A DNA stretch of 64,000 nt, taken from positions 395,071-459,070 of the forward strand of contig JAACJP010000035.1 in the NCBI GenBank assembly GCA_013368375.1, in the 5' to 3' direction. Within the stretch, counting starts at the first letter, position 1; every line of letters starts with the position of its first letter. The position numbers and the translations under genes were made by a program. The DNA is from Tricholomella constricta (lineage: Eukaryota; Basidiomycota; Agaricomycetes; Agaricales; Lyophyllaceae). Below the pieces are notes generated by a model. It was not told where the DNA came from and did not search any database. It saw only the letters and a program-made list of their open reading frames with translations. This document shows positions 1 to 64,000 of the stretch, piece by piece.

Positions 1-472
1 CAAAGGTAATACAAGGAAACGTAGAGAAGTGACGCACCTGCTGTCGGAGCAGTCTAACAGCAAGAACGGCGGGCCTGTAGATACCGCCGCGTCAATAGTT
101 TGCAACGTAATCACAGAAGGGGCGCGGCGGCTCACGCTGGCCCTGCGACGCAAGGTCCTTGAGCACATCAGGTGTCGCAGATGCCGCGATCGCGTCGCGG
201 AAGCGCTGGTTGCCGCGGTACAGCGCCTCGATCTCCGGGGGAAATATTGTGCTCGTGCTGGTTTCTGTGGGCGTTTGTGCCTCCGGGGTATCTGGATGGA
301 TGCATGCGGGAGTGGGTATACGGTTCAGCTGACGCCAGGTGGAGCTTTTTGGAGAGTTTGAGTTTGAGTTTGAGGAGCATAACCGCGAGGGGTGCGGTGC
401 TATTAGGCAAGCCAGGGTGAGCCGGGATTGGCACCGAGGCTTGAGCAGAGCGCGGACTGCGGCCAGGAGCAT
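1..472 (-). CDS. Beta-carbonic anhydrase, 5' part (runs off the window)
   Basis: Reversible hydration of CO2 to bicarbonate by a zinc enzyme. Exon 1 is 136-472 and exon 2 is 38-74. Intron 1 (75-135, 61 nt) has a GTGAGC donor and a CTACAG acceptor, and a GTGCGT donor follows exon 2 at 37. Joining the exons in phase gives ALYRGNQRFRDAI, then RPPFLLLDCSDSR. The CSDSR stretch is the hallmark of beta-class enzymes and holds the first zinc cysteine and the Asp-Arg dyad; the GNQRF stretch before it is also typical. The first ATG (472) gives an N-terminus rich in Arg, Leu and Ser with few acidic residues, which looks like a mitochondrial presequence (inference). The zinc-binding HxxC half lies beyond the left edge. 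Confidence 0.88.
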
Positions 473-1584
473 TGAGAGGAAAGAAAAGAGATGAAGTCGG
501 GGTCGGAGCGCGGAAGACGGGCAAGGGCGTGGGTTAAAACGTTAAAGCATCGTAGCTTTGAATAAAAAGTGGCTGGTGGCTGTACACCCCAAGTGATCGA
601 TCATTCCTCGAGACGAGTTATCACTTCGATTTGTATTATAAATGGGTCGGAGGAAACACAAAAGCTCACAAAAGATCAGGGAATATGGCTTTCTATGGAG
701 TGCTACGAGCCGTGTATGATACAGAGTTCCAACGGGACTGGAATATTTTTGTCACTATCGCCCAATTTCAAGCGTATAATTGGATCCGTGCCGCCGGATC
801 TTCTGAGGAAAAACGCAAGCACACGTATAAGATGCTGCCAACCGGTGCTCAGAGTCCGCCTGGTATGATGTAGAGCCGCCCGAGGAACCTGCGAGAGTCA
901 GTGTGTCGAGTGAGCTTATCGCAACATCCAGAATTGAAAAGACAATATCCTGCAGATCAGATGTGCGATTTAATCGGTGCACTGAAGCAGAATGAAGCTT
1001 GAGTGCGTTGACATGAATTTGCAGACACCCGGTTATCGTGCCGATAGCGAGAAGATGAGAGTCAGTTAAATTAGGACTGAACTGATGGTGTCGGTCGGGT
1101 GAGCCAGGTCACATGGCTTCGACGCAGTCGCGTTGTGCGTTGTCCACTGCACAAGCCTAGTAATCGACGAGATTCAGGACAGAGCTGCATGCGATAGGAG
1201 CGAGTCGTGTGAGAGATACGGCACGGTGTGGCCTCATCTTTGTGCAGAAACAATCTACTAATTTAGCTTGTTCTGACTCGGAATGCAGGAAGTCAGACAA
1301 CAATGTCCGCACGAGGTTAAACAATAAGCACCTTTCGCGGCATTGTATGAAATTCTAGGATGGCGTCATGGACCGTGTAGTACAACTTAATGGGTTGAAA
1401 ATTTCCCTGCGAGAGGAAAGGCCAAGGAAAGACCACGTGAGCTCCTTAGTGCGAAAGTAGTCATGCATTATCATATAGTTTGGTGAAATAGTGGTGATTC
1501 GATGTTGCTGCAGGATTTTGCGAGCGTCGTAAACTGGTTTTGAGTGTAGCGGCCGGACTTTAACAAGAACTTGAATTGAGAGTT
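473..1584. other. Intergenic stretch, no gene recognised
   Basis: This lies between the carbonic anhydrase start and the left target duplication of the DNA transposon. The open frames here are short, lack splice support and resemble nothing I know. The part next to 472 should hold the carbonic anhydrase promoter; I see no clear TATA box. Confidence 0.6.
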
Positions 1585-1592
1585 GGAATTTT
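1585..1592. repeat. Left target-site duplication GGAATTTT
   Basis: Identical octamer at 9678-9685. It continues as GGAATTTTGG on both sides, so the ends of the transposon are ambiguous by a few bases. Confidence 0.65.
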
Positions 1593-1616
1593 GGCTCGAT
1601 ACTGATTGGAGTGAAC
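1593..1616 (+). repeat. Left terminal inverted repeat
   Basis: Begins GGCTCGATACTGATTGG and continues AGTGAAC. It matches the reverse complement of 9650-9673 with one mismatch (A versus T at position 7). Confidence 0.8.
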
Positions 1617-1717
1617 GTGAAAAAATAAAAGAAAAATAAATAAATAAAACCCCCAAAAAGGAAGGTGGTACTGTATCCGTGGTCCTCGCAATCCTGCGCA
1701 GCGAGCTCTCGTCTGCT

Positions 1718-4700
1718 CTAGTCATCCCAGCCCACATTACATGGCCTCGTCGGGCGGTTGGGGTTTCGCCCTCGACAAATCTGCTTACTACAATCTCTAC
1801 ATGGAGTCCTGCAGAGGTCAACGCTCTTCTTTCCCGGGCAGGCATCAACTCCACATTTTCGGCATGTGCGTCCTTTCCGCTTCTTCGCTGGCAGCTCTGG
1901 AAGTGATGCGAGCGCCCGTTTACGAGCTACATGGAATTCCGGTCTGTCCTCATGTCCTGAATGGTGGTCTGCAGAGGTGGATGGAATAGTCATAAGAGGA
2001 GGGAGTCTGGAGCCGGAGGGAATGGGCACAGAACGAGCTGGGGGTGGAGTGAAGACAGGAAGGTGTGGTACAGGGAGCATGTCATCCGGTAAGAGTCCCT
2101 TCGGAACGGTGTGGAGATTTTGTGGACGTTCGAGTGCTTTCGGCGCGGTTGACGACCGCCGAGGATCACAAAGTGATCGCTTGAGAGGTACACGTACAAT
2201 AGCCGTCATTGCTTTTGTCTGTTTTGTGTTGGTGTTCCTCTTCCAGTCACCATTGTAATAGACCTTCAACTGCTCCGTTAGCTGCAGAGAGCGTAATTGT
2301 GAGATGTGTTCAACAACAACATGAGATTAACGAACTTTGTAAAATACACCGTCCGTGGTGTCTGCAGTGTTGTTCCAAAGTCGGACCGCAACTTCCCAGC
2401 TGGGCCCGTGAACAGGATCATTGAATCCACTATCACTCATCATGAAGTTGCAGAAAAGATCGCGTTCCTGCGCATTGTGAACCGGGAGGACCGGCTTTCG
2501 GGTCCCTTGCATCGAGGCTAAGAAATGGTGACGCTGCTTAGAGTGTATACTTGACGCGAAGGTTCCCATTCCAAGAGCTAGTCGAACATCTGCGGGGATA
2601 GGAAGAACACCTGCTACCTCAGTCGTTGGCTGGTAAAGATTTCCGTTGACCCATCCAGTCGTTTGGTTTGGATCGATGAGCATGTGCTGGACAAGGCACA
2701 GGGTTTCTTGAAGCGCATTTGTAATCCAGATGCTGTAATGGCCAACGTACCGCCGCCCTGTGCTGTTATATGTCCCGACCTGTGAGGTTTTAGCATTAGC
2801 TATAGCATATACATCAAACGAGTGGACAGGCTCACTAAGAGGTTATGACGCAGGATGAAATCAAGAAGACAAAATTGAACATGGCAAATTGAGACACCCG
2901 ATGTAGGAAGCCGAGAACGAAGATGTGTGTGAACCCCACCCTCGGTCATGTTTGTCCCTCGCATACAGCGATACAGAGGGAGCCCCGTTTTTGCATCGAT
3001 GCCTACTTGATAATAGAGTGCAATATCCGGGGGATCTGAGAGGTGTCCTTTCTGTATGAGAAGTAAAATATTTTTCGCGACCGCCCAGGCTGCAGAATTG
3101 AAGAGAGGAAGGCCAGACTTGGCATCCTTCAGTGGGCCGAATATCTTAAAGACAGCCGTGACGAGAGGAAAAAGTTGCTCAGCTGGAGGAATGATGCGTT
3201 TGCACCGTCGGCGAAGCCACTGAGGGCATTTAAGAAGAAGATTGTCCCAGGTTTGCGGAGGTTTCTGTGTCTGTCCCCAGGCAACAATGCGAGCCTTGTC
3301 GGTCTGATCCCAGATAAAAATAGCATCGCGAAGTGTAACTGCAAAGTCATGTAGCAGTCCGTGAGAGGCTGAGATGTAGAACATGTTGAAAACATGGAAC
3401 GGGTCTTTGAGAACACGGCTTCGAATGCATTTGACCCAGGGTTCTCGGTCGACAGCATCGAACACTCGTTCGCCTTCAGCCTGGCTTTCAGAATCCGGAA
3501 TATGGCTGTCTAAGTTTTCGTAGAATGGCTCCGTGTTTGACTGAGATACGTTGGACAGCAAATCTCCAAATCCGGAGCCACCCGACATATCAGCTTCATC
3601 CTCTGTGGTTGGCTCGTTCGGCGTAACCGTAGATGGCTGAGAGCTACTGGCTCCAAGTATAGGCTGAGGATCATACGAGGTGCAGAGTGGGCGAGCTGGG
3701 AGGTTGTTGGGCACTGCATAGCGAACGTGATTCCGAAGGCATACAATGTGGAATGGTGTTTCACCGTAGCTCTCAAGAGATCGTCGGTGGGAAGGATTAT
3801 GGACACCGTTTGCAATCAGAGCACCCGGAACAAGGACTTCGTGTACTTCGATGACCAAGCGCGATGGTGTGAGATGGATTCCTGCATGACCTGTGTCCCT
3901 CGCATGTATAGAGACAACTCCCTTTGCCAGAACACGTGTACGGTCGTGATTAAAAAGAAGAACCGGTGCACCAATGTCTGGCTGTTCGGAGAGTGGTTGA
4001 GGAGTCGGAAGGTCGGTGAGAGCATGATAAAGGGTGAGTGATGCGTACACATCCATCGCTGCATACTGTATTTGCTCACGCGTCAGTTCCTCGTCTTCCC
4101 ATGCTGTGCTAACACGCTCAGCAACATTTTTATTTAAACGTCGCCCAAGAACAGCAGCACAGAGGTCAGCGAGGCTGACACGTGCAGTTGAGACAAGAAG
4201 TCGATCCTTGGCGAGTTTTGCAATGTCGACACCACCGACAAACGGAACATTTGACCGGCAGGCTTGCTGTAGGTATTTCAGATCACCTGCAACACAGCGG
4301 CCGACTTTTAGAATGCGCGGATTGGCGAGGACTTGTTTCAGTAGTGGAGGGAGCTGGTTTCCTGCGAGCATGTGTCCAATCTGAAAAATGAGGATAAGAT
4401 ATGTAGTATCGAGTTTATAAACACATTTGAACCACCTACCTGGAGGATAAATATTTTTGTACCATACGCAATTTGTAGAACAGCCGTCTGACCTCTCCCG
4501 GTCACGTAGCCCCGATCCGAAGCCTCAACGTTCCATTCCGCGTCAAGGCCAATTACAAGAGAACCTGGTGTATCGTCATCAGGCAATAGGCCGAGAAGGG
4601 TTCGCATTGCATCATCAATTGTTGTGATAGACCTTTTGACAGAGATTTGAAAATGGTCTGGAATCGAAAGGGGATCGAGATCAGAATGCTTCTCGATGGG

Positions 4701-7700
4701 TACAACATTGTGTCGAAGGGAGGGAAAGCACTTCTCAAGAAATTCCTTGTCGGCCATATTATCGGTGTAAAAGATTGACGGTTGGTTATGCCCATATAGC
4801 TCGAGTGACGCACGCATGCGCTGCAGCGCGAGCTCAAATTGAGAGTGAGATTTTGTAGCAACCAGGTTGCAAACTCTGATTTCGCCCTTTTCATTGGTCA
4901 CGGTGAGCAAGGCAGTAAACACCTGAACACCGTCAACTTTGGCAACGTGCTTCGCAAGCTAAACACAATATAGTCAGTAATTGTGTACCTCAGTGGACTG
5001 AATACAGAAATCAGACCTTAAAGCTATGGTCAATAGCACAAATATCTCCCGTAAGCATAGCGGTATGCTGGTTAAATTCAGCCTGATGCTCCTTGATCAT
5101 CGAATCATACACGTCACGGAGCCATTGTGAGCTTGGGACAAAGCCATGAAACCCATCAAATGACTTGTCATCAAACGGCAAAAATGACTTGAATTTGCGA
5201 GCAAAGGGACCTGTTGAATGCAGTGATCCCGATTCTGGAGCGAGAGTCTGAAGATATCGCAGATGCAGGAGGTCGTAATTTTGCAGATGTTGGACCAGAA
5301 GTGCATTCGAAAACTGCTTTGCGCCCATGCCGTGTTGAAAGCAGCTTCGCATGAACATAAGAACATTGGCTGATATGCCACTTCGGTACGTCAAGTGAGC
5401 AGGAAACTCAGCTGCAAGTGCAGGAGGCAGGACCGCCAGTATACGTGGATCCCAGCTCCTGAACGTCACACTATTTGGGCTCTTGCATTTCCCACAACGA
5501 TAGCGATAGCCAATTATCCTATATGTCCTGCCAAGGTCTACGACACGCCGTGGTCGAGGGATTTCACTATGACGTTGGAGACGCACACCACAACCTTTGT
5601 TCGGGCAGGGAATACCACCAGGTACAAGGCATTCAGGGTCCCATAAGAAGAAATCGGTATCGTAAATTTTCTGCGGTGTAAGGTTGTCGATATTCTGAAG
5701 AACGAAGAAAGTCGCCGGTTTGGGAAACCAGAATGTTTTGTGGTCGCGATACAGAGGGGGTAGGCCATCCGCCCCCCGATTTTTCGGGCTTGATGCAAGA
5801 ACGTGCACGTTGAATGCTTCTTCAAGCCATTTTGGTAGTGGGCGCAGGGGAACCTTCGATCGTGATGAGGGCAAAGTGTTGTCCTGTAAGGGGATGCACT
5901 GTGCGCCCACTCCTATCTGTTGCTTAGTCTCTTGCTTCCTGTCATCGGCCCCCATGGCCCCCGTCTTAGACATGCTTGCTGACCGCTCCACTGTTCTTAC
6001 GCCCCTTTCGTAGTTATTATCCCACACCGACACCACTACTTAGATCCCTATCAGTCAGCTGGACAATTGTTTACTCATCAGTAGTCAGCGCTCTTACATA
6101 CCGCCTTAGTCACTGGCTCGGCGATGCAGTATATAGCCCAGGGTTGGAGATAGGATATCTCCAACCTGAACAATAACAGTATCTTCGGGTTTACACATTG
6201 ATCGACTCTCAGGCTTACTCTCTCGTCGCTCTCATCACGCTCTGCGCTCTTATTGCTGACTTGATCGTATTTAGGACCTTCTAGGCTCGCGGCGGCTCGC
6301 GCTCCTTGCTCGTCTCCGCCCATCCGGACGTCCCCTTACAGGTTGTTCAGGTTCCTACGCGGCCCGCCCTTCTAGCCCGCCGCACACACACCTAACCCCT
6401 CCATGTCCTCACACACCCCAACCCTCTCATAATCTTTGACGATGACTACCCCTATCCCTCTTGCCTTTCAACCTGACCTTTCGGGAGTTTTCTCAACGGC
6501 AGAATTTGAAGACATGGCCCGCGTTGTACGCCAGACGCGACTGGCACTTTCGGCCATGGAGGCTCGTCTATCGGCCCTTGAAGCGGGTACCGTTATCGCT
6601 GCTGTCTCTACTACGGCGGCGCTTCCTAAAGCCCCTCCATCGTCTAACAAACCTCCTCCCCCCGCTCCTCTGCCTCGCAAGAGCGGCCGCTCTACCGCCA
6701 ATACTGGCCACCCCTCGTCCTTCCACCTCTCTGGGGAATTCCACTCTACGGAAGGGAAGGCCGACCGATATCTGATCGGCTTGGAGTTCCCAGACTCCCT
6801 TATGCCACACATCGTCGGCTCTCGAGGGAAGGGACTTAAACAAATCCACGACCTCTCCGGCGCTCGCGTCTCGGCCTTCACCATGGGGCCAGATGAGGAA
6901 CGGCAGCGCCTAGTCTCTATCAAGGGCACTGATCGGCAGATCGGTGATGCTCTTATTGTATTGGGGAAGCGCATCGCCCGCCAGCGCGTGCGCGTACCTA
7001 AGAAGCAGAAGAAGGCCAAATCTGCGCCGGTTGCCCCTGCAGCGCCGGCCCCTGCTCGTCGGGAGCCTCTCCCTCCTGCCCCGGCTCGCAGGGATCCTTT
7101 ACCCCCCGCCCTTTTGAACATTCTACGGGAGCCGGCAGCTCCTATCACCTCTACGCTGAGGCCGTCGTATAGCAACGCGGCCGCCCCCGCCGGCACCAGC
7201 TCCCCTACCCGTGACGCCCTCCTGCGTCCTCCCAGCGCGGCACCCACGCCTCGGACCGCAATGGACACCCGACCCGACCCTACGCGCGCGCCCTCTCCGC
7301 TCGCCCGCTCCACAGCCCCCTCCCCTATGTCAGTCAGTATCCCTGCAACGCCGATGGATGTTCATCGCATCACAACTGGCACTCCCGTCCCCAGCCCCAT
7401 CGCTCCCCGCCCAACGGCCCGACGGGGGACGCCGTGGCCCAAAAAATGAAGAAACTGAGTTCGTCGTGGTAGACGAACGCTAGAGGGGGGGTGATGTAAG
7501 GGGATGCACCGTGCGCCCACTCCTATCTGTTGCTTAGTCTCTTGCTTCCTGTCATCGGCCCCCATGGCCCCCGTCTTAGACATGCTTGCTGACCGCTCCA
7601 CTGTTCTTACGCCCCTTTCGTAGTTATTATCCCACACCGACACCACTACTTAGATCCCTATCAGTCAGCTGGACAATTGTTTACTCATCAGTAGTCAGCG

Positions 7701-9250
7701 CTCTTACATACCGCCTTAGTCACTGGCTCGGCGATGCAGTATATAGCCCAGGGTTGGAGATAGGATATCTCCAACCTGAACAATAACAGTATCTTCGGGT
7801 TTACACATTGATCGACTCTCAGGCTTACTCTCTCGTCGCTCTCATCACGCTCTGCGCTCTTATTGCTGACTTGATCGTATTTAGGACCTTCTAGGCTCGC
7901 GGCGGCTCGCGCTCCTTGCTCGTCTCCGCCCATCCGGACGTCCCCTTACATGTCCGGTTCATCATCATCTCCATCATCCTCACCGATTCCTTCCTCCAGA
8001 AGTGGTTCATCGGCATGGCCATCCTCCCCATGAGCGTCGCCGTCGTCATCGTCATCAATAAGGCGAGAGGGACTGTCGTGAGAGGAAAGCAGTGCCTCAG
8101 GTATGACAGCGTGTCTTGGAGATGACGCTAAAGGTGTAACCGAGGGGGTGCTGACTTCGCTTTCAGTCATTGAGGTGGCTGGGGCTGAAGTTGCTTTAGC
8201 GTGAAAGGCGCCGAGAGTAGAAAACAAACCTGCATTGCTTCCGACGGTGGCAGAAATTGGTTCAGATGACGTGGTACATTGAAGGGGGGACTGTGGAGTA
8301 GAGGCGAGCATAGATTCAAGGGGAGTGTCGTCTCCTACTGACACAAGCATTGGTGGCTCAGGAGACGTGTGTGTAGAGTTATTGGAGTTGCAAACTCGGT
8401 GTGATGGCCCAGTCGGCGGTAAACCAAGGACACGCTGTATAATTCATTTAGATGAGAAACAGTAAGGGATGTGAAGGTTACATACCAAGCTGTTCGTTGA
8501 TTCGGTGCAGGACTTAGAAGGTCCGAACACCGACTTCTTCTTGGGCCTTCCAACCCTACGTTTCTCTCTTAGCTCTACGCTACTGCTCATTTTCGCGGCC
8601 ATCTGTATAGGACCAGAACCACGTGGGCGCCCCACTGGCCGTTTGACTGTTTGAACTTGCTCCAGTGACTTCGACTGATTGCGCGAACCCTTCGGGCGAC
8701 CACGGCCTCGCTTTGTAGCAGTCTGGGCTTGTGTTGGCGAAGGTTCGACGATAAAATTGTCCACCGACGTCATCGACAATGGACCCAGGCTTGCAGTGTC
8801 ACTGTCGACATCAGAAAATGGTTTTGTATGCAGAAAGAAAGACGGGGAGACATACTCGGATTCTGCAGCAGCTGTTTTCACGGACTCGTCCAATGGTTGT
8901 GGGCCCACTATGTGCGCGCTCGAAGGACTGCTACTAATGCCATAATGTCAGAAGATGGGCCCCTATGTCAGAAAACTGGAGCTTGTATAACATACCTGGG
9001 TTCTGTAGTAGCTGAAACGGTCTCCGAATGGCCTGACGGCCGTGACCCCGACACCACAGGTGGGCTGAGCGACATGAAAGAGAATGAGAAAATGATAGAC
9101 AAAATGGCGGCTCTCGAAATACCTTGAAGAAAAAGCAATTCTTTCGAGAGCGTCAAGCTCCTCGAGCTCGGCAGGTGTTAGTGTGTCGTAAGGTGAGGCA
9201 TAATTGTCGTCCAAGGTGTATTCATCGTCCGAAAGGTCCTCGTTGATCAT
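1718..9250 (-). CDS. AT-hook / DUF6729-like / DDE-like / DEDDy exonuclease fusion protein, interrupted by an LTR element
   Basis: Exons are 9123-9250, 8996-9064, 8486-8927, 7956-8434 plus 5017-5884 (one exon split by the insertion), 4440-4958, 2836-4380, 2336-2779 and 1718-2281. All introns are short GT-AG and keep phase; without the insertion the product is 1685 aa. Domains: acidic N-terminus; three AT-hooks (GRGRPKGS, VGRPRGS, VGRPKKK) near residues 139-198; a CxxxxC...CxxC zinc region resembling DUF6729 near 467-515; a DDE-like core with Asp in AIDHSFK (about 657) and FYTDNMAD (about 726); a WRN-like 3'-5' exonuclease with GLDAEW (about 800), AGDLKYL (about 860) and YAAMD (about 941); and a Cys-rich tail of about 45 residues. 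The insertion duplicated TGTCC, and the frame reads through if one copy is removed, so the gene was intact until recently. The inverted repeats suggest it is a transposase. Confidence 0.85.
5885..6340 (+). repeat. 5' LTR of the KH element
   Basis: Starts TGTAAGGGG and ends CCCCTTACA, a 9 bp terminal inverted repeat. A near-perfect hairpin at 6142-6166 (stem GGTTGGAGATA, loop GGA) lies in the transcribed strand. Confidence 0.92.
6442..7449 (+). CDS. KH-domain protein of a non-autonomous LTR element
   Basis: 335 aa from the ATG at 6442. Residues about 22-48 look helical and may form a coiled coil. A proline-rich linker follows (60-90), then a single KH-type RNA-binding fold at about 109-180: GLEFPDSLMPHIVGSRGKGL contains the GxxG loop (GSRG, with a second Gly at 131), followed by the helix LKQIHDLSGARV, a variable loop and a final helix. 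After the KH comes a basic patch (PKKQKKAK) and a long Pro/Ala/Arg-rich tail to the stop. No zinc knuckle, protease or polymerase is present. KH folds bind single-stranded RNA, so a Gag-like packaging role is plausible, but that is inference. The long antisense frame over it is a by-product of GC-rich codon use. Confidence 0.8.
   Translation: MTTPIPLAFQPDLSGVFSTAEFEDMARVVRQTRLALSAMEARLSALEAGTVIAAVSTTAALPKAPPSSNKPPPPAPLPRKSGRSTANTGHPSSFHLSGEFHSTEGKADRYLIGLEFPDSLMPHIVGSRGKGLKQIHDLSGARVSAFTMGPDEERQRLVSIKGTDRQIGDALIVLGKRIARQRVRVPKKQKKAKSAPVAPAAPAPARREPLPPAPARRDPLPPALLNILREPAAPITSTLRPSYSNAAAPAGTSSPTRDALLRPPSAAPTPRTAMDTRPDPTRAPSPLARSTAPSPMSVSIPATPMDVHRITTGTPVPSPIAPRPTARRGTPWPKK
7482..7494 (+). promoter_or_regulatory. 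Polypurine tract of the KH element
   Basis: AGAGGGGGGGTGA directly abuts the 3' LTR, the usual place for the plus-strand primer. Confidence 0.65.
7495..7950 (+). repeat. 3' LTR of the KH element
   Basis: Copy of 5885-6340 with one base difference seen. It carries the same hairpin at 7752-7776 and is followed by the target duplication TGTCC. Confidence 0.92.
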
Positions 9251-9649
9251 AGCAATGTTGTTGGCTGGCAGCTTTGTGTCAAAGGGCGATGAGTGTCAAA
9301 AAAAAAGCTACAGTGCGGCGGGTGAGTGGACGCGAGTATCCGTTCGAAGCTAGCATGATCAAGATCGCGAGCATGTTTAGGTTATGTAGTTTGAAAGCGG
9401 CCTTCTTCAGGCCAGCATAAATTGACACCAGACATGAATCATAGAGCTAGTGGGGGAGAGAGATCTGTAAGGACACTACCGTAATATAATCAGGCCACAT
9501 AGTAGTCCTCGCGACGTTGAGTGAAAGGTCAGCGAGGCCATCGACGGTGAGGAACTTCATCGTGTTTGTGAGCCGCGTAAGCGTTCCCGATTAGGCCTGC
9601 CGGTCGTCACATGACTATTCAAAGTCCGCTCAGTATCAGTATCAGTATT
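9251..9649. other. 5' flank of the transposase gene inside the DNA transposon
   Basis: No coding sequence is recognised. It should hold the promoter of the minus-strand transposase gene. A short CAGTAT triplication (9631-9648) lies next to the right inverted repeat. Confidence 0.5.
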
Positions 9650-9673
9650 GTTCACTCCAATCAGTAACGAGCC
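9650..9673 (-). repeat. Right terminal inverted repeat
   Basis: Reads GTTCACTCCAATCAGTA and then ACGAGCC on the plus strand. Its reverse complement matches 1593-1616 at 23 of 24 positions. Confidence 0.8.
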
Positions 9674-9677
9674 TAAA

Positions 9678-9685
9678 GGAATTTT
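9678..9685. repeat. Right target-site duplication GGAATTTT
   Basis: Second copy of the octamer at 1585-1592, four bases outside the right inverted repeat. Confidence 0.65.
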
Positions 9686-9742
9686 GGCGCCCGCGGGTAA
9701 TGCCGATCCAGTTCCCACCAATTCTTATTAGTAACAACTTTT

Positions 9743-11017
9743 TCAATATTGTTCCTCCTCCTTGGATACTGTCACAATATCGTTCAATATGTCACGGCTA
9801 ACATCCTTCCAATCACCCTCTTCGGTATTCTGTACCGATAGAATGCCGGAGATATCGAAACAGTGACCCGCCCACGCCCCTCGGGCCACCTGAATGGGAC
9901 CGTCGTAGCAAATCGCCAAGTCCGGATCCGAGGACCAAGTGATTTTGAAGACCAAAACATGCTCGAAGCGGAGTCGCTCCAAAAACCACGTATCAGGCGT
10001 CTCCCACATATCTCTAATAGCGTCTCCACGGACATACTCCTCGGTGATGAGGTTGCGCAACACATATTCGCCACTGTAAAGTTGTTCAAAGTTGAGAGCT
10101 GGGGATTGTTGAATCAGCTTTCCCATGATGGTCGTGTCGAAGTAGGAGGCCCTCCCCCGAGGATGACTCTTGTTGCGCCCGCTGCTCGACAACTCCAGCC
10201 AAAATTGCCATAGTTCACTATATTCTTTACTGTAGTGTGCCTGGAGCTCGTGAAGGGCGGCGTCCGGATTCCGTGTCTGTAGCGAGACGAGTGGGTACAG
10301 GTGTGGAAAAATCTTATCGTATCGTTCGTAATAGGAAGTGATGTCAAGTTCGCGTCCGGCGTCAACTAGAGTTTGAAATTGAACGACTCCGATCTCCTCA
10401 GGGGTCAAGATGCCCCGTGGGAGGTCCTCAAGGTTAGCGTAATCGCCAAAGCAGATGAGCCTGTCTCCGGCCCAAGAGATGGTGAATACCATCTCGATAA
10501 AAGTTTCGAGGTGTCGCCGTCCGACTTCGTAAAGTCGTTGGCAGGTCATTGCGAAGCAGGCCATGTCTTCAAGGTTCACCAGTTCTTCATAGATGAGATC
10601 AATGAGCTCAGTCGACAATTGTGCAAGTCCTTTACAGGCGTAGTTTTCGGGAGAGCTGGATGATGACACTGAGCTGATGTGGCCACAAGGGTGGTGATAG
10701 GTATATACATACGGTGGGAGGTACCTGCTGAAGTGCCTCCAGAAGACAGGCTTAGGACTCAGATCGCTGTAAGACTTCGTGGTAATGCGCTTGTAGCCTG
10801 GCTCAGGGGACCACAGCGCGTTCATGAGAACTGTGTCGTTGTCCATTACCCAGAAAGCTTCTCCAAACTTCCCCGCCATTGAGGTTCTGACGGGGGAGGA
10901 GTTGTCGATGTTATAAACTTGAAAGTATTGGCCCATAAGCGAGAACAGCAATGGCGGATGACAATTGAAGACGTCAAGGTATGGCTTCATTATATTTTGT
11001 GACTCGTCGAGTATCAT
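9743..11017 (-). CDS. F-box domain protein
   Basis: 424 aa, uninterrupted frame from the ATG at 11017. Residues about 131-172 (LAQLSTELIDLIYEEL, then LVNLEDMACFAMTCQRLYEV) match an F-box: a Leu/Pro-type start, a helix, then the LxxLAxxCxRLY pattern. F-box proteins bind Skp1 and bring substrates to SCF ubiquitin ligases. The rest has no recognisable repeat; large families of such F-box proteins with unrelated tails are common in agaricomycetes. The region just before the F-box (about 105-125, Tyr/His/Ser rich) contains a possible 39 or 44 nt GTATGT...CAG intron. If it is spliced, 13 or so residues are lost and the F-box is unaffected. The stop lies 57 bp beyond the DNA transposon's target duplication, so the transposon landed at its 3' flank. 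Confidence 0.78.
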   Translation of the reverse strand: MILDESQNIMKPYLDVFNCHPPLLFSLMGQYFQVYNIDNSSPVRTSMAGKFGEAFWVMDNDTVLMNALWSPEPGYKRITTKSYSDLSPKPVFWRHFSRYLPPYVYTYHHPCGHISSVSSSSSPENYACKGLAQLSTELIDLIYEELVNLEDMACFAMTCQRLYEVGRRHLETFIEMVFTISWAGDRLICFGDYANLEDLPRGILTPEEIGVVQFQTLVDAGRELDITSYYERYDKIFPHLYPLVSLQTRNPDAALHELQAHYSKEYSELWQFWLELSSSGRNKSHPRGRASYFDTTIMGKLIQQSPALNFEQLYSGEYVLRNLITEEYVRGDAIRDMWETPDTWFLERLRFEHVLVFKITWSSDPDLAICYDGPIQVARGAWAGHCFDISGILSVQNTEEGDWKDVSRDILNDIVTVSKEEEQY

Positions 11018-12413
11018 GTGATCTGGTGATCCAGTCGGGTCAAGGCCTCATCAGCAAAATACGGCCATGCCAATCAATTTATCAGGCCCGGCTATGACGC
11101 TGGCCATTTGTTGCGCATATCGCTAGGACGGCGATGGAAGGGAAATGACTCAGAGGACAAGAAAACAAGCTGCAGGGCTCGTTAAGTCGTGATTATCCTT
11201 TCCCGAACAGGTGGTGTTCTAACGTCGAGACGCGAATGTCACTGATGCAGGGTCCAGGAGATATCCACCTCCAATTTCCGACAGATTGCATTTTTTATGG
11301 TCGGTGATGGATGCGGCGTGGTTGTTGGATTGAAGGTCACCAGAGATTCCAAAACAGAACTCGTCAGCAAGTACCTGTGAAGTGTGAGAAGTCCAGCATT
11401 CGCCCGAATCAAACTTCGCCGGTTTTGATGGATGCGAAAACGAAAGTCGCCCCAGACGAAAATCCCCCAACAAAAACCGCGGATCCTGACCGTTACAATC
11501 CAGCACGGTTTGTGATTGGCCTTTAAAAGTTTGTCTTTGCGATCCCGACAGAACTGTACCAGAACAACATCAAGTCAGTAGCAAAAGGAAACCCGCAATA
11601 TCTTGATCGCTTTCATTTTGCTAGAAAAATTCAGGTCTAAACGTCGAGCGGTCGGAACTGGATTCAAGGTTGCCCGTCCCATGATTATGCACATGAGGCG
11701 GGAGGAAATTTGAACGGGAGTTGCAGGCAACAGAGATTCTCCGAATGAATGAAACGGTAAGAAAGCTAATGAGAGAATTTGAAGGCGATCGGACTCGAGA
11801 GTCGGGTGACGATGTCAACTTCGGGCACAAATTCGCTTGGCGTTTGCCGGTACTGTGACCATGCGATCTATCAAACAGAAATCAGCTTACATTCTATTTT
11901 TACCCCCCACGCAACGTAAGTTCACATGGAGCACGTCTCCGCAAGTCCTTGATGTACAGCCCTCATTTCCAGCGCTATTCTATCAACAAAACCTTTCCTT
12001 CTAGAGTGCTCTCATGATAACTGTGAATTTCGAATGTACGCCACATTTCTGAAACTCATCATTTCAAGAACGCATAGTACCTGGAATTCGCTGATTCATA
12101 GTCACTGACAGCGAACATCGATGTGATAGTTTGTCGCGAAGATACACTGGATGAGGCCCCGAAATCGAGCCGGCATGCTATCGTCTGCTGTCGAGCAGAG
12201 TACCTGCTCGGAAAAAAACTTCAATGGTTGTGGTAAATATAGAGCAGTCAGACGGATGGTTTTCGGGCTTTAACCTGCATCACTGGTCTTCTGACTGTCA
12301 ACACAATGCATTTGATGTCACTGCTACCCACGAATAGCACTTTGTCCAACATGGAAGATGCAGTACCCTTCGCGCGAGCACAAACCACGCCGGATATTTT
12401 CCGACCTACCTCG
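11018..12413. other. Intergenic, divergent promoters of the F-box and cellulase genes
   Basis: No coding frame with splice or similarity support. The right part should hold the cellulase upstream control region. I did not find a binding site I would defend. Confidence 0.55.
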
Positions 12414-12420
12414 TATAAAA
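12414..12420 (+). promoter_or_regulatory. TATA box of the cellobiohydrolase gene
   Basis: TATAAAA 83 bp before the ATG, followed by CT-rich sequence. This is a good position for a highly expressed fungal secretory gene. Confidence 0.7.
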
Positions 12421-12502
12421 GTACGTTCGCATTCTCGAAACCCTCAGTCAGTTCAACTACTACACCGGCCTCAGTTCAACGAATCGACAAAACTCTGCTA
12501 CG

Positions 12503-14164
12503 ATGTTCCCAAAACTCGCCCTCCTCTCTCTCTCCTACCTCGCCGTCGTCTGCGCCCAGCAGGTAGGCACCAACACAGCTGAAAATCACCCCCAGATGTC
12601 TTGGCAAAAGTGCACGACTGGTGGTGGTTGCACCCAGACTTCCGGCTCTGTCGTTCTCGACGCGAACTGGCGTTGGGTCCACAACGTCGGCGGATTCACC
12701 AACTGCTACACCGGCAACACGTGGGACACGACACTTTGCCCCGATACCAAGACTTGTGCCGCCAACTGCGCTTTGGATGGCGCTGACTACGCCGGAACCT
12801 ACGGTATCACATCCAGCGGTAATGCTCTGACCCTCAAGTTCGTCACAAATTCCGCCCAAAAGAACATCGGCTCCCGCGTCTACCTCATGTCCAGCGACAC
12901 CCAGTACCAGATGTTCAAGCTTTTGAACCAGGAGTTCACCTTCGACGTCGACGTTTCCAACCTTCCTTGCGGTCTTAACGGCGCTCTCTACTTCTCCGAG
13001 ATGGACGCTGATGGTGGAGTTTCCAAGTACCCGACCAACAAGGCCGGTGCCAAGTACGGAACTGGCTACTGCGATTCTCAATGCCCGCGAGACATCAAGT
13101 TCATCGCCGGAGAGGTAAGCAATTGTTGTACGATTATTTGGTCTCCGGATGTTAACGAAATTGCTACATAGTCCAACTCTGCTGGCTGGACACCATCGCC
13201 TAACGACGTCAACGCTGGTACTGGCAACTACGGTGCCTGCTGTAACGAAATGGACGTTTGGGAAGCCAACTCCGTATCTTCCGCCTACACCCCCCATCCC
13301 TGCACGCAGACAGGTCTTGTGCGCTGCACTGGCACTGCTTGCGGTGGCAGCAGCAACCGTTACGGTTCCATTTGCGACCCCGACGGTTGCGATTTCAACT
13401 CGTACCGTATGGGTGACACGTCCTTCTACGGCAGGGGCTTGACCGTCGACACCTCTTCCAAATTCACCGTCGTCACTCAGTTCATCACCAACACCGGCAC
13501 TGCTTCTGGCACGCTCAGCGAAATCCGTCGCTTATACGTCCAGAACGGCAGGGTCATCCAGAACTCCAAGGTCAACGTCCCTGGCATGACTGCCTACGAT
13601 TCCATCACCCCCGGTTTCTGCTCCGCCGCAAAGACCGCCTTCGGAGACAGGGACAGCTTCGGAGAGAAGGGCGGGTTCTCGAACATGAGCAAGGCTGCTG
13701 CCAACGGCATGGTTTTGGTCATGAGTATCTGGGACGACCACGCAGCCAACATGCTCTGGCTCGACAGCAGCTACCCCACCACCGCCGACCCCAGCAAGCC
13801 TGGTATCAAGCGTGGAACGTGCCCCACCACCTCCGGTGTTCCTACCGATGTCGAGCAGAACTCTCCCAACTCGTCCGTCACCTACTCAAACATCAGGTTC
13901 GGTGACATCGGCTCGACCTACACCGGTTCCGGCTCTGGCACCACCACCTCCGGAGGAGGCACCACCACGACGAGCTCACCTCCCCCCAGCTCCACTCAAG
14001 TCAAGTACGGGCAATGGTGAGTTCGCGTTTATTATTACCAATTGCTTCGAATTTAATCTTCATTTTACCTCTTCAGTGGTGGTATCGGCTGGACTGGCCC
14101 CACTGTCTGCGCCAGTGGATCCACCTGCCAGGTTCAGAACCCCTACTACAGCCAGTGCCTCTAA
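12503..14164 (+). CDS. GH7 cellobiohydrolase I with C-terminal CBM1
   Basis: Exo-acting retaining cellulase, cutting cellobiose from the reducing ends of cellulose; secreted. Exons are 12503-13114, 13172-14016 and 14077-14164; both introns are GT-AG and in phase, giving 514 aa. A signal peptide (1-18) ends VVCA before QQVG, giving the usual N-terminal Gln. The GH7 core spans about 19-455 and holds the catalytic motif EMDVWEAN at 230-237, with nucleophile Glu230, Asp232 and acid/base Glu235. Many paired Cys and the [16 protein letters not shown] substrate-tunnel strand are present. A Gly/Thr/Ser/Pro linker (about 457-477) leads to a CBM1 (479-514) with [15 protein letters not shown] and the YYSQCL end. 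The last intron splits the CBM1 first Cys codon. Length and layout are those of a full CBHI, and nothing is broken. The TATA box lies at 12414. Confidence 0.97.
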
Positions 14165-16042
14165 AGCAGAAGTATCCAAGGCTATTTACTAGAGCAGCAG
14201 TTTCTTGATTCCCTCGTAGCAGCGCCTTCTGTAGTTCTTATCTCTTCCTCCCTTGTCACGTTTTCCCTTCTTTTGGGTGGTCGGCGACAGTCGCCCTCCG
14301 GTAGTTTGGAGCCTTGACGGGAGGGAGTCACTTCTATACAATCATGTTTCGCTCGTACAACAAATTGAAATCACTATCTGCGCTGTAAAAATTATGCAAG
14401 TGAAGCGTTCAATTGTTGGAATTCAGCATCAGCCGGCTCGTGGCTAGCGGGAATATATTGCGATCATAAACAAGAAGACACAGACATAAACTAACGATTT
14501 CTGGTCTCGTCTTTTCCAAGAACAACGATAAGAAGCTTCAAGTGGTGCCACACAACTTTTGTGATGATGCCCACATGACGGTTTTTGTGGCGTCAACCCT
14601 TTGCGTTTCTCTGAAGTACACACCACACTTTCTCGCCCAAGGCGCATCCTTCAGGAAGATCGGTGCACGAGCATTAGGGAACGAGAAAAAGAAGTCGAAT
14701 CATTAGCCAGCTCAAAACTGACGAATGGCTTATAAGTACTAAGCCATGAGATGTCCCGGCTTGTGCAATGGTCCATTGAAAATGGGGACGGTGACCTCAG
14801 ACCGGGCCGGCAGTTAAAAGCTGGCGTGCCAACTAGTTCTTTCGAAAGGGAAGACCAAAACCTTTCGTGATTTCAGGTAACAGTGGCGCAACGATAAATT
14901 TTCCGTCAGGCACCGAATGCTCTCAACAGCTCACGTCATGGGTCGACGTAGAGCATTGCACCCCATGTACACATATACCATATCGCGGGCCCATCCAACA
15001 AGCCTAGCATCGCTGTTATTCTATGCTGTGACTCTCCGTGAGTAGGTACTTCAACCAGGCATTGAGGCGGAGCACGATCATGATGCCACATAACAAATTG
15101 CAAGAGAGGGGTCGGTCAACACATCAAAAAAAAAAAAGGAAACTAATCCGTACAAATTCAAAAAAGGCAAAAAAGGCGAAGAGGAGAGAATGGAGAATGG
15201 GGAGAATGGAGAATAGAGACAAGGAGCGAGATACCGACATAGCGAGGAGGGGATAAGATAAGATACGAGTATGGTTATGGTTTGTAGTTATAGTTATAGA
15301 ACAGTATTGGTTTGGATGATGATCCAGGCAGGCACGACGAGGGCACGAGGGCATGAGGGAGAGTGAAGGGAAAGGTGAGCGGTGAGCGTACGGGTACTGA
15401 CATATTGACACCGAACCAATGAAACCACCCGAGGCTGTAGTAGTAGTAAGAGCAAAGAGCAAAAAGGGATAGGGGGGGGGGGGCGGGGCTCCCGTTTACC
15501 AGCGTCTTTCTGCCTGCAAAAGATGCCGCGCGTATAGCTATGGGTGGGGGCGCATGGCTCGATGCACAGTATTTTATGGTGGGAGCGGGGAGGCGATGGC
15601 GATACGCATTATGTACTTGTATTGGGTTTAGGATGAGGATGGGGCCGCGGGGTAATGGCGGCGACGGGACCATAGATGAAAGCAACGTGTTCGTGCTCAT
15701 GCCGGTTGATTGGATGCGGATGCGGATGAGAGAGGAAATGAGGGGAAGGGAACGGAGAAATGGTGATGGTGGATGATGAGGGTCCATGAGAATTATGCGG
15801 GATGAGTGGGATGGATGGATGGATGGATGGATGGATGGATGAAGCATTGCGGTGGTGCACATATGTTTTGTTCCGGGGTAACGATCCAGCGCGACAATGC
15901 GACAATGAGATGATAATGATATTCCAGGCGGAGCGGGGCATGAGGTGAACGGGAACGGCATATGCGAGAGCTTCTTGGGGCATGGCAAGGGGGAGACGGA
16001 TGAGACAGACGTGGACGACAACGGAGCACGACAGCAAACGCA
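14165..16042. other. Intergenic, cellulase and Cdh1 3' flanks (convergent)
   Basis: The cellulase (+) and Cdh1 (-) genes converge here. It holds A-rich tracts (15124-15200), GA-rich low-complexity sequence and a tetranucleotide repeat. The open frames across it follow the simple sequence and are not credible genes. Confidence 0.6.
15808..15841. repeat. (GGAT)n microsatellite
   Basis: About eight tandem GGAT units in the 3' flank of the Cdh1 gene. Confidence 0.85.
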
Positions 16043-17934
16043 TCACCGGATAAGCTTTCCGTAATCCAGTCTGCTCTCTCTGCCCCTTTCCGTTTTCTCC
16101 TTCTTCGGGAACGCATTCCAGAATCGCAGCGTCTCGTCCCCGGCGCCTGTCACTATCGTCTCGCCGTCGGGGCTCATGGCAAGGTACAGGACACGATTGG
16201 TGTGCCCTGTGAGTGAAGCCACCATATTCAGTGTCGGGTACTTCCAAATGCATATCTGGTTCTGGGCGGTCGTAGAGGAGAAGCCGTGCGTCGAAACAAG
16301 CTCGTGCGACGTGAGTGACCAGATGAGGTTACACACCTGTGCCATCCAACGTCAAAATTCCATCCCGAGGTATGACCAGCTAAATTACGCACCTGACTCC
16401 CCGTGTCCAGCTCATTAAGCATCGTCCCATTGATTGTGTTCCAAAACCTTATATGCTTGTCCTGCGTCCCCCCACCCGTCGCCAGCACCCCCGACACATG
16501 CGGATCCCACGCCAGCGCCTTTACCGCCGCGGTATGCTCATGGAACTTCCACAACGGCGCATCCCCCGGCCCTGTATCGTCCCCGCCGCTCGTACTCGCA
16601 CTCCCACTGGCGCCAACCGCGCCCGTCTGTCGCCCCGCTGCCGCCCCACGCTTCGAGCCCCGTAGGTCCCAGATACACACCTTGTTGTCGTTCCCCCCGC
16701 TCGCGAGGTTTGCGGCGCCAGGCCCGCCGTCTCCGCTCCACTTAAGCCCGCAGACCTCCTGACGGTGCCCCGTGCATCGCTTGAAGGGCCGCGTGACGGA
16801 GTCGCGTACGTCACGATGGTGTACCGTGCGGTCACGAGAGCCCGAAGAGAGCACATGTGCGTTCCATGCGAGGGCGCCGATGCGTTGGGAATGTGCACCC
16901 TGGTAGGTGCGCTGTAGCTGGAGAGTGTTGGCGTCGTATATGTGAAGGCGGCCTGCGAGGGTGCCGACTGCCAATGTCGTTCCCTGGGAGATGAAGTGTA
17001 AGTTACGGCGGATGTTTGGAAAAGACAGGAGGCGGAATGTACCTTTTGCACCCATGACACGGAACTGATGGTGTCGTTCGAATCGGCCAAATCGCACAGC
17101 TTTGACACAGCTGCATTGTGCGCTGTCCACAGGTATACACACGAGCCCAATCCCACCCCAAGCACATTCGTGCTTGACCAATCGACGAGATTGAGATAAA
17201 AGTCGTCTGCGAGGTCCGGTGCGTCGAGGACCCGATACGGTGTCTTGCAGACGCTTCGCAGCTGTCGTCTCGGGCTCTCGAGCAGGTGCCGGCTTTCGGC
17301 TCTGACCGGACTCATCGAGTAGGCCTCGTCTGTTGGGGTGTCTAGGCGTCGAGTCGGCGTGCCAGGATTGGAAGCGGGGGAGTTGTATGCAAACAGGCGG
17401 CGGCGGGTAGGTGTGGATGGCGGGACAGAAGAGCTGGATGCGATGGGGGTGGGGCGTGTGGGAGATATTGGGCGGCGTGGCGAGGGCGGCGTCACCTCGG
17501 TGTGTAGAATGGATGTGAAGATGGCATTGGCTTGTTCTGAAAGTGAAAGGTCAGACAACTGAGCCCTTGTACGGTGAAGCGTCATACGCACCTTTAAGAG
17601 CATCAGATTCGGATGGTATTATCCTGTTCTTGGAAGGGGTGGATGGACCGCCTTCGTCCATGAGATGGAAGGATGTGCGCATATCGCCGGCATCCCTCGA
17701 GGGCACAAAGCGGTCGCCGTAGTCTCTTGCGACCCTCGGAATGTCGACAGGAGATTCTGGACCGCCACTGCTGCTGCTGGTGTTTGGTCGGGAATCCAAG
17801 GACGGCGTCGATGCCGGTGCCACTCCGAAGATGGGATTAGCGCGAGGGCGATTCCGTCTCGGAGTATCATCATCGTGATCCAGTTGTGCTGCGCGCAGAC
17901 GTTTGCCGAATGGCGAGTTCTTGAGCCCAGACAT
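16043..17934 (-). CDS. APC/C activator, Cdh1 / Fizzy-related (Cdc20 family WD40 protein)
   Basis: Substrate-recruiting activator of the anaphase-promoting complex, acting in mitotic exit and G1. Exons are 17592-17934, 17043-17536, 16393-16983 and 16043-16336; introns of 53-59 nt keep phase, giving 573 aa. The C-box GDRFVPSR lies at 73-80, followed by Ser/Pro-rich sequence with many CDK-type SP/TP sites. The family entry motif LADDFYLNLVDWSS precedes a WD40 propeller; the blades include LAVGTLAGRLHIYD, SSGSRDRT, LASGGNDNKVCIWD and TGAGDETLRFWN. The protein ends KLIR with the Ile-Arg tail that docks on APC/C subunits. VLGVGLGSCVYLWTAHN and the SP-rich N-terminus favour Cdh1/Fzr over Cdc20. A low-complexity Gly/Ser/Ala insertion sits between blades (about residues 385-410). 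Confidence 0.94.
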
Positions 17935-18226
17935 AAGAGCTGGGGTTTGGTGGTTGAACCGATGGTTTGTCGGGTTGTTGGTCGTCGTTTTGGCTCGTTG
18001 TGGGAGTGGAAGGCACTTATAAGATACCTCGGCAGGTTGAAAGGCAAGGTCAGTTAGATTGCAGCATAGAGAGCGAAAAAATGAAGGAGAGCGGGCGAGG
18101 CGAGGAGAAGATGGTCGCGGTTCAGAGCTAACCCTCGGTTAGGGTTAGAATATGCCGACGCGTTGCCCTCGTGCCACCGTGTGACAAATTGTCAACATGA
18201 CTCTGAACAAAAAGGGTAAGTACTCC

Positions 18227-18309
18227 TGGACACACCCGGAATTGAACCGGGGACCGCCCGCAGACGCGGAATGCTAAGCGGGCGTGATAACCAACTACAC
18301 CATGTGCCC
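18227..18309 (-). tRNA. tRNA-Ala(AGC) with a 9 nt intron
   Basis: 83 nt on the minus strand. The acceptor arm GGGCACA pairs with TGTGTCC (one G-U), and the discriminator is A. The D-arm is GTGTAGTTGGTTATCAC. The anticodon stem CCCGC/GCGGG encloses TTAGCAT with AGC at the anticodon, plus about nine extra bases after position 37, the standard place for a nuclear tRNA intron. The T-arm CCCCGGTTCAATTCCGGGG-type fold is intact. It lies 100 bp upstream of the nucleoporin-like gene on the other strand. Confidence 0.9.
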
Positions 18310-18409
18310 ATGTGGAGCATGGGAGCAATGTTTAGTCAATACAAATATAGTAATTCGTTCCCATGCGAGCAAGGTGAGAGATGATTGAAGTTGTACAGTA
18401 CCTGCCACG

Positions 18410-19385
18410 ATGTCGCTCGCTGGGCCCGACCCGCTCTTTATGTGTGTCGCAGTGGCGCATGAATCACCCGGGAAAAGCTTCGAGGTCGCTCTGCTTCCGT
18501 TGTTCTCGTTCCAGTCAATACTCACGCGTCTTTCTCCCATTCCCCGCCTCGCCACCTATATCTACAGGAGCTCCGCATCGACGACTACATCCGTTTCTAC
18601 AGCACCACCGGCCGCCCACCCCCACCGTGCCCGCAAGAGCCTACCGATGAAGCCCTACGCGCCCGCTCAGGCCTGCCCCCGCTCTTCAAGCCCTTTGCCG
18701 AAAGATCCCTCGCGTCCTCCACCAGCCGCCCCACCGATCTCCCCAACGCCCAGACCTTCTCCGCACCCAAATACGAGGGCGAATTCCTACACTCCATTTC
18801 CGCCATGGCCCCGTACGAGGCGTTCAGCCATGAGGTGCGTCCTTGTGTGCCAATCACTCACCCCGCCTGTTCGAATTGCGCTTTGCGCGCTCTCTGTGCT
18901 TTTGACTCCCACAGGAATTACGATACTATGCCTACCTCAAGGGAAACAAGACCGCGCCCGCGCACATCACCATGACGCCCTTTGTCCCGTCTCCCCCGCC
19001 CACGGACGCTTCCGCCACTATACGGATCCTCGACCTGCCAGGACAGGGAGAACAGATGATGACCATATCCACACAACCCGCATACGCCGGCCACAGTCTC
19101 GAGGTGAGTCCTTCCCAATTCTACTGCCCGCGAACCTGCCGCTCGCCCACCTTTCCCCTGTCTGTCCCTGTTTTCTCTCCTCCGGGCACTACTCAACCAA
19201 ACCCTATCGCATCCCAGGAGCTCCGCCTAGCCTACATACAAGCCGGCCTCCAACTCACCTCCGCTGAAATCCTAGCCCGCACCCCACGCCCACCATCTCT
19301 CTTCGGCTCCGGTGCTAGCACTAGCACCGGAGCCAGCACCGGTGGAGGGCTCTTCTCACGCCCAGCAGGCGTGCGGCTCTTCTAG
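18410..19385 (+). CDS. Nucleoporin-like SFEELR-repeat protein
   Basis: Exons are 18410-18484, 18568-18834, 18915-19103 and 19218-19385, giving 232 aa; all three introns are phase 0. Each internal exon begins with an ELR repeat: GKSFE|ELRIDDYIRFY, AFSHE|ELRYYAYLKG and GHSLE|ELRLAYIQAG. SFEELRxxDY motifs are known from Nup98/Nup100-type nucleoporins next to their FG regions, and the C-terminus here has a short Phe/Gly/Ser/Thr-rich stretch (SLFGSGAS...GGGLFSRP). It lacks a full FG domain and the autoproteolytic domain, so it is either a small paralogue or a shortened copy. The start is chosen as the first in-frame ATG after the tRNA gene, only about 100 bp upstream, which leaves little room for a promoter; an upstream exon cannot be excluded. 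Confidence 0.65.
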
Positions 19386-20063
19386 CCGCCGCCGCCGCCC
19401 GCTGGCCTGAGCCCCCGTTCTCACCCAGTTCCTGCCCAGTGAGGGTGGTGCGGGGTCTTGGGTCAGGGGCACTTTGTGAGGATGCATGCATACATCGCTA
19501 TCGCTATCGCCGTCGACGCTTGAGAACACACAACACGCCGCGACTCTTGGATGCAGGAGCGCGCGTACGGGAACTTGGAAGCGCGTGTTGGGCTTGTAGG
19601 TGGGCGGCCAAGGTGAAATTGTGATCGCAATTGGCTTTGGAATTTTTAGAGTGAGAGAGGGAGAGAGAGAGGTTTTTGTGTATACCTGGACCCCCCTTTG
19701 AGGACCCAAAACGAAACGAGACGAATAGAGGGGGGTGCACATGCTTTGTTATTGAGTACTTGTATTATTGTTGTATCATTGCACGAGTTTCATTTAGATA
19801 CCCCATTGCCCGCCACTTGCTCTTCATTTACACAACCTGCACACTGGACATTGGTCAACATGCGCAGAGAACAATAAATAACGACGATATATGCGGGGCG
19901 TGATAAACAACTACACCATGTGCCCGTGGCGCGCATTATGGCGCGTGTCCAACCCGTCTCTGCGCCGCCGCACCTGCGGTCGTGTTAGAAAGTACAATCT
20001 GTGCAAAGAAATAAAAAAAATAAGGCAGGAAAATGGAGGTCATAGAAATATCTATTAGACTAT
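19386..20063. other. Intergenic with a tRNA 5'-half remnant
   Basis: 3' flank of the nucleoporin-like gene, with no coding frame I trust. It contains the tRNA-Ala fragment listed separately. Confidence 0.55.
19893..19925 (-). pseudogene. tRNA-Ala 5'-half fragment
   Basis: The minus strand reads GGGCACATGGTGTAGTTG and on through the D-arm to the anticodon stem, matching the complete tRNA-Ala at 18227-18309 with a couple of changes. It stops before the anticodon; the T-arm and 3' acceptor strand are absent. Confidence 0.75.
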
Positions 20064-20104
20064 TGTACGCACCCGGAGTTGTACCGGAAACCGGGTTCAT
20101 TCGA

Positions 20105-20118
20105 TGCTCAGGGTCAGA
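20105..20118. repeat. LINE target-site duplication, left copy
   Basis: TGCTCAGGGTCAGA, identical to 26810-26823. Confidence 0.85.
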
Positions 20119-20675
20119 TGATGATGATGATGAATTCTGTTTTGACTGCCGGACAAGCTACACTATAGAGCTAAGAGGCAGGGCGTGGCCAAATAATAGT
20201 AAAGTAAGGTGTGTGTAAGTATTTTCGGGCGGTGGGTCTAAAATTCTCTGTGTGTGGGTATTATCGGTCGTTGGTATGTGGCGATCGACGTTCGAGAGTG
20301 TGTTGGGGGTTATATGAATATACTGTTAGAGTTAGTGCATGGGTTTGCATGGGCGCATGTGGGAATAATAGGGGTATATCGTATGGGTGATAGAAAAGAA
20401 AGAGAAAAGAAAAGAAAATTTGTTTTCGTCCCGGTCAGTCTCGATGGCGCGTCTTTAGGAGACGCGTCCGGTTGATGTCGCGCTATAGTAGGTGGGTGGG
20501 TTTGGTGGTGTGTTGAGTGGGGTGGTTTCGCTGGCGCCGGTTTGGTTGGCTGCGTTTGTGGTGTCTCCCGTGTTCGGTCGTGTGGGCGGATGTCCGCCTC
20601 CCTTGTCTCCCTCCTGTCTCCTGTCCCTCTGTCCTCTCCTTTTCTCTCCTCCCCTCCTTCCACTCCCTTCTCCCC

Positions 20676-23600
20676 TTACTCTGATTCCTCTCCGCTATCG
20701 TCTTCGTCGTCGCTCCTTGTCCTCTCCAATCTCTCCCACCAGTGTTCGACCTCCTCCTCCACTTCTGGTTCGTCTTCCATCGTTGGCTGGTTCGGTGCGT
20801 TACGGGGGTTGCCCGTTTTGGTGAACGCTCCGGATTTCTTCAAGAATTTTGCGAGTGCTTCGATACCTTTGGTCGTGCCGAGGAGCTCTTGCATGTCGAG
20901 CTCCGGGAAGTCTTCGGTCAGTATGTGTCGGTGTTCCTCGTACCTCGGGCATTCCGATATGACGTGTTGTCGCGTTTGTATGTTTGCGCCGCATGGGCAT
21001 TCTACCGGTTCAGTAGGGACGAATCTCGAGTAGTACTCACCTATGAAAGCGTGGCGTGTGCGGCATTGCGTGATCCTGCTGAAGACTTCGCGTTCCGTAG
21101 TTCTGACGTGTTCTCTCGGTTTCCAGGCAGGTGGGAATTGGTTTGCGATGCCGAAACCGCCTGATGGTGGAGTGCGTTTCCACGATTCTGTCCACCGTGT
21201 GAGTATCTCTTCCTTGGACTTACGCATGGCGTGTGTCAGTGTGACGAATTTTTCTTGCCACATTGTGGCTCCTGCCTTCGCTTCTTCGTCGGCTCTTTCG
21301 TTTCCTTTGACGTCCGTGTGTCCTGGGCACCATTCGATGTGTACCTTGTGTTCAGGGCTACGGTTTAGGAATTCTACAATTGTTTTGTTAAATGTTACCA
21401 TGTTAAACTGTCCCGGCGCCGATTTTGGTTCGAAGATCGACGTTACTGCTGCTGCATTGTCTGCGTAGATGTAGATGTTCTTGACCGTGGGGTGGTGGTG
21501 GGTGTATTTTGTTGCTTCTGTGGCTGCGACAACGAGGCCCGTTAGTTCCGCGTCGTATACTTCGGCTGTGTGTCCTAGTCCTCCTCGGCGTATGATGACC
21601 TCTCGTCCTCCTCGGAAGCCCACTATGCCCCAGCCTGTGTTCTTTTTCGTGCTGTTCGCTTCGTTTAGCATTGAGCCGTCCGAGTAAACCAGCAGGTTGG
21701 ATGGGTTAGTTCGGAGGATTCTGGTCCTGTCGTTGTGCTCTTTGGCGGCGTCTTCCTTCTTGACTTTCGGGTCGGTTCCTCTGATGGTTAATTGTGCGCC
21801 GAAGTCTCGGTGCGTCTTACGCCATGGGGGGGAGATGAATGGGATGATACTCTCACCTTCTGAGGGGCGATACGTTAGCGCCGCGATCTTCTCCAGTTGT
21901 GTTCGCTTGGGTGCCTTGCGGCTTCTCGTGGGTTTCTGTGATGGGAGCGGGGGTGGGGTGGTGGGGTCGAATCCGTTACGCCATTCGTTTGATAGACGTT
22001 GGATGATTGGGTTTGTGGTGTTCAGTTTGTGGAGACGATCTGCATATCTGGCGTTCGCCAGATCGAGTGTTAGGTTGATCGGAGGTATGGCTAGGTCTAT
22101 CTCGAGGGCTTTGATGGGGGTGGTCCTGAAGGCGCCTGCGATGTGTCGGAGCGCCGTGTTCTGTACCTTCTCGAGTATGGTGGAGTGTGTTGTCTTGCCC
22201 GTCCACCAGATCGGGCTGGCGTAGGTGAGTACTGGTGTGATGCACGCTTGGTATAGTGTTCGTAGTTCGAGCTGTGATAGGCCTTTCACTGTGTTGGCTA
22301 GCATGCGTGAGCCACGGACCGCGTTACCTGCGCGGTCGGCGAGTATCCTGACGTGTTGATTGAAGGTGAGGCGTCTGTCGAAGTACACGCCTAGTATTCG
22401 GATGGTGTCTCCCGCCGTTATCGTGACATCGGGTCCATCCGGGGTCGGTAGCCGGATGCTCGGGGAGTGGCCCTTGTCTCTGCGCCATGAGTGGTGCATG
22501 AGTTCGTTCTTCTCGGCGGCCGATGATAGTCCGTTGTTTTCTAGCCAGTCGTTGACGACAATGTAGTTGGATCGGAGTATCTTGACGTTGGTGTCCAGTG
22601 TGTCAGACGATACCCGTAACGTACCGTCGTCGATGTACATGTCTAGTGTGGTGTCTGTGGGGTTGTCAGGTATTCTGGGAGGGCGCGGTCCCCCTGGTCT
22701 CAGGGGGGGTGACTTGCGGCTTTCCATGAGTTCCTGTAGTTCAGCGGTGTATATTACGGAGAGTATTGGGGAGACTGGGGACCCTTGTGGTATACCGTTG
22801 GCGACTGGTTTCATGTCTCCTCTGCGTCCGTCCAGGCATATCGAGGCTTCCCGGTCGCTGAGGAACGATGCCGTCCATTTGACTAATGGTAGGGGGATGC
22901 CTTTTCGGCGTAGTTCCCGGAGGAGTCTGGCGTGGTTGACGTTGTCGAAATACCCTGAGATGTCAAAGGTTAGTACCGATGTCACCTTTTTGTGATTGTG
23001 CGCGGCTTGTATGTCTTCAATGTGTGTGAGTAGGGCGTCGTTTGTACTGCTGTTTGGGCGTCCTCCGAACTGACTGGGTGGGACCAGGTCAGCCTTACCT
23101 ACCATGTGGGCGAGTCTGCGCGCTACGATCCCTTCCAGTACCTTTCCTAGGCACTCGAGTAGTTGGATGAGGCGATATGCGCGTGGTTCAGAGTAGTCTG
23201 GCTTGTTGGGTTTCCGGAGTGCGACCGCGATTGCGCGTCGCCACGTCTTTGGGTGGTGGCCTGTCTGTACGCAGTGGTGCATGAGTGCGAAGATCACGTT
23301 TTCGTTGGCTTCCCAGGCCCATCGGACTGTGTCGAATGTCATCTGGCTCTCGCCGGGGGCCTTTTTGGTGCTGTGTCGGTATATTGCTTCCCTGACTTCG
23401 GTGTGTGTTAGTGGTACATGTTCAGCGTCATGTTGTTGGGGTAGTGTTAGGTCTGGCCTGTCGTTGTTGGCGAGCCGGGGGGGATAGTGTGTTGCGGAGC
23501 ACGTCGCATTTGTCTCCGTGTTGTATTGCCGGGGTTTCGTTCGGTCGTTTAATCGCCGGGGATGGGTAGTTACGCGCTCCTTTGGACCAATTGCGGAATC

Positions 23601-24795
23601 CCCATATTTCGTCCGGTTTGGCCTCTTCAAGTGTCTTGTTTATCCAGGTGCGTCGTTCGTGTTTGAAGAGTCGCTTGAAGTAGTTGTCAGTTTTCTTCAG
23701 TGAACTATGGATTACCTCGCAGTGTGTGCCCCATTGTGTTTTGTGGGCTTGTTGCTGTTGGCGAAGTCTCGTGCGTTCCGCGTTGGCATCGTTCAGGGCG
23801 TCCGTCCACCAGGGTTTGGCCTTCTTGGATGGTCGTTTCTCCTTTGTTGAAGTTGTTGTGGCGTCCTTCATGGCGTCGGTAAGGAGTTTTACGTCCTCAT
23901 CCAGTTGCTCCGGTGTCCTGGGATTGTCGAGGTTCTTTAACTCGAGCCATCTTGGTTCGTTCTTGGCGAGTTCGTTGTCGAACGCATCTTTCCAAGCCTT
24001 CGAGTCAGCGTCTTTGAAGTTGAATTTCGTACCTGTGATGTTTTCTATCTCGGCACTTCCGTGGTCGATGACCCATCTTAGTGCGTGGTGGTCGGATCCG
24101 CATGACGCCGAGTCATCTATTGTCCACTCCTTGGTAGCGTCGAGGTCTATTGCGGCTGGGTTGGCGAATGTGAGGTCGATCACTGTGGTGGCGCCTCGTG
24201 ATCTGTGTTCGAAGTAAGTGGGTGTACCTTTGTCGTTAAGGAGGGAGTATCCTTGTCCGCGTAGCCATTCGACGAGTTGTCTTGTTTTTGTCGATGGCGG
24301 TCTGTTCCCGATGCTCCAGTCCGGGTGATGTTGATTCCAGTCCCCGCTGATGATGACCGGGTCGTCTTCTGGTAGGCGTAGTGTTTGTAGTCTGACCGAA
24401 GCGTCGGGCCTGCGGTCGGTCGGGTTTTTGCTTCGTGGTTGGTTGTAGATGTTTACTATGGTCGTCGTGGGGTAGTTGGCCTGTTGGATGTCGAGCACCT
24501 GGATGTCGAGGTCCTGTGCTATGTCAGATCGCAGCGTGACTGAGAAGTCCGGTCGGGAGTTGACGTAGGCCATGACTCGTGGCCTATGTCCTCGGGGGAT
24601 GGTAGCGATCGGGAGTATAGGGGTCCAGACGTGGTGTGCGACCGGTCCGACTTGGTCGTTCCCGATTTTGTCCCACCACGGTTCCGTGACGAGGATTAGA
24701 TCGAATCTGTCTGTGTATGTATTTAGTAGTGTGTGGCAGACCGTGTTGCTTCGGTTAGTGTTTAGCTGTAGTATACGGATGGGTTGTGTCTTCAT
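20676..24795 (-). CDS. LINE ORF2: endonuclease, reverse transcriptase, RNase H (one frameshift)
   Basis: Starts at the ATG at 24795, overlapping the ORF1 stop as ATGA. The first frame (24795-23428) is an APE-type endonuclease: LQLNTNRSN, VTEPWWD, SGDWNQHHPDW, TVIDLTFAN and GSDHHALRW. The second frame (to 20676) is a reverse transcriptase with KAPGESQ, the QGSPVSP loop and the catalytic YIDDG. An RNase H follows (VYSDGS, AELTGL, YADNAA, HTDVKGNERADEEA; all four acids present). A terminal CCHC (CPCG...HVISEC) and an acidic tail complete it. The frames meet at a run of seven C (minus strand, about 23476-23482): removing one C joins LSP to RLANN. That looks like a homopolymer indel or sequencing error rather than a signal; the copy is otherwise intact. 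Confidence 0.92.
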
Positions 24796-26735
24796 GATGG
24801 GACATTACCGGCGTATGTGTCGTGCGATGCTATCGATCCTCTAGGTTGTATTTGATAGGTGTCCTGGGGGTCTGGTGGTCCTGCGTCGTTTGGTGTTTTC
24901 TTGGGGCGCGATTTCTTCAGGATGCCTTGGGCGGTCTTGATCCTTGCGGTTCCCCATTCCGTCGGGAGTTGTATGTCGTGATCTTCGGTGTCCATGTAGT
25001 CTTCGGTGTCCATGTCTTCCAGTTCCTCTCCTTGTGTGTCTTGAGTATGGACGGTGCGGCCGTTCGTTTCGCTGGCAGGTGTCCGTGGGTCGGTTGTCTG
25101 CGTTAGTGTTGTGTGCGGCGTTGTCGTGGCCGTTGTCGTTGGTGTGGCTGTCACCTTGGTTGTAGGTTTCTTCTTGCTGGGGGCCCTCGTTTTGCCTCCT
25201 CCGTTGGCCTGTTTCTTTGTTTCTTTGGATGTGCCCGCTGCGCGGGCGCGTTCTGCGCACTTGCGGTTAGTGGCCGGGTGGTCATCGCCGCAGTTGGTGC
25301 ACTTGAATTGTTGGCGGTTGGTGGTTGAGTCGTCTGTGGGCGGGTTCCTGTGGTCGCGTTCCTGGTGGGGGCCTGCGCAGATGCGACATTTGGTGTCGTT
25401 CCTGCAGCGTCCGGTGTGGTGTCCGTAGGCCCAGCAGTTGCTGCATTGCGTTACGGGTGGGCGGTCTGTGTGCAGTACCACCTCGCAAAAGCGTGCAAAG
25501 GCGGCTACCCGCTTGGTGGCGAGGAGGGCCTTGGCGTCGTCCTCCGACTTGAATTCAAGTACGACGGATGAGAACTCTTGCTCCCAAAGATCCACCTCGG
25601 CTTTCACCCATCTTGGAGGTCCTGTCGGGCTCACCTTGTCCATTACCGGGTTGTTCAGCTTGAGTTCCTCCGCGATCTCTTCGGGGGTGTTTATTCTTCC
25701 GCTGTCCCTTCCCGTCCATAATCCATTGATCCGGACTTTGAAGCGCCTGTCGTCGGTGACTAGTTCGATCGCGTCGGGTGATGTCCCGAGGGTAAGGAGG
25801 ATGTCGATGAATTTATGTGCATGGGTTTTGAGTTCCGCTCCTGTTTGGTCCTCGCGGGTCATGAGGATAAGGTTGGAGCGGTAGTTGTACCTGGCTGATG
25901 CGATGCGGATATGCTTCGAGTCCTCGTGTAGTGCGAGGCGGTCATTTATGGCTGTGACGGCTGTCCTCTCCGGCAGACGGTCCTGGGCTAGGGGACCGGC
26001 GCGTGAGACGACGACGAGGCGGGCGGGGTGGTGCGAGTCTAGTGGGGATCTGGGGCTGGGTAGTTTGGGTATGACGTTTGCGGGGTTTGGTTTGGATTGG
26101 GCTTTGGAAGGTTTGAGGATCGGTCCTGTGGCGACGACCGTCCTGGGTCCTTGGGGATCGCGGGGTGTACTCGCGCTGGACTTGCCGGTGCTGGGCTTCG
26201 GATTGCCATCCATTCTCTCGTTTAATGTGTGTACGGCCTTGGTGAGCTCTTCGATTGCTTTCGTGGTCAACACGTCGTTTCTTGATTCTAGTACGGAGTC
26301 AGCCACATTGCTGGGGGTTGGGGACACACCTGGCTCTTTGAGGACGTCCGGGAAGAACTTCGACACGATGGTCTTGGTCAGTTCCTTGGTCTCCGGTGCC
26401 CAGTTGTGGTGGTCCGAGAAGTGTGTAAGTTTGTCGGCTATGAAGTGCAGGAGTTCAATGATGACTTGTTCGGTGGGATGGTTGGTGGCGGGTGGTGCCT
26501 CTTCTTCCCCGGACGACGTGTCCATATCTGAGTGGTGCATGCTTATGGGGGAGATGCGAGGGCCGGGGCGTGCAATCTTGCGGGTGGGTGTTTGGGGGGT
26601 GGTGACGGCGTGTTCCTTGCGTTTTCCTGTGCTTCGTTGCGGTGTTGCGGTTAGGCGTGCTCGCTCAGCATAGCTTTCGCTGGGGGGTTTCTTGGGTCTG
26701 TGGAATTCGAATGTATTTACGCTGGGTGCTTGCAT
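24792..26735 (-). CDS. LINE ORF1: Gag-like nucleic-acid-binding protein
   Basis: 647 aa from the ATG at 26735 (an upstream GTG extends the frame but is not needed). The N-terminal third is Pro/Ser/Thr/Lys rich. The middle holds an RRM-like or Gag-like fold before a row of CCHC-type knuckles: CSNCWAYGHHTGRC, CRICAGPHQERDH and CTNCGDDHPATNRKC. The C-terminal part is basic, then acidic. ORF1 proteins of this kind coat LINE RNA. The stop overlaps the ORF2 start (ATGA), the arrangement used for stop-restart translation. Confidence 0.88.
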   Translation of the reverse strand: MQAPSVNTFEFHRPKKPPSESYAERARLTATPQRSTGKRKEHAVTTPQTPTRKIARPGPRISPISMHHSDMDTSSGEEEAPPATNHPTEQVIIELLHFIADKLTHFSDHHNWAPETKELTKTIVSKFFPDVLKEPGVSPTPSNVADSVLESRNDVLTTKAIEELTKAVHTLNERMDGNPKPSTGKSSASTPRDPQGPRTVVATGPILKPSKAQSKPNPANVIPKLPSPRSPLDSHHPARLVVVSRAGPLAQDRLPERTAVTAINDRLALHEDSKHIRIASARYNYRSNLILMTREDQTGAELKTHAHKFIDILLTLGTSPDAIELVTDDRRFKVRINGLWTGRDSGRINTPEEIAEELKLNNPVMDKVSPTGPPRWVKAEVDLWEQEFSSVVLEFKSEDDAKALLATKRVAAFARFCEVVLHTDRPPVTQCSNCWAYGHHTGRCRNDTKCRICAGPHQERDHRNPPTDDSTTNRQQFKCTNCGDDHPATNRKCAERARAAGTSKETKKQANGGGKTRAPSKKKPTTKVTATPTTTATTTPHTTLTQTTDPRTPASETNGRTVHTQDTQGEELEDMDTEDYMDTEDHDIQLPTEWGTARIKTAQGILKKSRPKKTPNDAGPPDPQDTYQIQPRGSIASHDTYAGNVPS

Positions 26736-26809
26736 TTTTGCGAGCGATCTGCCTCCTACGGTGAGCGTGGGAAAGTAGCTCACAGTGGTGGTAACGGATC
26801 AAGGAGCCT

Positions 26810-26823
26810 TGCTCAGGGTCAGA
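26810..26823. repeat. LINE target-site duplication, right copy
   Basis: TGCTCAGGGTCAGA, identical to 20105-20118. Confidence 0.85.
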
Positions 26824-27066
26824 GTCAGAGTCAATAACTAACTGCGTCATGTGCCCATATTGGCAACATCAGAAGAATCACAGCAAGTTTCGGAGATAAT
26901 TTTAAGGACTTTCAACGACTTTGACTCTCAGCCAACTTTTAACACCTTTCGTATTTAGTTCGAGACTCCTTTCAAGTCTTTCGATCCTTTTCAGATCTCA
27001 AGTCATGTTTATCGAGAAAAAAATCAAGTCAATGTAAAGTAGCCTGAAAATACATTTAAAGTTATT

Positions 27067-30000
27067 TTAAAATGCAACTTCATGCGCATGATGATCTGCA
27101 AATTTGTTAACGTAGAATGAATGAAAATGATCCAAGGCATTGGTGTGATCCAGACCATACAAAAGAAGGAGATGCCGGCCAGCAATGCCGAGGAGATGCG
27201 CACCGCGCATGATGGAATCCAAATGAATGACCTCAAGAACCCGACGGGTGCGGCCTCGCACTAGCCGAACATCAGGCTCCACCATCCACATCCCTGTATC
27301 TGGACAGGGGAGCTCATCTAATGGTGAGAACCAATTCACGAGCGCACAAGGGTACGTCGTGCCTTGATGGTTAAAAGAAAAAAAAAGAAAGACCCGCGCA
27401 ACATGCAGCCCTTTAAATCCTGGGTCGTCCGACTTCCCAATGAAGACACAGTCGTATCGCGGAGCCCCACCATACCACGACTTCATAGATCGAATCCGTT
27501 CATGCCGCATCCCTCCATCCCCGGAAAGATCACTTGGTGCGTAAAAGACTGCACGCGCCGAATTGAAAACCTTCACTGTTCCAATAATCACAGGAAGCTC
27601 GTCATGTGGAACGCCGGAGCCAGGAATAGCGGCGTCGGGATGGAGTTGATTATAAAGAAAGCGAGCCGTGAGCTCCGGAAGGTCGTGTCGTTTAAGATGG
27701 CCAGCGAGCGAATGGATGTTTGATGGCAGGTTGCGAACTGTAGGATGAGAAATATTTGAATAAGTCGCGCAGTAAATGATCATTAGACATTACGCACCAT
27801 GTGTCTTGGCCAAGGATACCTCTGACATCGACCGAGGTCCATCCAGTGCTCCCTCCTCCTGATTCTCACGGGGGATCTGCGCGGGTAGCAAAGTTGCACG
27901 CGACGACGACTGTGTGCCATTGAGTTGACGAAGGGCTGCGATAATGGGGGTTTCAGGGCCATCGAGCATGTGTCGGGCTTTGAAAAAGGTGCGCGCAGCA
28001 GCGAGCTTGTCAAGACGTTGATTTGTGATGAGCATTTGGCCAAGGGGTTTGTTTTTGTTAGAGCGGCGGTATGGGCGCTTTACCGCCTTTATATGTTTTG
28101 ACTCGGTGATTGAGGAACAGAGGCCGTTTGGAGCACCGAACTGCTTGATGAGGGAGGGGTAGTGGGAAAGGGCATGTTGACGTGGGAGTGAAAATCCTTC
28201 TGCTCGAACGCCGGTATTGCGAAATACCTCACGATAATGATGGAAGCGTGCCAAAGCAGCTTCGATCTCAGCGAGGGTGTCTTGGTCGATGGTGGAGCGG
28301 CGCACAAGGTAGCAAAAATCGATCAAGGCTGCAACGGCACGTGTCATCCACGCAGGTACATGCCCATGTATTGCAGCAAGGTAAACCTGGCAGCAGGTAA
28401 GGGGCGGAAGCATTTAATATATAGTGAAGAGCATACCTTCATCAGTCCCTTAGAATCGTTCCCTGTCCACTGCTTGAAGCCTCTGCCCTGCGAAAAACGT
28501 CGAAGACCAGGAAAAGGGGGAGCCGCGGATATTCTGAACAGATATTGAGGAATTGGTACATTAGACATTGTGAGAAAGACATACCGACGATCGATATCAG
28601 CCAGAATTTCTGCGGCGCGCCCCGGCGTGTCTTGGTGTACCAACTTGATGTAAGCCTCGATCCAATCGACGAGGTGGTCCTTGAAGGTGCCCTTGATGAT
28701 CTGGTGGAGAAGGTCGGGGGCAATGAGCTCGTGGATGTCGGCCCTTGGAAAGTAATCGGTAAACGGCTGGGAAGGGCAAGAAGGTTAATAAGGAAAATGA
28801 TGAAAGTTGGTACCGAACATACAATTAGATCTCCAACGACACCGTAATGGTCCCATAGATCCTTCAACGTAAATGTTTCGAGCAGTTTTGAAGTGTGTTG
28901 ATGTGATCGATACATGGCATCACCATCGAGGTTTTCGGGGCGCGCCGTACATCTGTAGCATAGGTTCAGTTTGAAGGATAGATGAAAGAAAGTTGAAGCA
29001 CACATTGCACACCAGTTCTGAACAATACATGCGAGAAGGGCCTGCTCAGGATAATCTGCGATGTATGGCCCCAGACCATAGATGACCCTCCGATAGTGTC
29101 CGTCGGCGCATTTGGTAACACGCGGAGTTGTCATGTGAGGGCGAAGAGAGCTTAGGATGTGTTCCAGTGATGCATGGAACAGCTGGCGACGAAACTTTCT
29201 GAATTCGGCCGAGTCCTTATGTTCCCGGGAGGCTGTTGTAAGGACGCAGGTCCAGACTGGTCACCTGTTGTTGGCATTGTTTGGCAACGCCTTCGGCGTT
29301 GCCTATATCTATTGTTTATATCTATTATTTTAAGTAGATCTTCGCAACTTCATGTATAACTAGCAGAAAAATGACATCTGGTCAAGCTCAGTTATAGTGT
29401 GAAGGCGAGGTCGTCCTTGTAGCACCGCTACATTTTTTTGAGCTATCCAGCTCTACTGCTATATACAGCTATATCCCGCTATATCCCGCTATCTGCTTCT
29501 TTTCTCATTCTGGCCACTCAAACCCCTTTTGGCCAACACCGACATCTTGATATGACATCGAGAACCACCCAGGACCATGCGACACGCGCATGGACACACG
29601 AGGCCGCGGACACGCGGCCACGTCACTCGTCGGAACCGCAGCTTGCGGCCCCGAGAGGCTTCTCGATGCTCGAAGCATCGAAATTGATGCCACGTCACAT
29701 GGCAGAACCGCCGGCGACGGCTTCTTCGAGCAAACTCGAGCCGTACCTATGGAACGGCACAGGCGAATCTTCGTCGCCTGTGCACGAAGATTGGATCGAG
29801 CTCGCCCTTTTACGGCGCGAGCTTCAGTTATTTTGGGCGGCTACGAGGATAACCGACGAAACTCATCGACGTAGGCTCGAAGCCTGTGCTGAACACAATG
29901 TATCTGAGTACTTTGGACGAATATACATTGATGTAGGACATACAGAGTACCTACAACGATACATGGATGCGCTACGCGCACGCTATTGCGACTGGTGCGG

Positions 30001-33000
30001 TCAAGGAACCGCACCGACTACAAGCGCTACACCTTCGATTTGGGAGGCCAAACTCGAAGCGTTTTGGGAGACGACGGATGTCCAGAGCAAATACCGGCGT
30101 CGGAGGCTGCTAGAGGCCACCGAGAAGATGTATCAGAAGTACGGTGCCACACGTATGCATCGTACGGCGGTCGGCGACTCATACACCGACAAAACTATAA
30201 CGACACTTCGTGATGTCGTGGAAATCTATAGGAAGCGGCGTCCGAAGGACGCAAAACGAGGGGCATCGCAATCTTGCGATGCAAGTACGACAGCGTTGCA
30301 GGCGCAATCAATGACGAAACCAGCGGGACCATCAGGTGATGGTCCTAAAAATGCACACTCGGACGGCTTGAGTGCTGCCCCCTTCCGATCCATAGTGAAG
30401 CGCTCCGAAAGACGCGAGGGCAATGGCCTCGCATCGGTGAACGTCACATATCGTGGCGGACACGATGACTGCGACTGGCGAGCACCGTCTCTGACGCATG
30501 ATTCAAGTATGCGAAGGAGGTCACGGCCCAGGCATGAGGCCCTCAATCAGGGCAACATCGAGAGTATCGTCGAGCATCGGAGGATGCTCAAGGAGACACG
30601 AACCGAGGAGAACGCCGTATCCAAACGACGTTCTGGTGGAGGGGAGAGGTACCAGAGCAGTAGCCACCACCCCACAAACGAGACGATGAAGGAAACGTCG
30701 CAGAGCGACGTCTTACGACCCATGATGTCCAGCAAAGGCGCAACAGCCGCTGGCAGGAAAAGCGCCAGCGACACAATGTCGGAGGTGTCGAAGATACGAC
30801 CTCCGAAGGCCGAGGTGCACCAGAAGGGCGCAGGAAACGAGCACCGACAGAGTATGGTCTGGATAGACCATACTATAGTTGATGGCGCGCGGCAAGGCCG
30901 TGCACATCGAATCGAATTGCACTTAGAAGGTGCACAGGAGGACAGCAAGCGTCCTCCTACCAAGCACATGGACAGGCCTGCACCAGCGCGTTCAATAGCC
31001 CGCAAGTGTTCATCGTCTGGGTATTTCATACCCAGACCCTCTAGTGGCACTGTTGCTGTCACACCGGTGTCAGAGAGCGCCAGCGTGCGCCCTCAACCAG
31101 AACGAGCATCGGAGCACCCAAGAAGAGGTGCCGTCAGTGATGGCGGAAAAACGATTGTGCCCCAGATGATTGTGAGGCACCAGAACGGACCAAGGGGCTT
31201 ACCTGGACAGCAGAGTGATGGGCATAGCCCAGCATCGAACTCGAGCGCAGCACGTCTAGTTAAAGATGTGCAAGGCAGGCATCCGACGTTAATGGATGTG
31301 CGGACAGACGTCCGCAAGGGAGGAGATGGGTGTGGCAAACACCCATCGAGAATGCTTGAACGCCACGGGACGACAAACGCAAAGGTGCAGATGCCGGCAT
31401 ACCCAGAGGCGGACTTCCACATTGCGTGGTGGATAGCACGACGCATCGACGACGGAAGCGACTGGAACGAGACGTTCCGGGAGCTAATGCACGATCGAAC
31501 GGAAGACGATGTGCGCCGGGTTTGGAGGTGGGTGATGTACCACCTCCGGCATCACAGAGAGGAACTCCATGCGAACACGGGGTTAATGGGCGTCAAGTCT
31601 GTTCCGGAGACGGCGTCAAGCGCTGTATCTGATGATGGATCTAGTGACCGACTCAGTGAGGTGGGAAGGTCAAGATCGAATTCGCAAAATGGGCAGGAGC
31701 GAACACGCACCCCTGATCATGTCCTAGACTGGTTGGAGGGTAACTCGAGCACCTACTCACGCAGTATTAGTGCGAGTAGGGACAACTACAACATGGTGGT
31801 ACCGACACCATCGGTAGTTCGGAACGAAATGGCCACCGAACGTTTAGCGTGTATGCGCCAAATTGTTCATCGCACATATGGCGATGAACTGGAAGGGGAA
31901 GGCGACGAGAATGGTGAGCGGTCCGAAGGCCATTCGGAATGCTCAGAAGCATGGCATGTCCGAACATATGAATGTGAGGACGCATGCCATGAATACCAGT
32001 ACTTCGATGAAGACGGGAAGGAAATTCACGTCTACGAAGTGGAGAGCGATGGGGAAACCAGCGCTCTCGAGGTGGAATATGATAGCCACCGTGAACGTGG
32101 TAGCTATCAAGAGGAGGAGGAGAGTGGCGCTGAGCACAGCGGCTCGGAAGACGCTCGTTTTAACGACGAGCAAGAGAGTGGCGCTGCACATAGCGGGCCA
32201 GAAGATGCTCGTTCAAACGACAAGCAAAGCGACGAAAGCGCTCTTTATGATGATAACGAGTGCACCGATTCCGATTGAGCGTGTTGGGCTCAGTGTGCCC
32301 AACAGTTCCTATCCAGGTCTTTGAGATGCGATATGAGACGCATCAGTCCGGCAGCCGTATCGGTTATGTGTCGACGTTGATAACGTTGAGGTGGCAGCCT
32401 ACGCGACTTTAACCACAGTCGCAGCGATGTCTATCGCTGAAACCCTTGTGGCGTATACGTCGGCGCGATAAATAGCGCCTCAGTCTTCTGCGGTAGTTCA
32501 ACCAGCCCTGGTCTGGCAGTCGCAATAGCTGTCGACGAGGAGTCGAAGACGGAGCCAAAAAATCGATGAAGCCATAAATTACTGGCTGACGACTCGATTG
32601 GCGACTATTCTCAACTTAGGCGCGAAAGTCATCGTTGGGCATTATGTGTCCAACCCTAGCCAGTACGTCCGCGGAACATGGATGCCAATCTCTCAGAGAC
32701 TGGAGGAACAAGTCGCGTCGACAGAATCGACACTACGTTAGGGCCATGACCTAACATTATCATTATTCCATATCGTCGGGGTACCAATACCCAGACGCGA
32801 CAACTGTGGCGCATAAAATATGCGCAATACATTTGACTATTATTGCGCGTACTGTACGCGCAATATATTCGACATATTCATCCCTCGACATCCGCCCGGG
32901 TGTAAAGATTGCTGAGTGCAATCTTAAAGGGGGGTATGTAAGGACGCAGGTCCAGACTGGTCACCTGTTGTTGGCATTGTTTGGCAACGCCTTCGGCGTT

Positions 33001-34375
33001 GCCTATATCTATTGTTTATATCTATTATTTTAAGTAGATCTTCGCAACTTCATGTATAACTAGCAGAAAAATGACATCTGGTCAAGCTCAGTTATAGTGT
33101 GAAGGCGAGGTCGTCCTTGTAGCACCGCTACAGCTGTCCAATGATATACGTAAGACGACAGCCTTGTGATACAAAAGAACCGACTTTTTAGGATGGCCAG
33201 AAACCCTATCAATGCCACAGCATTCCGATGCGCCCGTCGCAAAGAGTTGTGAACACTACCAAGAGACCCGTAGAGTGGATAATACTCGTTATGCCTGGTA
33301 GCAACAGAAACTGTTGTCTTGTCGCTGCCGAGAACAATGGGAGCAAACATTGCTCCGTGGGTTGACGAGTCAACTGCAATCTTGTCCTAGACATCTCGTC
33401 ATTACCAAAGAGAATAGTGTCATATAATGTTGACTTACCGCCTGGTCCCATGCCCAGTTTCCCGTCATCAAATCCCGAAAACGTCGTTTTCCCTTCTTAA
33501 ATATACGCTTGGGAGTGTAATCAATCCCATCCTTGAAGTCTGGGTTGCCGATTTGGTTTTCCAGGACTTCCAGAGGGTCGCGGAACCACACCTCGAACTT
33601 TTCTCGCATCCAAGTTGGTATAGGCCCTGACTCTGGAACTGCGCCCTGATACGTGATGCTGAAGGATTGCCAAGCAACGTCACCCTGCTTGATAGAGTCG
33701 ATCAGGCTATACATATGTGTATGGCTGTCAAAGGGTGGGGACTCGTCAGGATAAAGTGCAGAAATAATGTTCACGAGCCGATCGACATTATTAGCCGACA
33801 TCTCATCTTCAGCGAAGAGGAACTCCGCGAGTTTGAATCTTGCACAGTCCGGAAATGGACCATAATCGGTGGGATCGTGCGGTTCAGCTGGTGGTGGTGG
33901 TGCGTTGTTGTTGAGGTCAAATCCATCCTTGTCACATGGCGTGGCTGGACAATTGTGGTGAGCGTCAGTATCTTTATGCATACATCTCATGTAGATACAT
34001 ACCATCCAAGAGCGGATGAGTTTCAATGTCTTCGTGGTTAAGATTAATTGTGATCCGGGGTTGTTGACCTTGTGGTGTTTGCAGTGGGGATCCAGATCGA
34101 GTGCGGCGTGGCGAACGTCGGGATGAAAAAGTCGGTGAAGGTAGTGGCCAGGGCGGCTCTGGATCTGTTTCGAGGAGTACATCTGTATCGGGAGTGTCGA
34201 ATTCAGGAGAATGGTCTACAGGAGCTGATGGGAATTGGAAACGAAGGTCTTGGGGCACTATATGCACCGCTTCATAATGTAGTGTGAGACCTCGAGCAGA
34301 CTTCAGCATCCTGCGACATCCTGCAAAGTTGCAGGCATAGCGAGCTGGAGTAAATGCTTTGTAGGAGCGACGCAT
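27067..34375 (-). CDS. Plavaka-type transposase, LTR element in intron 3
   Basis: Exons are 34003-34375, 33439-33944, 33185-33386, 29004-29232, 28823-28952, 28585-28766, 28437-28533, 27798-28386 and 27067-27737. All GT-AG junctions keep phase and give 992 aa with no stop. A C2H2-like finger (CNFAGC...LHYEAVH, 14-36) opens the protein. Family landmarks follow in order: PCDKDG, NPDFKDGIDYTP, WAWDQ, GAMFAPIVLGSDKTT, NEYYPLYG, RRVIYGLGPYIADYPEQ, CTARPENLDG, PFTDYFPRADIHELIAPDLL, HQIIKGTFKDHLVDWIE, PPFPGLRRFSQGRGFKQWTG, LCSSITESKHIKAVK, the YAPSDLSG region, VIHLDSIMRGAHLL and ADHHAHE. These mark the agaricomycete Plavaka (CACTA-related) family. Intron 3 contains a 3.9 kb LTR element in antisense to it, placed at the acceptor; a duplicated acceptor AG remains at 29233, so the reading frame is formally preserved. 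Confidence 0.93.
29237..29432 (+). repeat. 5' LTR of the hairpin-rich element
   Basis: 196 bp, TGTAAGG...GCTACA, identical to 32937-33132 by eye. Contains the 9 bp stem hairpin GGCAACGCC-TTC-GGCGTTGCC at 29283-29303. Confidence 0.93.
29552..32278 (+). CDS. Unknown 908 aa protein of the hairpin-rich LTR element
   Basis: The start is the first in-frame ATG (29552, MTSRTTQDH); the frame is open further upstream only by way of a TTG. No known domain is recognised. A helical module of about 65 residues occurs twice (about 84-146 and 162-230), sharing L..FW..T, RRR.LEA.E and a Tyr-rich second helix. The centre (240-620) is basic, Ser/Arg/Gly rich and probably disordered. A Trp-rich helix region (about 635-690: FHIAWWIARRIDDGSDW, VRRVWRWVMYHLRHH) resembles a small helical bundle. 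The C-terminus is strongly acidic and contains an 18-residue tandem repeat (ESGAEHSGSEDARFNDEQ and ESGAAHSGPEDARSNDKQ). A Gag-like role is possible but unproven. The codon choice makes hairpins in the RNA throughout. Confidence 0.75.
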   Translation: MTSRTTQDHATRAWTHEAADTRPRHSSEPQLAAPRGFSMLEASKLMPRHMAEPPATASSSKLEPYLWNGTGESSSPVHEDWIELALLRRELQLFWAATRITDETHRRRLEACAEHNVSEYFGRIYIDVGHTEYLQRYMDALRARYCDWCGQGTAPTTSATPSIWEAKLEAFWETTDVQSKYRRRRLLEATEKMYQKYGATRMHRTAVGDSYTDKTITTLRDVVEIYRKRRPKDAKRGASQSCDASTTALQAQSMTKPAGPSGDGPKNAHSDGLSAAPFRSIVKRSERREGNGLASVNVTYRGGHDDCDWRAPSLTHDSSMRRRSRPRHEALNQGNIESIVEHRRMLKETRTEENAVSKRRSGGGERYQSSSHHPTNETMKETSQSDVLRPMMSSKGATAAGRKSASDTMSEVSKIRPPKAEVHQKGAGNEHRQSMVWIDHTIVDGARQGRAHRIELHLEGAQEDSKRPPTKHMDRPAPARSIARKCSSSGYFIPRPSSGTVAVTPVSESASVRPQPERASEHPRRGAVSDGGKTIVPQMIVRHQNGPRGLPGQQSDGHSPASNSSAARLVKDVQGRHPTLMDVRTDVRKGGDGCGKHPSRMLERHGTTNAKVQMPAYPEADFHIAWWIARRIDDGSDWNETFRELMHDRTEDDVRRVWRWVMYHLRHHREELHANTGLMGVKSVPETASSAVSDDGSSDRLSEVGRSRSNSQNGQERTRTPDHVLDWLEGNSSTYSRSISASRDNYNMVVPTPSVVRNEMATERLACMRQIVHRTYGDELEGEGDENGERSEGHSECSEAWHVRTYECEDACHEYQYFDEDGKEIHVYEVESDGETSALEVEYDSHRERGSYQEEEESGAEHSGSEDARFNDEQESGAAHSGPEDARSNDKQSDESALYDDNECTDSD
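32279..32936 (+). other. Untranslated 3' region of the hairpin-rich element
   Basis: No open frame. It is dense in hairpins, for example TGTTGGGC/GCCCAACA (32282-32304), GCGCATA/TATGCGC (32809-32825), TATTGCGCGTA/TACGCGCAATA (32841-32865) and AAGATTGC/GCAATCTT (32905-32925). It ends in the purine tract AAAGGGGGGTA (32926-32936) next to the 3' LTR. Confidence 0.75.
32937..33132 (+). repeat. 3' LTR of the hairpin-rich element
   Basis: 196 bp, identical to the 5' LTR, followed by target duplication GCTGT. Confidence 0.93.
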
Positions 34376-34519
34376 GAGTGTATATTGGAGAGAGAAAAAA
34401 AGAAAGGCTGATGGCGTGATTTGGTATCAAAAAAAAAACCAAGTCCCAAGGCCGCGCACCTAGCAACGCTCTGTTGCTCCCCGGAAACCCGCTCTCTGCT
34501 GTTCAAGCCTATCCTCACA

Positions 34520-36708
34520 ATGTCCAAGACACCAATCATGCCAATGCCCCGCAATTTGCGTTCACGGGCTGTTCCTGCTACCCCTGCCTCCCTGACCCCA
34601 AAAGCTCCACGTCGTACCAGTGCACAGGTTGCGGCTGACAAGCAAAAAAAGGCAGAAGAAAAACTAAGCCAGGAAGAAAAGCACCAGAAAGCGGTCGAGG
34701 ATTTGGCTCGCCTCGAACATGCAAAACAAAAGGCAGACAAAGAGAAGTACCTTGAAGGAAGTCATCCACCCCCAGATACACGGACCAAGACGCCTCGTCC
34801 TTTGAAAGCGGTGGTAATTTCTGAAGGTGCGTTGTATGGTACACCGAGCGTTTCGTTCTGACTTGTTAAATACATATATTAGAAAATTTTTCAGAAGCGA
34901 AGGACGATGTGGGCTTACCTGTGTTCATCCTCGATGGTTCTTCTGAGGATGAGCTGCCGACAAAAAGCCTCTCAAGGTCCGCATCCAAGAACAAAGAACT
35001 AAATGCGCGTGATAAGGTTGATGCATTGAAGAGGCAATTGGAGCGTGAGGATGAGGATCGGCAGCCCAAACGGAAAGCAAAGGCTGTAGATGCGTAAGTT
35101 TTTGTACCCTCCAAAAATTTCAGCGTTCCTTACTATATTACTTGACTGCTGCACCCTTCCATCATCCAGTGAAGCCAACAAAAAAGCACGTCAAGGAATT
35201 CGAACAGGCCTTCGAACCGCACCAATTGAAGACGATGACATCGAAATGGCGACAGCTGACCTTCTCTCCAGTGAGTCTCGGAGCGAAGAAACCGAGGATG
35301 AACAGATCCGTGGGATCAGTGACAGTGAAGGTGATGTCGTCGAGAAAGAAAGTATTGTGAAGGGTGAGAAGAGTGCCGTGAGGTATGGGATGTTGGGGTC
35401 GAAGGTACACAAGTCAAATCACACATCAAGATGATCAAACCATCATGACTTCTATCCCCTTAGGTTCAGACATTAGCAAAGATTGAACCGACAACAACTG
35501 TTCTCGAGTACATCCCGCCCTCTGTCCGCAAACAGCATGTGCAGGTTTCTAAACCAAAGGCGCAATTCACTGACAATGACCTCCCTCACGAGGTCAACAA
35601 GAATTTCGACAACCATTTTGGTCCTCGTCTCTATCAGTACTTTGGAACTCTCCGACCCTGGGCAACCATCAAAGTATCAAGCGACAAGGAAATTCTCAAG
35701 CTATGGGAGAAAGCCTTTCCAGATCAACCAGCGTTGGACTCTGGTGACGATGCAAACCTGGTTCTTGCCGTCCAAAGCAAGGTGTATTTCATATTATTTA
35801 TTTTTTAGAATTACACTAACACAATTGCGCCGGGACAGGTGGAGACCCGTTTGGCTGGATGGCGCAACAGGATGACAAGTGTTGCCCATGACTACATTGT
35901 GGAGACTCTTTTACCCTCTATCTCCGATTCTATTCAAGAAAAAGCCGACTGGGTCAACGAAGCGCTCGGGGACCTCACTAATGTCCACTCGAAGCCGTTC
36001 TACTACAAGACTATCAAGCTCGTCGAAGATAAGAATGGGGAACTCATCCCCAAGTACATTGTAAGTAGTACCCATTATTAAAAGTCATCGTAACACTGTC
36101 TAAATGTTTTCGGCCATGTTGTGATCATCGTCACCTTCTTCAGGGAATCTTTCAGTCACCCCTGGTTGCGAAGGTCTTTGCTTGTCATCTTTATTTCATC
36201 AAGGATATCGCGATGGTTCGGCGTTCAAAGGAGAGGCCATCTGGTGCCCTGGCCGCAGCGGTACAAGCAGTGTGTAGCTTAGTTTTGTGATTCACGGTGT
36301 ATCATTCAACTGACGCCCGCCCAGTGCACCCACAACCTCAACATGTGCACTACAGGAATGTTCGTCAAGCCGCCCGGACGGCTCAGCCACTTCCGAACTG
36401 AAAACTGCGATGACCGTGACCACATCACCATCGGCAACGCGGTCATCCCCATCAAGGCGACATCACATCTTATGAAGGCCATCAAAAATCTGGACGACTT
36501 TCAATGGCAGAAAATCACGCAATGTGCCATCGAAACACTGGCCACAAAGTCTACCAAGCCAACCATCGATGTCCTTGACCCGGCGGCCCCGTCATCCGAC
36601 ATTGAGATGATCGACGATGACGACGAGTACCAGGCCCAATATGCAGACTCTTCGCCCAATCAATCCTCCTCCTCCCAACGTGGCCCAAGAGCGACCGATA
36701 GTCTGTAG
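34520..36708 (+). CDS. Accessory gene divergent from the Plavaka transposase
   Basis: Exons are 34520-34826, 34895-35093, 35170-35404, 35464-35781, 35839-36060, 36144-36269 and 36325-36708. Every junction is GT-AG and in phase, giving an intact 596 aa protein. Residues about 35-90 are a Lys/Glu-rich coiled coil (AQVAADKQKKAEEKLSQEE). A second charged helix lies at about 135-165 with a basic, nuclear-signal-like RQPKRKAKA. The C-terminal half (about 250-560) looks globular, with FDNHFGPRLYQYFGTLRPW, a Cys/His motif (KVFACHLYFIKD) and CTTGMFVKPPGRLSHFRTENC, then an acidic Ser-rich tail. I recognise no named domain. Its head-to-head position and short spacer (145 bp) with the transposase suggest a shared promoter and a role in the same element (inference). 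Confidence 0.72.
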
Positions 36709-36972
36709 GTGTAATGTAGTGGGAACACGATACGGTTCAAAATAAAATGCTTTCTTCACAATGACGTCTCTTCACGTGAACTTTTCTGAGTACTTTGAAA
36801 ACAATTTTGCAACAACTTTCTACATCTTTTGAAACTTTTGAAAGTCAAAATAATCTTCTTCAAGCGAGGGACCGTTACTTGGAAAAGACTGAACTTTGGC
36901 GAACTTTCGTGACTTTGACAACTTTCGAAAGTTCCCAAACTTATGCAAAGTGAGCATGTATTTCTTCTGATG

Positions 36973-37384
36973 AAGGATGTGGCGTAGCCTTGGGCCCGGG
37001 CATTCGCTAGACTGAAATAGGACGAATGATAAGGAAAGTTGCTATCGCTCTCACCAGGATCGCCAGCCTGGCGTTGATCAGGCCTCAGCACTCCTCAATT
37101 TGCGGCCTTTTTGAAATAGGCTACAGAGCTGTGGCATAGTCGTCTATAGTGACCCGCGCGCATGCCCAACTGGCTCGTCCGTGCTAGCCAAACCTGTATG
37201 ATCCGTCCCAGGATTCATAGCCTTGCCATTACGTACGAAGCCATGTCGAGGCCATACATGGCTCACCACACCATGAGTGTTTACTATGTTTACTATTATG
37301 ATATCTACCTCCGCTACTAGTAGCTAAGGACGCTCGTAGAGATAACGCCTCGGTAGACCTATAAGGAACAAGTGCTAGCTAATT
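36973..37384. other. Spacer between Plavaka-type element and second LINE
   Basis: No gene seen. Short repeats such as GTTTACTA are present; otherwise unremarkable. Confidence 0.5.
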
Positions 37385-37469
37385 AAAAGGGCTCAGGTGG
37401 GGTAGCATCAAACCCTCTGTGAGGGAAGCTTGCCACCACCGAGAAAAGAAATACAAGTGAGCAGTGCAA

Positions 37470-40400
37470 TCAGAACCCGGCACCAATTGCCATTTCACGT
37501 TGGAGCTCGCCCCATATGCGCCCTGCGAGACGTATTGAATACAGGTGCCAGTCGGAGGCAATGCGAAAGATGAATCGGCGTTGATTAAGATTCGCGAAGG
37601 GAATGATAAGCGGCGGGTGGATTGGGGAAAAGGGGCCTATGATTGTGGCAACGTCTGGGGTTCGGCCTAGGTAGTAAGCGGACCGGTGAAGTGGCCATAT
37701 GCGCGAGTCATCAGTGAAGAGAGACTTAGCTGCAGTCACCAGCCGGGAGGCCGCCCCGTCGCAAATACGAGGGCAGAAGTCCGCACATTTAATCCTTGTC
37801 GATTCAACGAGCTCGTCTTGAGCATCTTGGCGATGGCTAGCAAAGCGCGGGCACTCGACGAAGATGTGATGATCGTCCTCGACAATGGATCCGCAGCCAA
37901 AGCGACATTTGCTCGACGAAATCAGTTTGCGTTCGAAGAGACGAGCAGCCGTTGGGAGTTGGCCAGCGCGTGCATACAGCTGAATCATGGCGGAGTAGGA
38001 GGATAGGGCACGAAGGTAAGGAAAGTCCGGCGGCGGTGTTGGATCATAGATAGAACGAAGCATCCGGAGATCGACTTGCAATGCCCTAGCTGTGGCAATG
38101 GCCATGAAGCGATCAGCATACGTACGAATGTTAGATTCGATCCACCCGTCGTCAGGAGAGAAGAAGGTGAACGCGTCCATAAGGAACGTGGGGATGGGGG
38201 CGCGCGGTATTTTGGAGACATTATGCTGTGCACCAGATGCATAATGATCAGCGTAATGGTTCAAAGCCGAGGGAATTGAGGACACTTCGGAGTGACCCTT
38301 GACGTATTCGAGTTGGATTCGACCATCGCTGTATAGTTCGGTCAGCCAGCGGTAGTACGAACGCCCGTTCATGCCACGAATGCGAGCACCGATATTGGCG
38401 TGAGTTCGGCTGTCATCTAAGAGACGGACAGAATTGAGGTGATCAGTGTAGACCTTGGTCAGAGAGTTACCATGGTCGGCGACGATCATAGCCGCAATTA
38501 ATCCCATCACCTCGCCATGGAGAATCGAAACATTACGGCCAGGAATTCGCAAAACTAGAGTAGAGGACCCCGTGAGAGCAGCCGTAACAGCCTTATGATC
38601 GAACAGGCCCGCAGTGGCGGGCTGCATGGATCCATCCGTGGCCCAGAGATGAGGAGAGTGCGACGTCGGTGCTGGTGAAAGTCCACTGTGGCGTGCGAGC
38701 GCGAGGATCTGCGCCTCAGCAAGGAGGCGCCGGGAGGATCGTGGCATCAGCAGCTCCAGATCACCACAGAACAAACGTCGAACCTCAGCGCTGGCCATAA
38801 ATTGACCCATTAACTCCCAGTTCCTGATCTGTGCGTTGGTCCATCTGCCGGGCGGAAGAGGCAGCATGTTAAACGATGTTACGCCAGACGTGCCAACCAT
38901 CCACTTTCCGATCTGACATAATTGTCGCACTCCCATCGATTTGAGCGATCGTAGGGTATGCCCGTTCAGAGTGGCAACGGTCAAGAAAGGATTTGCTGAT
39001 GTCGATGACCTTACAGCTATTACGGCGTGAGCGATTGCACAGTCACCCTGTACAAGATGGCACTGGTCCGTAGAGCGTAGGGAGAGCGGGGGGCTGAAGG
39101 AGGACATGGCATGGTGAGCGATCAGCCAGGATGATGGTATGGACCCTTTGGAGTGTCTGAAAGAGCGCCCTAGGCCGTCGCCATCCAAAGGGGACCTGCA
39201 GCTGTTGAATTGACATGTCCAATCTGCTAGAGTGATCCGAGCCATGGTTCGATAGGCCGGTATGTGATGGTTTAGATCTCGAGAGAGGCCGTCAATCGCA
39301 ATTCCGGCATTGATGCGAGCAATAGACGGGAAGTCGAACCCTCCGAGATCAAGGGGTAGCGAGGAGATTAGAGAATTGGGACAGAAGGGAAAGCCACGAG
39401 TCTCATGAACACGTCTGGCCACCAATTGATCCAGAAGAGTGGCCTCAGAGTGTGAGATGGGCTGAAGAGACAGTAATGCGCGACATTTTGAAACAATATT
39501 CTGCGACACTATCTTCCGAAGAAGAGCAAATGGGGTGCGCGACATGAAACGTGGGAATACAAAGGACTCGATGAAAGCAAACAGCTCTAGAAAACGAGAT
39601 CTAGGGTCATCGACCTGAGCCCTGAGAAAATTGAACTCGTTCGAAGAGACGGGGACCTCATGTTCAGTCACAACCCAGGGGTCAACACCAGGGGAGTTAG
39701 TGATCGAAGGAAGCGAAATATGGTCAAGGATAGAGCCGGTGTCGTTGAGAATGTGAACGGTAGTTTTTTCCCATGAAGTGAGCCAGCCATAGACGAACTG
39801 AAACCTCTCCATTTCCAGAGTAAAGCGACGCAATGCTGAAACTGACAGCGCACCAATGTAGGAGTCATCCGTCGCCTCGGCCATAGTAAATTTGAGGCTC
39901 AGCTGGTCGTCTGGTAGGTGTGGATCACCACGAGCATGAGAGGTACTGCTAATGACAATACAATCCGGGTCGTTAGCCGCGAGATCAGTCAGGTACCGAT
40001 GTCCCAGGCTTGTAGTCATCGTCGCCTTGAAGGGAGACATAGGGCCGCCTTGCTTCGTGACTCCCTCAACGACGATGGGTTCAGCTATACCAAATGCTGT
40101 CCGAGGGAAGCATCTAATGGACGATTGAGCAGCACGATCGAGATCACATATCGCATCAGGGAGTCCGTACGCCTTACATGCGTCGTAAAACCCATCTGGA
40201 GCTAGATAATCAAACCCTTTCATTTGATCGCGCTTGAGCAGGTAGACCGGGGTTTTAGTCCGCTTGCTCCAGGTTTTGAGGCCTGCGAGAAAACTCATCA
40301 AGTCCCTAGTTTGCACCCCTGGCTGAGTTGCGACCTGAGTTTCTGGAATGATACCCAGACGTGCAGAGTAAGGGGACAAGTTGAAGTTCAGCCAGGTCAT

Positions 40401-42415
40401 CGGAGAGTTCGCAAGGAAGTTGGATATGAGAAGGCCACGCCAGTTAGAGAGATCCGTTCGGACACCGCGTTTGTGGAAGTACGTTAGATGGCTGTCTTTC
40501 ACGTTTCCTGGAAATCGCGAGTTGACAATCGAGTAGTTATGAAGTCCAAGAACAAGATTAAGAGCGTGATCAGAGAGGTTTTTGACACACCATTTCTCCC
40601 ATCCATCGGGGCCAGGGGATGGGCGAGGGTTTCCCTTTCGAAGCATGGCTCGAAAACTCTGGGATCAGCACTGAGGGGCCAGACGAATGGGTCTAGCGCA
40701 ACACGTTCCCGGACCTCTCTGACGGAAGGGGTCGTCATCCACGGCTTAGGCTTGTCGGGGGGTTTCTGATGGTGATAGAGTTTAGAAAAATACTCCCTTG
40801 TGATGTCCGAGACGGCGGCAGGATCCGTTTCGATACGAGGTGACCCAGATACAGAACTGAGAGCAGTTGGCAAAGATACAAAACAGGATGCACCATTGAA
40901 GAGTCGTTTCGTTGACCCACCCCGAAGAGCACCTAACATTCTGCCAGTTTCATACCTCCGTGCACGTTCCGTGATCCACGCCTTCTTTGCCGCGTACAAG
41001 TCTCGGTGGGCCTGCCGCTTGGCCTCGATAATATATGCCGTGAGAGACAAGGCTGAGGGAGGATCGAGAGAGAGATATGCCGTGGAGTAGGTGAAAAAGG
41101 CCTGCTGGGAACCGTACGACGTGGCCTGATGGGATCCTCGAGAAATCAGGACAGCGCCTCCAAGATGACGGATAGAGGCAACCAGCTGACGAATCAGTGG
41201 AGAAGTGGGTTCCGGAGGCGCATTGAGACTAAGGGCTTTGTTCCTGCCAAAGGATTCCTCGGCTGCGGTGTCGATAATCCTGGACAGTTTGTGATAGCAA
41301 TTGAGATACAAATCATCGTTTACAATTTCCGTCTCCAGGTCAACCCTGTCCACAGCAATGAGACGATCTACAGCGTCGGAGAACAGTTTGAAGCGGAACT
41401 TGTCAGATTTGCCAGGAAATTTGATGCGCAGTGGAGGGGCAGGCTTGTAGGGTACATATGATGGATTTTCGGGTGAAATTTGATGCGCCCTACCCTGCGA
41501 ACAAAGAACCGCTCTACCCACCACAGCACGGTGATCAGAGCCAGGAATCCAGGTAGCCTCCGTGTTGATCTCGCCGTCAGCTAGAGATTGGCTTGAAGAG
41601 ACTATGCGATCAATGATGTTTCCACCCTCCGTGGATTTCCAGGCGCGACAGGTCCAGTCCATGAAGCGATTTCGATCCGGGTTAAGCTGCCAGAAATCAG
41701 TGCCACTCGTAGCGCGAAGAAAATTGTTGTACAGGCGGCGTGAATGCACATTATCTGATGCGCGCTCAGAAGCCGATACTGTAGCATTGAGGTCACCCAG
41801 TAGCGACCATGAAGTCGGTGAGGATTGGACCAAGGACGTTAGGATAGGCCAAAAGTCACGAGACAGTCGGTCTAGGTTCGGATCGCAGGGAGCATAAACT
41901 GCAAATATTCGATGAATAAATGGGTCAGTCACAGACGGGATGACAATGTCCACAGCTGCTACCCTGCCTCGTAGAGCATCGAAAACAACTGGAATACGGG
42001 AAACCACCTGTATATCCTTGCGGATACCCAGCACGATTCCCCACTTCCCGCGATTTGACGCCGCACATTGGACTCCGTTCTCATCAAAGATCTCATAATT
42101 TGGGACCTGAAGTTGCGATCCTGCATTTGATCTAGTCTTGGTCTCCGAAATCACAAAGATGTGGGGCAGCACCTTCATAATTAGAGCACCAATATATGTC
42201 AACTTAACTGGACTGACTAGACCATTCGCGTTCAACGCCAACATAGAGACAGAGGTTTGTGCCGGGACAGGCATAGCCATGGTTGCGTTAACAGCAAAGG
42301 TGAGAAACAGTAGAAGGATCAAAACTCGCAGCAGGAACGTAGATCGGGTACAAGAAATCGAGAGGAAGGACACGGAATGCAAGAAGGTGGGGGGAGGGAC
42401 GCAAAAATTGTACAT
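37470..42415 (-). CDS. LINE ORF2: endonuclease, reverse transcriptase, RNase H (frameshifted)
   Basis: The endonuclease frame (42415 or 42280 to 40499) has LALNANGLVS, VISETKTR, LLGDLNATV, IDRIVSS and GSDHRAVVG. The reverse transcriptase / RNase H frame (to 37470) has NPRPSPGPDGWEKW, a PVYLLKRDQMKGFD catalytic region, TKQGGPMSPFKAT, and EATDDSYIG where most families have FxDD. RNase H is ATDGSMQPAT, HGEVMGL, VYTDHLNS and NHYADHYASG. It ends with a Cys/His motif (CRFGCGSIVEDDHHIFVEC). The frames switch just before RAMLRKGNPRPSP (about 40650-40675), so one base has been gained or lost. The EATDD form is common in this agaricomycete LINE group. The ATG at 42415 adds a hydrophobic leader; 42280 may be the real start. 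Confidence 0.85.
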
Positions 42416-43439
42416 GATGAAGGCGGAGTTGAGCAAGAAAGAGAACGGTATAGCGCAGGACAATGTAGCTGACGGAAATTGGCAAAGGCAGGAAATGAAT
42501 AGGTAGACAGACGCGCGACAAAGCCATCCTTCCAACCCCTTTGTCGAACAGCTCGTTGATTACGCTGCTTCAGAGTAGATGCCGCGACACGAATTAGCGG
42601 AGAGACTTCAGGTGCTGTACTGACATGCCGGTAGCCCCCATCAACCAAAGAAGGAGAGGCAAAACGGAGCGATTTGGCACTCACGAGATCATAGTCATCG
42701 TCAACTTCGATGTCAGCTGAGCCTCCGAGAGGGCCGGCGACAGAGGTAGACCCAGATGCAGCGATCGGACCACGAACAGGAGTGGGGGTTTGCGGAGGAG
42801 AAATCCTTCTCCTTTTGGTAGGAGCACTGGAGGAGGCAACGTTCGTTCTCCTGGATGACGAGGGGGTGACCGTGATCGAAACATCAGAAGCAGAGGTTAC
42901 GGCAGGAGAGGGAGCATTGGCAGGAGCACCCATAATGGGAGGGGGGGCAACAGTGGGGACACCCATGACCGCGGCCAATTCGAGAGTAGAGGAGCCCAAG
43001 TGTACCTTAGCCTCATCACGTTGACGTACGAGATCGTCCAGCTGGTCCTTCATCTCCTGCTTCTCGCCGGGATCCTGTGACATCAGCATGTATACTCGAA
43101 GACCGTTGATTTGTCCATCCAGATCGCCGACCATAGACCTAAACTGTTGCTGCTGGCCCTGTACGAGCAGTGCTTGTTGCGTAGTCGTGATGCGGTCGCT
43201 CAAGCTACTGACGAAGCCGAGCAACCGGTCTTGGTTATTGGAGAGGGTCACCTGCTGTTGCTGAACCGCGGCGAGACCACTTTTGAGCTCCCCCACCTCT
43301 CGAATGAGTAGCGACACCGAGGCCGTGATTTGGTCAGCTCCCTTGGATACCTGATCGCCGAGAGTGCGCCTAAAGATCGGCTTGTTGTTGTGCTCCCACA
43401 AAAGTCTGGGCACGAATATCTCCTCCTGCGGAAAGACGC
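42319..43439 (-). pseudogene. LINE ORF1, 5'-truncated
   Basis: The open frame enters from the LTR boundary, so the natural start is lost. Residues coded at about 43330-43030 form a long Gln/Leu-rich coiled coil (SLLIREVGELKSGLAAVQQQ, then SSLSDRITTTQQALLVQGQQ). A Pro/Ser/Thr-rich region with a basic PTKRRRISPPQTPTP signal and an acidic DIEVDDDYD stretch follow. The last 70 residues overlap the endonuclease frame and may not be used. No zinc knuckle is seen. Confidence 0.6.
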
Positions 43440-44475
43440 TGATAGAGCTAGAAGGCCTGTAGGTGCTGTACACAACAACAAAACAACTAACAACTATGGG
43501 GGGCGAGAAGTGTTAAAAGTTCCCAAACACGCGAGTGTGCAGGGTTTGAAAGTGGTGGTTCGGCGAAAGTAAAGACGATCCGACTTGTAATTAGTCGAAC
43601 CGACGGCGGCGCGATAGAATACGATCGTTCACAGGTGGAACGGGTCGGCAACACGACTTTCGTGTTGGTTGTGCGACAACGAGACGAACGAGACGAATAC
43701 GGAGAACTCACGGGTTCGGGCGACGGTTACGAGGCGACGGAGACGGCGGTTACGAGGTTTACGACGGTGGCGACGGTTTATACGATGAGAACGATGCGGA
43801 GACGACAGAGACGACGGTTTTGAGCTATTAACTCTGAGAGTGAGGGAAAATACGGGCTGTAATTCACTGGGGCAAGTAGGTAATACATGGGTATGTTTTT
43901 ATACAATACGACCGACTTGCCTCGCGCGAGCCGGCGAGGCAGGTGTTTTACTGGTTTATTTGGGGGAAGCGCCGCCAAGCTTGGTACCGCGCGACGCTTT
44001 TTAGAGAGTGTGGCGCTCTTTGGCTCGGCAAAGGGGCTTTTGATCGGCTCGAGGCGTCGGGTCGGATGTATGATCGGTGATGGCTTTGCGATCGGTAGTG
44101 GCTCTTGGGTGCGGAGCTCCGTGGTACGGCCGGATCCTTCTTGCGGCTAGCTAGGCAACGGCGTTTCCTAGGATTATTTCAAATCGGGTTTGGTTGTTGC
44201 CGGGTTGAGACCTTGGCATACAAACGTGCGCGGTCGTTGACAGGTTATACGGCGTTCCGTGCTCCGCGCGCCCAGAGAGGAGAACTGGCGTTCCAAGTTA
44301 CTTTGTCTCTTGGTCGGTGCGTCGGTCGTTTGGTCGTATTGTCGGTCGGTCGGTCGTATTGTCGGTCGGCCGGTTTAGCGCTTTGGTCGCATTTGGGACC
44401 GTGTTCGTCGTGGCGCAACGGTTGATATCCGTAGAATGGGTTGGTTCCGTGTACAGCGTTGGACGGTGCTCATCA
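43440..44475 (-). repeat. 3' LTR of element A
   Basis: Plus strand starts TGATAGAGC and ends GCTCATCA. Contains (GGTCG)n-like repeats at about 44310-44380. Confidence 0.85.
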
Positions 44476-44491
44476 TCTCCTCCTTACTTGA
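44476..44491 (-). promoter_or_regulatory. Polypurine tract of element A
   Basis: Minus strand TCAAGTAAGGAGGAGA directly before the LTR TGATGAGC. The same 16-mer occurs at 46107-46122 and 50080-50095. Confidence 0.75.
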
Positions 44492-44635
44492 AATACCGAC
44501 TGTCCTCAGTCGGTCCCGCGCGTTGGTCAGGGGGCGTTCTCCTTGGAAAAAGGGGCGGACATAGGAGCGAGTGGCGGTGCCGACGCGTTGGCGACATATA
44601 TATATCCTGGTTCTTGGTTTGTTTTACCCATCGTT

Positions 44636-45890
44636 ATGTCGGGACCTCCTGTCGATCTCCGTCGTATTCTCCGCAATTTGGGACGAGACTGGGAGGAATG
44701 GCAATCGCTGTCGGACGACTCGCCTCGTTACGAGCGTACTCGCGTGCTGCAATATTTGTTAAACGGCGTCGAAGTGCTTAGGTCACCAGCAGCTGAACCC
44801 TGGCGCTGGGCGTGGCGCGACGAAGAATATGCTTTGCTCGACGTATGGTCTTCGGTCGCGTCTGACCCTGAATGGTCCAGACGGTTCGCGGGGCTACAGC
44901 CGAGTGTAAGTTCGCTCTTCGTTGGCTTGATCGTTCCCGAGGATTAACGCGCTAGCTGGTAGTCTGACTACCCTCACCGACGGGCGGTCATTCGGGAGCC
45001 TGCTCGCGCCGCCTCTGCTGGAGAACAGGCAGGGCCTGTCGTTCGGGATCGCATGTGTGCTTCCTCGGTTGGGGACGGGGACGAAGAAGAGTCTGTAGTC
45101 GAGATCTCCGGGGAGTCGGTATTGGCGGCGCAGCGGAGGCGACACGATTTGTGGCTGGAGCGTCTTGAGGAGTTTAAAGAGGAGTACCCGGAGCATTACA
45201 CTCGTAGCGAAGCGGTAAGTCATCGGTTCTCGTGCAATCTTGTTCTTCCTCTCATTTGTTGGCTAGTGCGACCGTTGTGCGGGCTACGCTTTGGACTGTG
45301 TTCAGCGCAACGGGATTGACGCTTGTGCGGTTTGCGAGATTCAGTCGAAGCAATGTGAGACGAGTGAGGTGGGGTCGTTTCCGCCGGCTCCGCACCAGTT
45401 CGTGCCATGCTTAGTAGAGGGGCGCTCTTGCGACGCGTGCGCGCCACCTCCGTTGTTCGTCGAGGTCCGTTCGCCCGACCTGGCGAGAACTGCTCAGCGC
45501 CTTGTCGTGACTCGTTCTGCGGGTTCGGTGGACCGAGGCGCGGGTCTCCTCTATCAAGGTCCGGTGTTTCGCCCTGAGGACTTCCTCCGTATTTCGCGGT
45601 TCGGTCTTGCGGATATAGATCGGGCGCTATCGGCGCGCACCGTTTTCTTGCGTACTTTGGTCCAGGAAATTCAAGTCCTTGAATCGCGCCAAGAGATTAT
45701 GCGTTCGTCGGCCCGTCAGCTTTACGAGCAGGTCGTGTCTACGTCGTCGGCCCTTGACTTGCTTCAGGCCCGGCGCGTCGAGTTAGTTGGTGCGTCTGTA
45801 ATGGGTGCTCCGAGCGGTGGGGGTAGCGGTAGTGGAAGCGTTGTCGGTGGTGGCGTATGCGACGATGGTGGCGAGGGTTCGTCGTTTTGA
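44636..45890 (+). CDS. Antisense accessory gene 1 of element A (Zn2Cys6-spaced cysteines)
   Basis: Exons are 44636-44905, 44963-45214 and 45267-45890; all junctions are in phase, giving 381 aa. An AT-rich ATATATATA (44595-44605) lies about 40 bp upstream. The N-terminal 90 residues (LRRILRNLGRDWEEW, YALLDVWSSVASDPEWSRRF) are paralogous to gene 2. After a charged linker, residues 175-204 read C-x2-C-x6-C-x8-C-x2-C-x6-C (CDRC...DC...CAVC...QC). This is the spacing of a fungal Zn2Cys6 cluster, although the basic residues sit in the second half instead of the first. A helical C-terminus (ALSARTVFLRTLVQEIQVLE) and a Gly/Ser tail follow. It lies antisense to the retrotransposon. Exon 2 is much shorter than the matching part of gene 2. 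Confidence 0.72.
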
Positions 45891-46286
45891 CTCTAGGTTT
45901 GTCGTGTTTTGTGGTCGGGTTGCGCTCATTATTGGTCGCGTATGCCGTATATACCTGTTTTGTTGTGCGGGCCCTAAAATTGGGTCGTTCTGTTATAATT
46001 CGAACTATTCGTTCTAGGTGGCGTAAGTCGGTTCTTCGTTTTGGTCGGTTCTTTTATTGGTGTCGTCGGTTGCTGGCGTCGGCCGCCGCTCAACCTGTAG
46101 GTCGTGTCTCCTCCTTACTTGAAATGCCGACTGCCCTCAGTCGGTCCGGAGACCGGTCGAGAAAATTCTAGAACTGGCGCGTGTGTGGCGTGAGATGGTG
46201 GTGGCGGTGCAACAGAATTTGACGGCGCGTCCTGGTTTGTTTAGAGTGACTGTCCCTTTTTCGGTTCCCTCCCTTTTTCAACCATC
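45891..46286. other. Spacer between the two antisense genes
   Basis: Holds the second copy of the purine-tract 16-mer (46107-46122), followed by a hairpin-forming CCGACTG...CAGTCGG. The same arrangement stands before gene 1 at 44476-44516. This marks the start of a tandem duplication unit of about 1.6 kb. Confidence 0.65.
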
Positions 46287-48160
46287 ATGGCCACCGTCGT
46301 GTCTGACTTCAAGCGCGTCCTCCGGTATCTGACCACCGACTACATTCGATGGTGTCAACTTCCCGACGACGCCACTCGCGAAGAGCGCTTCGAGGCGCTC
46401 GAGGACATACGGGACGGCGTGACCGCGCTTCGGAAACAAGAGGCGGGCCCCGGGCGTTTGGAATGGCGGGAGGAGCAGGAGGCGTTGTCCCAAATATGGG
46501 CACGCATCAAGGACGACCGGGAGTGGTCGGAAAAATTCGCGGATCTGGAGCCCGAGGTGCGTCCGTTTCTGACTTTTGGTATGTAGGTGACCGACTTGGT
46601 CTTGTACGTTCTTGAGGACGAGTACACCCGCCGGCGCCGTGAACGACATCTTCAATCGGGCACATCTCGAGGCGCCGGAAATGCGCCACCGGTCGTATCT
46701 GGCGAACCGCCAGTCGAGCAGGGTCCCCGTCCGGATGTTGGCGACGTCGAAGTGCGCGACACGGAGTTGGCGGTGGAGGCGGAGAAGGGGCGCGGTAGTG
46801 TGGGCGCAATCCCGCCGCCGGTCGCGGGGGGGGCATCGTCCGGCGTTCCTGCGGCGCCGTCGCCCAAGGGGAAAGGCAAGTCCTCGCGGCCGCCCGTTTT
46901 TGTGCCTCGTATGTCGGTCGGTGGCGGGTCGCGTGCTGGTAAGGACGCTGCGGCCGACGTGCGTATCTCACGCGATTTTGTCTTCTGTCGATTGCTTAAT
47001 GTTTTTTTTTTTTTTGGACAGACTGCCCCGTCCGCTTCGCGATCGCTTCGTACGCGTGAGTCCGCCTTCCGATCGGGGCCTATCTTTAGCGCTGTGAGTG
47101 GTCTGCCCCTAACTAGCTTGGTAGGTGCAACGCCCGCTGCCACTGGGTCCGACGAGGTGACGGCTTCGAGTCGGAAGCGCAAGCGCGACGTCGCGGATGA
47201 CGGGGAAGGGTCGTTAGTGGAGGTCCCGGAGGCGGAGTCGGGGAAAGGCAAACGGAAGCGGCGCACGACCGACAAGTGGCTCGGGCGCCTCGAGGACTTC
47301 AAGAAGGAGTGCCCTCACCACTTGGTGCGCGATGTAGCGGTAGGTTATCGGCTGGGCTCGTGCGGTCGTCGGCGCTGACCCTTTTCTAGTGCGATCGTTG
47401 CGTGGACTCCGGCGTCGACTGCCTGCAGAAGCCTGGCGTCAGTCCTTGCGCGCTCTGCAAGATCCACGCCAAGAAGTGTGAGACGACGCGCGACGGCGTC
47501 CCCCTTGTCGTTCCGAGGGCCTCTGGTTCGCGATCGCGGCGCCGAAACATATCGCGCCCTATCGTCGAGGATGTCGAGGAGGAGAAGCCCGCCACTGCGC
47601 CCGCGCCCTCGCTGCGCCGGTCCCCTCAGCCCTTCCTGGCGGATCCCCGGGAGCGCGAACGCGAGCTGGCGGCGGCCACCCACCACCTTGCGATGATTCA
47701 GGTCGCCGGCTCTGCGGGCATGGGCGCGGGTTTCTTGCATCAGGGCGCTTTGCCTCAGGCGGAGGCCCTGCTCCGTAACGAGGACCTAGACGGTCTGGGG
47801 TACATGGCCTCGACCGCGATTATCGACAGCTTCGACCTCGCCGACGTGGACCGCGCGCTTTTCTCGCGCAACGCCTTTCTTCGGGCCTTGGTTCAGCAAG
47901 CGCAGGTTCTGGAGTCCCAGCAGGAGATAACGCGCTGGTCGCTGCGACAGATTTACCAGCAAGTGGAAGGCACCGTGGACGCGCTGAGGCTGCTTCGGGA
48001 GCGGCGCTCGGAGTTGGTCGAGGAGGCGGCGGGCGAGTCCGACTCCAGTGAAGGGAGCGCGGTGAGTACCGATGACGAAGATGCCGAGGGCGACGGCGAG
48101 AGCGACGGAGTCGAGGAGGGCGGCGACGGGATCGAGGGTGGCGATGTCGTAATGGGGTGA
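46287..48160 (+). CDS. Antisense accessory gene 2 of element A (Zn2Cys6-spaced cysteines)
   Basis: Exons are 46287-46556, 46587-46958, 47022-47339 and 47390-48160, giving 576 aa in phase. The first intron is only 30 nt and the second has a T14 tract before CAG. The N-terminus (VLRYLTTDYIRWCQL, EALSQIWARIKDDREWSEKF) matches gene 1. A long disordered, basic linker has the nuclear-signal-like SRKRKRD and KGKRKRR. Then CDRC...DC...CALC...KC repeats the C-x2-C-x6-C-x8-C-x2-C-x6-C spacing, and the helical C-terminus (ALFSRNAFLRALVQQAQVLE, then a leucine-rich helix) matches gene 1. The tail is acidic. Conserved exon borders before CDRC in both copies show duplication of an intron-bearing gene. The DNA-binding role is inference. 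Confidence 0.75.
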
Positions 48161-48514
48161 GCGAGCGTCGCGGAGTGTCGGTCGGCTTGGGCGCGCTTGG
48201 TATCTTGGTCGCGCGCTCGGCCGTGTTTATTATTTTGTTGTGGTTCTGTGCTGGGGTGGTCCTAATGGACCACCATGCAATATATATTGGCGTTCGGCAA
48301 TGTTTGTGCGAAGTGGCGACAGAGTCGGAAAGAGTGATTGAGTGGAGTTTTGTTGTCGGAACATAGTGAATCGTAAACCCGATCGGTGGTCGGTAATAGG
48401 TCGGTACTGAAAAAAAAAGCATAGGTCGTCGGTATATTCGGTCGGTCGAACGGTGTGTGTCGGTGAGAAGGGTGCTGATTAAAAGGGAGGGTATATGGTT
48501 TCGCGGAATGTCGA
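48161..48514. other. Spacer between antisense gene 2 and the pol stop
   Basis: Convergent 3' ends; no gene or hairpin array seen. Confidence 0.5.
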
Positions 48515-51500
48515 TCAGTTCTGCTCTTCTTCCGACTCCGAGTCGTCGCTTACGACTTCGGGTCGGTCTTCATTGTCGGTGATCGTCGTCGCCTCTAGTT
48601 CTCGGAGTCGTTTGGTGTCTATGTCCAGCGCGTTATCGGGTAGGAGAATATTATTTCGCGCGAAGTAGGGGGTGAGTCGGAACGCTGCTACAGGCCGGTG
48701 TAAGACGGTGCCATCCAATTCGCAGAGGATGTAGGCGCCTCCACGGTTGCGTGAGATCACAACGAGCGGACCTAGGTATCTAGATCGCATTTTGCGGTTG
48801 AGCGACTTCTCGATTTTCGTGTTGCGCATGAGGATGAGGTCTCCGCGTTTAAAGTTATAGTCGCGCAAGGTTCTGGCGTGTTGAAGCTCAAAGCGAATCG
48901 CCGCTTGTCGTCGCGCCGCGTATACGTCTGAATGCAGTCGCTCTAGGTCGGTCGTTCGTTTTTGTAGGGCGATCGCGCGACGTGTCAAGAGGTCGGTGGA
49001 GGACAGTATTGAGTCGGGTGGCGGTTGGAGGTACGTGGCTTCGACGATATCGAGTGGCAGGAGGGGCTGCGTGCCTGTCGCAGCGTAGTAGGGGGAACAT
49101 CCCATTCGTTTGCGGATTGTGACGCGTTCCGCCCAGAAAACGGAGTAGGCGGCTTGCGACCATTTATTTTCGATTCCGTCGGCGGCTTTGAAAAGAGATT
49201 GCCGGACGTCGAAGTGGGATCGCTCGACTAGCCCGTTGGCTCTAGAGTTGTAACCTGAGATCCGAATGTTGTGTATGTGGTATTTCTTTGTGAGGTGTTC
49301 GGCGGCTTTGATGAAGGCTGGGCCGTTGTCGGTTACGATTTCGCGCAGTCCGCCCCACCGGCAGATGATGTCTTCGTACATCCAATCGCCGAGGGTGCGA
49401 CTGTTTTCCTTTCGGAGCGCGCGCCATTCAGGAAAGTGAATCAAGGAGCAACGACCTTGGACAATGTATTTGAAACCATTCGACGGCGGTAGGTGCATAG
49501 TGTCGATGTACATTTTTGCAAACAGTGGCGCGGGTGTCGCAACGACCGGGGGGATCAGGACCTTGGTCGTTTGCTGGATCTGGCATATGTGACATGTCTG
49601 TACGAACCACACGACGTCGGCCCGAACATTAGGCCACCAGAAGCGTTCGAGCAAGGTTGCGCGTGTCGCGTAGAAGCGCTTATGTCCGAGGTTGTCGTGG
49701 ACGGATCGCAGAATCTCTAATCGTGCATTGGGGCGGGCGACTAGTTTATGTGCGCCTTGGCTATCTCTTCTCCAGAGTCGTGTTCCGTCTAGGAAGAACC
49801 CGGTGGCGTATCGAATGAAGGTGGCGTACTGATCGTCGGACATGCCTTCTGGCCGTTCGAGGTTGGTCAACCATTGTCTAACCGCATCTATGCGTTGGTC
49901 TTGGGCTTTAGCGGCGTCGGTCCTGGGTACGTCGTCGTATGACATGTCGGTCGAATTCGCATTTGGGTCGGTTATTCCTGTATCGTCGTCGGTACGGATT
50001 CTGGGTTGTCGTGGGGAATCGGTTGCGAGTTCGTGAGTCGTTGAGTCTGGTGGTACCGCGTCCGTGTATACTGCCCCCATCTCCTCCTTACTTGAGACCT
50101 GAGCCATAGCGAAGATCTGGCATATGTGTAATGGCGACGGCGGCTGTGGCAGCGGTTGAATAATGTGCATGAGTCCTTGCATTCGGTCGACCCAATCTTC
50201 GAAGTCGGCTTCTTCTGCGTCGTAGTTGTCGGCTGGATCGTCGGGTTGTCGTGGGCGCCGGGACAAACCGTCGGGTCCATGGAACGTGCCTTTAACATGG
50301 ACAAGTTCGAAGTGGAACATGAGGACAGATACGATCCACCTGTTTATGGAAGCTGACGGCTGGATGTCGGGGTTGGAGAGCATTCCTTTAATGTAGCGCG
50401 CGTCGACTTCGACGACCAAGTTGCGGACGCCTATAACGTACAGGCGTAAAGCGCCAAGCGCCCGAAATAGGCCGTAAAATTCGAGTTTTGGTTGAGAGAA
50501 CCGTGATTCGCGGTCGTTCAGTGTAATGGAACCGAACCGATTGTATCTGCGTCGTTTCCGATCGACGGGGTCGGCTTGACAGAGGTAGAATCCGACTGCT
50601 ATGTGTGAAGTGTCGACGGCCAGGATGACGGGGTCGTCCGAGGCGTAGTCGATGGGTACGAGGGGTTTCGCTTCTGCGATCGCCTCGACGATGTCACGCT
50701 GTGCTGCGATCTGGTCGGGGCCGAATTCGAAGACTGCGTCCTTGCGAGTTAGTTTTACGAGGTGGTGTGCGCGATGAGCAAAGTTTTTGACGAATATCCT
50801 TAGTACTCCGACTGTTCCTAAAAACGCGCGTAACTCTGATAGGGTGGCGCACGACTTCCAATTACGCAGTAAAGCGAGTCGGTCCACGTCGGGTATGCGA
50901 CCCTTGGGCGTGCAGACGTGTCCGAGGACTTTAAATTGTGGTGCGCATAAAATCAGCTTCTTACCGGAGAAGGTGCCGCCGCAGTACTTCATGCGCTGGA
51001 GGATTCGGTTGACGTTGTTGAAGAACTCCCAGATCGCGAACCGCACATCGGCATTGTCGGGGTGTGTTTTCGGCAATCCTGTGTCCGGGTCGGGGTACCA
51101 AGTTGCTGGTCCCTTTATAGCAGCGTCGTCGATATAAGGTAGTGTATAGTCCGGGATCTCCGGTTGTAGGATGTGAGTGACGTCGTCGTGGAAGATTGGG
51201 ACGGAGTTGGTCCAGCCCATAGGTAAGGTGACTAGGCGTAACGCGCCGAAAGGTGTTTGGAAAGTGGTAAGGTCGCGCGACGATGGTGCGATTAGCCGTT
51301 CGTCGTAGCCGACAAACAGGTCTAACATTGCGCCACAAATGCGACCGGCGAATTGTTCGCGACATGGTCTGGTATCGGAGTGACCCCCGAGTGTCGGATA
51401 GTTACTCGGTTGAGCGGTTCGAGGCTGTGGACGAGGCGGAACTTGCCATTTTTCTTTAGAGTGCAAAACCAACGCGATCGGTAGCTGGAGTTGGACGGTT

Positions 51501-52257
51501 CGTAAACGCCAGCGGCGAGTTTGGTTTTGATAATGTCGCAAACTTCATCGTAGATGCCAGGCGGTATGGGGATATTTCGTTCGATCCAGGGTGTGTGTGC
51601 GACGACCGGGATATCGATAGGGGGAAAGAAATCCGATCGAAAACTACTGCGTTCGGAAGTCGTCCCATGCGAAAGCGAGATTCTGCTTACACATGAGGTC
51701 GTGCATAATTGCTCGTTCGGAGGGCGTTAAGAAGTCTGGGTGTTCACGGTCTAAGTCGTCTTTTCGCTCTAGAGTGTAGCGGCCGGTGGGTTGGAAAGGT
51801 GGCGGGTTGGGGAGCAGAGTCGGCATGTTGGCGAGAGGGTCACCCAATATTTTGCGCTCGATGCGGAAGTGGTCGGGACAACTTGCTATGATCGATCGCA
51901 CTTTTTGCGCTACTGGTTTGTACTTCTTTTTGGTTTGTACGCCTTTGATTTTCACCACGAAGGCGTCGGTGGCGGCGTTGGTCAGGGATTGGGTGTGGCG
52001 TCCACTATGGCGCTCGTTGTTCGGTAAAATAGTGCAGAGGGTCGTTCGTTTTTGAGGGTTAGAGTTGGTATTAACGGATTGGTCGGCGATTGCTGGTGCG
52101 GTTAGTTCGGATGCCGCGACGTAGAGTGAGGCTAGTTGCGCGTCATAGGTGGCGTCGCTATTAAATTCGGTCGGTAGTTCGCAGAAAGAAAGGACAGTCG
52201 GGGTATAGCTTAGTGGGTCGTACTCGAGGAGGAGTGCAAGATCGCCGTGATCTCGAC
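48515..52257 (-). pseudogene. Element A pol: RT, RNase H, integrase (frameshifted)
   Basis: Reverse transcriptase has WFCTLKKNGKFRLVHSLEPL and the catalytic LPYIDDAAIKG; RNase H has ILAVDTSHIAVG. The integrase has the zinc motif HDNLGHKRF...CHICQ and the catalytic acids in MYIDTMHL, IVTDNGPAFI and NGLVERSHFD. A C-terminal GDLILMRNTKIEKSLNRKM leads into an acidic tail. The main frame is open from 51541 to 48515. Upstream the coding potential jumps frame at about 51360, about 51650 and about 52260 (protease/RT junction). The first two look like single-base indels; the last could be natural. Between RNase H and integrase the codons for SSKEEMG contain the central copy of the purine tract (50080-50095). 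Confidence 0.82.
50080..50095 (-). promoter_or_regulatory. Possible central polypurine tract of element A
   Basis: TCAAGTAAGGAGGAGA, identical to the tract before the 3' LTR, lies inside pol and is followed by TG as at the LTR. The match extends to 18 bases. Confidence 0.45.
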
Positions 52258-52716
52258 TTATTTCCTCGAGAGTATACGAAAATTTACGTCGGTCTTGGGG
52301 CGGCGACGTTGTCCGCGCGCGAAGGTCGGTATCGCGATGACCTCTCGAGTGTTCGGGTCGGTGATGGTTATGATCGTATCGTCGGCGGATCTCGTTTTCA
52401 CGTTAGAGCAAGTAAGTACGTCGAACGGGCGGCCGAGGAGTATATCGTATGCGGGATTGCGAATGACGTGCATTTGGAGGTAGAGCGTGACCTCTCCTAT
52501 CGTACAAGGTACGTTTCGTGCTAGACCGAGCGACAGGTCGGTTGTTCCATTCGCTGATTGCATCTGCAGCACTATAGTTGGGTCGTATTTGACCCCTAGT
52601 CCATGGCAAACTTCTTCCGACATGGCTATGATCTGGCACCCGCTGTCGACGATGCTTTCTATCTGTTCTCTCGCGTCGACCATTATCATGATCGACCTGA
52701 GTGCATGCGATTCCAT
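52258..52716 (-). CDS. Element A aspartic protease
   Basis: 152 aa frame from the ATG at 52716, 10 bases after a TGA that closes the preceding ORF in the same frame. ESIVDSGCQIIAMSEEV carries the DSG active site of retropepsins; NPAYDILLGRPF is the second conserved strand (ILGRP). The frame ends FRILSRK and coding resumes in another frame (TLEEISRDHGD), so the protease and RT are not joined in this copy. Confidence 0.8.
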   Translation of the reverse strand: MESHALRSIMIMVDAREQIESIVDSGCQIIAMSEEVCHGLGVKYDPTIVLQMQSANGTTDLSLGLARNVPCTIGEVTLYLQMHVIRNPAYDILLGRPFDVLTCSNVKTRSADDTIITITDPNTREVIAIPTFARGQRRRPKTDVNFRILSRK

Positions 52717-52893
52717 TGCGACGATCAGTCAGTCCGGATGCTCGCCAGGTAGTAGTGTCTGGTAATACGTGTCGTAGATGTCGCCGGTGACTAGCGCTCC
52801 GGGCGGTGGCGTCGCGTTGTCGCTGTTGGATTCGCAAGGTAGTGCGTCGAGTTCCTCAATGAACGCCGACGTGGGGATTTCTTGGTATACCGT

Positions 52894-53087
52894 TGGAGAT
52901 GGCCAAGCTTGTCCCTTGACTGAACTTGGTTGAGGATGCAGACGGCGCGAAAATCTGTTTATTCCTTGTCCTTGCTTCCCCAAGTGGTGTAGCGATGACT
53001 AATCTACCAAAGCTTTTGCCAAACACGACCAAACAAACCATTCCTCTCGCATTCTGCTGCCTTGGAGCGTCGCACCGCGACACTCCA
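52894..53087 (-). repeat. 3' LTR of element B
   Basis: 194 bp, identical by eye to 59159-59352. Confidence 0.93.
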
Positions 53088-53132
53088 TGTGCCCCCCCCC
53101 CATGTGGCGACGTCCGCGTCGCCCTCAGCTCT

Positions 53133-56100
53133 CTAATCCCCCTCTTCTTCTGCTGTTGTAACTGGGTCCAACTCGCCCCGAACTTGATGTTGTGTCTCTG
53201 CCGCCGCCTCTTCTGCTCGGTCCTCCATTGCTTTCTGATCGGTTGCCAACCTCGTCCCTGGTCTTGGCCAAAACCTCCTGAGTCGCCTCGCGCTGAAGTT
53301 CCCCGCGACCCGCTTGCCTTCGAGGGTTTCGATAGTGTACGAGTTGACGTTGCGTTCGACGACGCGGTGTGGGACGGACCACTTCGGTAACAACTTGCGC
53401 TCGGTCTTGAACGTATAATCGAGATCGCTTCGATAGATTTGTACGAGGTCGCCGTTTTTGAATACCACTTCCTGTTTTGACTCTGCAAGAACCCGTCTGT
53501 CAAAAGCCCCCTTGCGTTTCACTGCGTGTTGTACTGCCGCTGCGTAGCCGTCCAGTCGCTGCTGCCCCGCGTACGCCATTTGCGTTGCGACGGCGTCGGC
53601 TGTGAGCTCGGTTGTGCTGTCTTCAACCGCCGTTCTTGGCGTGTTAACCACTAGTCCGAGAAGTAGCTCCTTCGGGCTAAAGTCCAGGGCCGGTAGGAGC
53701 CGCCAGTTGAGTATTCTGATCGCCTCGTCTAGATGGTTCGGCCAGGACCTTGGCAGGTTCGCCTCTGTCATCTTCTCATACTCGTCCTCCCCTAGCCCCG
53801 GCGAGCAAAGCCGTTTTAGTATGTGCAACAGCAATTTGTTGGCCCCTTCCACCAGGCCGTTGACCCACGGCGAGTACGCCGCCACGACCTGTGTCTTCGT
53901 CCCCCACTTCTCACAGAAGGCCCGGACTTCTGCATTGTCGAAATGCTTTCCCCCGTCCACCATAAACGTCTCTGACGGTGCGTATGCCTGAAAAATGCCT
54001 GATAACGCTCCCACCGTTGTTTTCGCGCTTCCCGCCGTCTTATATTTGTATCCCCATGCGTGCTGTGAATAGGTGTCCAAGTACAGGCCCACCGTGTGGT
54101 AACCGCCGACTCCAACCGGCAGGGAGAGGTAATCGCCGACCAGCAACTCGAACGGGTGCCTTCGGGTGATGGGGTTCAGGAGTGCATGCAGGTGGGTCCC
54201 CCCGAAGTTTTTGCAATGGCCGCAGTCTCTGATGCCTTGTATGATGGAAGCGTCCAGCCCTGGACTCCATATGGTGTCGGTAAGTCGCTTTTTGATGGCG
54301 TCCCGTTGCCAATGCCCTCCGTTTTGATGCTCCACCCTCGCCAACTCAATCGCTTCCTCTCTAGTAACACACTCGACTCTCGCCCTCGCTCTTGCTCGAT
54401 GTCCGCCCCCCACACGCCATAGCCTCCCATTCTCGATGAGGTACTCGGACGCTCGATGCCGCGCCCTTCGTTTGTCGCGCTCGTTCCTCCCTTGGTCCAG
54501 CTCCAGCAAGGCCTCGATGACCTCGAGGAAGACCGGCTCCTTTGCAAACCTCCGCCTCAACGCTTCCCCGTCGCCTAGGATCGCCATCTGGAAGATGTCG
54601 TGCGTAAGTCCCGTTACTGCCTCCCAATCCTCGCACACCGTCCATTCACTGCCATCTCCTTCCTCCTTTGAGGCCCCCTCCGATGCTCTGCTCAGCCCAT
54701 CCGCGACCACATTGATCCTTCCTGGCACGTGGCGAACGTCCACTATTTGGTGCGCTAGTATTCCGTCCCTCCACCTTGCGTGTGTCGCGCTCAATTTATC
54801 ATTCATCAGCACGTCGCGAAGGGCCTGACAGTCCGTCTCGATAATGACAGGGAACCCCCACACCGTGTCCGAGAACTTATCGAGTCCAAACTTCAAGGCC
54901 GCGAATTCTAATAGGAAGGGCTTGTATTTTTCCTCCGCCGACGACGTTCGTTTCGACGCGAAGCCTATGGGGTGCAGTTTTGTTACAGAGCTTCCGCTGG
55001 TTGTCGTCGTTGTGAACGGTTGTGCCAGTACCGCACCGAAGGCATCTATGCAACCATCCGTTGTCAGGATGAAGGGTGTTCCGTCCCACTTCGGTGCTCG
55101 TAGGACTGGCTCTGATGTGAGTATCTTTTTCAGGGCCATGAAGCTCGCGGCGTGAGTTGACGTCCATTTGTCCGCCAGCTTGAAGTTCCCCATGGCCCGC
55201 CTGTAGACCGACTTGGACGCTCCTCCCGGTATTACCACCTCTCTCAACAGGTTCCTCAACGGTGCCTCCACCTTTGCGTACCCGTGCACTAGGTCCCTGA
55301 ACCAACTCGTTAGGCCTAGGAATGCCGCCAAATTCTGGGCGTCCTGCGGTGGCTTCCAATTCACGATTGCAGTGAGCTTTGCCATGTCTGGCTGAACTCC
55401 GTCAGGGCCCACCGATGCGCCCGCGAAGACTCCCGTGGTAGCGAATAATACTGTCTTGGGCGCCGAAATGGAGAGCCCTTTCTCCCGACATCTTCCGAAT
55501 ATTGTTTCCAGCTTCGTCATCATATCCCTGAATTCATCCGCCGCCGTGCCTCCATCATCCACAAATAGCTCGAGTATACCTTGAACCAACAGGTCGTGTA
55601 GACTGCGGGCTGTCATCTGCGCGAACGTTGACGGCGCACCCGTGAGCCCAAAAGGCATTTTCCGATACCAAAAATACCCGCGTCCCTCCACATAAAATGC
55701 TGTGTACGGTCTGGAGGCTTCTGCGACCTCTACTGCGTAGAAGCCTGATGCAAAATCGAACAGCGAGACCCATCGTTTCCCGCTAAGCTTCTGCTGCTTG
55801 GCCCTTATGTCGCCTTGGGGCATTGGTGCGATTTTTGTTATCTTGTTGATCTCCGCGAAGTTTTGACATATTCGCCACTTGGGCTCAGGCTGGTCTTCGT
55901 CGTCTGCAGGCTGCGGTTTAGGTCTTTCGGGCATGGGAAAATGTGCTTCCAACCCGTTCGCGATGCATTGGTCGTTGACTCGATGCTGTAGTTCCTCCAG
56001 CGTGAGGCCCGCACCTTGGTGGGCCTTCTGCGCGAGCGTCGTGGGTGAGACGCATTTCACGTCACCCGGTTCGCACTGCTCTATTACCCCCGCTTCTAAC

Positions 56101-57881
56101 ATCTCGTTGATTTTCTGGTGCAGGTATTGGCGTTGTGGTGGTGTGAGCGGCCTTTGATGCACCTTCTTTGAAAACACTGCCTCCGCCGGGATGTTCAGCG
56201 TGTGCACAGCCCCTTCCACTGAGAGGACCTCTCCGACGGACAATGCAAACACGTCTGCATTACGCGCGATGAACGCGCGCACTTCCTCCTTCTGTTCAGC
56301 CGTTAGGTCCTCGCCAATCGAGACCTGCTTTAGCACCTCTTCCACCCTTGCCGGCTGGAATGGGTCTGTTCTTCGTGTGAATATGCCGCTCTCTATGGCC
56401 ATTACATCCACCGGTACGTCGGTTCCTATGTCCGTGGCATCGCTGTCGGCTGATATGAGGCAGACGGGCGCTTCGGTTGCATCGTTTCTTGTGTCCACGC
56501 GTATTTCTGGTGTACCTCCTAGCACTGGATCCTTCTCCTCTGCGTTGGTCACCACGATCTGCGGTGGGTTGTCAGTTCCCGCTGAGGTGTTGTCCTCGGC
56601 GTCGTCCAGTCTTTGGTCGTCGCTCTTTGGCCCTTCCGCCGCCCGTTGCTCGCTATTCCGTGGCTCCTCCGCTTCCTGTCCAGTTCCCCACTGCCCGTCT
56701 TCCTCCCCGCCTTCTAGTTGCTCCGCTCCTTGCTCGTCACCCTGTGATGCTTCCACCTCCCGCAGCTCGTCCTCCTCCGCGCCTTCTGGTTGCTCCACCT
56801 CTTGCCCGCCATTCTGCGGTGCTTCCACCTCCCGCAGCTCGTCCTCCTCCGCGCCTTCTGGTTGCGCCACCTCTTGCCCGCCATTCTGCGGTGCCTCCGC
56901 TTCCTGTCTGCCCTCCCGCTGCCCGTCCTCCTCTCCACCTTCCGGTCTTTGTAAGGTTGACTCCGCTTCGATCCGTTGTGGCCCGCCGAATCCTAGGTAG
57001 TGAATTGTGTCGTCTTTAAACTGTGTATCTTTGAATCGGTTGAGGAGGGTTGCTTCATTGTTCCCTGCCCTGACGGTGACCTCGTTCCGCCGGTAGTAGT
57101 GCACGGCGTCGAAGGCGAGGATAAGCGGTTTGCCGAATAGGAAAGACCAGCTGCCGCCACTGTCAAATATTTCGAATGAGCCCTTCACTCGTACACCGCC
57201 CAGACTGATCATCCCCTTCCACACGGCCTCCGCTTTTACTATCTTCCCGTCCGCCATTCGAAGTCTTCGCTTTGACGGTTGTGTTGCGCCTAAGCGATGC
57301 TTGACCTTGTCGTAGACGCGACTACACATCGCCGCTACCATTGCTCCATCATCAAACATTCCCCACACCCTCACGATTTCGCCTCCCGGACCCTCGAGGC
57401 TCACCACTTGTACAAAAGGTTCGGCGCTCTTCCGTTCTTCGTTTTGCTCTTGCTTATCCCCCGCAGTGTACAGGTTCATGATGTTCGATTCGTCGGCCGT
57501 AGTTACATCATCAAGAAGTACATCGCGGGTTGTGACTGTGTCCCCCTCCGCCACCCTGTCGCCGGTGGGGACCTTGCTACCGCCCGTCTCGTTGGACCTC
57601 GGGGCCGCCCGTTGTTGCGCGTTTAAGCGGGCGGCCCTTCCGCTTTTCCCTGCTCCTCCGTGTGTCCCATCTCTGCCACCTCCTCGATTGTTCCGTAATC
57701 GTCGACGGCCACGTACCGAACTGCGGTGCTGGTGTCTTTTGGTTCTCGAAGCATATTTGTGCAGATGGCCCTCCAGCGCTGCTCGTGAGGGTGCAGCTGC
57801 TTGTTTTCCGGAGTAGGGCAATTGAAGCTGAGGTGCCCGCGTCCCGGATGGTCGCGTCCACTGAGTCCACATTTGTAGCAC
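53133..57881 (-). CDS. Element B pol: protease, RT, RNase H, integrase
   Basis: One frame open for 1582 codons, overlapping gag by 259 bp in the -1 frame, so Pol is probably made by -1 frameshifting; the first residues are not translated as such. The protease has VWGMFDDGAMVAAM, with DDG where DSG or DTG is usual, and SFLFGKPLIL. An acidic Gln/Glu/Gly spacer (about residues 310-430) has a 24-residue repeat (QPEGAEEDELREVEAPQNGG...). The RT runs from KWRICQNFAEINKITK to SLFDFASGFYAVEV and ELFVDDGGT. RNase H has ILTTDGCIDAFGAVL. Integrase has HQNGGHWQRDAIKKRL, DCGHCKNFG, GDYLSLPV, FMVDGGKHFD and NGLVEGANKLLLH. The C-terminus has GDLVQIYRSDLDYTF. No stop or indel is seen; it looks functional. 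Confidence 0.93.
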   Translation of the reverse strand: MLQMWTQWTRPSGTRAPQLQLPYSGKQAAAPSRAALEGHLHKYASRTKRHQHRSSVRGRRRLRNNRGGGRDGTHGGAGKSGRAARLNAQQRAAPRSNETGGSKVPTGDRVAEGDTVTTRDVLLDDVTTADESNIMNLYTAGDKQEQNEERKSAEPFVQVVSLEGPGGEIVRVWGMFDDGAMVAAMCSRVYDKVKHRLGATQPSKRRLRMADGKIVKAEAVWKGMISLGGVRVKGSFEIFDSGGSWSFLFGKPLILAFDAVHYYRRNEVTVRAGNNEATLLNRFKDTQFKDDTIHYLGFGGPQRIEAESTLQRPEGGEEDGQREGRQEAEAPQNGGQEVAQPEGAEEDELREVEAPQNGGQEVEQPEGAEEDELREVEASQGDEQGAEQLEGGEEDGQWGTGQEAEEPRNSEQRAAEGPKSDDQRLDDAEDNTSAGTDNPPQIVVTNAEEKDPVLGGTPEIRVDTRNDATEAPVCLISADSDATDIGTDVPVDVMAIESGIFTRRTDPFQPARVEEVLKQVSIGEDLTAEQKEEVRAFIARNADVFALSVGEVLSVEGAVHTLNIPAEAVFSKKVHQRPLTPPQRQYLHQKINEMLEAGVIEQCEPGDVKCVSPTTLAQKAHQGAGLTLEELQHRVNDQCIANGLEAHFPMPERPKPQPADDEDQPEPKWRICQNFAEINKITKIAPMPQGDIRAKQQKLSGKRWVSLFDFASGFYAVEVAEASRPYTAFYVEGRGYFWYRKMPFGLTGAPSTFAQMTARSLHDLLVQGILELFVDDGGTAADEFRDMMTKLETIFGRCREKGLSISAPKTVLFATTGVFAGASVGPDGVQPDMAKLTAIVNWKPPQDAQNLAAFLGLTSWFRDLVHGYAKVEAPLRNLLREVVIPGGASKSVYRRAMGNFKLADKWTSTHAASFMALKKILTSEPVLRAPKWDGTPFILTTDGCIDAFGAVLAQPFTTTTTSGSSVTKLHPIGFASKRTSSAEEKYKPFLLEFAALKFGLDKFSDTVWGFPVIIETDCQALRDVLMNDKLSATHARWRDGILAHQIVDVRHVPGRINVVADGLSRASEGASKEEGDGSEWTVCEDWEAVTGLTHDIFQMAILGDGEALRRRFAKEPVFLEVIEALLELDQGRNERDKRRARHRASEYLIENGRLWRVGGGHRARARARVECVTREEAIELARVEHQNGGHWQRDAIKKRLTDTIWSPGLDASIIQGIRDCGHCKNFGGTHLHALLNPITRRHPFELLVGDYLSLPVGVGGYHTVGLYLDTYSQHAWGYKYKTAGSAKTTVGALSGIFQAYAPSETFMVDGGKHFDNAEVRAFCEKWGTKTQVVAAYSPWVNGLVEGANKLLLHILKRLCSPGLGEDEYEKMTEANLPRSWPNHLDEAIRILNWRLLPALDFSPKELLLGLVVNTPRTAVEDSTTELTADAVATQMAYAGQQRLDGYAAAVQHAVKRKGAFDRRVLAESKQEVVFKNGDLVQIYRSDLDYTFKTERKLLPKWSVPHRVVERNVNSYTIETLEGKRVAGNFSARRLRRFWPRPGTRLATDQKAMEDRAEEAAAETQHQVRGELDPVTTAEEEGD

Positions 57882-58828
57882 TCGTTGTTATTAACTTTGC
57901 TGGTGCCGGGTCGCAGCGGGTATGGCGTCAATTCCGTAACTGGCCCGGCGGCACCGTGAGTCTTGGCCCATGCTTGCTGCTGTGCTTGATGAGCTAATCT
58001 GCCGGCCTCTGTATCAAGATGGTGGATCAACATCGAGTACCTGGCCCGAAATGCGGCCTTTTCTTCGTTCGTGAACTGTCGACCCGGCCCTCTCGTGTAT
58101 GTTCCTCCTTTCCCTGCACCTCCTGGCCCGAAGAGCGTGGTGCCGATGGCGGGTGGAACTGTGGCTGTTCCGAGGGTGGTATTGGCGAGTTGCCTTCCCA
58201 GTGCCGTCCTGGGGGTTTCGAGTTGTGCAATTCGGCCTTTCACCGCGTCTAACACGTCCCTCCGCTTCTTCTCGTCCTCCACTCTCTCCTTGATGTAAGT
58301 CACGCTAATCCCCCGGACCGCCGCCAGGAATAGCGCCCAAGTTGTGTATTCGTCAGCCAGCTTCGCTTTTATGACTGACGGTAGGCCTTTCCGGACCTGT
58401 CCGATGTATACCGCCCCTGCTTCCACCCCCGCCTCTCTCGCCAGGCGCCCCATTTCGTCCGCCCAGGCTACATGCGTGTAAACCTTTCTTCCCGAAACGA
58501 CCCTCATTTCGCCGAGGTCTTCCTCCTTGAGTCTCGTCGTGAGTAACTCTTCCTCGTATTCAGTTGCCGTTTTTCTGACTACTGTCGCCTTCGGCCAACG
58601 CGCGTCGTATGCCGCCTTAAGTAGGGCCCATGTACTTTTTGCTGCCGGATCTAGCCCTGAAAACCATTCGTCCGCGACGCTGTCCGAGTGTAGGAAGTTC
58701 TCGAACTCTGCAAGTTTGTGCACGTCGTCTTTCCCTGCCATGGCCCTGCAGAATGCCCGCCAAAAATCTTGCGCATTTTCGTTTTCTCGAAGGTCACCCC
58801 AGAACGGTTCAATGAGCATCGCTGCCAT
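57623..58828 (-). CDS. Element B Gag
   Basis: 401 aa from the ATG at 58828. The retrotransposon Gag capsid-like fold is shown by AQDFWRAFCRAM, FENFLHSDSVADEWFSGLDP and WALLKAAYDARWP. A CCHC-type knuckle with a long spacer lies near residue 318 (CYKCGLSGRDHPGRGHLSFN then C). Gag coats the RNA in cytoplasmic particles. The frame upstream of the ATG is open and Pro/Ser rich, so a non-ATG or spliced start cannot be excluded. Confidence 0.88.
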   Translation of the reverse strand: MAAMLIEPFWGDLRENENAQDFWRAFCRAMAGKDDVHKLAEFENFLHSDSVADEWFSGLDPAAKSTWALLKAAYDARWPKATVVRKTATEYEEELLTTRLKEEDLGEMRVVSGRKVYTHVAWADEMGRLAREAGVEAGAVYIGQVRKGLPSVIKAKLADEYTTWALFLAAVRGISVTYIKERVEDEKKRRDVLDAVKGRIAQLETPRTALGRQLANTTLGTATVPPAIGTTLFGPGGAGKGGTYTRGPGRQFTNEEKAAFRARYSMLIHHLDTEAGRLAHQAQQQAWAKTHGAAGPVTELTPYPLRPGTSKVNNNECYKCGLSGRDHPGRGHLSFNCPTPENKQLHPHEQRWRAICTNMLREPKDTSTAVRYVAVDDYGTIEEVAEMGHTEEQGKAEGPPA

Positions 58829-59158
58829 GTCTAGCGGATTTTCGAAGTTAACGGGTTGTCCGATTTGTGGTGCGGGCGACGTGAATGGGGTAGAACGATG
58901 CGAGTGTAAGCCCAGCGAGTCTGGTGCTGGTGATGATGTTGAACTCGACGGGGCTGATGATGGAGGTAATGGGCTTGGAGACCGCTTGGAGGCGAATCGG
59001 CCGTTTATTCTAAACTGTGTTCTATGGGCCAGCGCGGTGGATACCGTTTCTTGTTTACTTCGAGTTCTTTGGCTTCGTGATTCTTTTAGCTTTTGGTCTT
59101 TTAAACTTGAGTACTTATTGCTTTAAAATTGTGAGATCGATTCGCTGTCGTCACCAGA
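58829..59158 (-). other. 5' leader of element B
   Basis: 330 bp between the 5' LTR and the Gag ATG. It holds the primer site at its LTR end and an open Pro/Ser-rich frame; probably leader and packaging sequence. Confidence 0.5.
59139..59156 (-). promoter_or_regulatory. Primer binding site of element B
   Basis: Minus strand TGGTGACGACAGCGAATC, two bases from the 5' LTR. Its complement ends in CCA and looks like an acceptor plus T-arm end of a tRNA I cannot name. Confidence 0.6.
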
Positions 59159-59352
59159 TGGAGATGGCCAAGCTTGTCCCTTGACTGAACTTGGTTGAGG
59201 ATGCAGACGGCGCGAAAATCTGTTTATTCCTTGTCCTTGCTTCCCCAAGTGGTGTAGCGATGACTAATCTACCAAAGCTTTTGCCAAACACGACCAAACA
59301 AACCATTCCTCTCGCATTCTGCTGCCTTGGAGCGTCGCACCGCGACACTCCA
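59159..59352 (-). repeat. 5' LTR of element B
   Basis: 194 bp, TGGAG...CTCCA, identical by eye to 52894-53087. Confidence 0.93.
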
Positions 59353-59967
59353 CCGTTGTGAGGTTGCCGGCGACGATACGCTTCGGTGTATTAGCTTCCC
59401 TAAACTTTCCGCGAACCTCTGGCGCTACCCCGCAGAGTTCTCGAACTGTGACCGGTATGGTGGCGTCGAGTGCGCGTTCGAATAGAGTCGTTGATTTGGT
59501 TGGATCTGTAATGGGCGCTTGTGTGCGATATGCACTGTCGGCTTTCGCCTTCTCCGTGGCGGCTAAGTTTCGCGTGGTAGGGGGGATGTATCGGTTCTCA
59601 GGAATGTTAGAGAAAGGGTGTACTGGAGTCTGGTCGTGGCATTGCCTGTGGCGTCGGTCTTGGTACTGGGGATCAGAGGTATGTTGGACGGTGGCGGGGG
59701 AGCCTTGGCTTGGCTTTTCGTCGCGTCCGAGACGGGCTGCGACGCGGGCGCTGACTTGTTGACTGGTGCGATCCTTGGTTGGTCGGCGTTTTGAACGGTT
59801 TTCGACCGTGACGGGTCGCTTTTGCGGTGCGCGGCTAATAAGTTCTACGCCGTCGAACACCTCTTTCCTTGCGCGCAGGGTGTTGAGTTCTCGTTCTAAC
59901 ACGATCATGCGATCCTCGATTTTCAGGTCATGGTCAGTGATGTCGTTAAACTGTAGTATTTCCAACA

Positions 59968-61023
59968 TCATGCTCTCGGTCGGGTTCGCGTTCGCTGATA
60001 GCTGTCCTGTCGCCATTTGGCCGGGTTGCGTCTGTGCCACTCGTCTAACTTGTCTTTTATGTATCGGCCTGGAGTTCCCGCCGGTATGCGCGCGCCACTT
60101 GGTAGGCCTATCTTGTTGTCGTCGGTTCGTCGGCAGCGTCCTTCGGTTGCGTATGTTTGATGTATGGGACAGTTAGGAATATAATGTCCTTCACCACCGC
60201 AGAAGTGGCAGTTGTCATTAGGTGACTGATTCGGTCGGCCGCCGTCGCCTCCTTTGTCTTGTCCTAAGCGTTGGATATGTTGTTCCAACAGGTTGATTCT
60301 TTCGTAGAGCTCTTCCAACTTGAGGGGCTGTCCCGTGTTAGGCGACTTGGTCGCGCCCGTTAACGACCCGCTTGGCGCGATCGTAATTTGTGGGGGCGCG
60401 CCCGATGGCGCTTCCTGTCGTTGGCCGGCGTCTGTTCCGTGGAGGATATGTTCAGCCGCAGCGCGAACGGTTTCCGTGGCGTAGGGGTCGTCGGGATGGT
60501 GGTTCGGGTTTAGGATCTCGAGCCTGCGATGGATCTTTGACCATAGATCGGACTGGAACGCGCGACAGAATTGGCGGTCGCGTTCGTTTATCGAAAGTCG
60601 GTTTTTGCTGACAAGGAACTGGGTAACAGAAAGGAACTGTCGGTAATATTCCCCGAGGTCACTATTCGACTGGATCCCGAGTCGGTGTCGTTCTCTGATC
60701 AGGTAGTCGAGGTCGGCCATTGAATACTTTCTTTCTTCGCTTGCGCCTGGGTAAAGCGCCATTATCGCTTTTCGCCAGTCGTCGTATGTGGTACCGACTG
60801 CGAATTCGTCAAGTTGCTCCCACAGATCCGCGGTATCGATGTCGGTGTATCGCGTAGTGTGCGTTTTCTTTTCTTGCTCATCTACGACGTTACACTCGAT
60901 GAAGAGATGATTTAAGTCCGAAAAATATCGGCGCAGTTCCCGCGCGCGTTCGGGTACGAACGTCGGCGCCGAGCTTTGTCCGCGTGCGGGCATCGGCTTT
61001 ATAATGATTGGTGGTTGTGCCAT
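59968..61023 (-). CDS. Element A Gag
   Basis: 351 aa from the ATG at 61023 (MAQPPIIIKP). The frame continues open upstream into a Pro/Ser-rich leader and the LTR with no other ATG seen before the LTR. Capsid-like helices: ELRRYFSDLNHLFIECNV, LWEQLDEFAVGTTYDDWRKA, LGEYYRQFLSVTQFLV and RQFCRAFQSDLWSKIHRRL. A single zinc knuckle CHFCGGEGHYIPNC lies near residue 300. The C-terminus (PGRYIKDKLDEWHRRNPAKW) overlaps the linker ORF. No break is seen in this frame. Confidence 0.88.
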   Translation of the reverse strand: MAQPPIIIKPMPARGQSSAPTFVPERARELRRYFSDLNHLFIECNVVDEQEKKTHTTRYTDIDTADLWEQLDEFAVGTTYDDWRKAIMALYPGASEERKYSMADLDYLIRERHRLGIQSNSDLGEYYRQFLSVTQFLVSKNRLSINERDRQFCRAFQSDLWSKIHRRLEILNPNHHPDDPYATETVRAAAEHILHGTDAGQRQEAPSGAPPQITIAPSGSLTGATKSPNTGQPLKLEELYERINLLEQHIQRLGQDKGGDGGRPNQSPNDNCHFCGGEGHYIPNCPIHQTYATEGRCRRTDDNKIGLPSGARIPAGTPGRYIKDKLDEWHRRNPAKWRQDSYQRTRTRPRA

Positions 61024-61509
61024 GATAGATGGTATTGGTTTCGGGATAGGGGACGGGGAGGGGGAATACGACGGTGAAGAAGAATCTGAGATTTCTGGGG
61101 TCGCGGGCGATAGATAGGGGAGTCTAAATTCAACTCCTTGATCGGTGGTAGGAGGTTCCGACGCAAAGGGGTCGAAAGCTAGGTTGGGTTGCGCGGTTGG
61201 TTCGGGGAGCGGTGTTTGATCGGTCGGGGTAGGCGACGGTAGTGTCGACGAAGGGCTATAGAAGAGCGGGCTGAGGTTGTTATGGATCGCGCGGTGTGGG
61301 GTTACTGAGCGGAAGAACGGGGAGAGCGATTCTGAGTCGGTGTCGACTTGTCCGAGAGCAGCGCGAATTTCGGCACGGAGGGTTCGGGCTTTAGCTTCTT
61401 GTCGGGTTGCGGGCGGAATGGTCGACGAGTCGTAGGTTTTTATGAACAAGAGGAATGAGGTTGCGTGTTCGGCGGTGGCTTTTAAAATCCCTCGCGGTGG
61501 GCTCCAGAA
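61024..61509 (-). other. 5' leader of element A
   Basis: Leader between the 5' LTR and the Gag ATG, Pro/Ser coding but without a start; holds the primer site at 61488-61506. Confidence 0.5.
61488..61506 (-). promoter_or_regulatory. Primer binding site of element A
   Basis: Minus strand TGGAGCCCACCGCGAGGGA, three bases from the 5' LTR. The complement ends in CCA after a plausible tRNA acceptor and T-stem; the tRNA species is not identified. Confidence 0.6.
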
Positions 61510-62547
61510 TGATAGAGCTAGAAGGCCTGTAGGTGCTGTGCACAACAACAAAACAACTAACAACTATGGGGGGCGAGAAATGTTAGAAGTTCCCAAACAC
61601 GCGAGTGTGCAGGGTTTGAAAGGGGTGGTTTGATTAAAGTAAAGACGATCCGACTCGTAATTAGTCGAACCGACGGCGATACGATAGAATACAATCGTTC
61701 CCAGGCGGAACGGGTCGGTAACACGACTTTTGGTGTCGGTTGTGCGACAACGAGACGAAACAAAGTTAATACGGAGAACTCACGGGTTCGGGCAACGAGT
61801 ACGAGGCGACAGAGACGGCAGTTACGAGGTTTACGACAGTGGCGACGGTTTATACGATGAGGACGGTGCAGAGACGACAGAGACGACGGTTTCGAGCTAT
61901 TCACTCTGAGTGTGAGGGAAAATACGGGCTGTAATTCACTGGAGCAAGTAGGTAATACATGGGTATGTTTTTATACAATACGACCGACTCGCCTCGCGCG
62001 AGCCGGCGAGGCAGGTGTTTTACTGGTTTATTTGGGGGAAGCGCCGCCAAGCTTGGTACCGCGCGACACTTTTTAGAGAGTGTGGCGCTCTTTGGCTCGG
62101 CAAAGGGGCTTTTGATCGGCTCGAGGCGTCGGGTCGGATGTATGATCGGTGGTGGCTTTGCGATCGGTAGTGGCTCTTGGGTGCGGAGCTCCGTGGTACG
62201 GCCGGATCCTTCCTGCGGCTAGCTAGGCAACGGCGTTTCCTAGGATCATTTCAAATCGGGTTTGGTTGTCGCCGGGTTGAGACCTTGGCATACAAACGTG
62301 CGCGGTCGTTGACAGGTTATACGGCGTTCCGTGCTCCGCGCGCCCAGAGAGGAGAACTGGCGTTCCAAGTTACTTTGTCTCTTGGTCGGTGCGTCGGTCG
62401 TTTGGTCGTATTGTCGGTCGGTCGGTCGTATTGTCGGTCGGTCGGTTTAGCGCTTTGGTCGCATTTGGGACCGTGTTCGTCGTGGCGCAACGGTTGATAT
62501 CCGTAGAATGGGTTGGTTCAGTGTACAGCGTTGGACGGTGCTCATCA
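61510..62547 (-). repeat. 5' LTR of element A
   Basis: Matches 43440-44475 across its length with differences concentrated at 61540-61900. Confidence 0.85.
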
Positions 62548-63760
62548 CCGTTTCGCATCCCTTTTCCATCCGGGGCGGCGAGGCGTTGTACCGTGAAGCC
62601 CTTTGCGAAGATGGACCTGAAGGCTTCGACTACGGCTCCGGCGTCTCGGGGGCCTTCCAGATGCTCGTGGATGAAGTACGCGACTGCCGGGTTCCTAGAT
62701 AGAACTGCCCTGACGAAATCCGCGGCTTCCTCTTGGGATTCGGTCGTGAGGGGGTACGTCAGGTCACATAAGGACATGATGAAGGAGGGGGTGGGTGGGT
62801 TGTACGGCACTACAAAGATGGTGGCCTCTGCCGTGGAGATGGCACTTCGTTCTATGAGGACGTCCACAGCGTGTTGGTTGATGTTGAAGACGAGGAAGTG
62901 GTAGGGGGGTTGAACACGGCCGTTGGTTAGGTTCATGCGATCGGGAGGAGCTACAATTGCTTTGCCTACGTCCGCGACTTTTCCTATGAGTTCCCGGACT
63001 TGAGAGACTGCCGTGAGGGGCAGGGAGTCAAAATTGCCGTCGTAGAGTCAGATCCAGACTTTCGGACCAGGTTTTTCTTGCCATAGTAGGAGCAGATCCG
63101 AAGTGACATTGTAGGATGGGGCGTGTCACAGGTGGACTGTTGGGAATCCGCCCGGTGGGGTTCTGGTGCATACTAGTCCTTTCACATTTTTCTCCACCCT
63201 CCCTTCTATCGTTGTGAGCCAAGGGTAGTTTACATCGCGGAGGAAATGCAGGGGGTCTACAGGGGGTTCTTCTTGGGCTGGGGAACCGAGGCGATGATTC
63301 GGGGTGGGGGAGAGGTCCATTTCTGGGGACTGACGTGCTCGGGGGGGTGGGGTTGGGGATTCTTGGGGTTGGAGCATGTTGTTTGGTGTGCGGGTTCGTC
63401 TCCCGGTGGGCTTGTGTACGCGTTCAGTATACTGGCTGTATGTGTGCGTGAATTCTACTCACTTGGCTATTGGGGAGTTGGTTGTTGATTCCGGGGACTG
63501 GGAGCGGAGGGAAGGCTTCCAGTGAGAAGAGGGGAGTTGGTTCGTTCTCTGGGGTACCCCCGAAAGGGTCATCTTCTTGTGGCATCAACGGGATTAAAGC
63601 GGGTGGGAATACTTCTTCTAGGATGGAGCTACGTCTCAGTTTTTGGGTGATGCGTGGGTTATCGCCTGCGCTTCTCGTCGGGCTTCCGTCCGGCGGTCTC
63701 TTGTTCGAGTCGCGTAGTTTAATTAGTTGGGCCAGTGTTAGAGAGAAGTTTTGAGTCCGT
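62548..63760 (-). pseudogene. LINE ORF1 fragment, decayed
   Basis: The frame 62936-62548 reads MNLTNGRVQPPYHFLVFNIN, then VPYNPPTPSFIMSLCDLTYP and VAYFIHEHLEGPRDAG. This is the central part of the ORF1 protein of agaricomycete LINEs that normally goes on to a CCHC knuckle; the knuckle part is cut off at 62547 by element A. Upstream pieces (VYDGNFDSLPLTAVSQVREL without its first residues, LHFLRDVNYPWLTTIEGRV, and an N-terminal segment at 63470-63754 with EEVFPPALIPLMPQEDDPFG) are interrupted by stops and frame changes, for example TGA near 63048. It is unrelated in sequence to the ORF1 on the other side of element A. Confidence 0.65.
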
Positions 63761-64000
63761 ATAAATGAGTATGTGAGCGTCCTATTTGTAGTTTATTTTC
63801 TGTTCATTTTCCAATCCTGTTCCTTCCTATAACTCCCGAACCGATTTGCACCTTCCGTATTTCCCACGTATTGACTTGTTGTGATTCGATTTTACGTGCA
63901 TTTTCAGGGCCCCGACTGGGGGGGAGGTGGGGGAGGCGGCGGGGGGGTGAGTGTCTGGGGGGCGGCTGGGGTTTGTTCGGTGTTCGGTGATTTCTAATTA
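63761..64000. other. Edge sequence, probably LINE 5' region
   Basis: Pro/Gly-coding low-complexity G-runs near 63915-63965; nothing else supported. Confidence 0.35.

What the first reader, a model, noticed from the sequence alone, without database searches (positions are those of the whole stretch)
29237..33132. An LTR element saturated with short perfect hairpins from end to end
Across LTRs, the 908-codon gene and the untranslated tail I find a perfect stem-loop roughly every 30-60 nt, each with different arms and loops of 2-7 nt. Verified examples (stems): 29575-29593 (7 bp), 29602-29619 (7), 29664-29680 (7), 29757-29783 (10), 29994-30015 (8), 30263-30282 (9), 30326-30345 (9), 30572-30589 (7), 30851-30874 (10, AGTATGGTCT/AGACCATACT), 30936-30958 (8), 31015-31037 (9), 31325-31347 (8), 32282-32304 (8), 32809-32825 (7), 32841-32865 (11), 32905-32925 (8) and the LTR stem at 29283-29303 (9). 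This is far beyond chance and continues across the stop codon, so it is not explained by protein sequence. It resembles a genome selected as a structured RNA, or one built by a process that writes local inverted copies. I know of no described element class with this property.
Basis: seen in the sequence. Interest (0 to 1): 0.93.

Follow-up and report, generated by a model that had tools for sequence, protein, structure and literature searches.

The report
Hairpin-saturated retrotransposon family in a mushroom
A jumping gene in a mushroom genome, and the larger relative that likely supplies its machinery, carry six to seven times more short perfect hairpins than chance along the sequence read, and comparison of copies shows that the paired bases are held back from change, likely because the folded RNA helps these elements to be packaged and copied.

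Summary
The 3,896-nt LTR element has 37 perfect hairpins (stem 6 or more, loop 2-8) against 5.7 in dinucleotide shuffles, and 16 against 0.4 for stems of 8 or more; its gene has 25 against 5.4 with protein and codons kept. The genome is the mushroom Tricholomella constricta. The 15 copies aligned are hairpin-rich. So is the larger Ty3/gypsy relative with gag and reverse transcriptase, where read. Five other Ty3/gypsy stretches of the genome are not. Predicted folding excess is 21-27%, against 15% published for SARS-CoV-2. Stems change 0.5-0.7 times as fast as the rest between clades, but not in single copies. Paired double changes exceed expectation. Synonymous sites in stems of the relative's gag are conserved in most comparisons. 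Best reading: a lineage selected for a folded RNA genome, likely for packaging by its own Gag (inferred). Self-copying by reverse transcriptase is disfavoured. Against: G-U pairs are not tolerated more than A-C mismatches, and synonymous sites of the small element show no clear constraint. New variant of a known kind.

The parts
29232..29236 (.). target-site duplication GCTGT, left
   Evidence: read; exact 5-bp duplications in 12 of 14 copies printed
29237..29432 (+). 5' LTR, 196 nt, TGT...ACA
   Evidence: identical to 32937-33132
29283..29303 (+). LTR hairpin, 9 bp; in the relative's LTR the same hairpin has one G-C to A-T paired change
   Evidence: fully paired in 13 of 13 other copies with the site
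29418..29432 (+). LTR-end hairpin, 6 bp; the relative has one G-C to A-T paired change in it
   Evidence: fully paired in 13 of 14 other copies
29433..29551 (+). leader, begins TTTTTTTGAGCTA as in the relative (TTTTTTTAAGCTA); no TGG-type tRNA primer site at its start
29552..32278 (+). 908-codon frame; its N-terminal region resembles the N-terminal region of the relative's Gag; no Pfam match
   Evidence: open without stops in 10 full-length matches
29575..29593 (+). hairpin, 7 bp
29602..29619 (+). hairpin, 7 bp
29663..29681 (+). hairpin, 8 bp
29757..29783 (+). hairpin, 10 bp
   Evidence: fully paired in 12 of 14 other copies
29994..30015 (+). hairpin, 8 bp
30263..30282 (+). hairpin, 9 bp
   Evidence: fully paired in 2 of 13 other copies
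30326..30345 (+). hairpin, 9 bp, outer pair G-C here and A-T in clades B1 and B2
30572..30589 (+). hairpin, 7 bp
30695..30711 (+). hairpin, 7 bp
30851..30874 (+). hairpin, 10 bp
30936..30958 (+). hairpin, 8 bp
31015..31037 (+). hairpin, 10 bp, two column pairs with paired double changes between clades
31299..31316 (+). hairpin, 7 bp
31325..31347 (+). hairpin, 9 bp
31524..31547 (+). hairpin, 8 bp
   Evidence: fully paired in 13 of 14 other copies
31865..31889 (+). hairpin, 9 bp
32279..32936 (+). untranslated tail, 658 nt, found only in copies of this element
   Evidence: 23 matches, all at places of this element; hairpins 8/5/3 against 0.9/0.2/0.1
32282..32304 (+). hairpin, 8 bp
32422..32439 (+). 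hairpin, 7 bp
32809..32825 (+). hairpin, 7 bp
32841..32865 (+). hairpin, 11 bp
   Evidence: full 11 bp in only 1 of 14 other copies
32905..32925 (+). hairpin, 8 bp
   Evidence: fully paired in 13 of 14 other copies
32926..32934 (+). polypurine tract AAAGGGGGG, two bases before the 3' LTR
   Evidence: read
32937..33132 (+). 3' LTR, with the same two hairpins (32983-33003, 33118-33132)
33133..33137 (.). target-site duplication GCTGT, right

Best explanation
[quoted passage not shown] Shown: the hairpin excess in both elements, its absence from five other Ty3/gypsy stretches of the same genome, slow change of stems between clades but not in single copies, excess paired double changes, and conserved synonymous sites in stems of the relative's gag. 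Inferred: that the RNA folds so in the cell, that the relative supplies the enzymes, and that Gag binding, not another use of a folded RNA, is what selection sees.
For: Hairpin excess over dinucleotide and synonymous shuffles in all 15 aligned copies and in the relative: L060 44/26/16 against 6.8/1.6/0.43, its gag 32/22/12 against 4.7/1.2/0.4 and the pol part read 14/8/5 against 2.4/0.9/0.2 by synonymous shuffles; L062 and L059 too. Five other Ty3/gypsy stretches at shuffle level. Folding excess 21.2%, 24.7%, 27.2% against -1.0 to 0.9% in four controls. Fixed differences 0.051-0.064 in stems, 0.076-0.101 elsewhere, six tests with stems taken from a third clade; changes private to one copy not reduced in stems; lower fixed-to-private ratio in stems, 5 of 5 overlapping tests, p 0.001-0.04. 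Paired double changes 30 against 6.6 (13 against 6.3 distinct column pairs). Four-fold sites in stems of gag conserved, L060-L059: 4 of 39 against 83 of 218, p=0.0004. Outer pair G..C over C..G, and A after the 3' arm on the sense strand. Sense folding stronger than antisense in 15 of 15 related sequences. Shared LTR start, LTR hairpins and leader start between the two elements and related N-terminal regions.
Against: G-T mismatches are not kept more than A-C (fixed cases 72 and 85; one-mismatch stems 4 and 6), which plain selection on sense RNA would favour. Antisense folding excess is nearly as strong; the sense-antisense gap is significant alone in 2 of 15. In the small element four-fold sites in stems are not clearly conserved: six comparisons p 0.12-0.71, in three of them stems change more; in the relative, L060-L062 with stems from L059 gives p=1. 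Paired double changes are a minority of changed pairs, and between L060 and L059 they do not exceed the number expected at the background rate (3 against 4.6). No shared loop or stem motif was found. Gag binding, and expression, are untested; no RNA data.
Confidence: 0.5

Rival explanations
1. The folded RNA is a shield: like the genome-wide folding of persistent RNA viruses, it hides the transcript from host RNA silencing or other RNA sensors, and packaging has nothing to do with it.
For: Pervasive, sequence-unspecific folding with individual hairpins partly replaceable (279 of 470 kept), no motif, and a folding excess above published viral values. The stems (6-12 bp) are too short to be ordinary Dicer substrates (recalled).
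Against: Five other Ty3/gypsy stretches of the same host show no excess, although they face the same defences. No small-RNA data.
Confidence: 0.27
2. A mutational process writes the hairpins: the reverse transcriptase snaps back, copies one arm into the other and so creates and repairs perfect inverted repeats at each round.
For: Perfect Watson-Crick stems, short loops, no G-U preference, presence on both strands alike.
Against: Copying between arms predicts mostly paired double changes and normal divergence; seen are 18 pairs with one change to 5 with two and stems changing less than the rest. Lineage-specific gains and losses shown mostly differ by single substitutions (by eye). Outer-pair orientation is not expected from blind copying.
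Confidence: 0.1
3. The pairing is used at the DNA level, in single-stranded cDNA or as cruciforms, not in the RNA.
For: Perfect stems read alike on both strands; G-T not favoured over A-C.
Against: A after the 3' arm is enriched on the sense strand (39 of 88, p=0.008, C29 plus L060+L063) and not on the other (p=0.39) (by sequence p 0.0016 to 0.47). Sense z below antisense z in 15 of 15 related sequences.
Confidence: 0.1
4. Chance, base composition or protein sequence produces the hairpins.
For: Only that stems are richer in G+C than the rest.
Against: Dinucleotide, synonymous-codon and codon-order shuffles all fall far short, and the excess runs through the untranslated tail.
Confidence: 0.01

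Closest known systems
Ty3/gypsy LTR retrotransposons, and their non-autonomous derivatives (LARD/TRIM-like, names recalled)
   Same: LTRs, 5-bp target duplications, polypurine tract; the relative has CCHC Gag, protease-like region and a reverse transcriptase.
   Different: Saturation with short perfect hairpins through LTR, genes and tail; five other Ty3/gypsy stretches of the same genome lack it. The small element keeps a 908-codon frame of its own under weak purifying selection (dN/dS 0.44-0.58 between clades).
[quoted passage not shown] PMC7642675, passages read
   Same: Many consecutive local stem-loops over the genome and a large folding-energy excess over shuffled controls.
   Different: A retrotransposon, not an RNA virus; excess 21-27% here against 15% for SARS-CoV-2, 7-9% for HCV and 23.4% for the highest there (shuffling and step differ slightly); perfect stems; positions partly conserved, while that paper reports poor conservation of positions.
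Yeast Ty3 and Ty1 RNA genomes by SHAPE; PMC11381356, abstract and one section read
   Same: LTR retrotransposon RNAs with structured regions.
   Different: There a mosaic, with stable structured regions up to 30% of the RNA; here every 350-nt fragment of three sequences has a folding excess (21 of 21, 21 of 21, 30 of 30). Prediction here, experiment there.
Dispersed packaging signals of some RNA viruses (recalled, no call)
   Same: Many weak stem-loops spread over a genome.
   Different: Those share a loop motif; none was found here.

Membership tests
LTR retrotransposon | identical direct terminal repeats with target duplication | tested here: met
   196-nt LTRs 100% identical; exact 5-bp duplications in 12 of 14 copies
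LTR retrotransposon | polypurine tract before the 3' LTR | tested here: met
   AAAGGGGGG at 32926-32934 (read)
LTR retrotransposon | tRNA primer site after the 5' LTR | tested here: inconclusive
   leader starts TTTTTTTGAGCTA, no TGG-type start; internal tRNA matches or self-priming not tested
Ty3/gypsy superfamily | gag-pol in the element itself | tested here: not met
   no Pfam match in the 908-codon frame; the window element is non-autonomous
Ty3/gypsy superfamily | gag-pol in the related larger element | tested here: met
   L060: CCHC match above cut-off, capsid and protease matches below cut-off; reverse transcriptase and RNase H read in L060+L063 (by eye) and tblastn to other Ty3-type pol. 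Integrase order not read
GORS | genome-wide folding-energy excess over shuffled controls | tested here: met
   21.2-27.2%, controls -1.0 to 0.9%; 3' half of the relative not read
GORS | found in an RNA virus genome, linked to persistence | not testable with these tools
   the carrier is a retrotransposon; no infection data
Template-switch (quasi-palindrome) mutation products | arms change together, at the background rate | tested here: not met
   stems slower than the rest; 18 single to 5 double changed pairs
Dispersed packaging signals | shared recognition motif bound by the capsid protein | tested here: inconclusive
   no loop or stem word passes correction in two sequences; binding not testable here

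The most novel reading that the evidence does not exclude
In this lineage structure, not sequence, is the ticket to mobility: the small element, which shares little internal sequence with the larger Ty3/gypsy family, is covered with hairpins so that that family's Gag packages it, a dispersed structural packaging code spread over the whole RNA that a sequence-unrelated parasite shares.
Probability: 0.27. Interest if true: 0.9.

Novelty: new variant of a known kind. Interest (0 to 1): 0.72.

Why it matters
The predicted folding excess (21-27%) is at or above the highest value named in the one comparative paper consulted (23.4%, passages read). Unlike the viral cases, this trait comes with a partner element of largely different internal sequence and with hairpin-poor Ty3/gypsy families in one genome, so whether genome-wide RNA folding serves packaging, shielding or neither could be tested by comparing families inside one cell.

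Tried and rejected
Protein database search with the 908-residue protein: none at E 0.001 among 7,992 scored candidates. Pfam: none. Search with the relative's Gag: 9 proteins among 7,993 scored, 8 from Tricholomella constricta and one distant metagenome protein, P0009, 39% over 18% of the query, whose DNA I could not read. AlphaFold model of an N-terminal piece: mean pLDDT 53, not used. Motif search in loops and stems of C29 and L060+L063: no word passes correction (lowest corrected p 0.115), no 7-mer shared between stem arms (stem 7 or more) of the two elements. G-U preference: negative. Codon register of stems: no strong preference. Hairpin clusters in the inserts of L022 and L023 are other repeats that reuse one hairpin and were set aside. 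Template switching, DNA-level use and chance were weighed and ranked low (rivals).

Literature: search listings only (titles, abstract starts); none of the papers listed there appeared to describe an LTR retrotransposon saturated with hairpins. Those lists show only part of the papers found (for example 15 of 5,534, where one listed paper holds both 'LTR retrotransposon' and 'genome-scale ordered RNA structure' and is about a group II intron enzyme). Searches (six papers; 12 listed of 4,796) were listings too. Subscription papers and preprints are mostly not held, so absence in print is not shown.

Rows dropped: 12 of the 15 aligned copies, in four clades, entered the clade tests (C9, C3b, C15b left out); three copies split by large inserts (C22, C11:197k, C11:989k) were not aligned, and the copies near C29:570k and C3:1117k were not fetched whole; gap columns were left out of all counts. 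Counts were recomputed from the rounded fractions.

Full report
What is there. The window lies in a 44-Mb genome of 118 contigs. Eight proteins found with the relative's Gag are named Tricholomella constricta, and contig lengths given with them equal those of contigs C9, C11 and C18, so the organism is that agaric mushroom (Lyophyllaceae). The element is 29237-33132: identical 196-nt LTRs, a GCTGT target duplication, a 119-nt leader, one 908-codon frame, a 658-nt untranslated tail and a polypurine tract. A frame matching Plavaka transposase lies next to it (33370-34182); whether the element splits that gene was not tested.

The observation. All 17 named hairpins exist. Perfect hairpins with stem 6, 7 or 8 and more number 37, 23 and 16, against 5.7, 1.5 and 0.4 in dinucleotide shuffles; inside the gene 25, 16 and 11 against 5.4, 1.6 and 0.64 with protein and codon use kept; in the tail 8, 5 and 3 against 0.9, 0.2 and 0.1. 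Twelve other frames in the window lie near their shuffles. The excess is in loops of about 2-15 nt. Direct repeats of like geometry are raised less (13, 5, 2 against 6.2, 1.5, 0.3).

Copies. The LTR search gave 42 matches and the protein search about 20 copies, 10 of them full-length without stops; such counts are lower bounds. I aligned 15 whole copies, 82-99.8% identical over aligned positions; each is hairpin-rich (25-47 with stem 6 or more), and 12 of 14 printed have exact 5-bp target duplications. The 658-nt tail occurs only in this element (23 matches).

The larger relative. The protein search also hit, at 32-41% identity over a part of the N-terminal region, long frames in many places, most of about 1,000-1,100 codons. 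Locus L060 shows what they are: a 220-nt LTR present at both ends of an 11-kb element, a 1,054-codon frame with a CCHC knuckle and sub-threshold capsid and protease matches, and a 1,299-codon pol frame whose first 568 codons read as reverse transcriptase and RNase H. It has the same excess: 44, 26 and 16 against 6.8, 1.6 and 0.43; in gag 32, 22 and 12 against 4.7, 1.2 and 0.4, and in the pol part read 14, 8 and 5 against 2.4, 0.9 and 0.2, by synonymous shuffles. L062 (36, 26, 16 against 5.2, 1.5, 0.3) and L059 (28, 12, 7 against 6.4, 1.3, 0.4) are rich too. The LTRs of the two elements share their first 12 nt, a hairpin block and the end, and the leaders start alike; each of the two LTR hairpins carries one paired G-C to A-T change between them.

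Controls in the same genome. Two Ty3/gypsy pol frames of the window (48515-51541, 53133-57881) and three pol-bearing stretches in fetched loci (L025, L023, L027) show no excess; these are the five other Ty3/gypsy stretches meant in this report. A gag-like frame of the window (59968-61563) shows none either. L027 is the weakest match to the pol query (22% identity). So the trait follows this lineage and not the host as a whole. Two further pol clades (about 64% and 55% identical) could not be read.

Predicted folding. In 120-nt windows mean z is -2.5 (window copy), -3.4 (C29) and -2.4 (L060+L063), and near 0 in four controls. In 350-nt fragments the excess is 21.2%, 24.7% and 27.2%, against -1.0 to 0.9% in four controls. 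PMC7642675 gives 15% for SARS-CoV-2, 7-9% for hepatitis C virus and 23.4% for the highest virus it names (passages read); its shuffling and step differ slightly from mine.

Selection or mutation. Fixed differences between clades are 0.051-0.064 per site in stems and 0.076-0.101 elsewhere in six tests, each with stems defined in a third clade; loops 0.068-0.130. Changes private to one copy are not rarer in stems (64 of 989 against 110 of 2,450). The ratio of fixed to private changes is lower in stems in 5 of 5 tests, which overlap in data (odds ratio 0.32-0.54, p 0.001-0.04). I read this as stems held back while the lineage spreads and decaying freely after insertion. Paired double changes number 30 among 2,101 comparisons against 6.6 expected when partners are re-dealt (largest of 2,000 shuffles 14), at 13 of 467 distinct column pairs against 6.3 (largest 14); clades are related, so the second is the safer number. 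Between the more distant L060 and L059 they are 3 against 4.6 expected at the background rate, so compensation is not the main mode. Arm-to-arm copying predicts mostly double changes and normal divergence; neither is seen.

Protein or nucleic acid. The frame of the small element is under weak purifying selection (dN/dS 0.44-0.58 in five comparisons between clades, 0.27 within one), gag of the relative under stronger (0.13-0.24). In that gag, four-fold sites for L060-L059 are conserved in stems: 4 of 39 against 83 of 218 (p=0.0004, stems from L059), 9 of 50 against 80 of 211 (p=0.008, L060), 12 of 54 against 75 of 204 (p=0.05, L062); L062-L059 with stems from L060 gives p=0.05; L060-L062 gives p=0.13, 0.04 and 1. 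In the small element six comparisons give p 0.12-0.71, and in three of them stems change more than the rest.

Is it the RNA? The hairpins have an orientation: outer pair G..C rather than C..G, 20 to 4, 17 to 2, 17 to 7, 12 to 5 and 10 to 1 in five sequences, and the base after the 3' arm is A more often than in shuffled hairpins for C29 plus L060+L063 (39 of 88, p=0.008) but not on the other strand (p=0.39). By sequence the A excess is p=0.0016 (window copy), 0.033 (L060+L063), 0.07 (C29), 0.32 (L062) and 0.47 (L059). A 3' dangling purine on such a pair stabilises RNA helices (recalled). Sense folding exceeds antisense in 15 of 15 related sequences, significantly alone in 2. Against the RNA reading, G-T is not kept more than A-C (72 and 85 fixed cases).

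Mechanism. Shown: the excess, its lineage, and selection on the stems. Inferred: folding in the cell, supply of enzymes by the relative, and the use. I commit to packaging or condensation by the lineage's Gag because the trait tracks the element lineage, is shared by a small element with little of the relative's internal sequence, has no shared motif, and because single hairpins come and go (279 of 470 kept) while density stays, as expected of many weak, additive sites. A shield against silencing explains the same facts except its absence from other Ty3/gypsy elements of the same host.

Novelty. The element type is known. Hairpin saturation of an LTR retrotransposon lineage did not appear in the listings, which show only part of the papers found. 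I call it a new variant of a known kind.

Noticed in passing
L023:1166-5661: A 4.5-kb insert inside another copy, built of tandem units of roughly 88 nt in two opposed arrays, many units with the same CCGCGGA/TCCGCGG hairpin: a different kind of hairpin repeat.
   Followed up: partly
L022:5125-5494 and L061:3048-3417: Five hairpins with one and the same arm TCACTGT/ACAGTGA and varying loops in each of two loci; not part of this lineage's pattern.
   Followed up: no
window 29237-29551 and 32279-33132: LTRs, leader and tail evolve about four times slower between clades than the gene (fixed differences outside stems 0.030 against 0.11-0.15 by codon position, A against B1), as if dense in cis signals or homogenised by recombination.
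   Followed up: partly
window 29386-29445: AGCTCA inside the LTR can pair with TGAGCT just after it; the relative has AGCTTA and TAAGCT, a paired change. With no TGG-type primer site, self-priming as in Tf1 (recalled) is possible. The predicted fold shows it in three of five sequences.
   Followed up: partly
window 29849-30361: The N-terminal region seems to hold two related repeats (FWAATRITDETHRRRLEA and FWETTDVQSKYRRRRLLEA), by eye; the second matches the relative's Gag.
   Followed up: no
P0009: A 1,249-residue Gag-like protein from a 7.8-kb metagenome contig, 39% identical over 18% of the relative's Gag; its DNA could not be checked for hairpins.
   Followed up: no
window 20676-26783: Frames on the minus strand that read by eye as a non-LTR retrotransposon, with a strong AT skew of about -0.34 to -0.43.
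   Followed up: no
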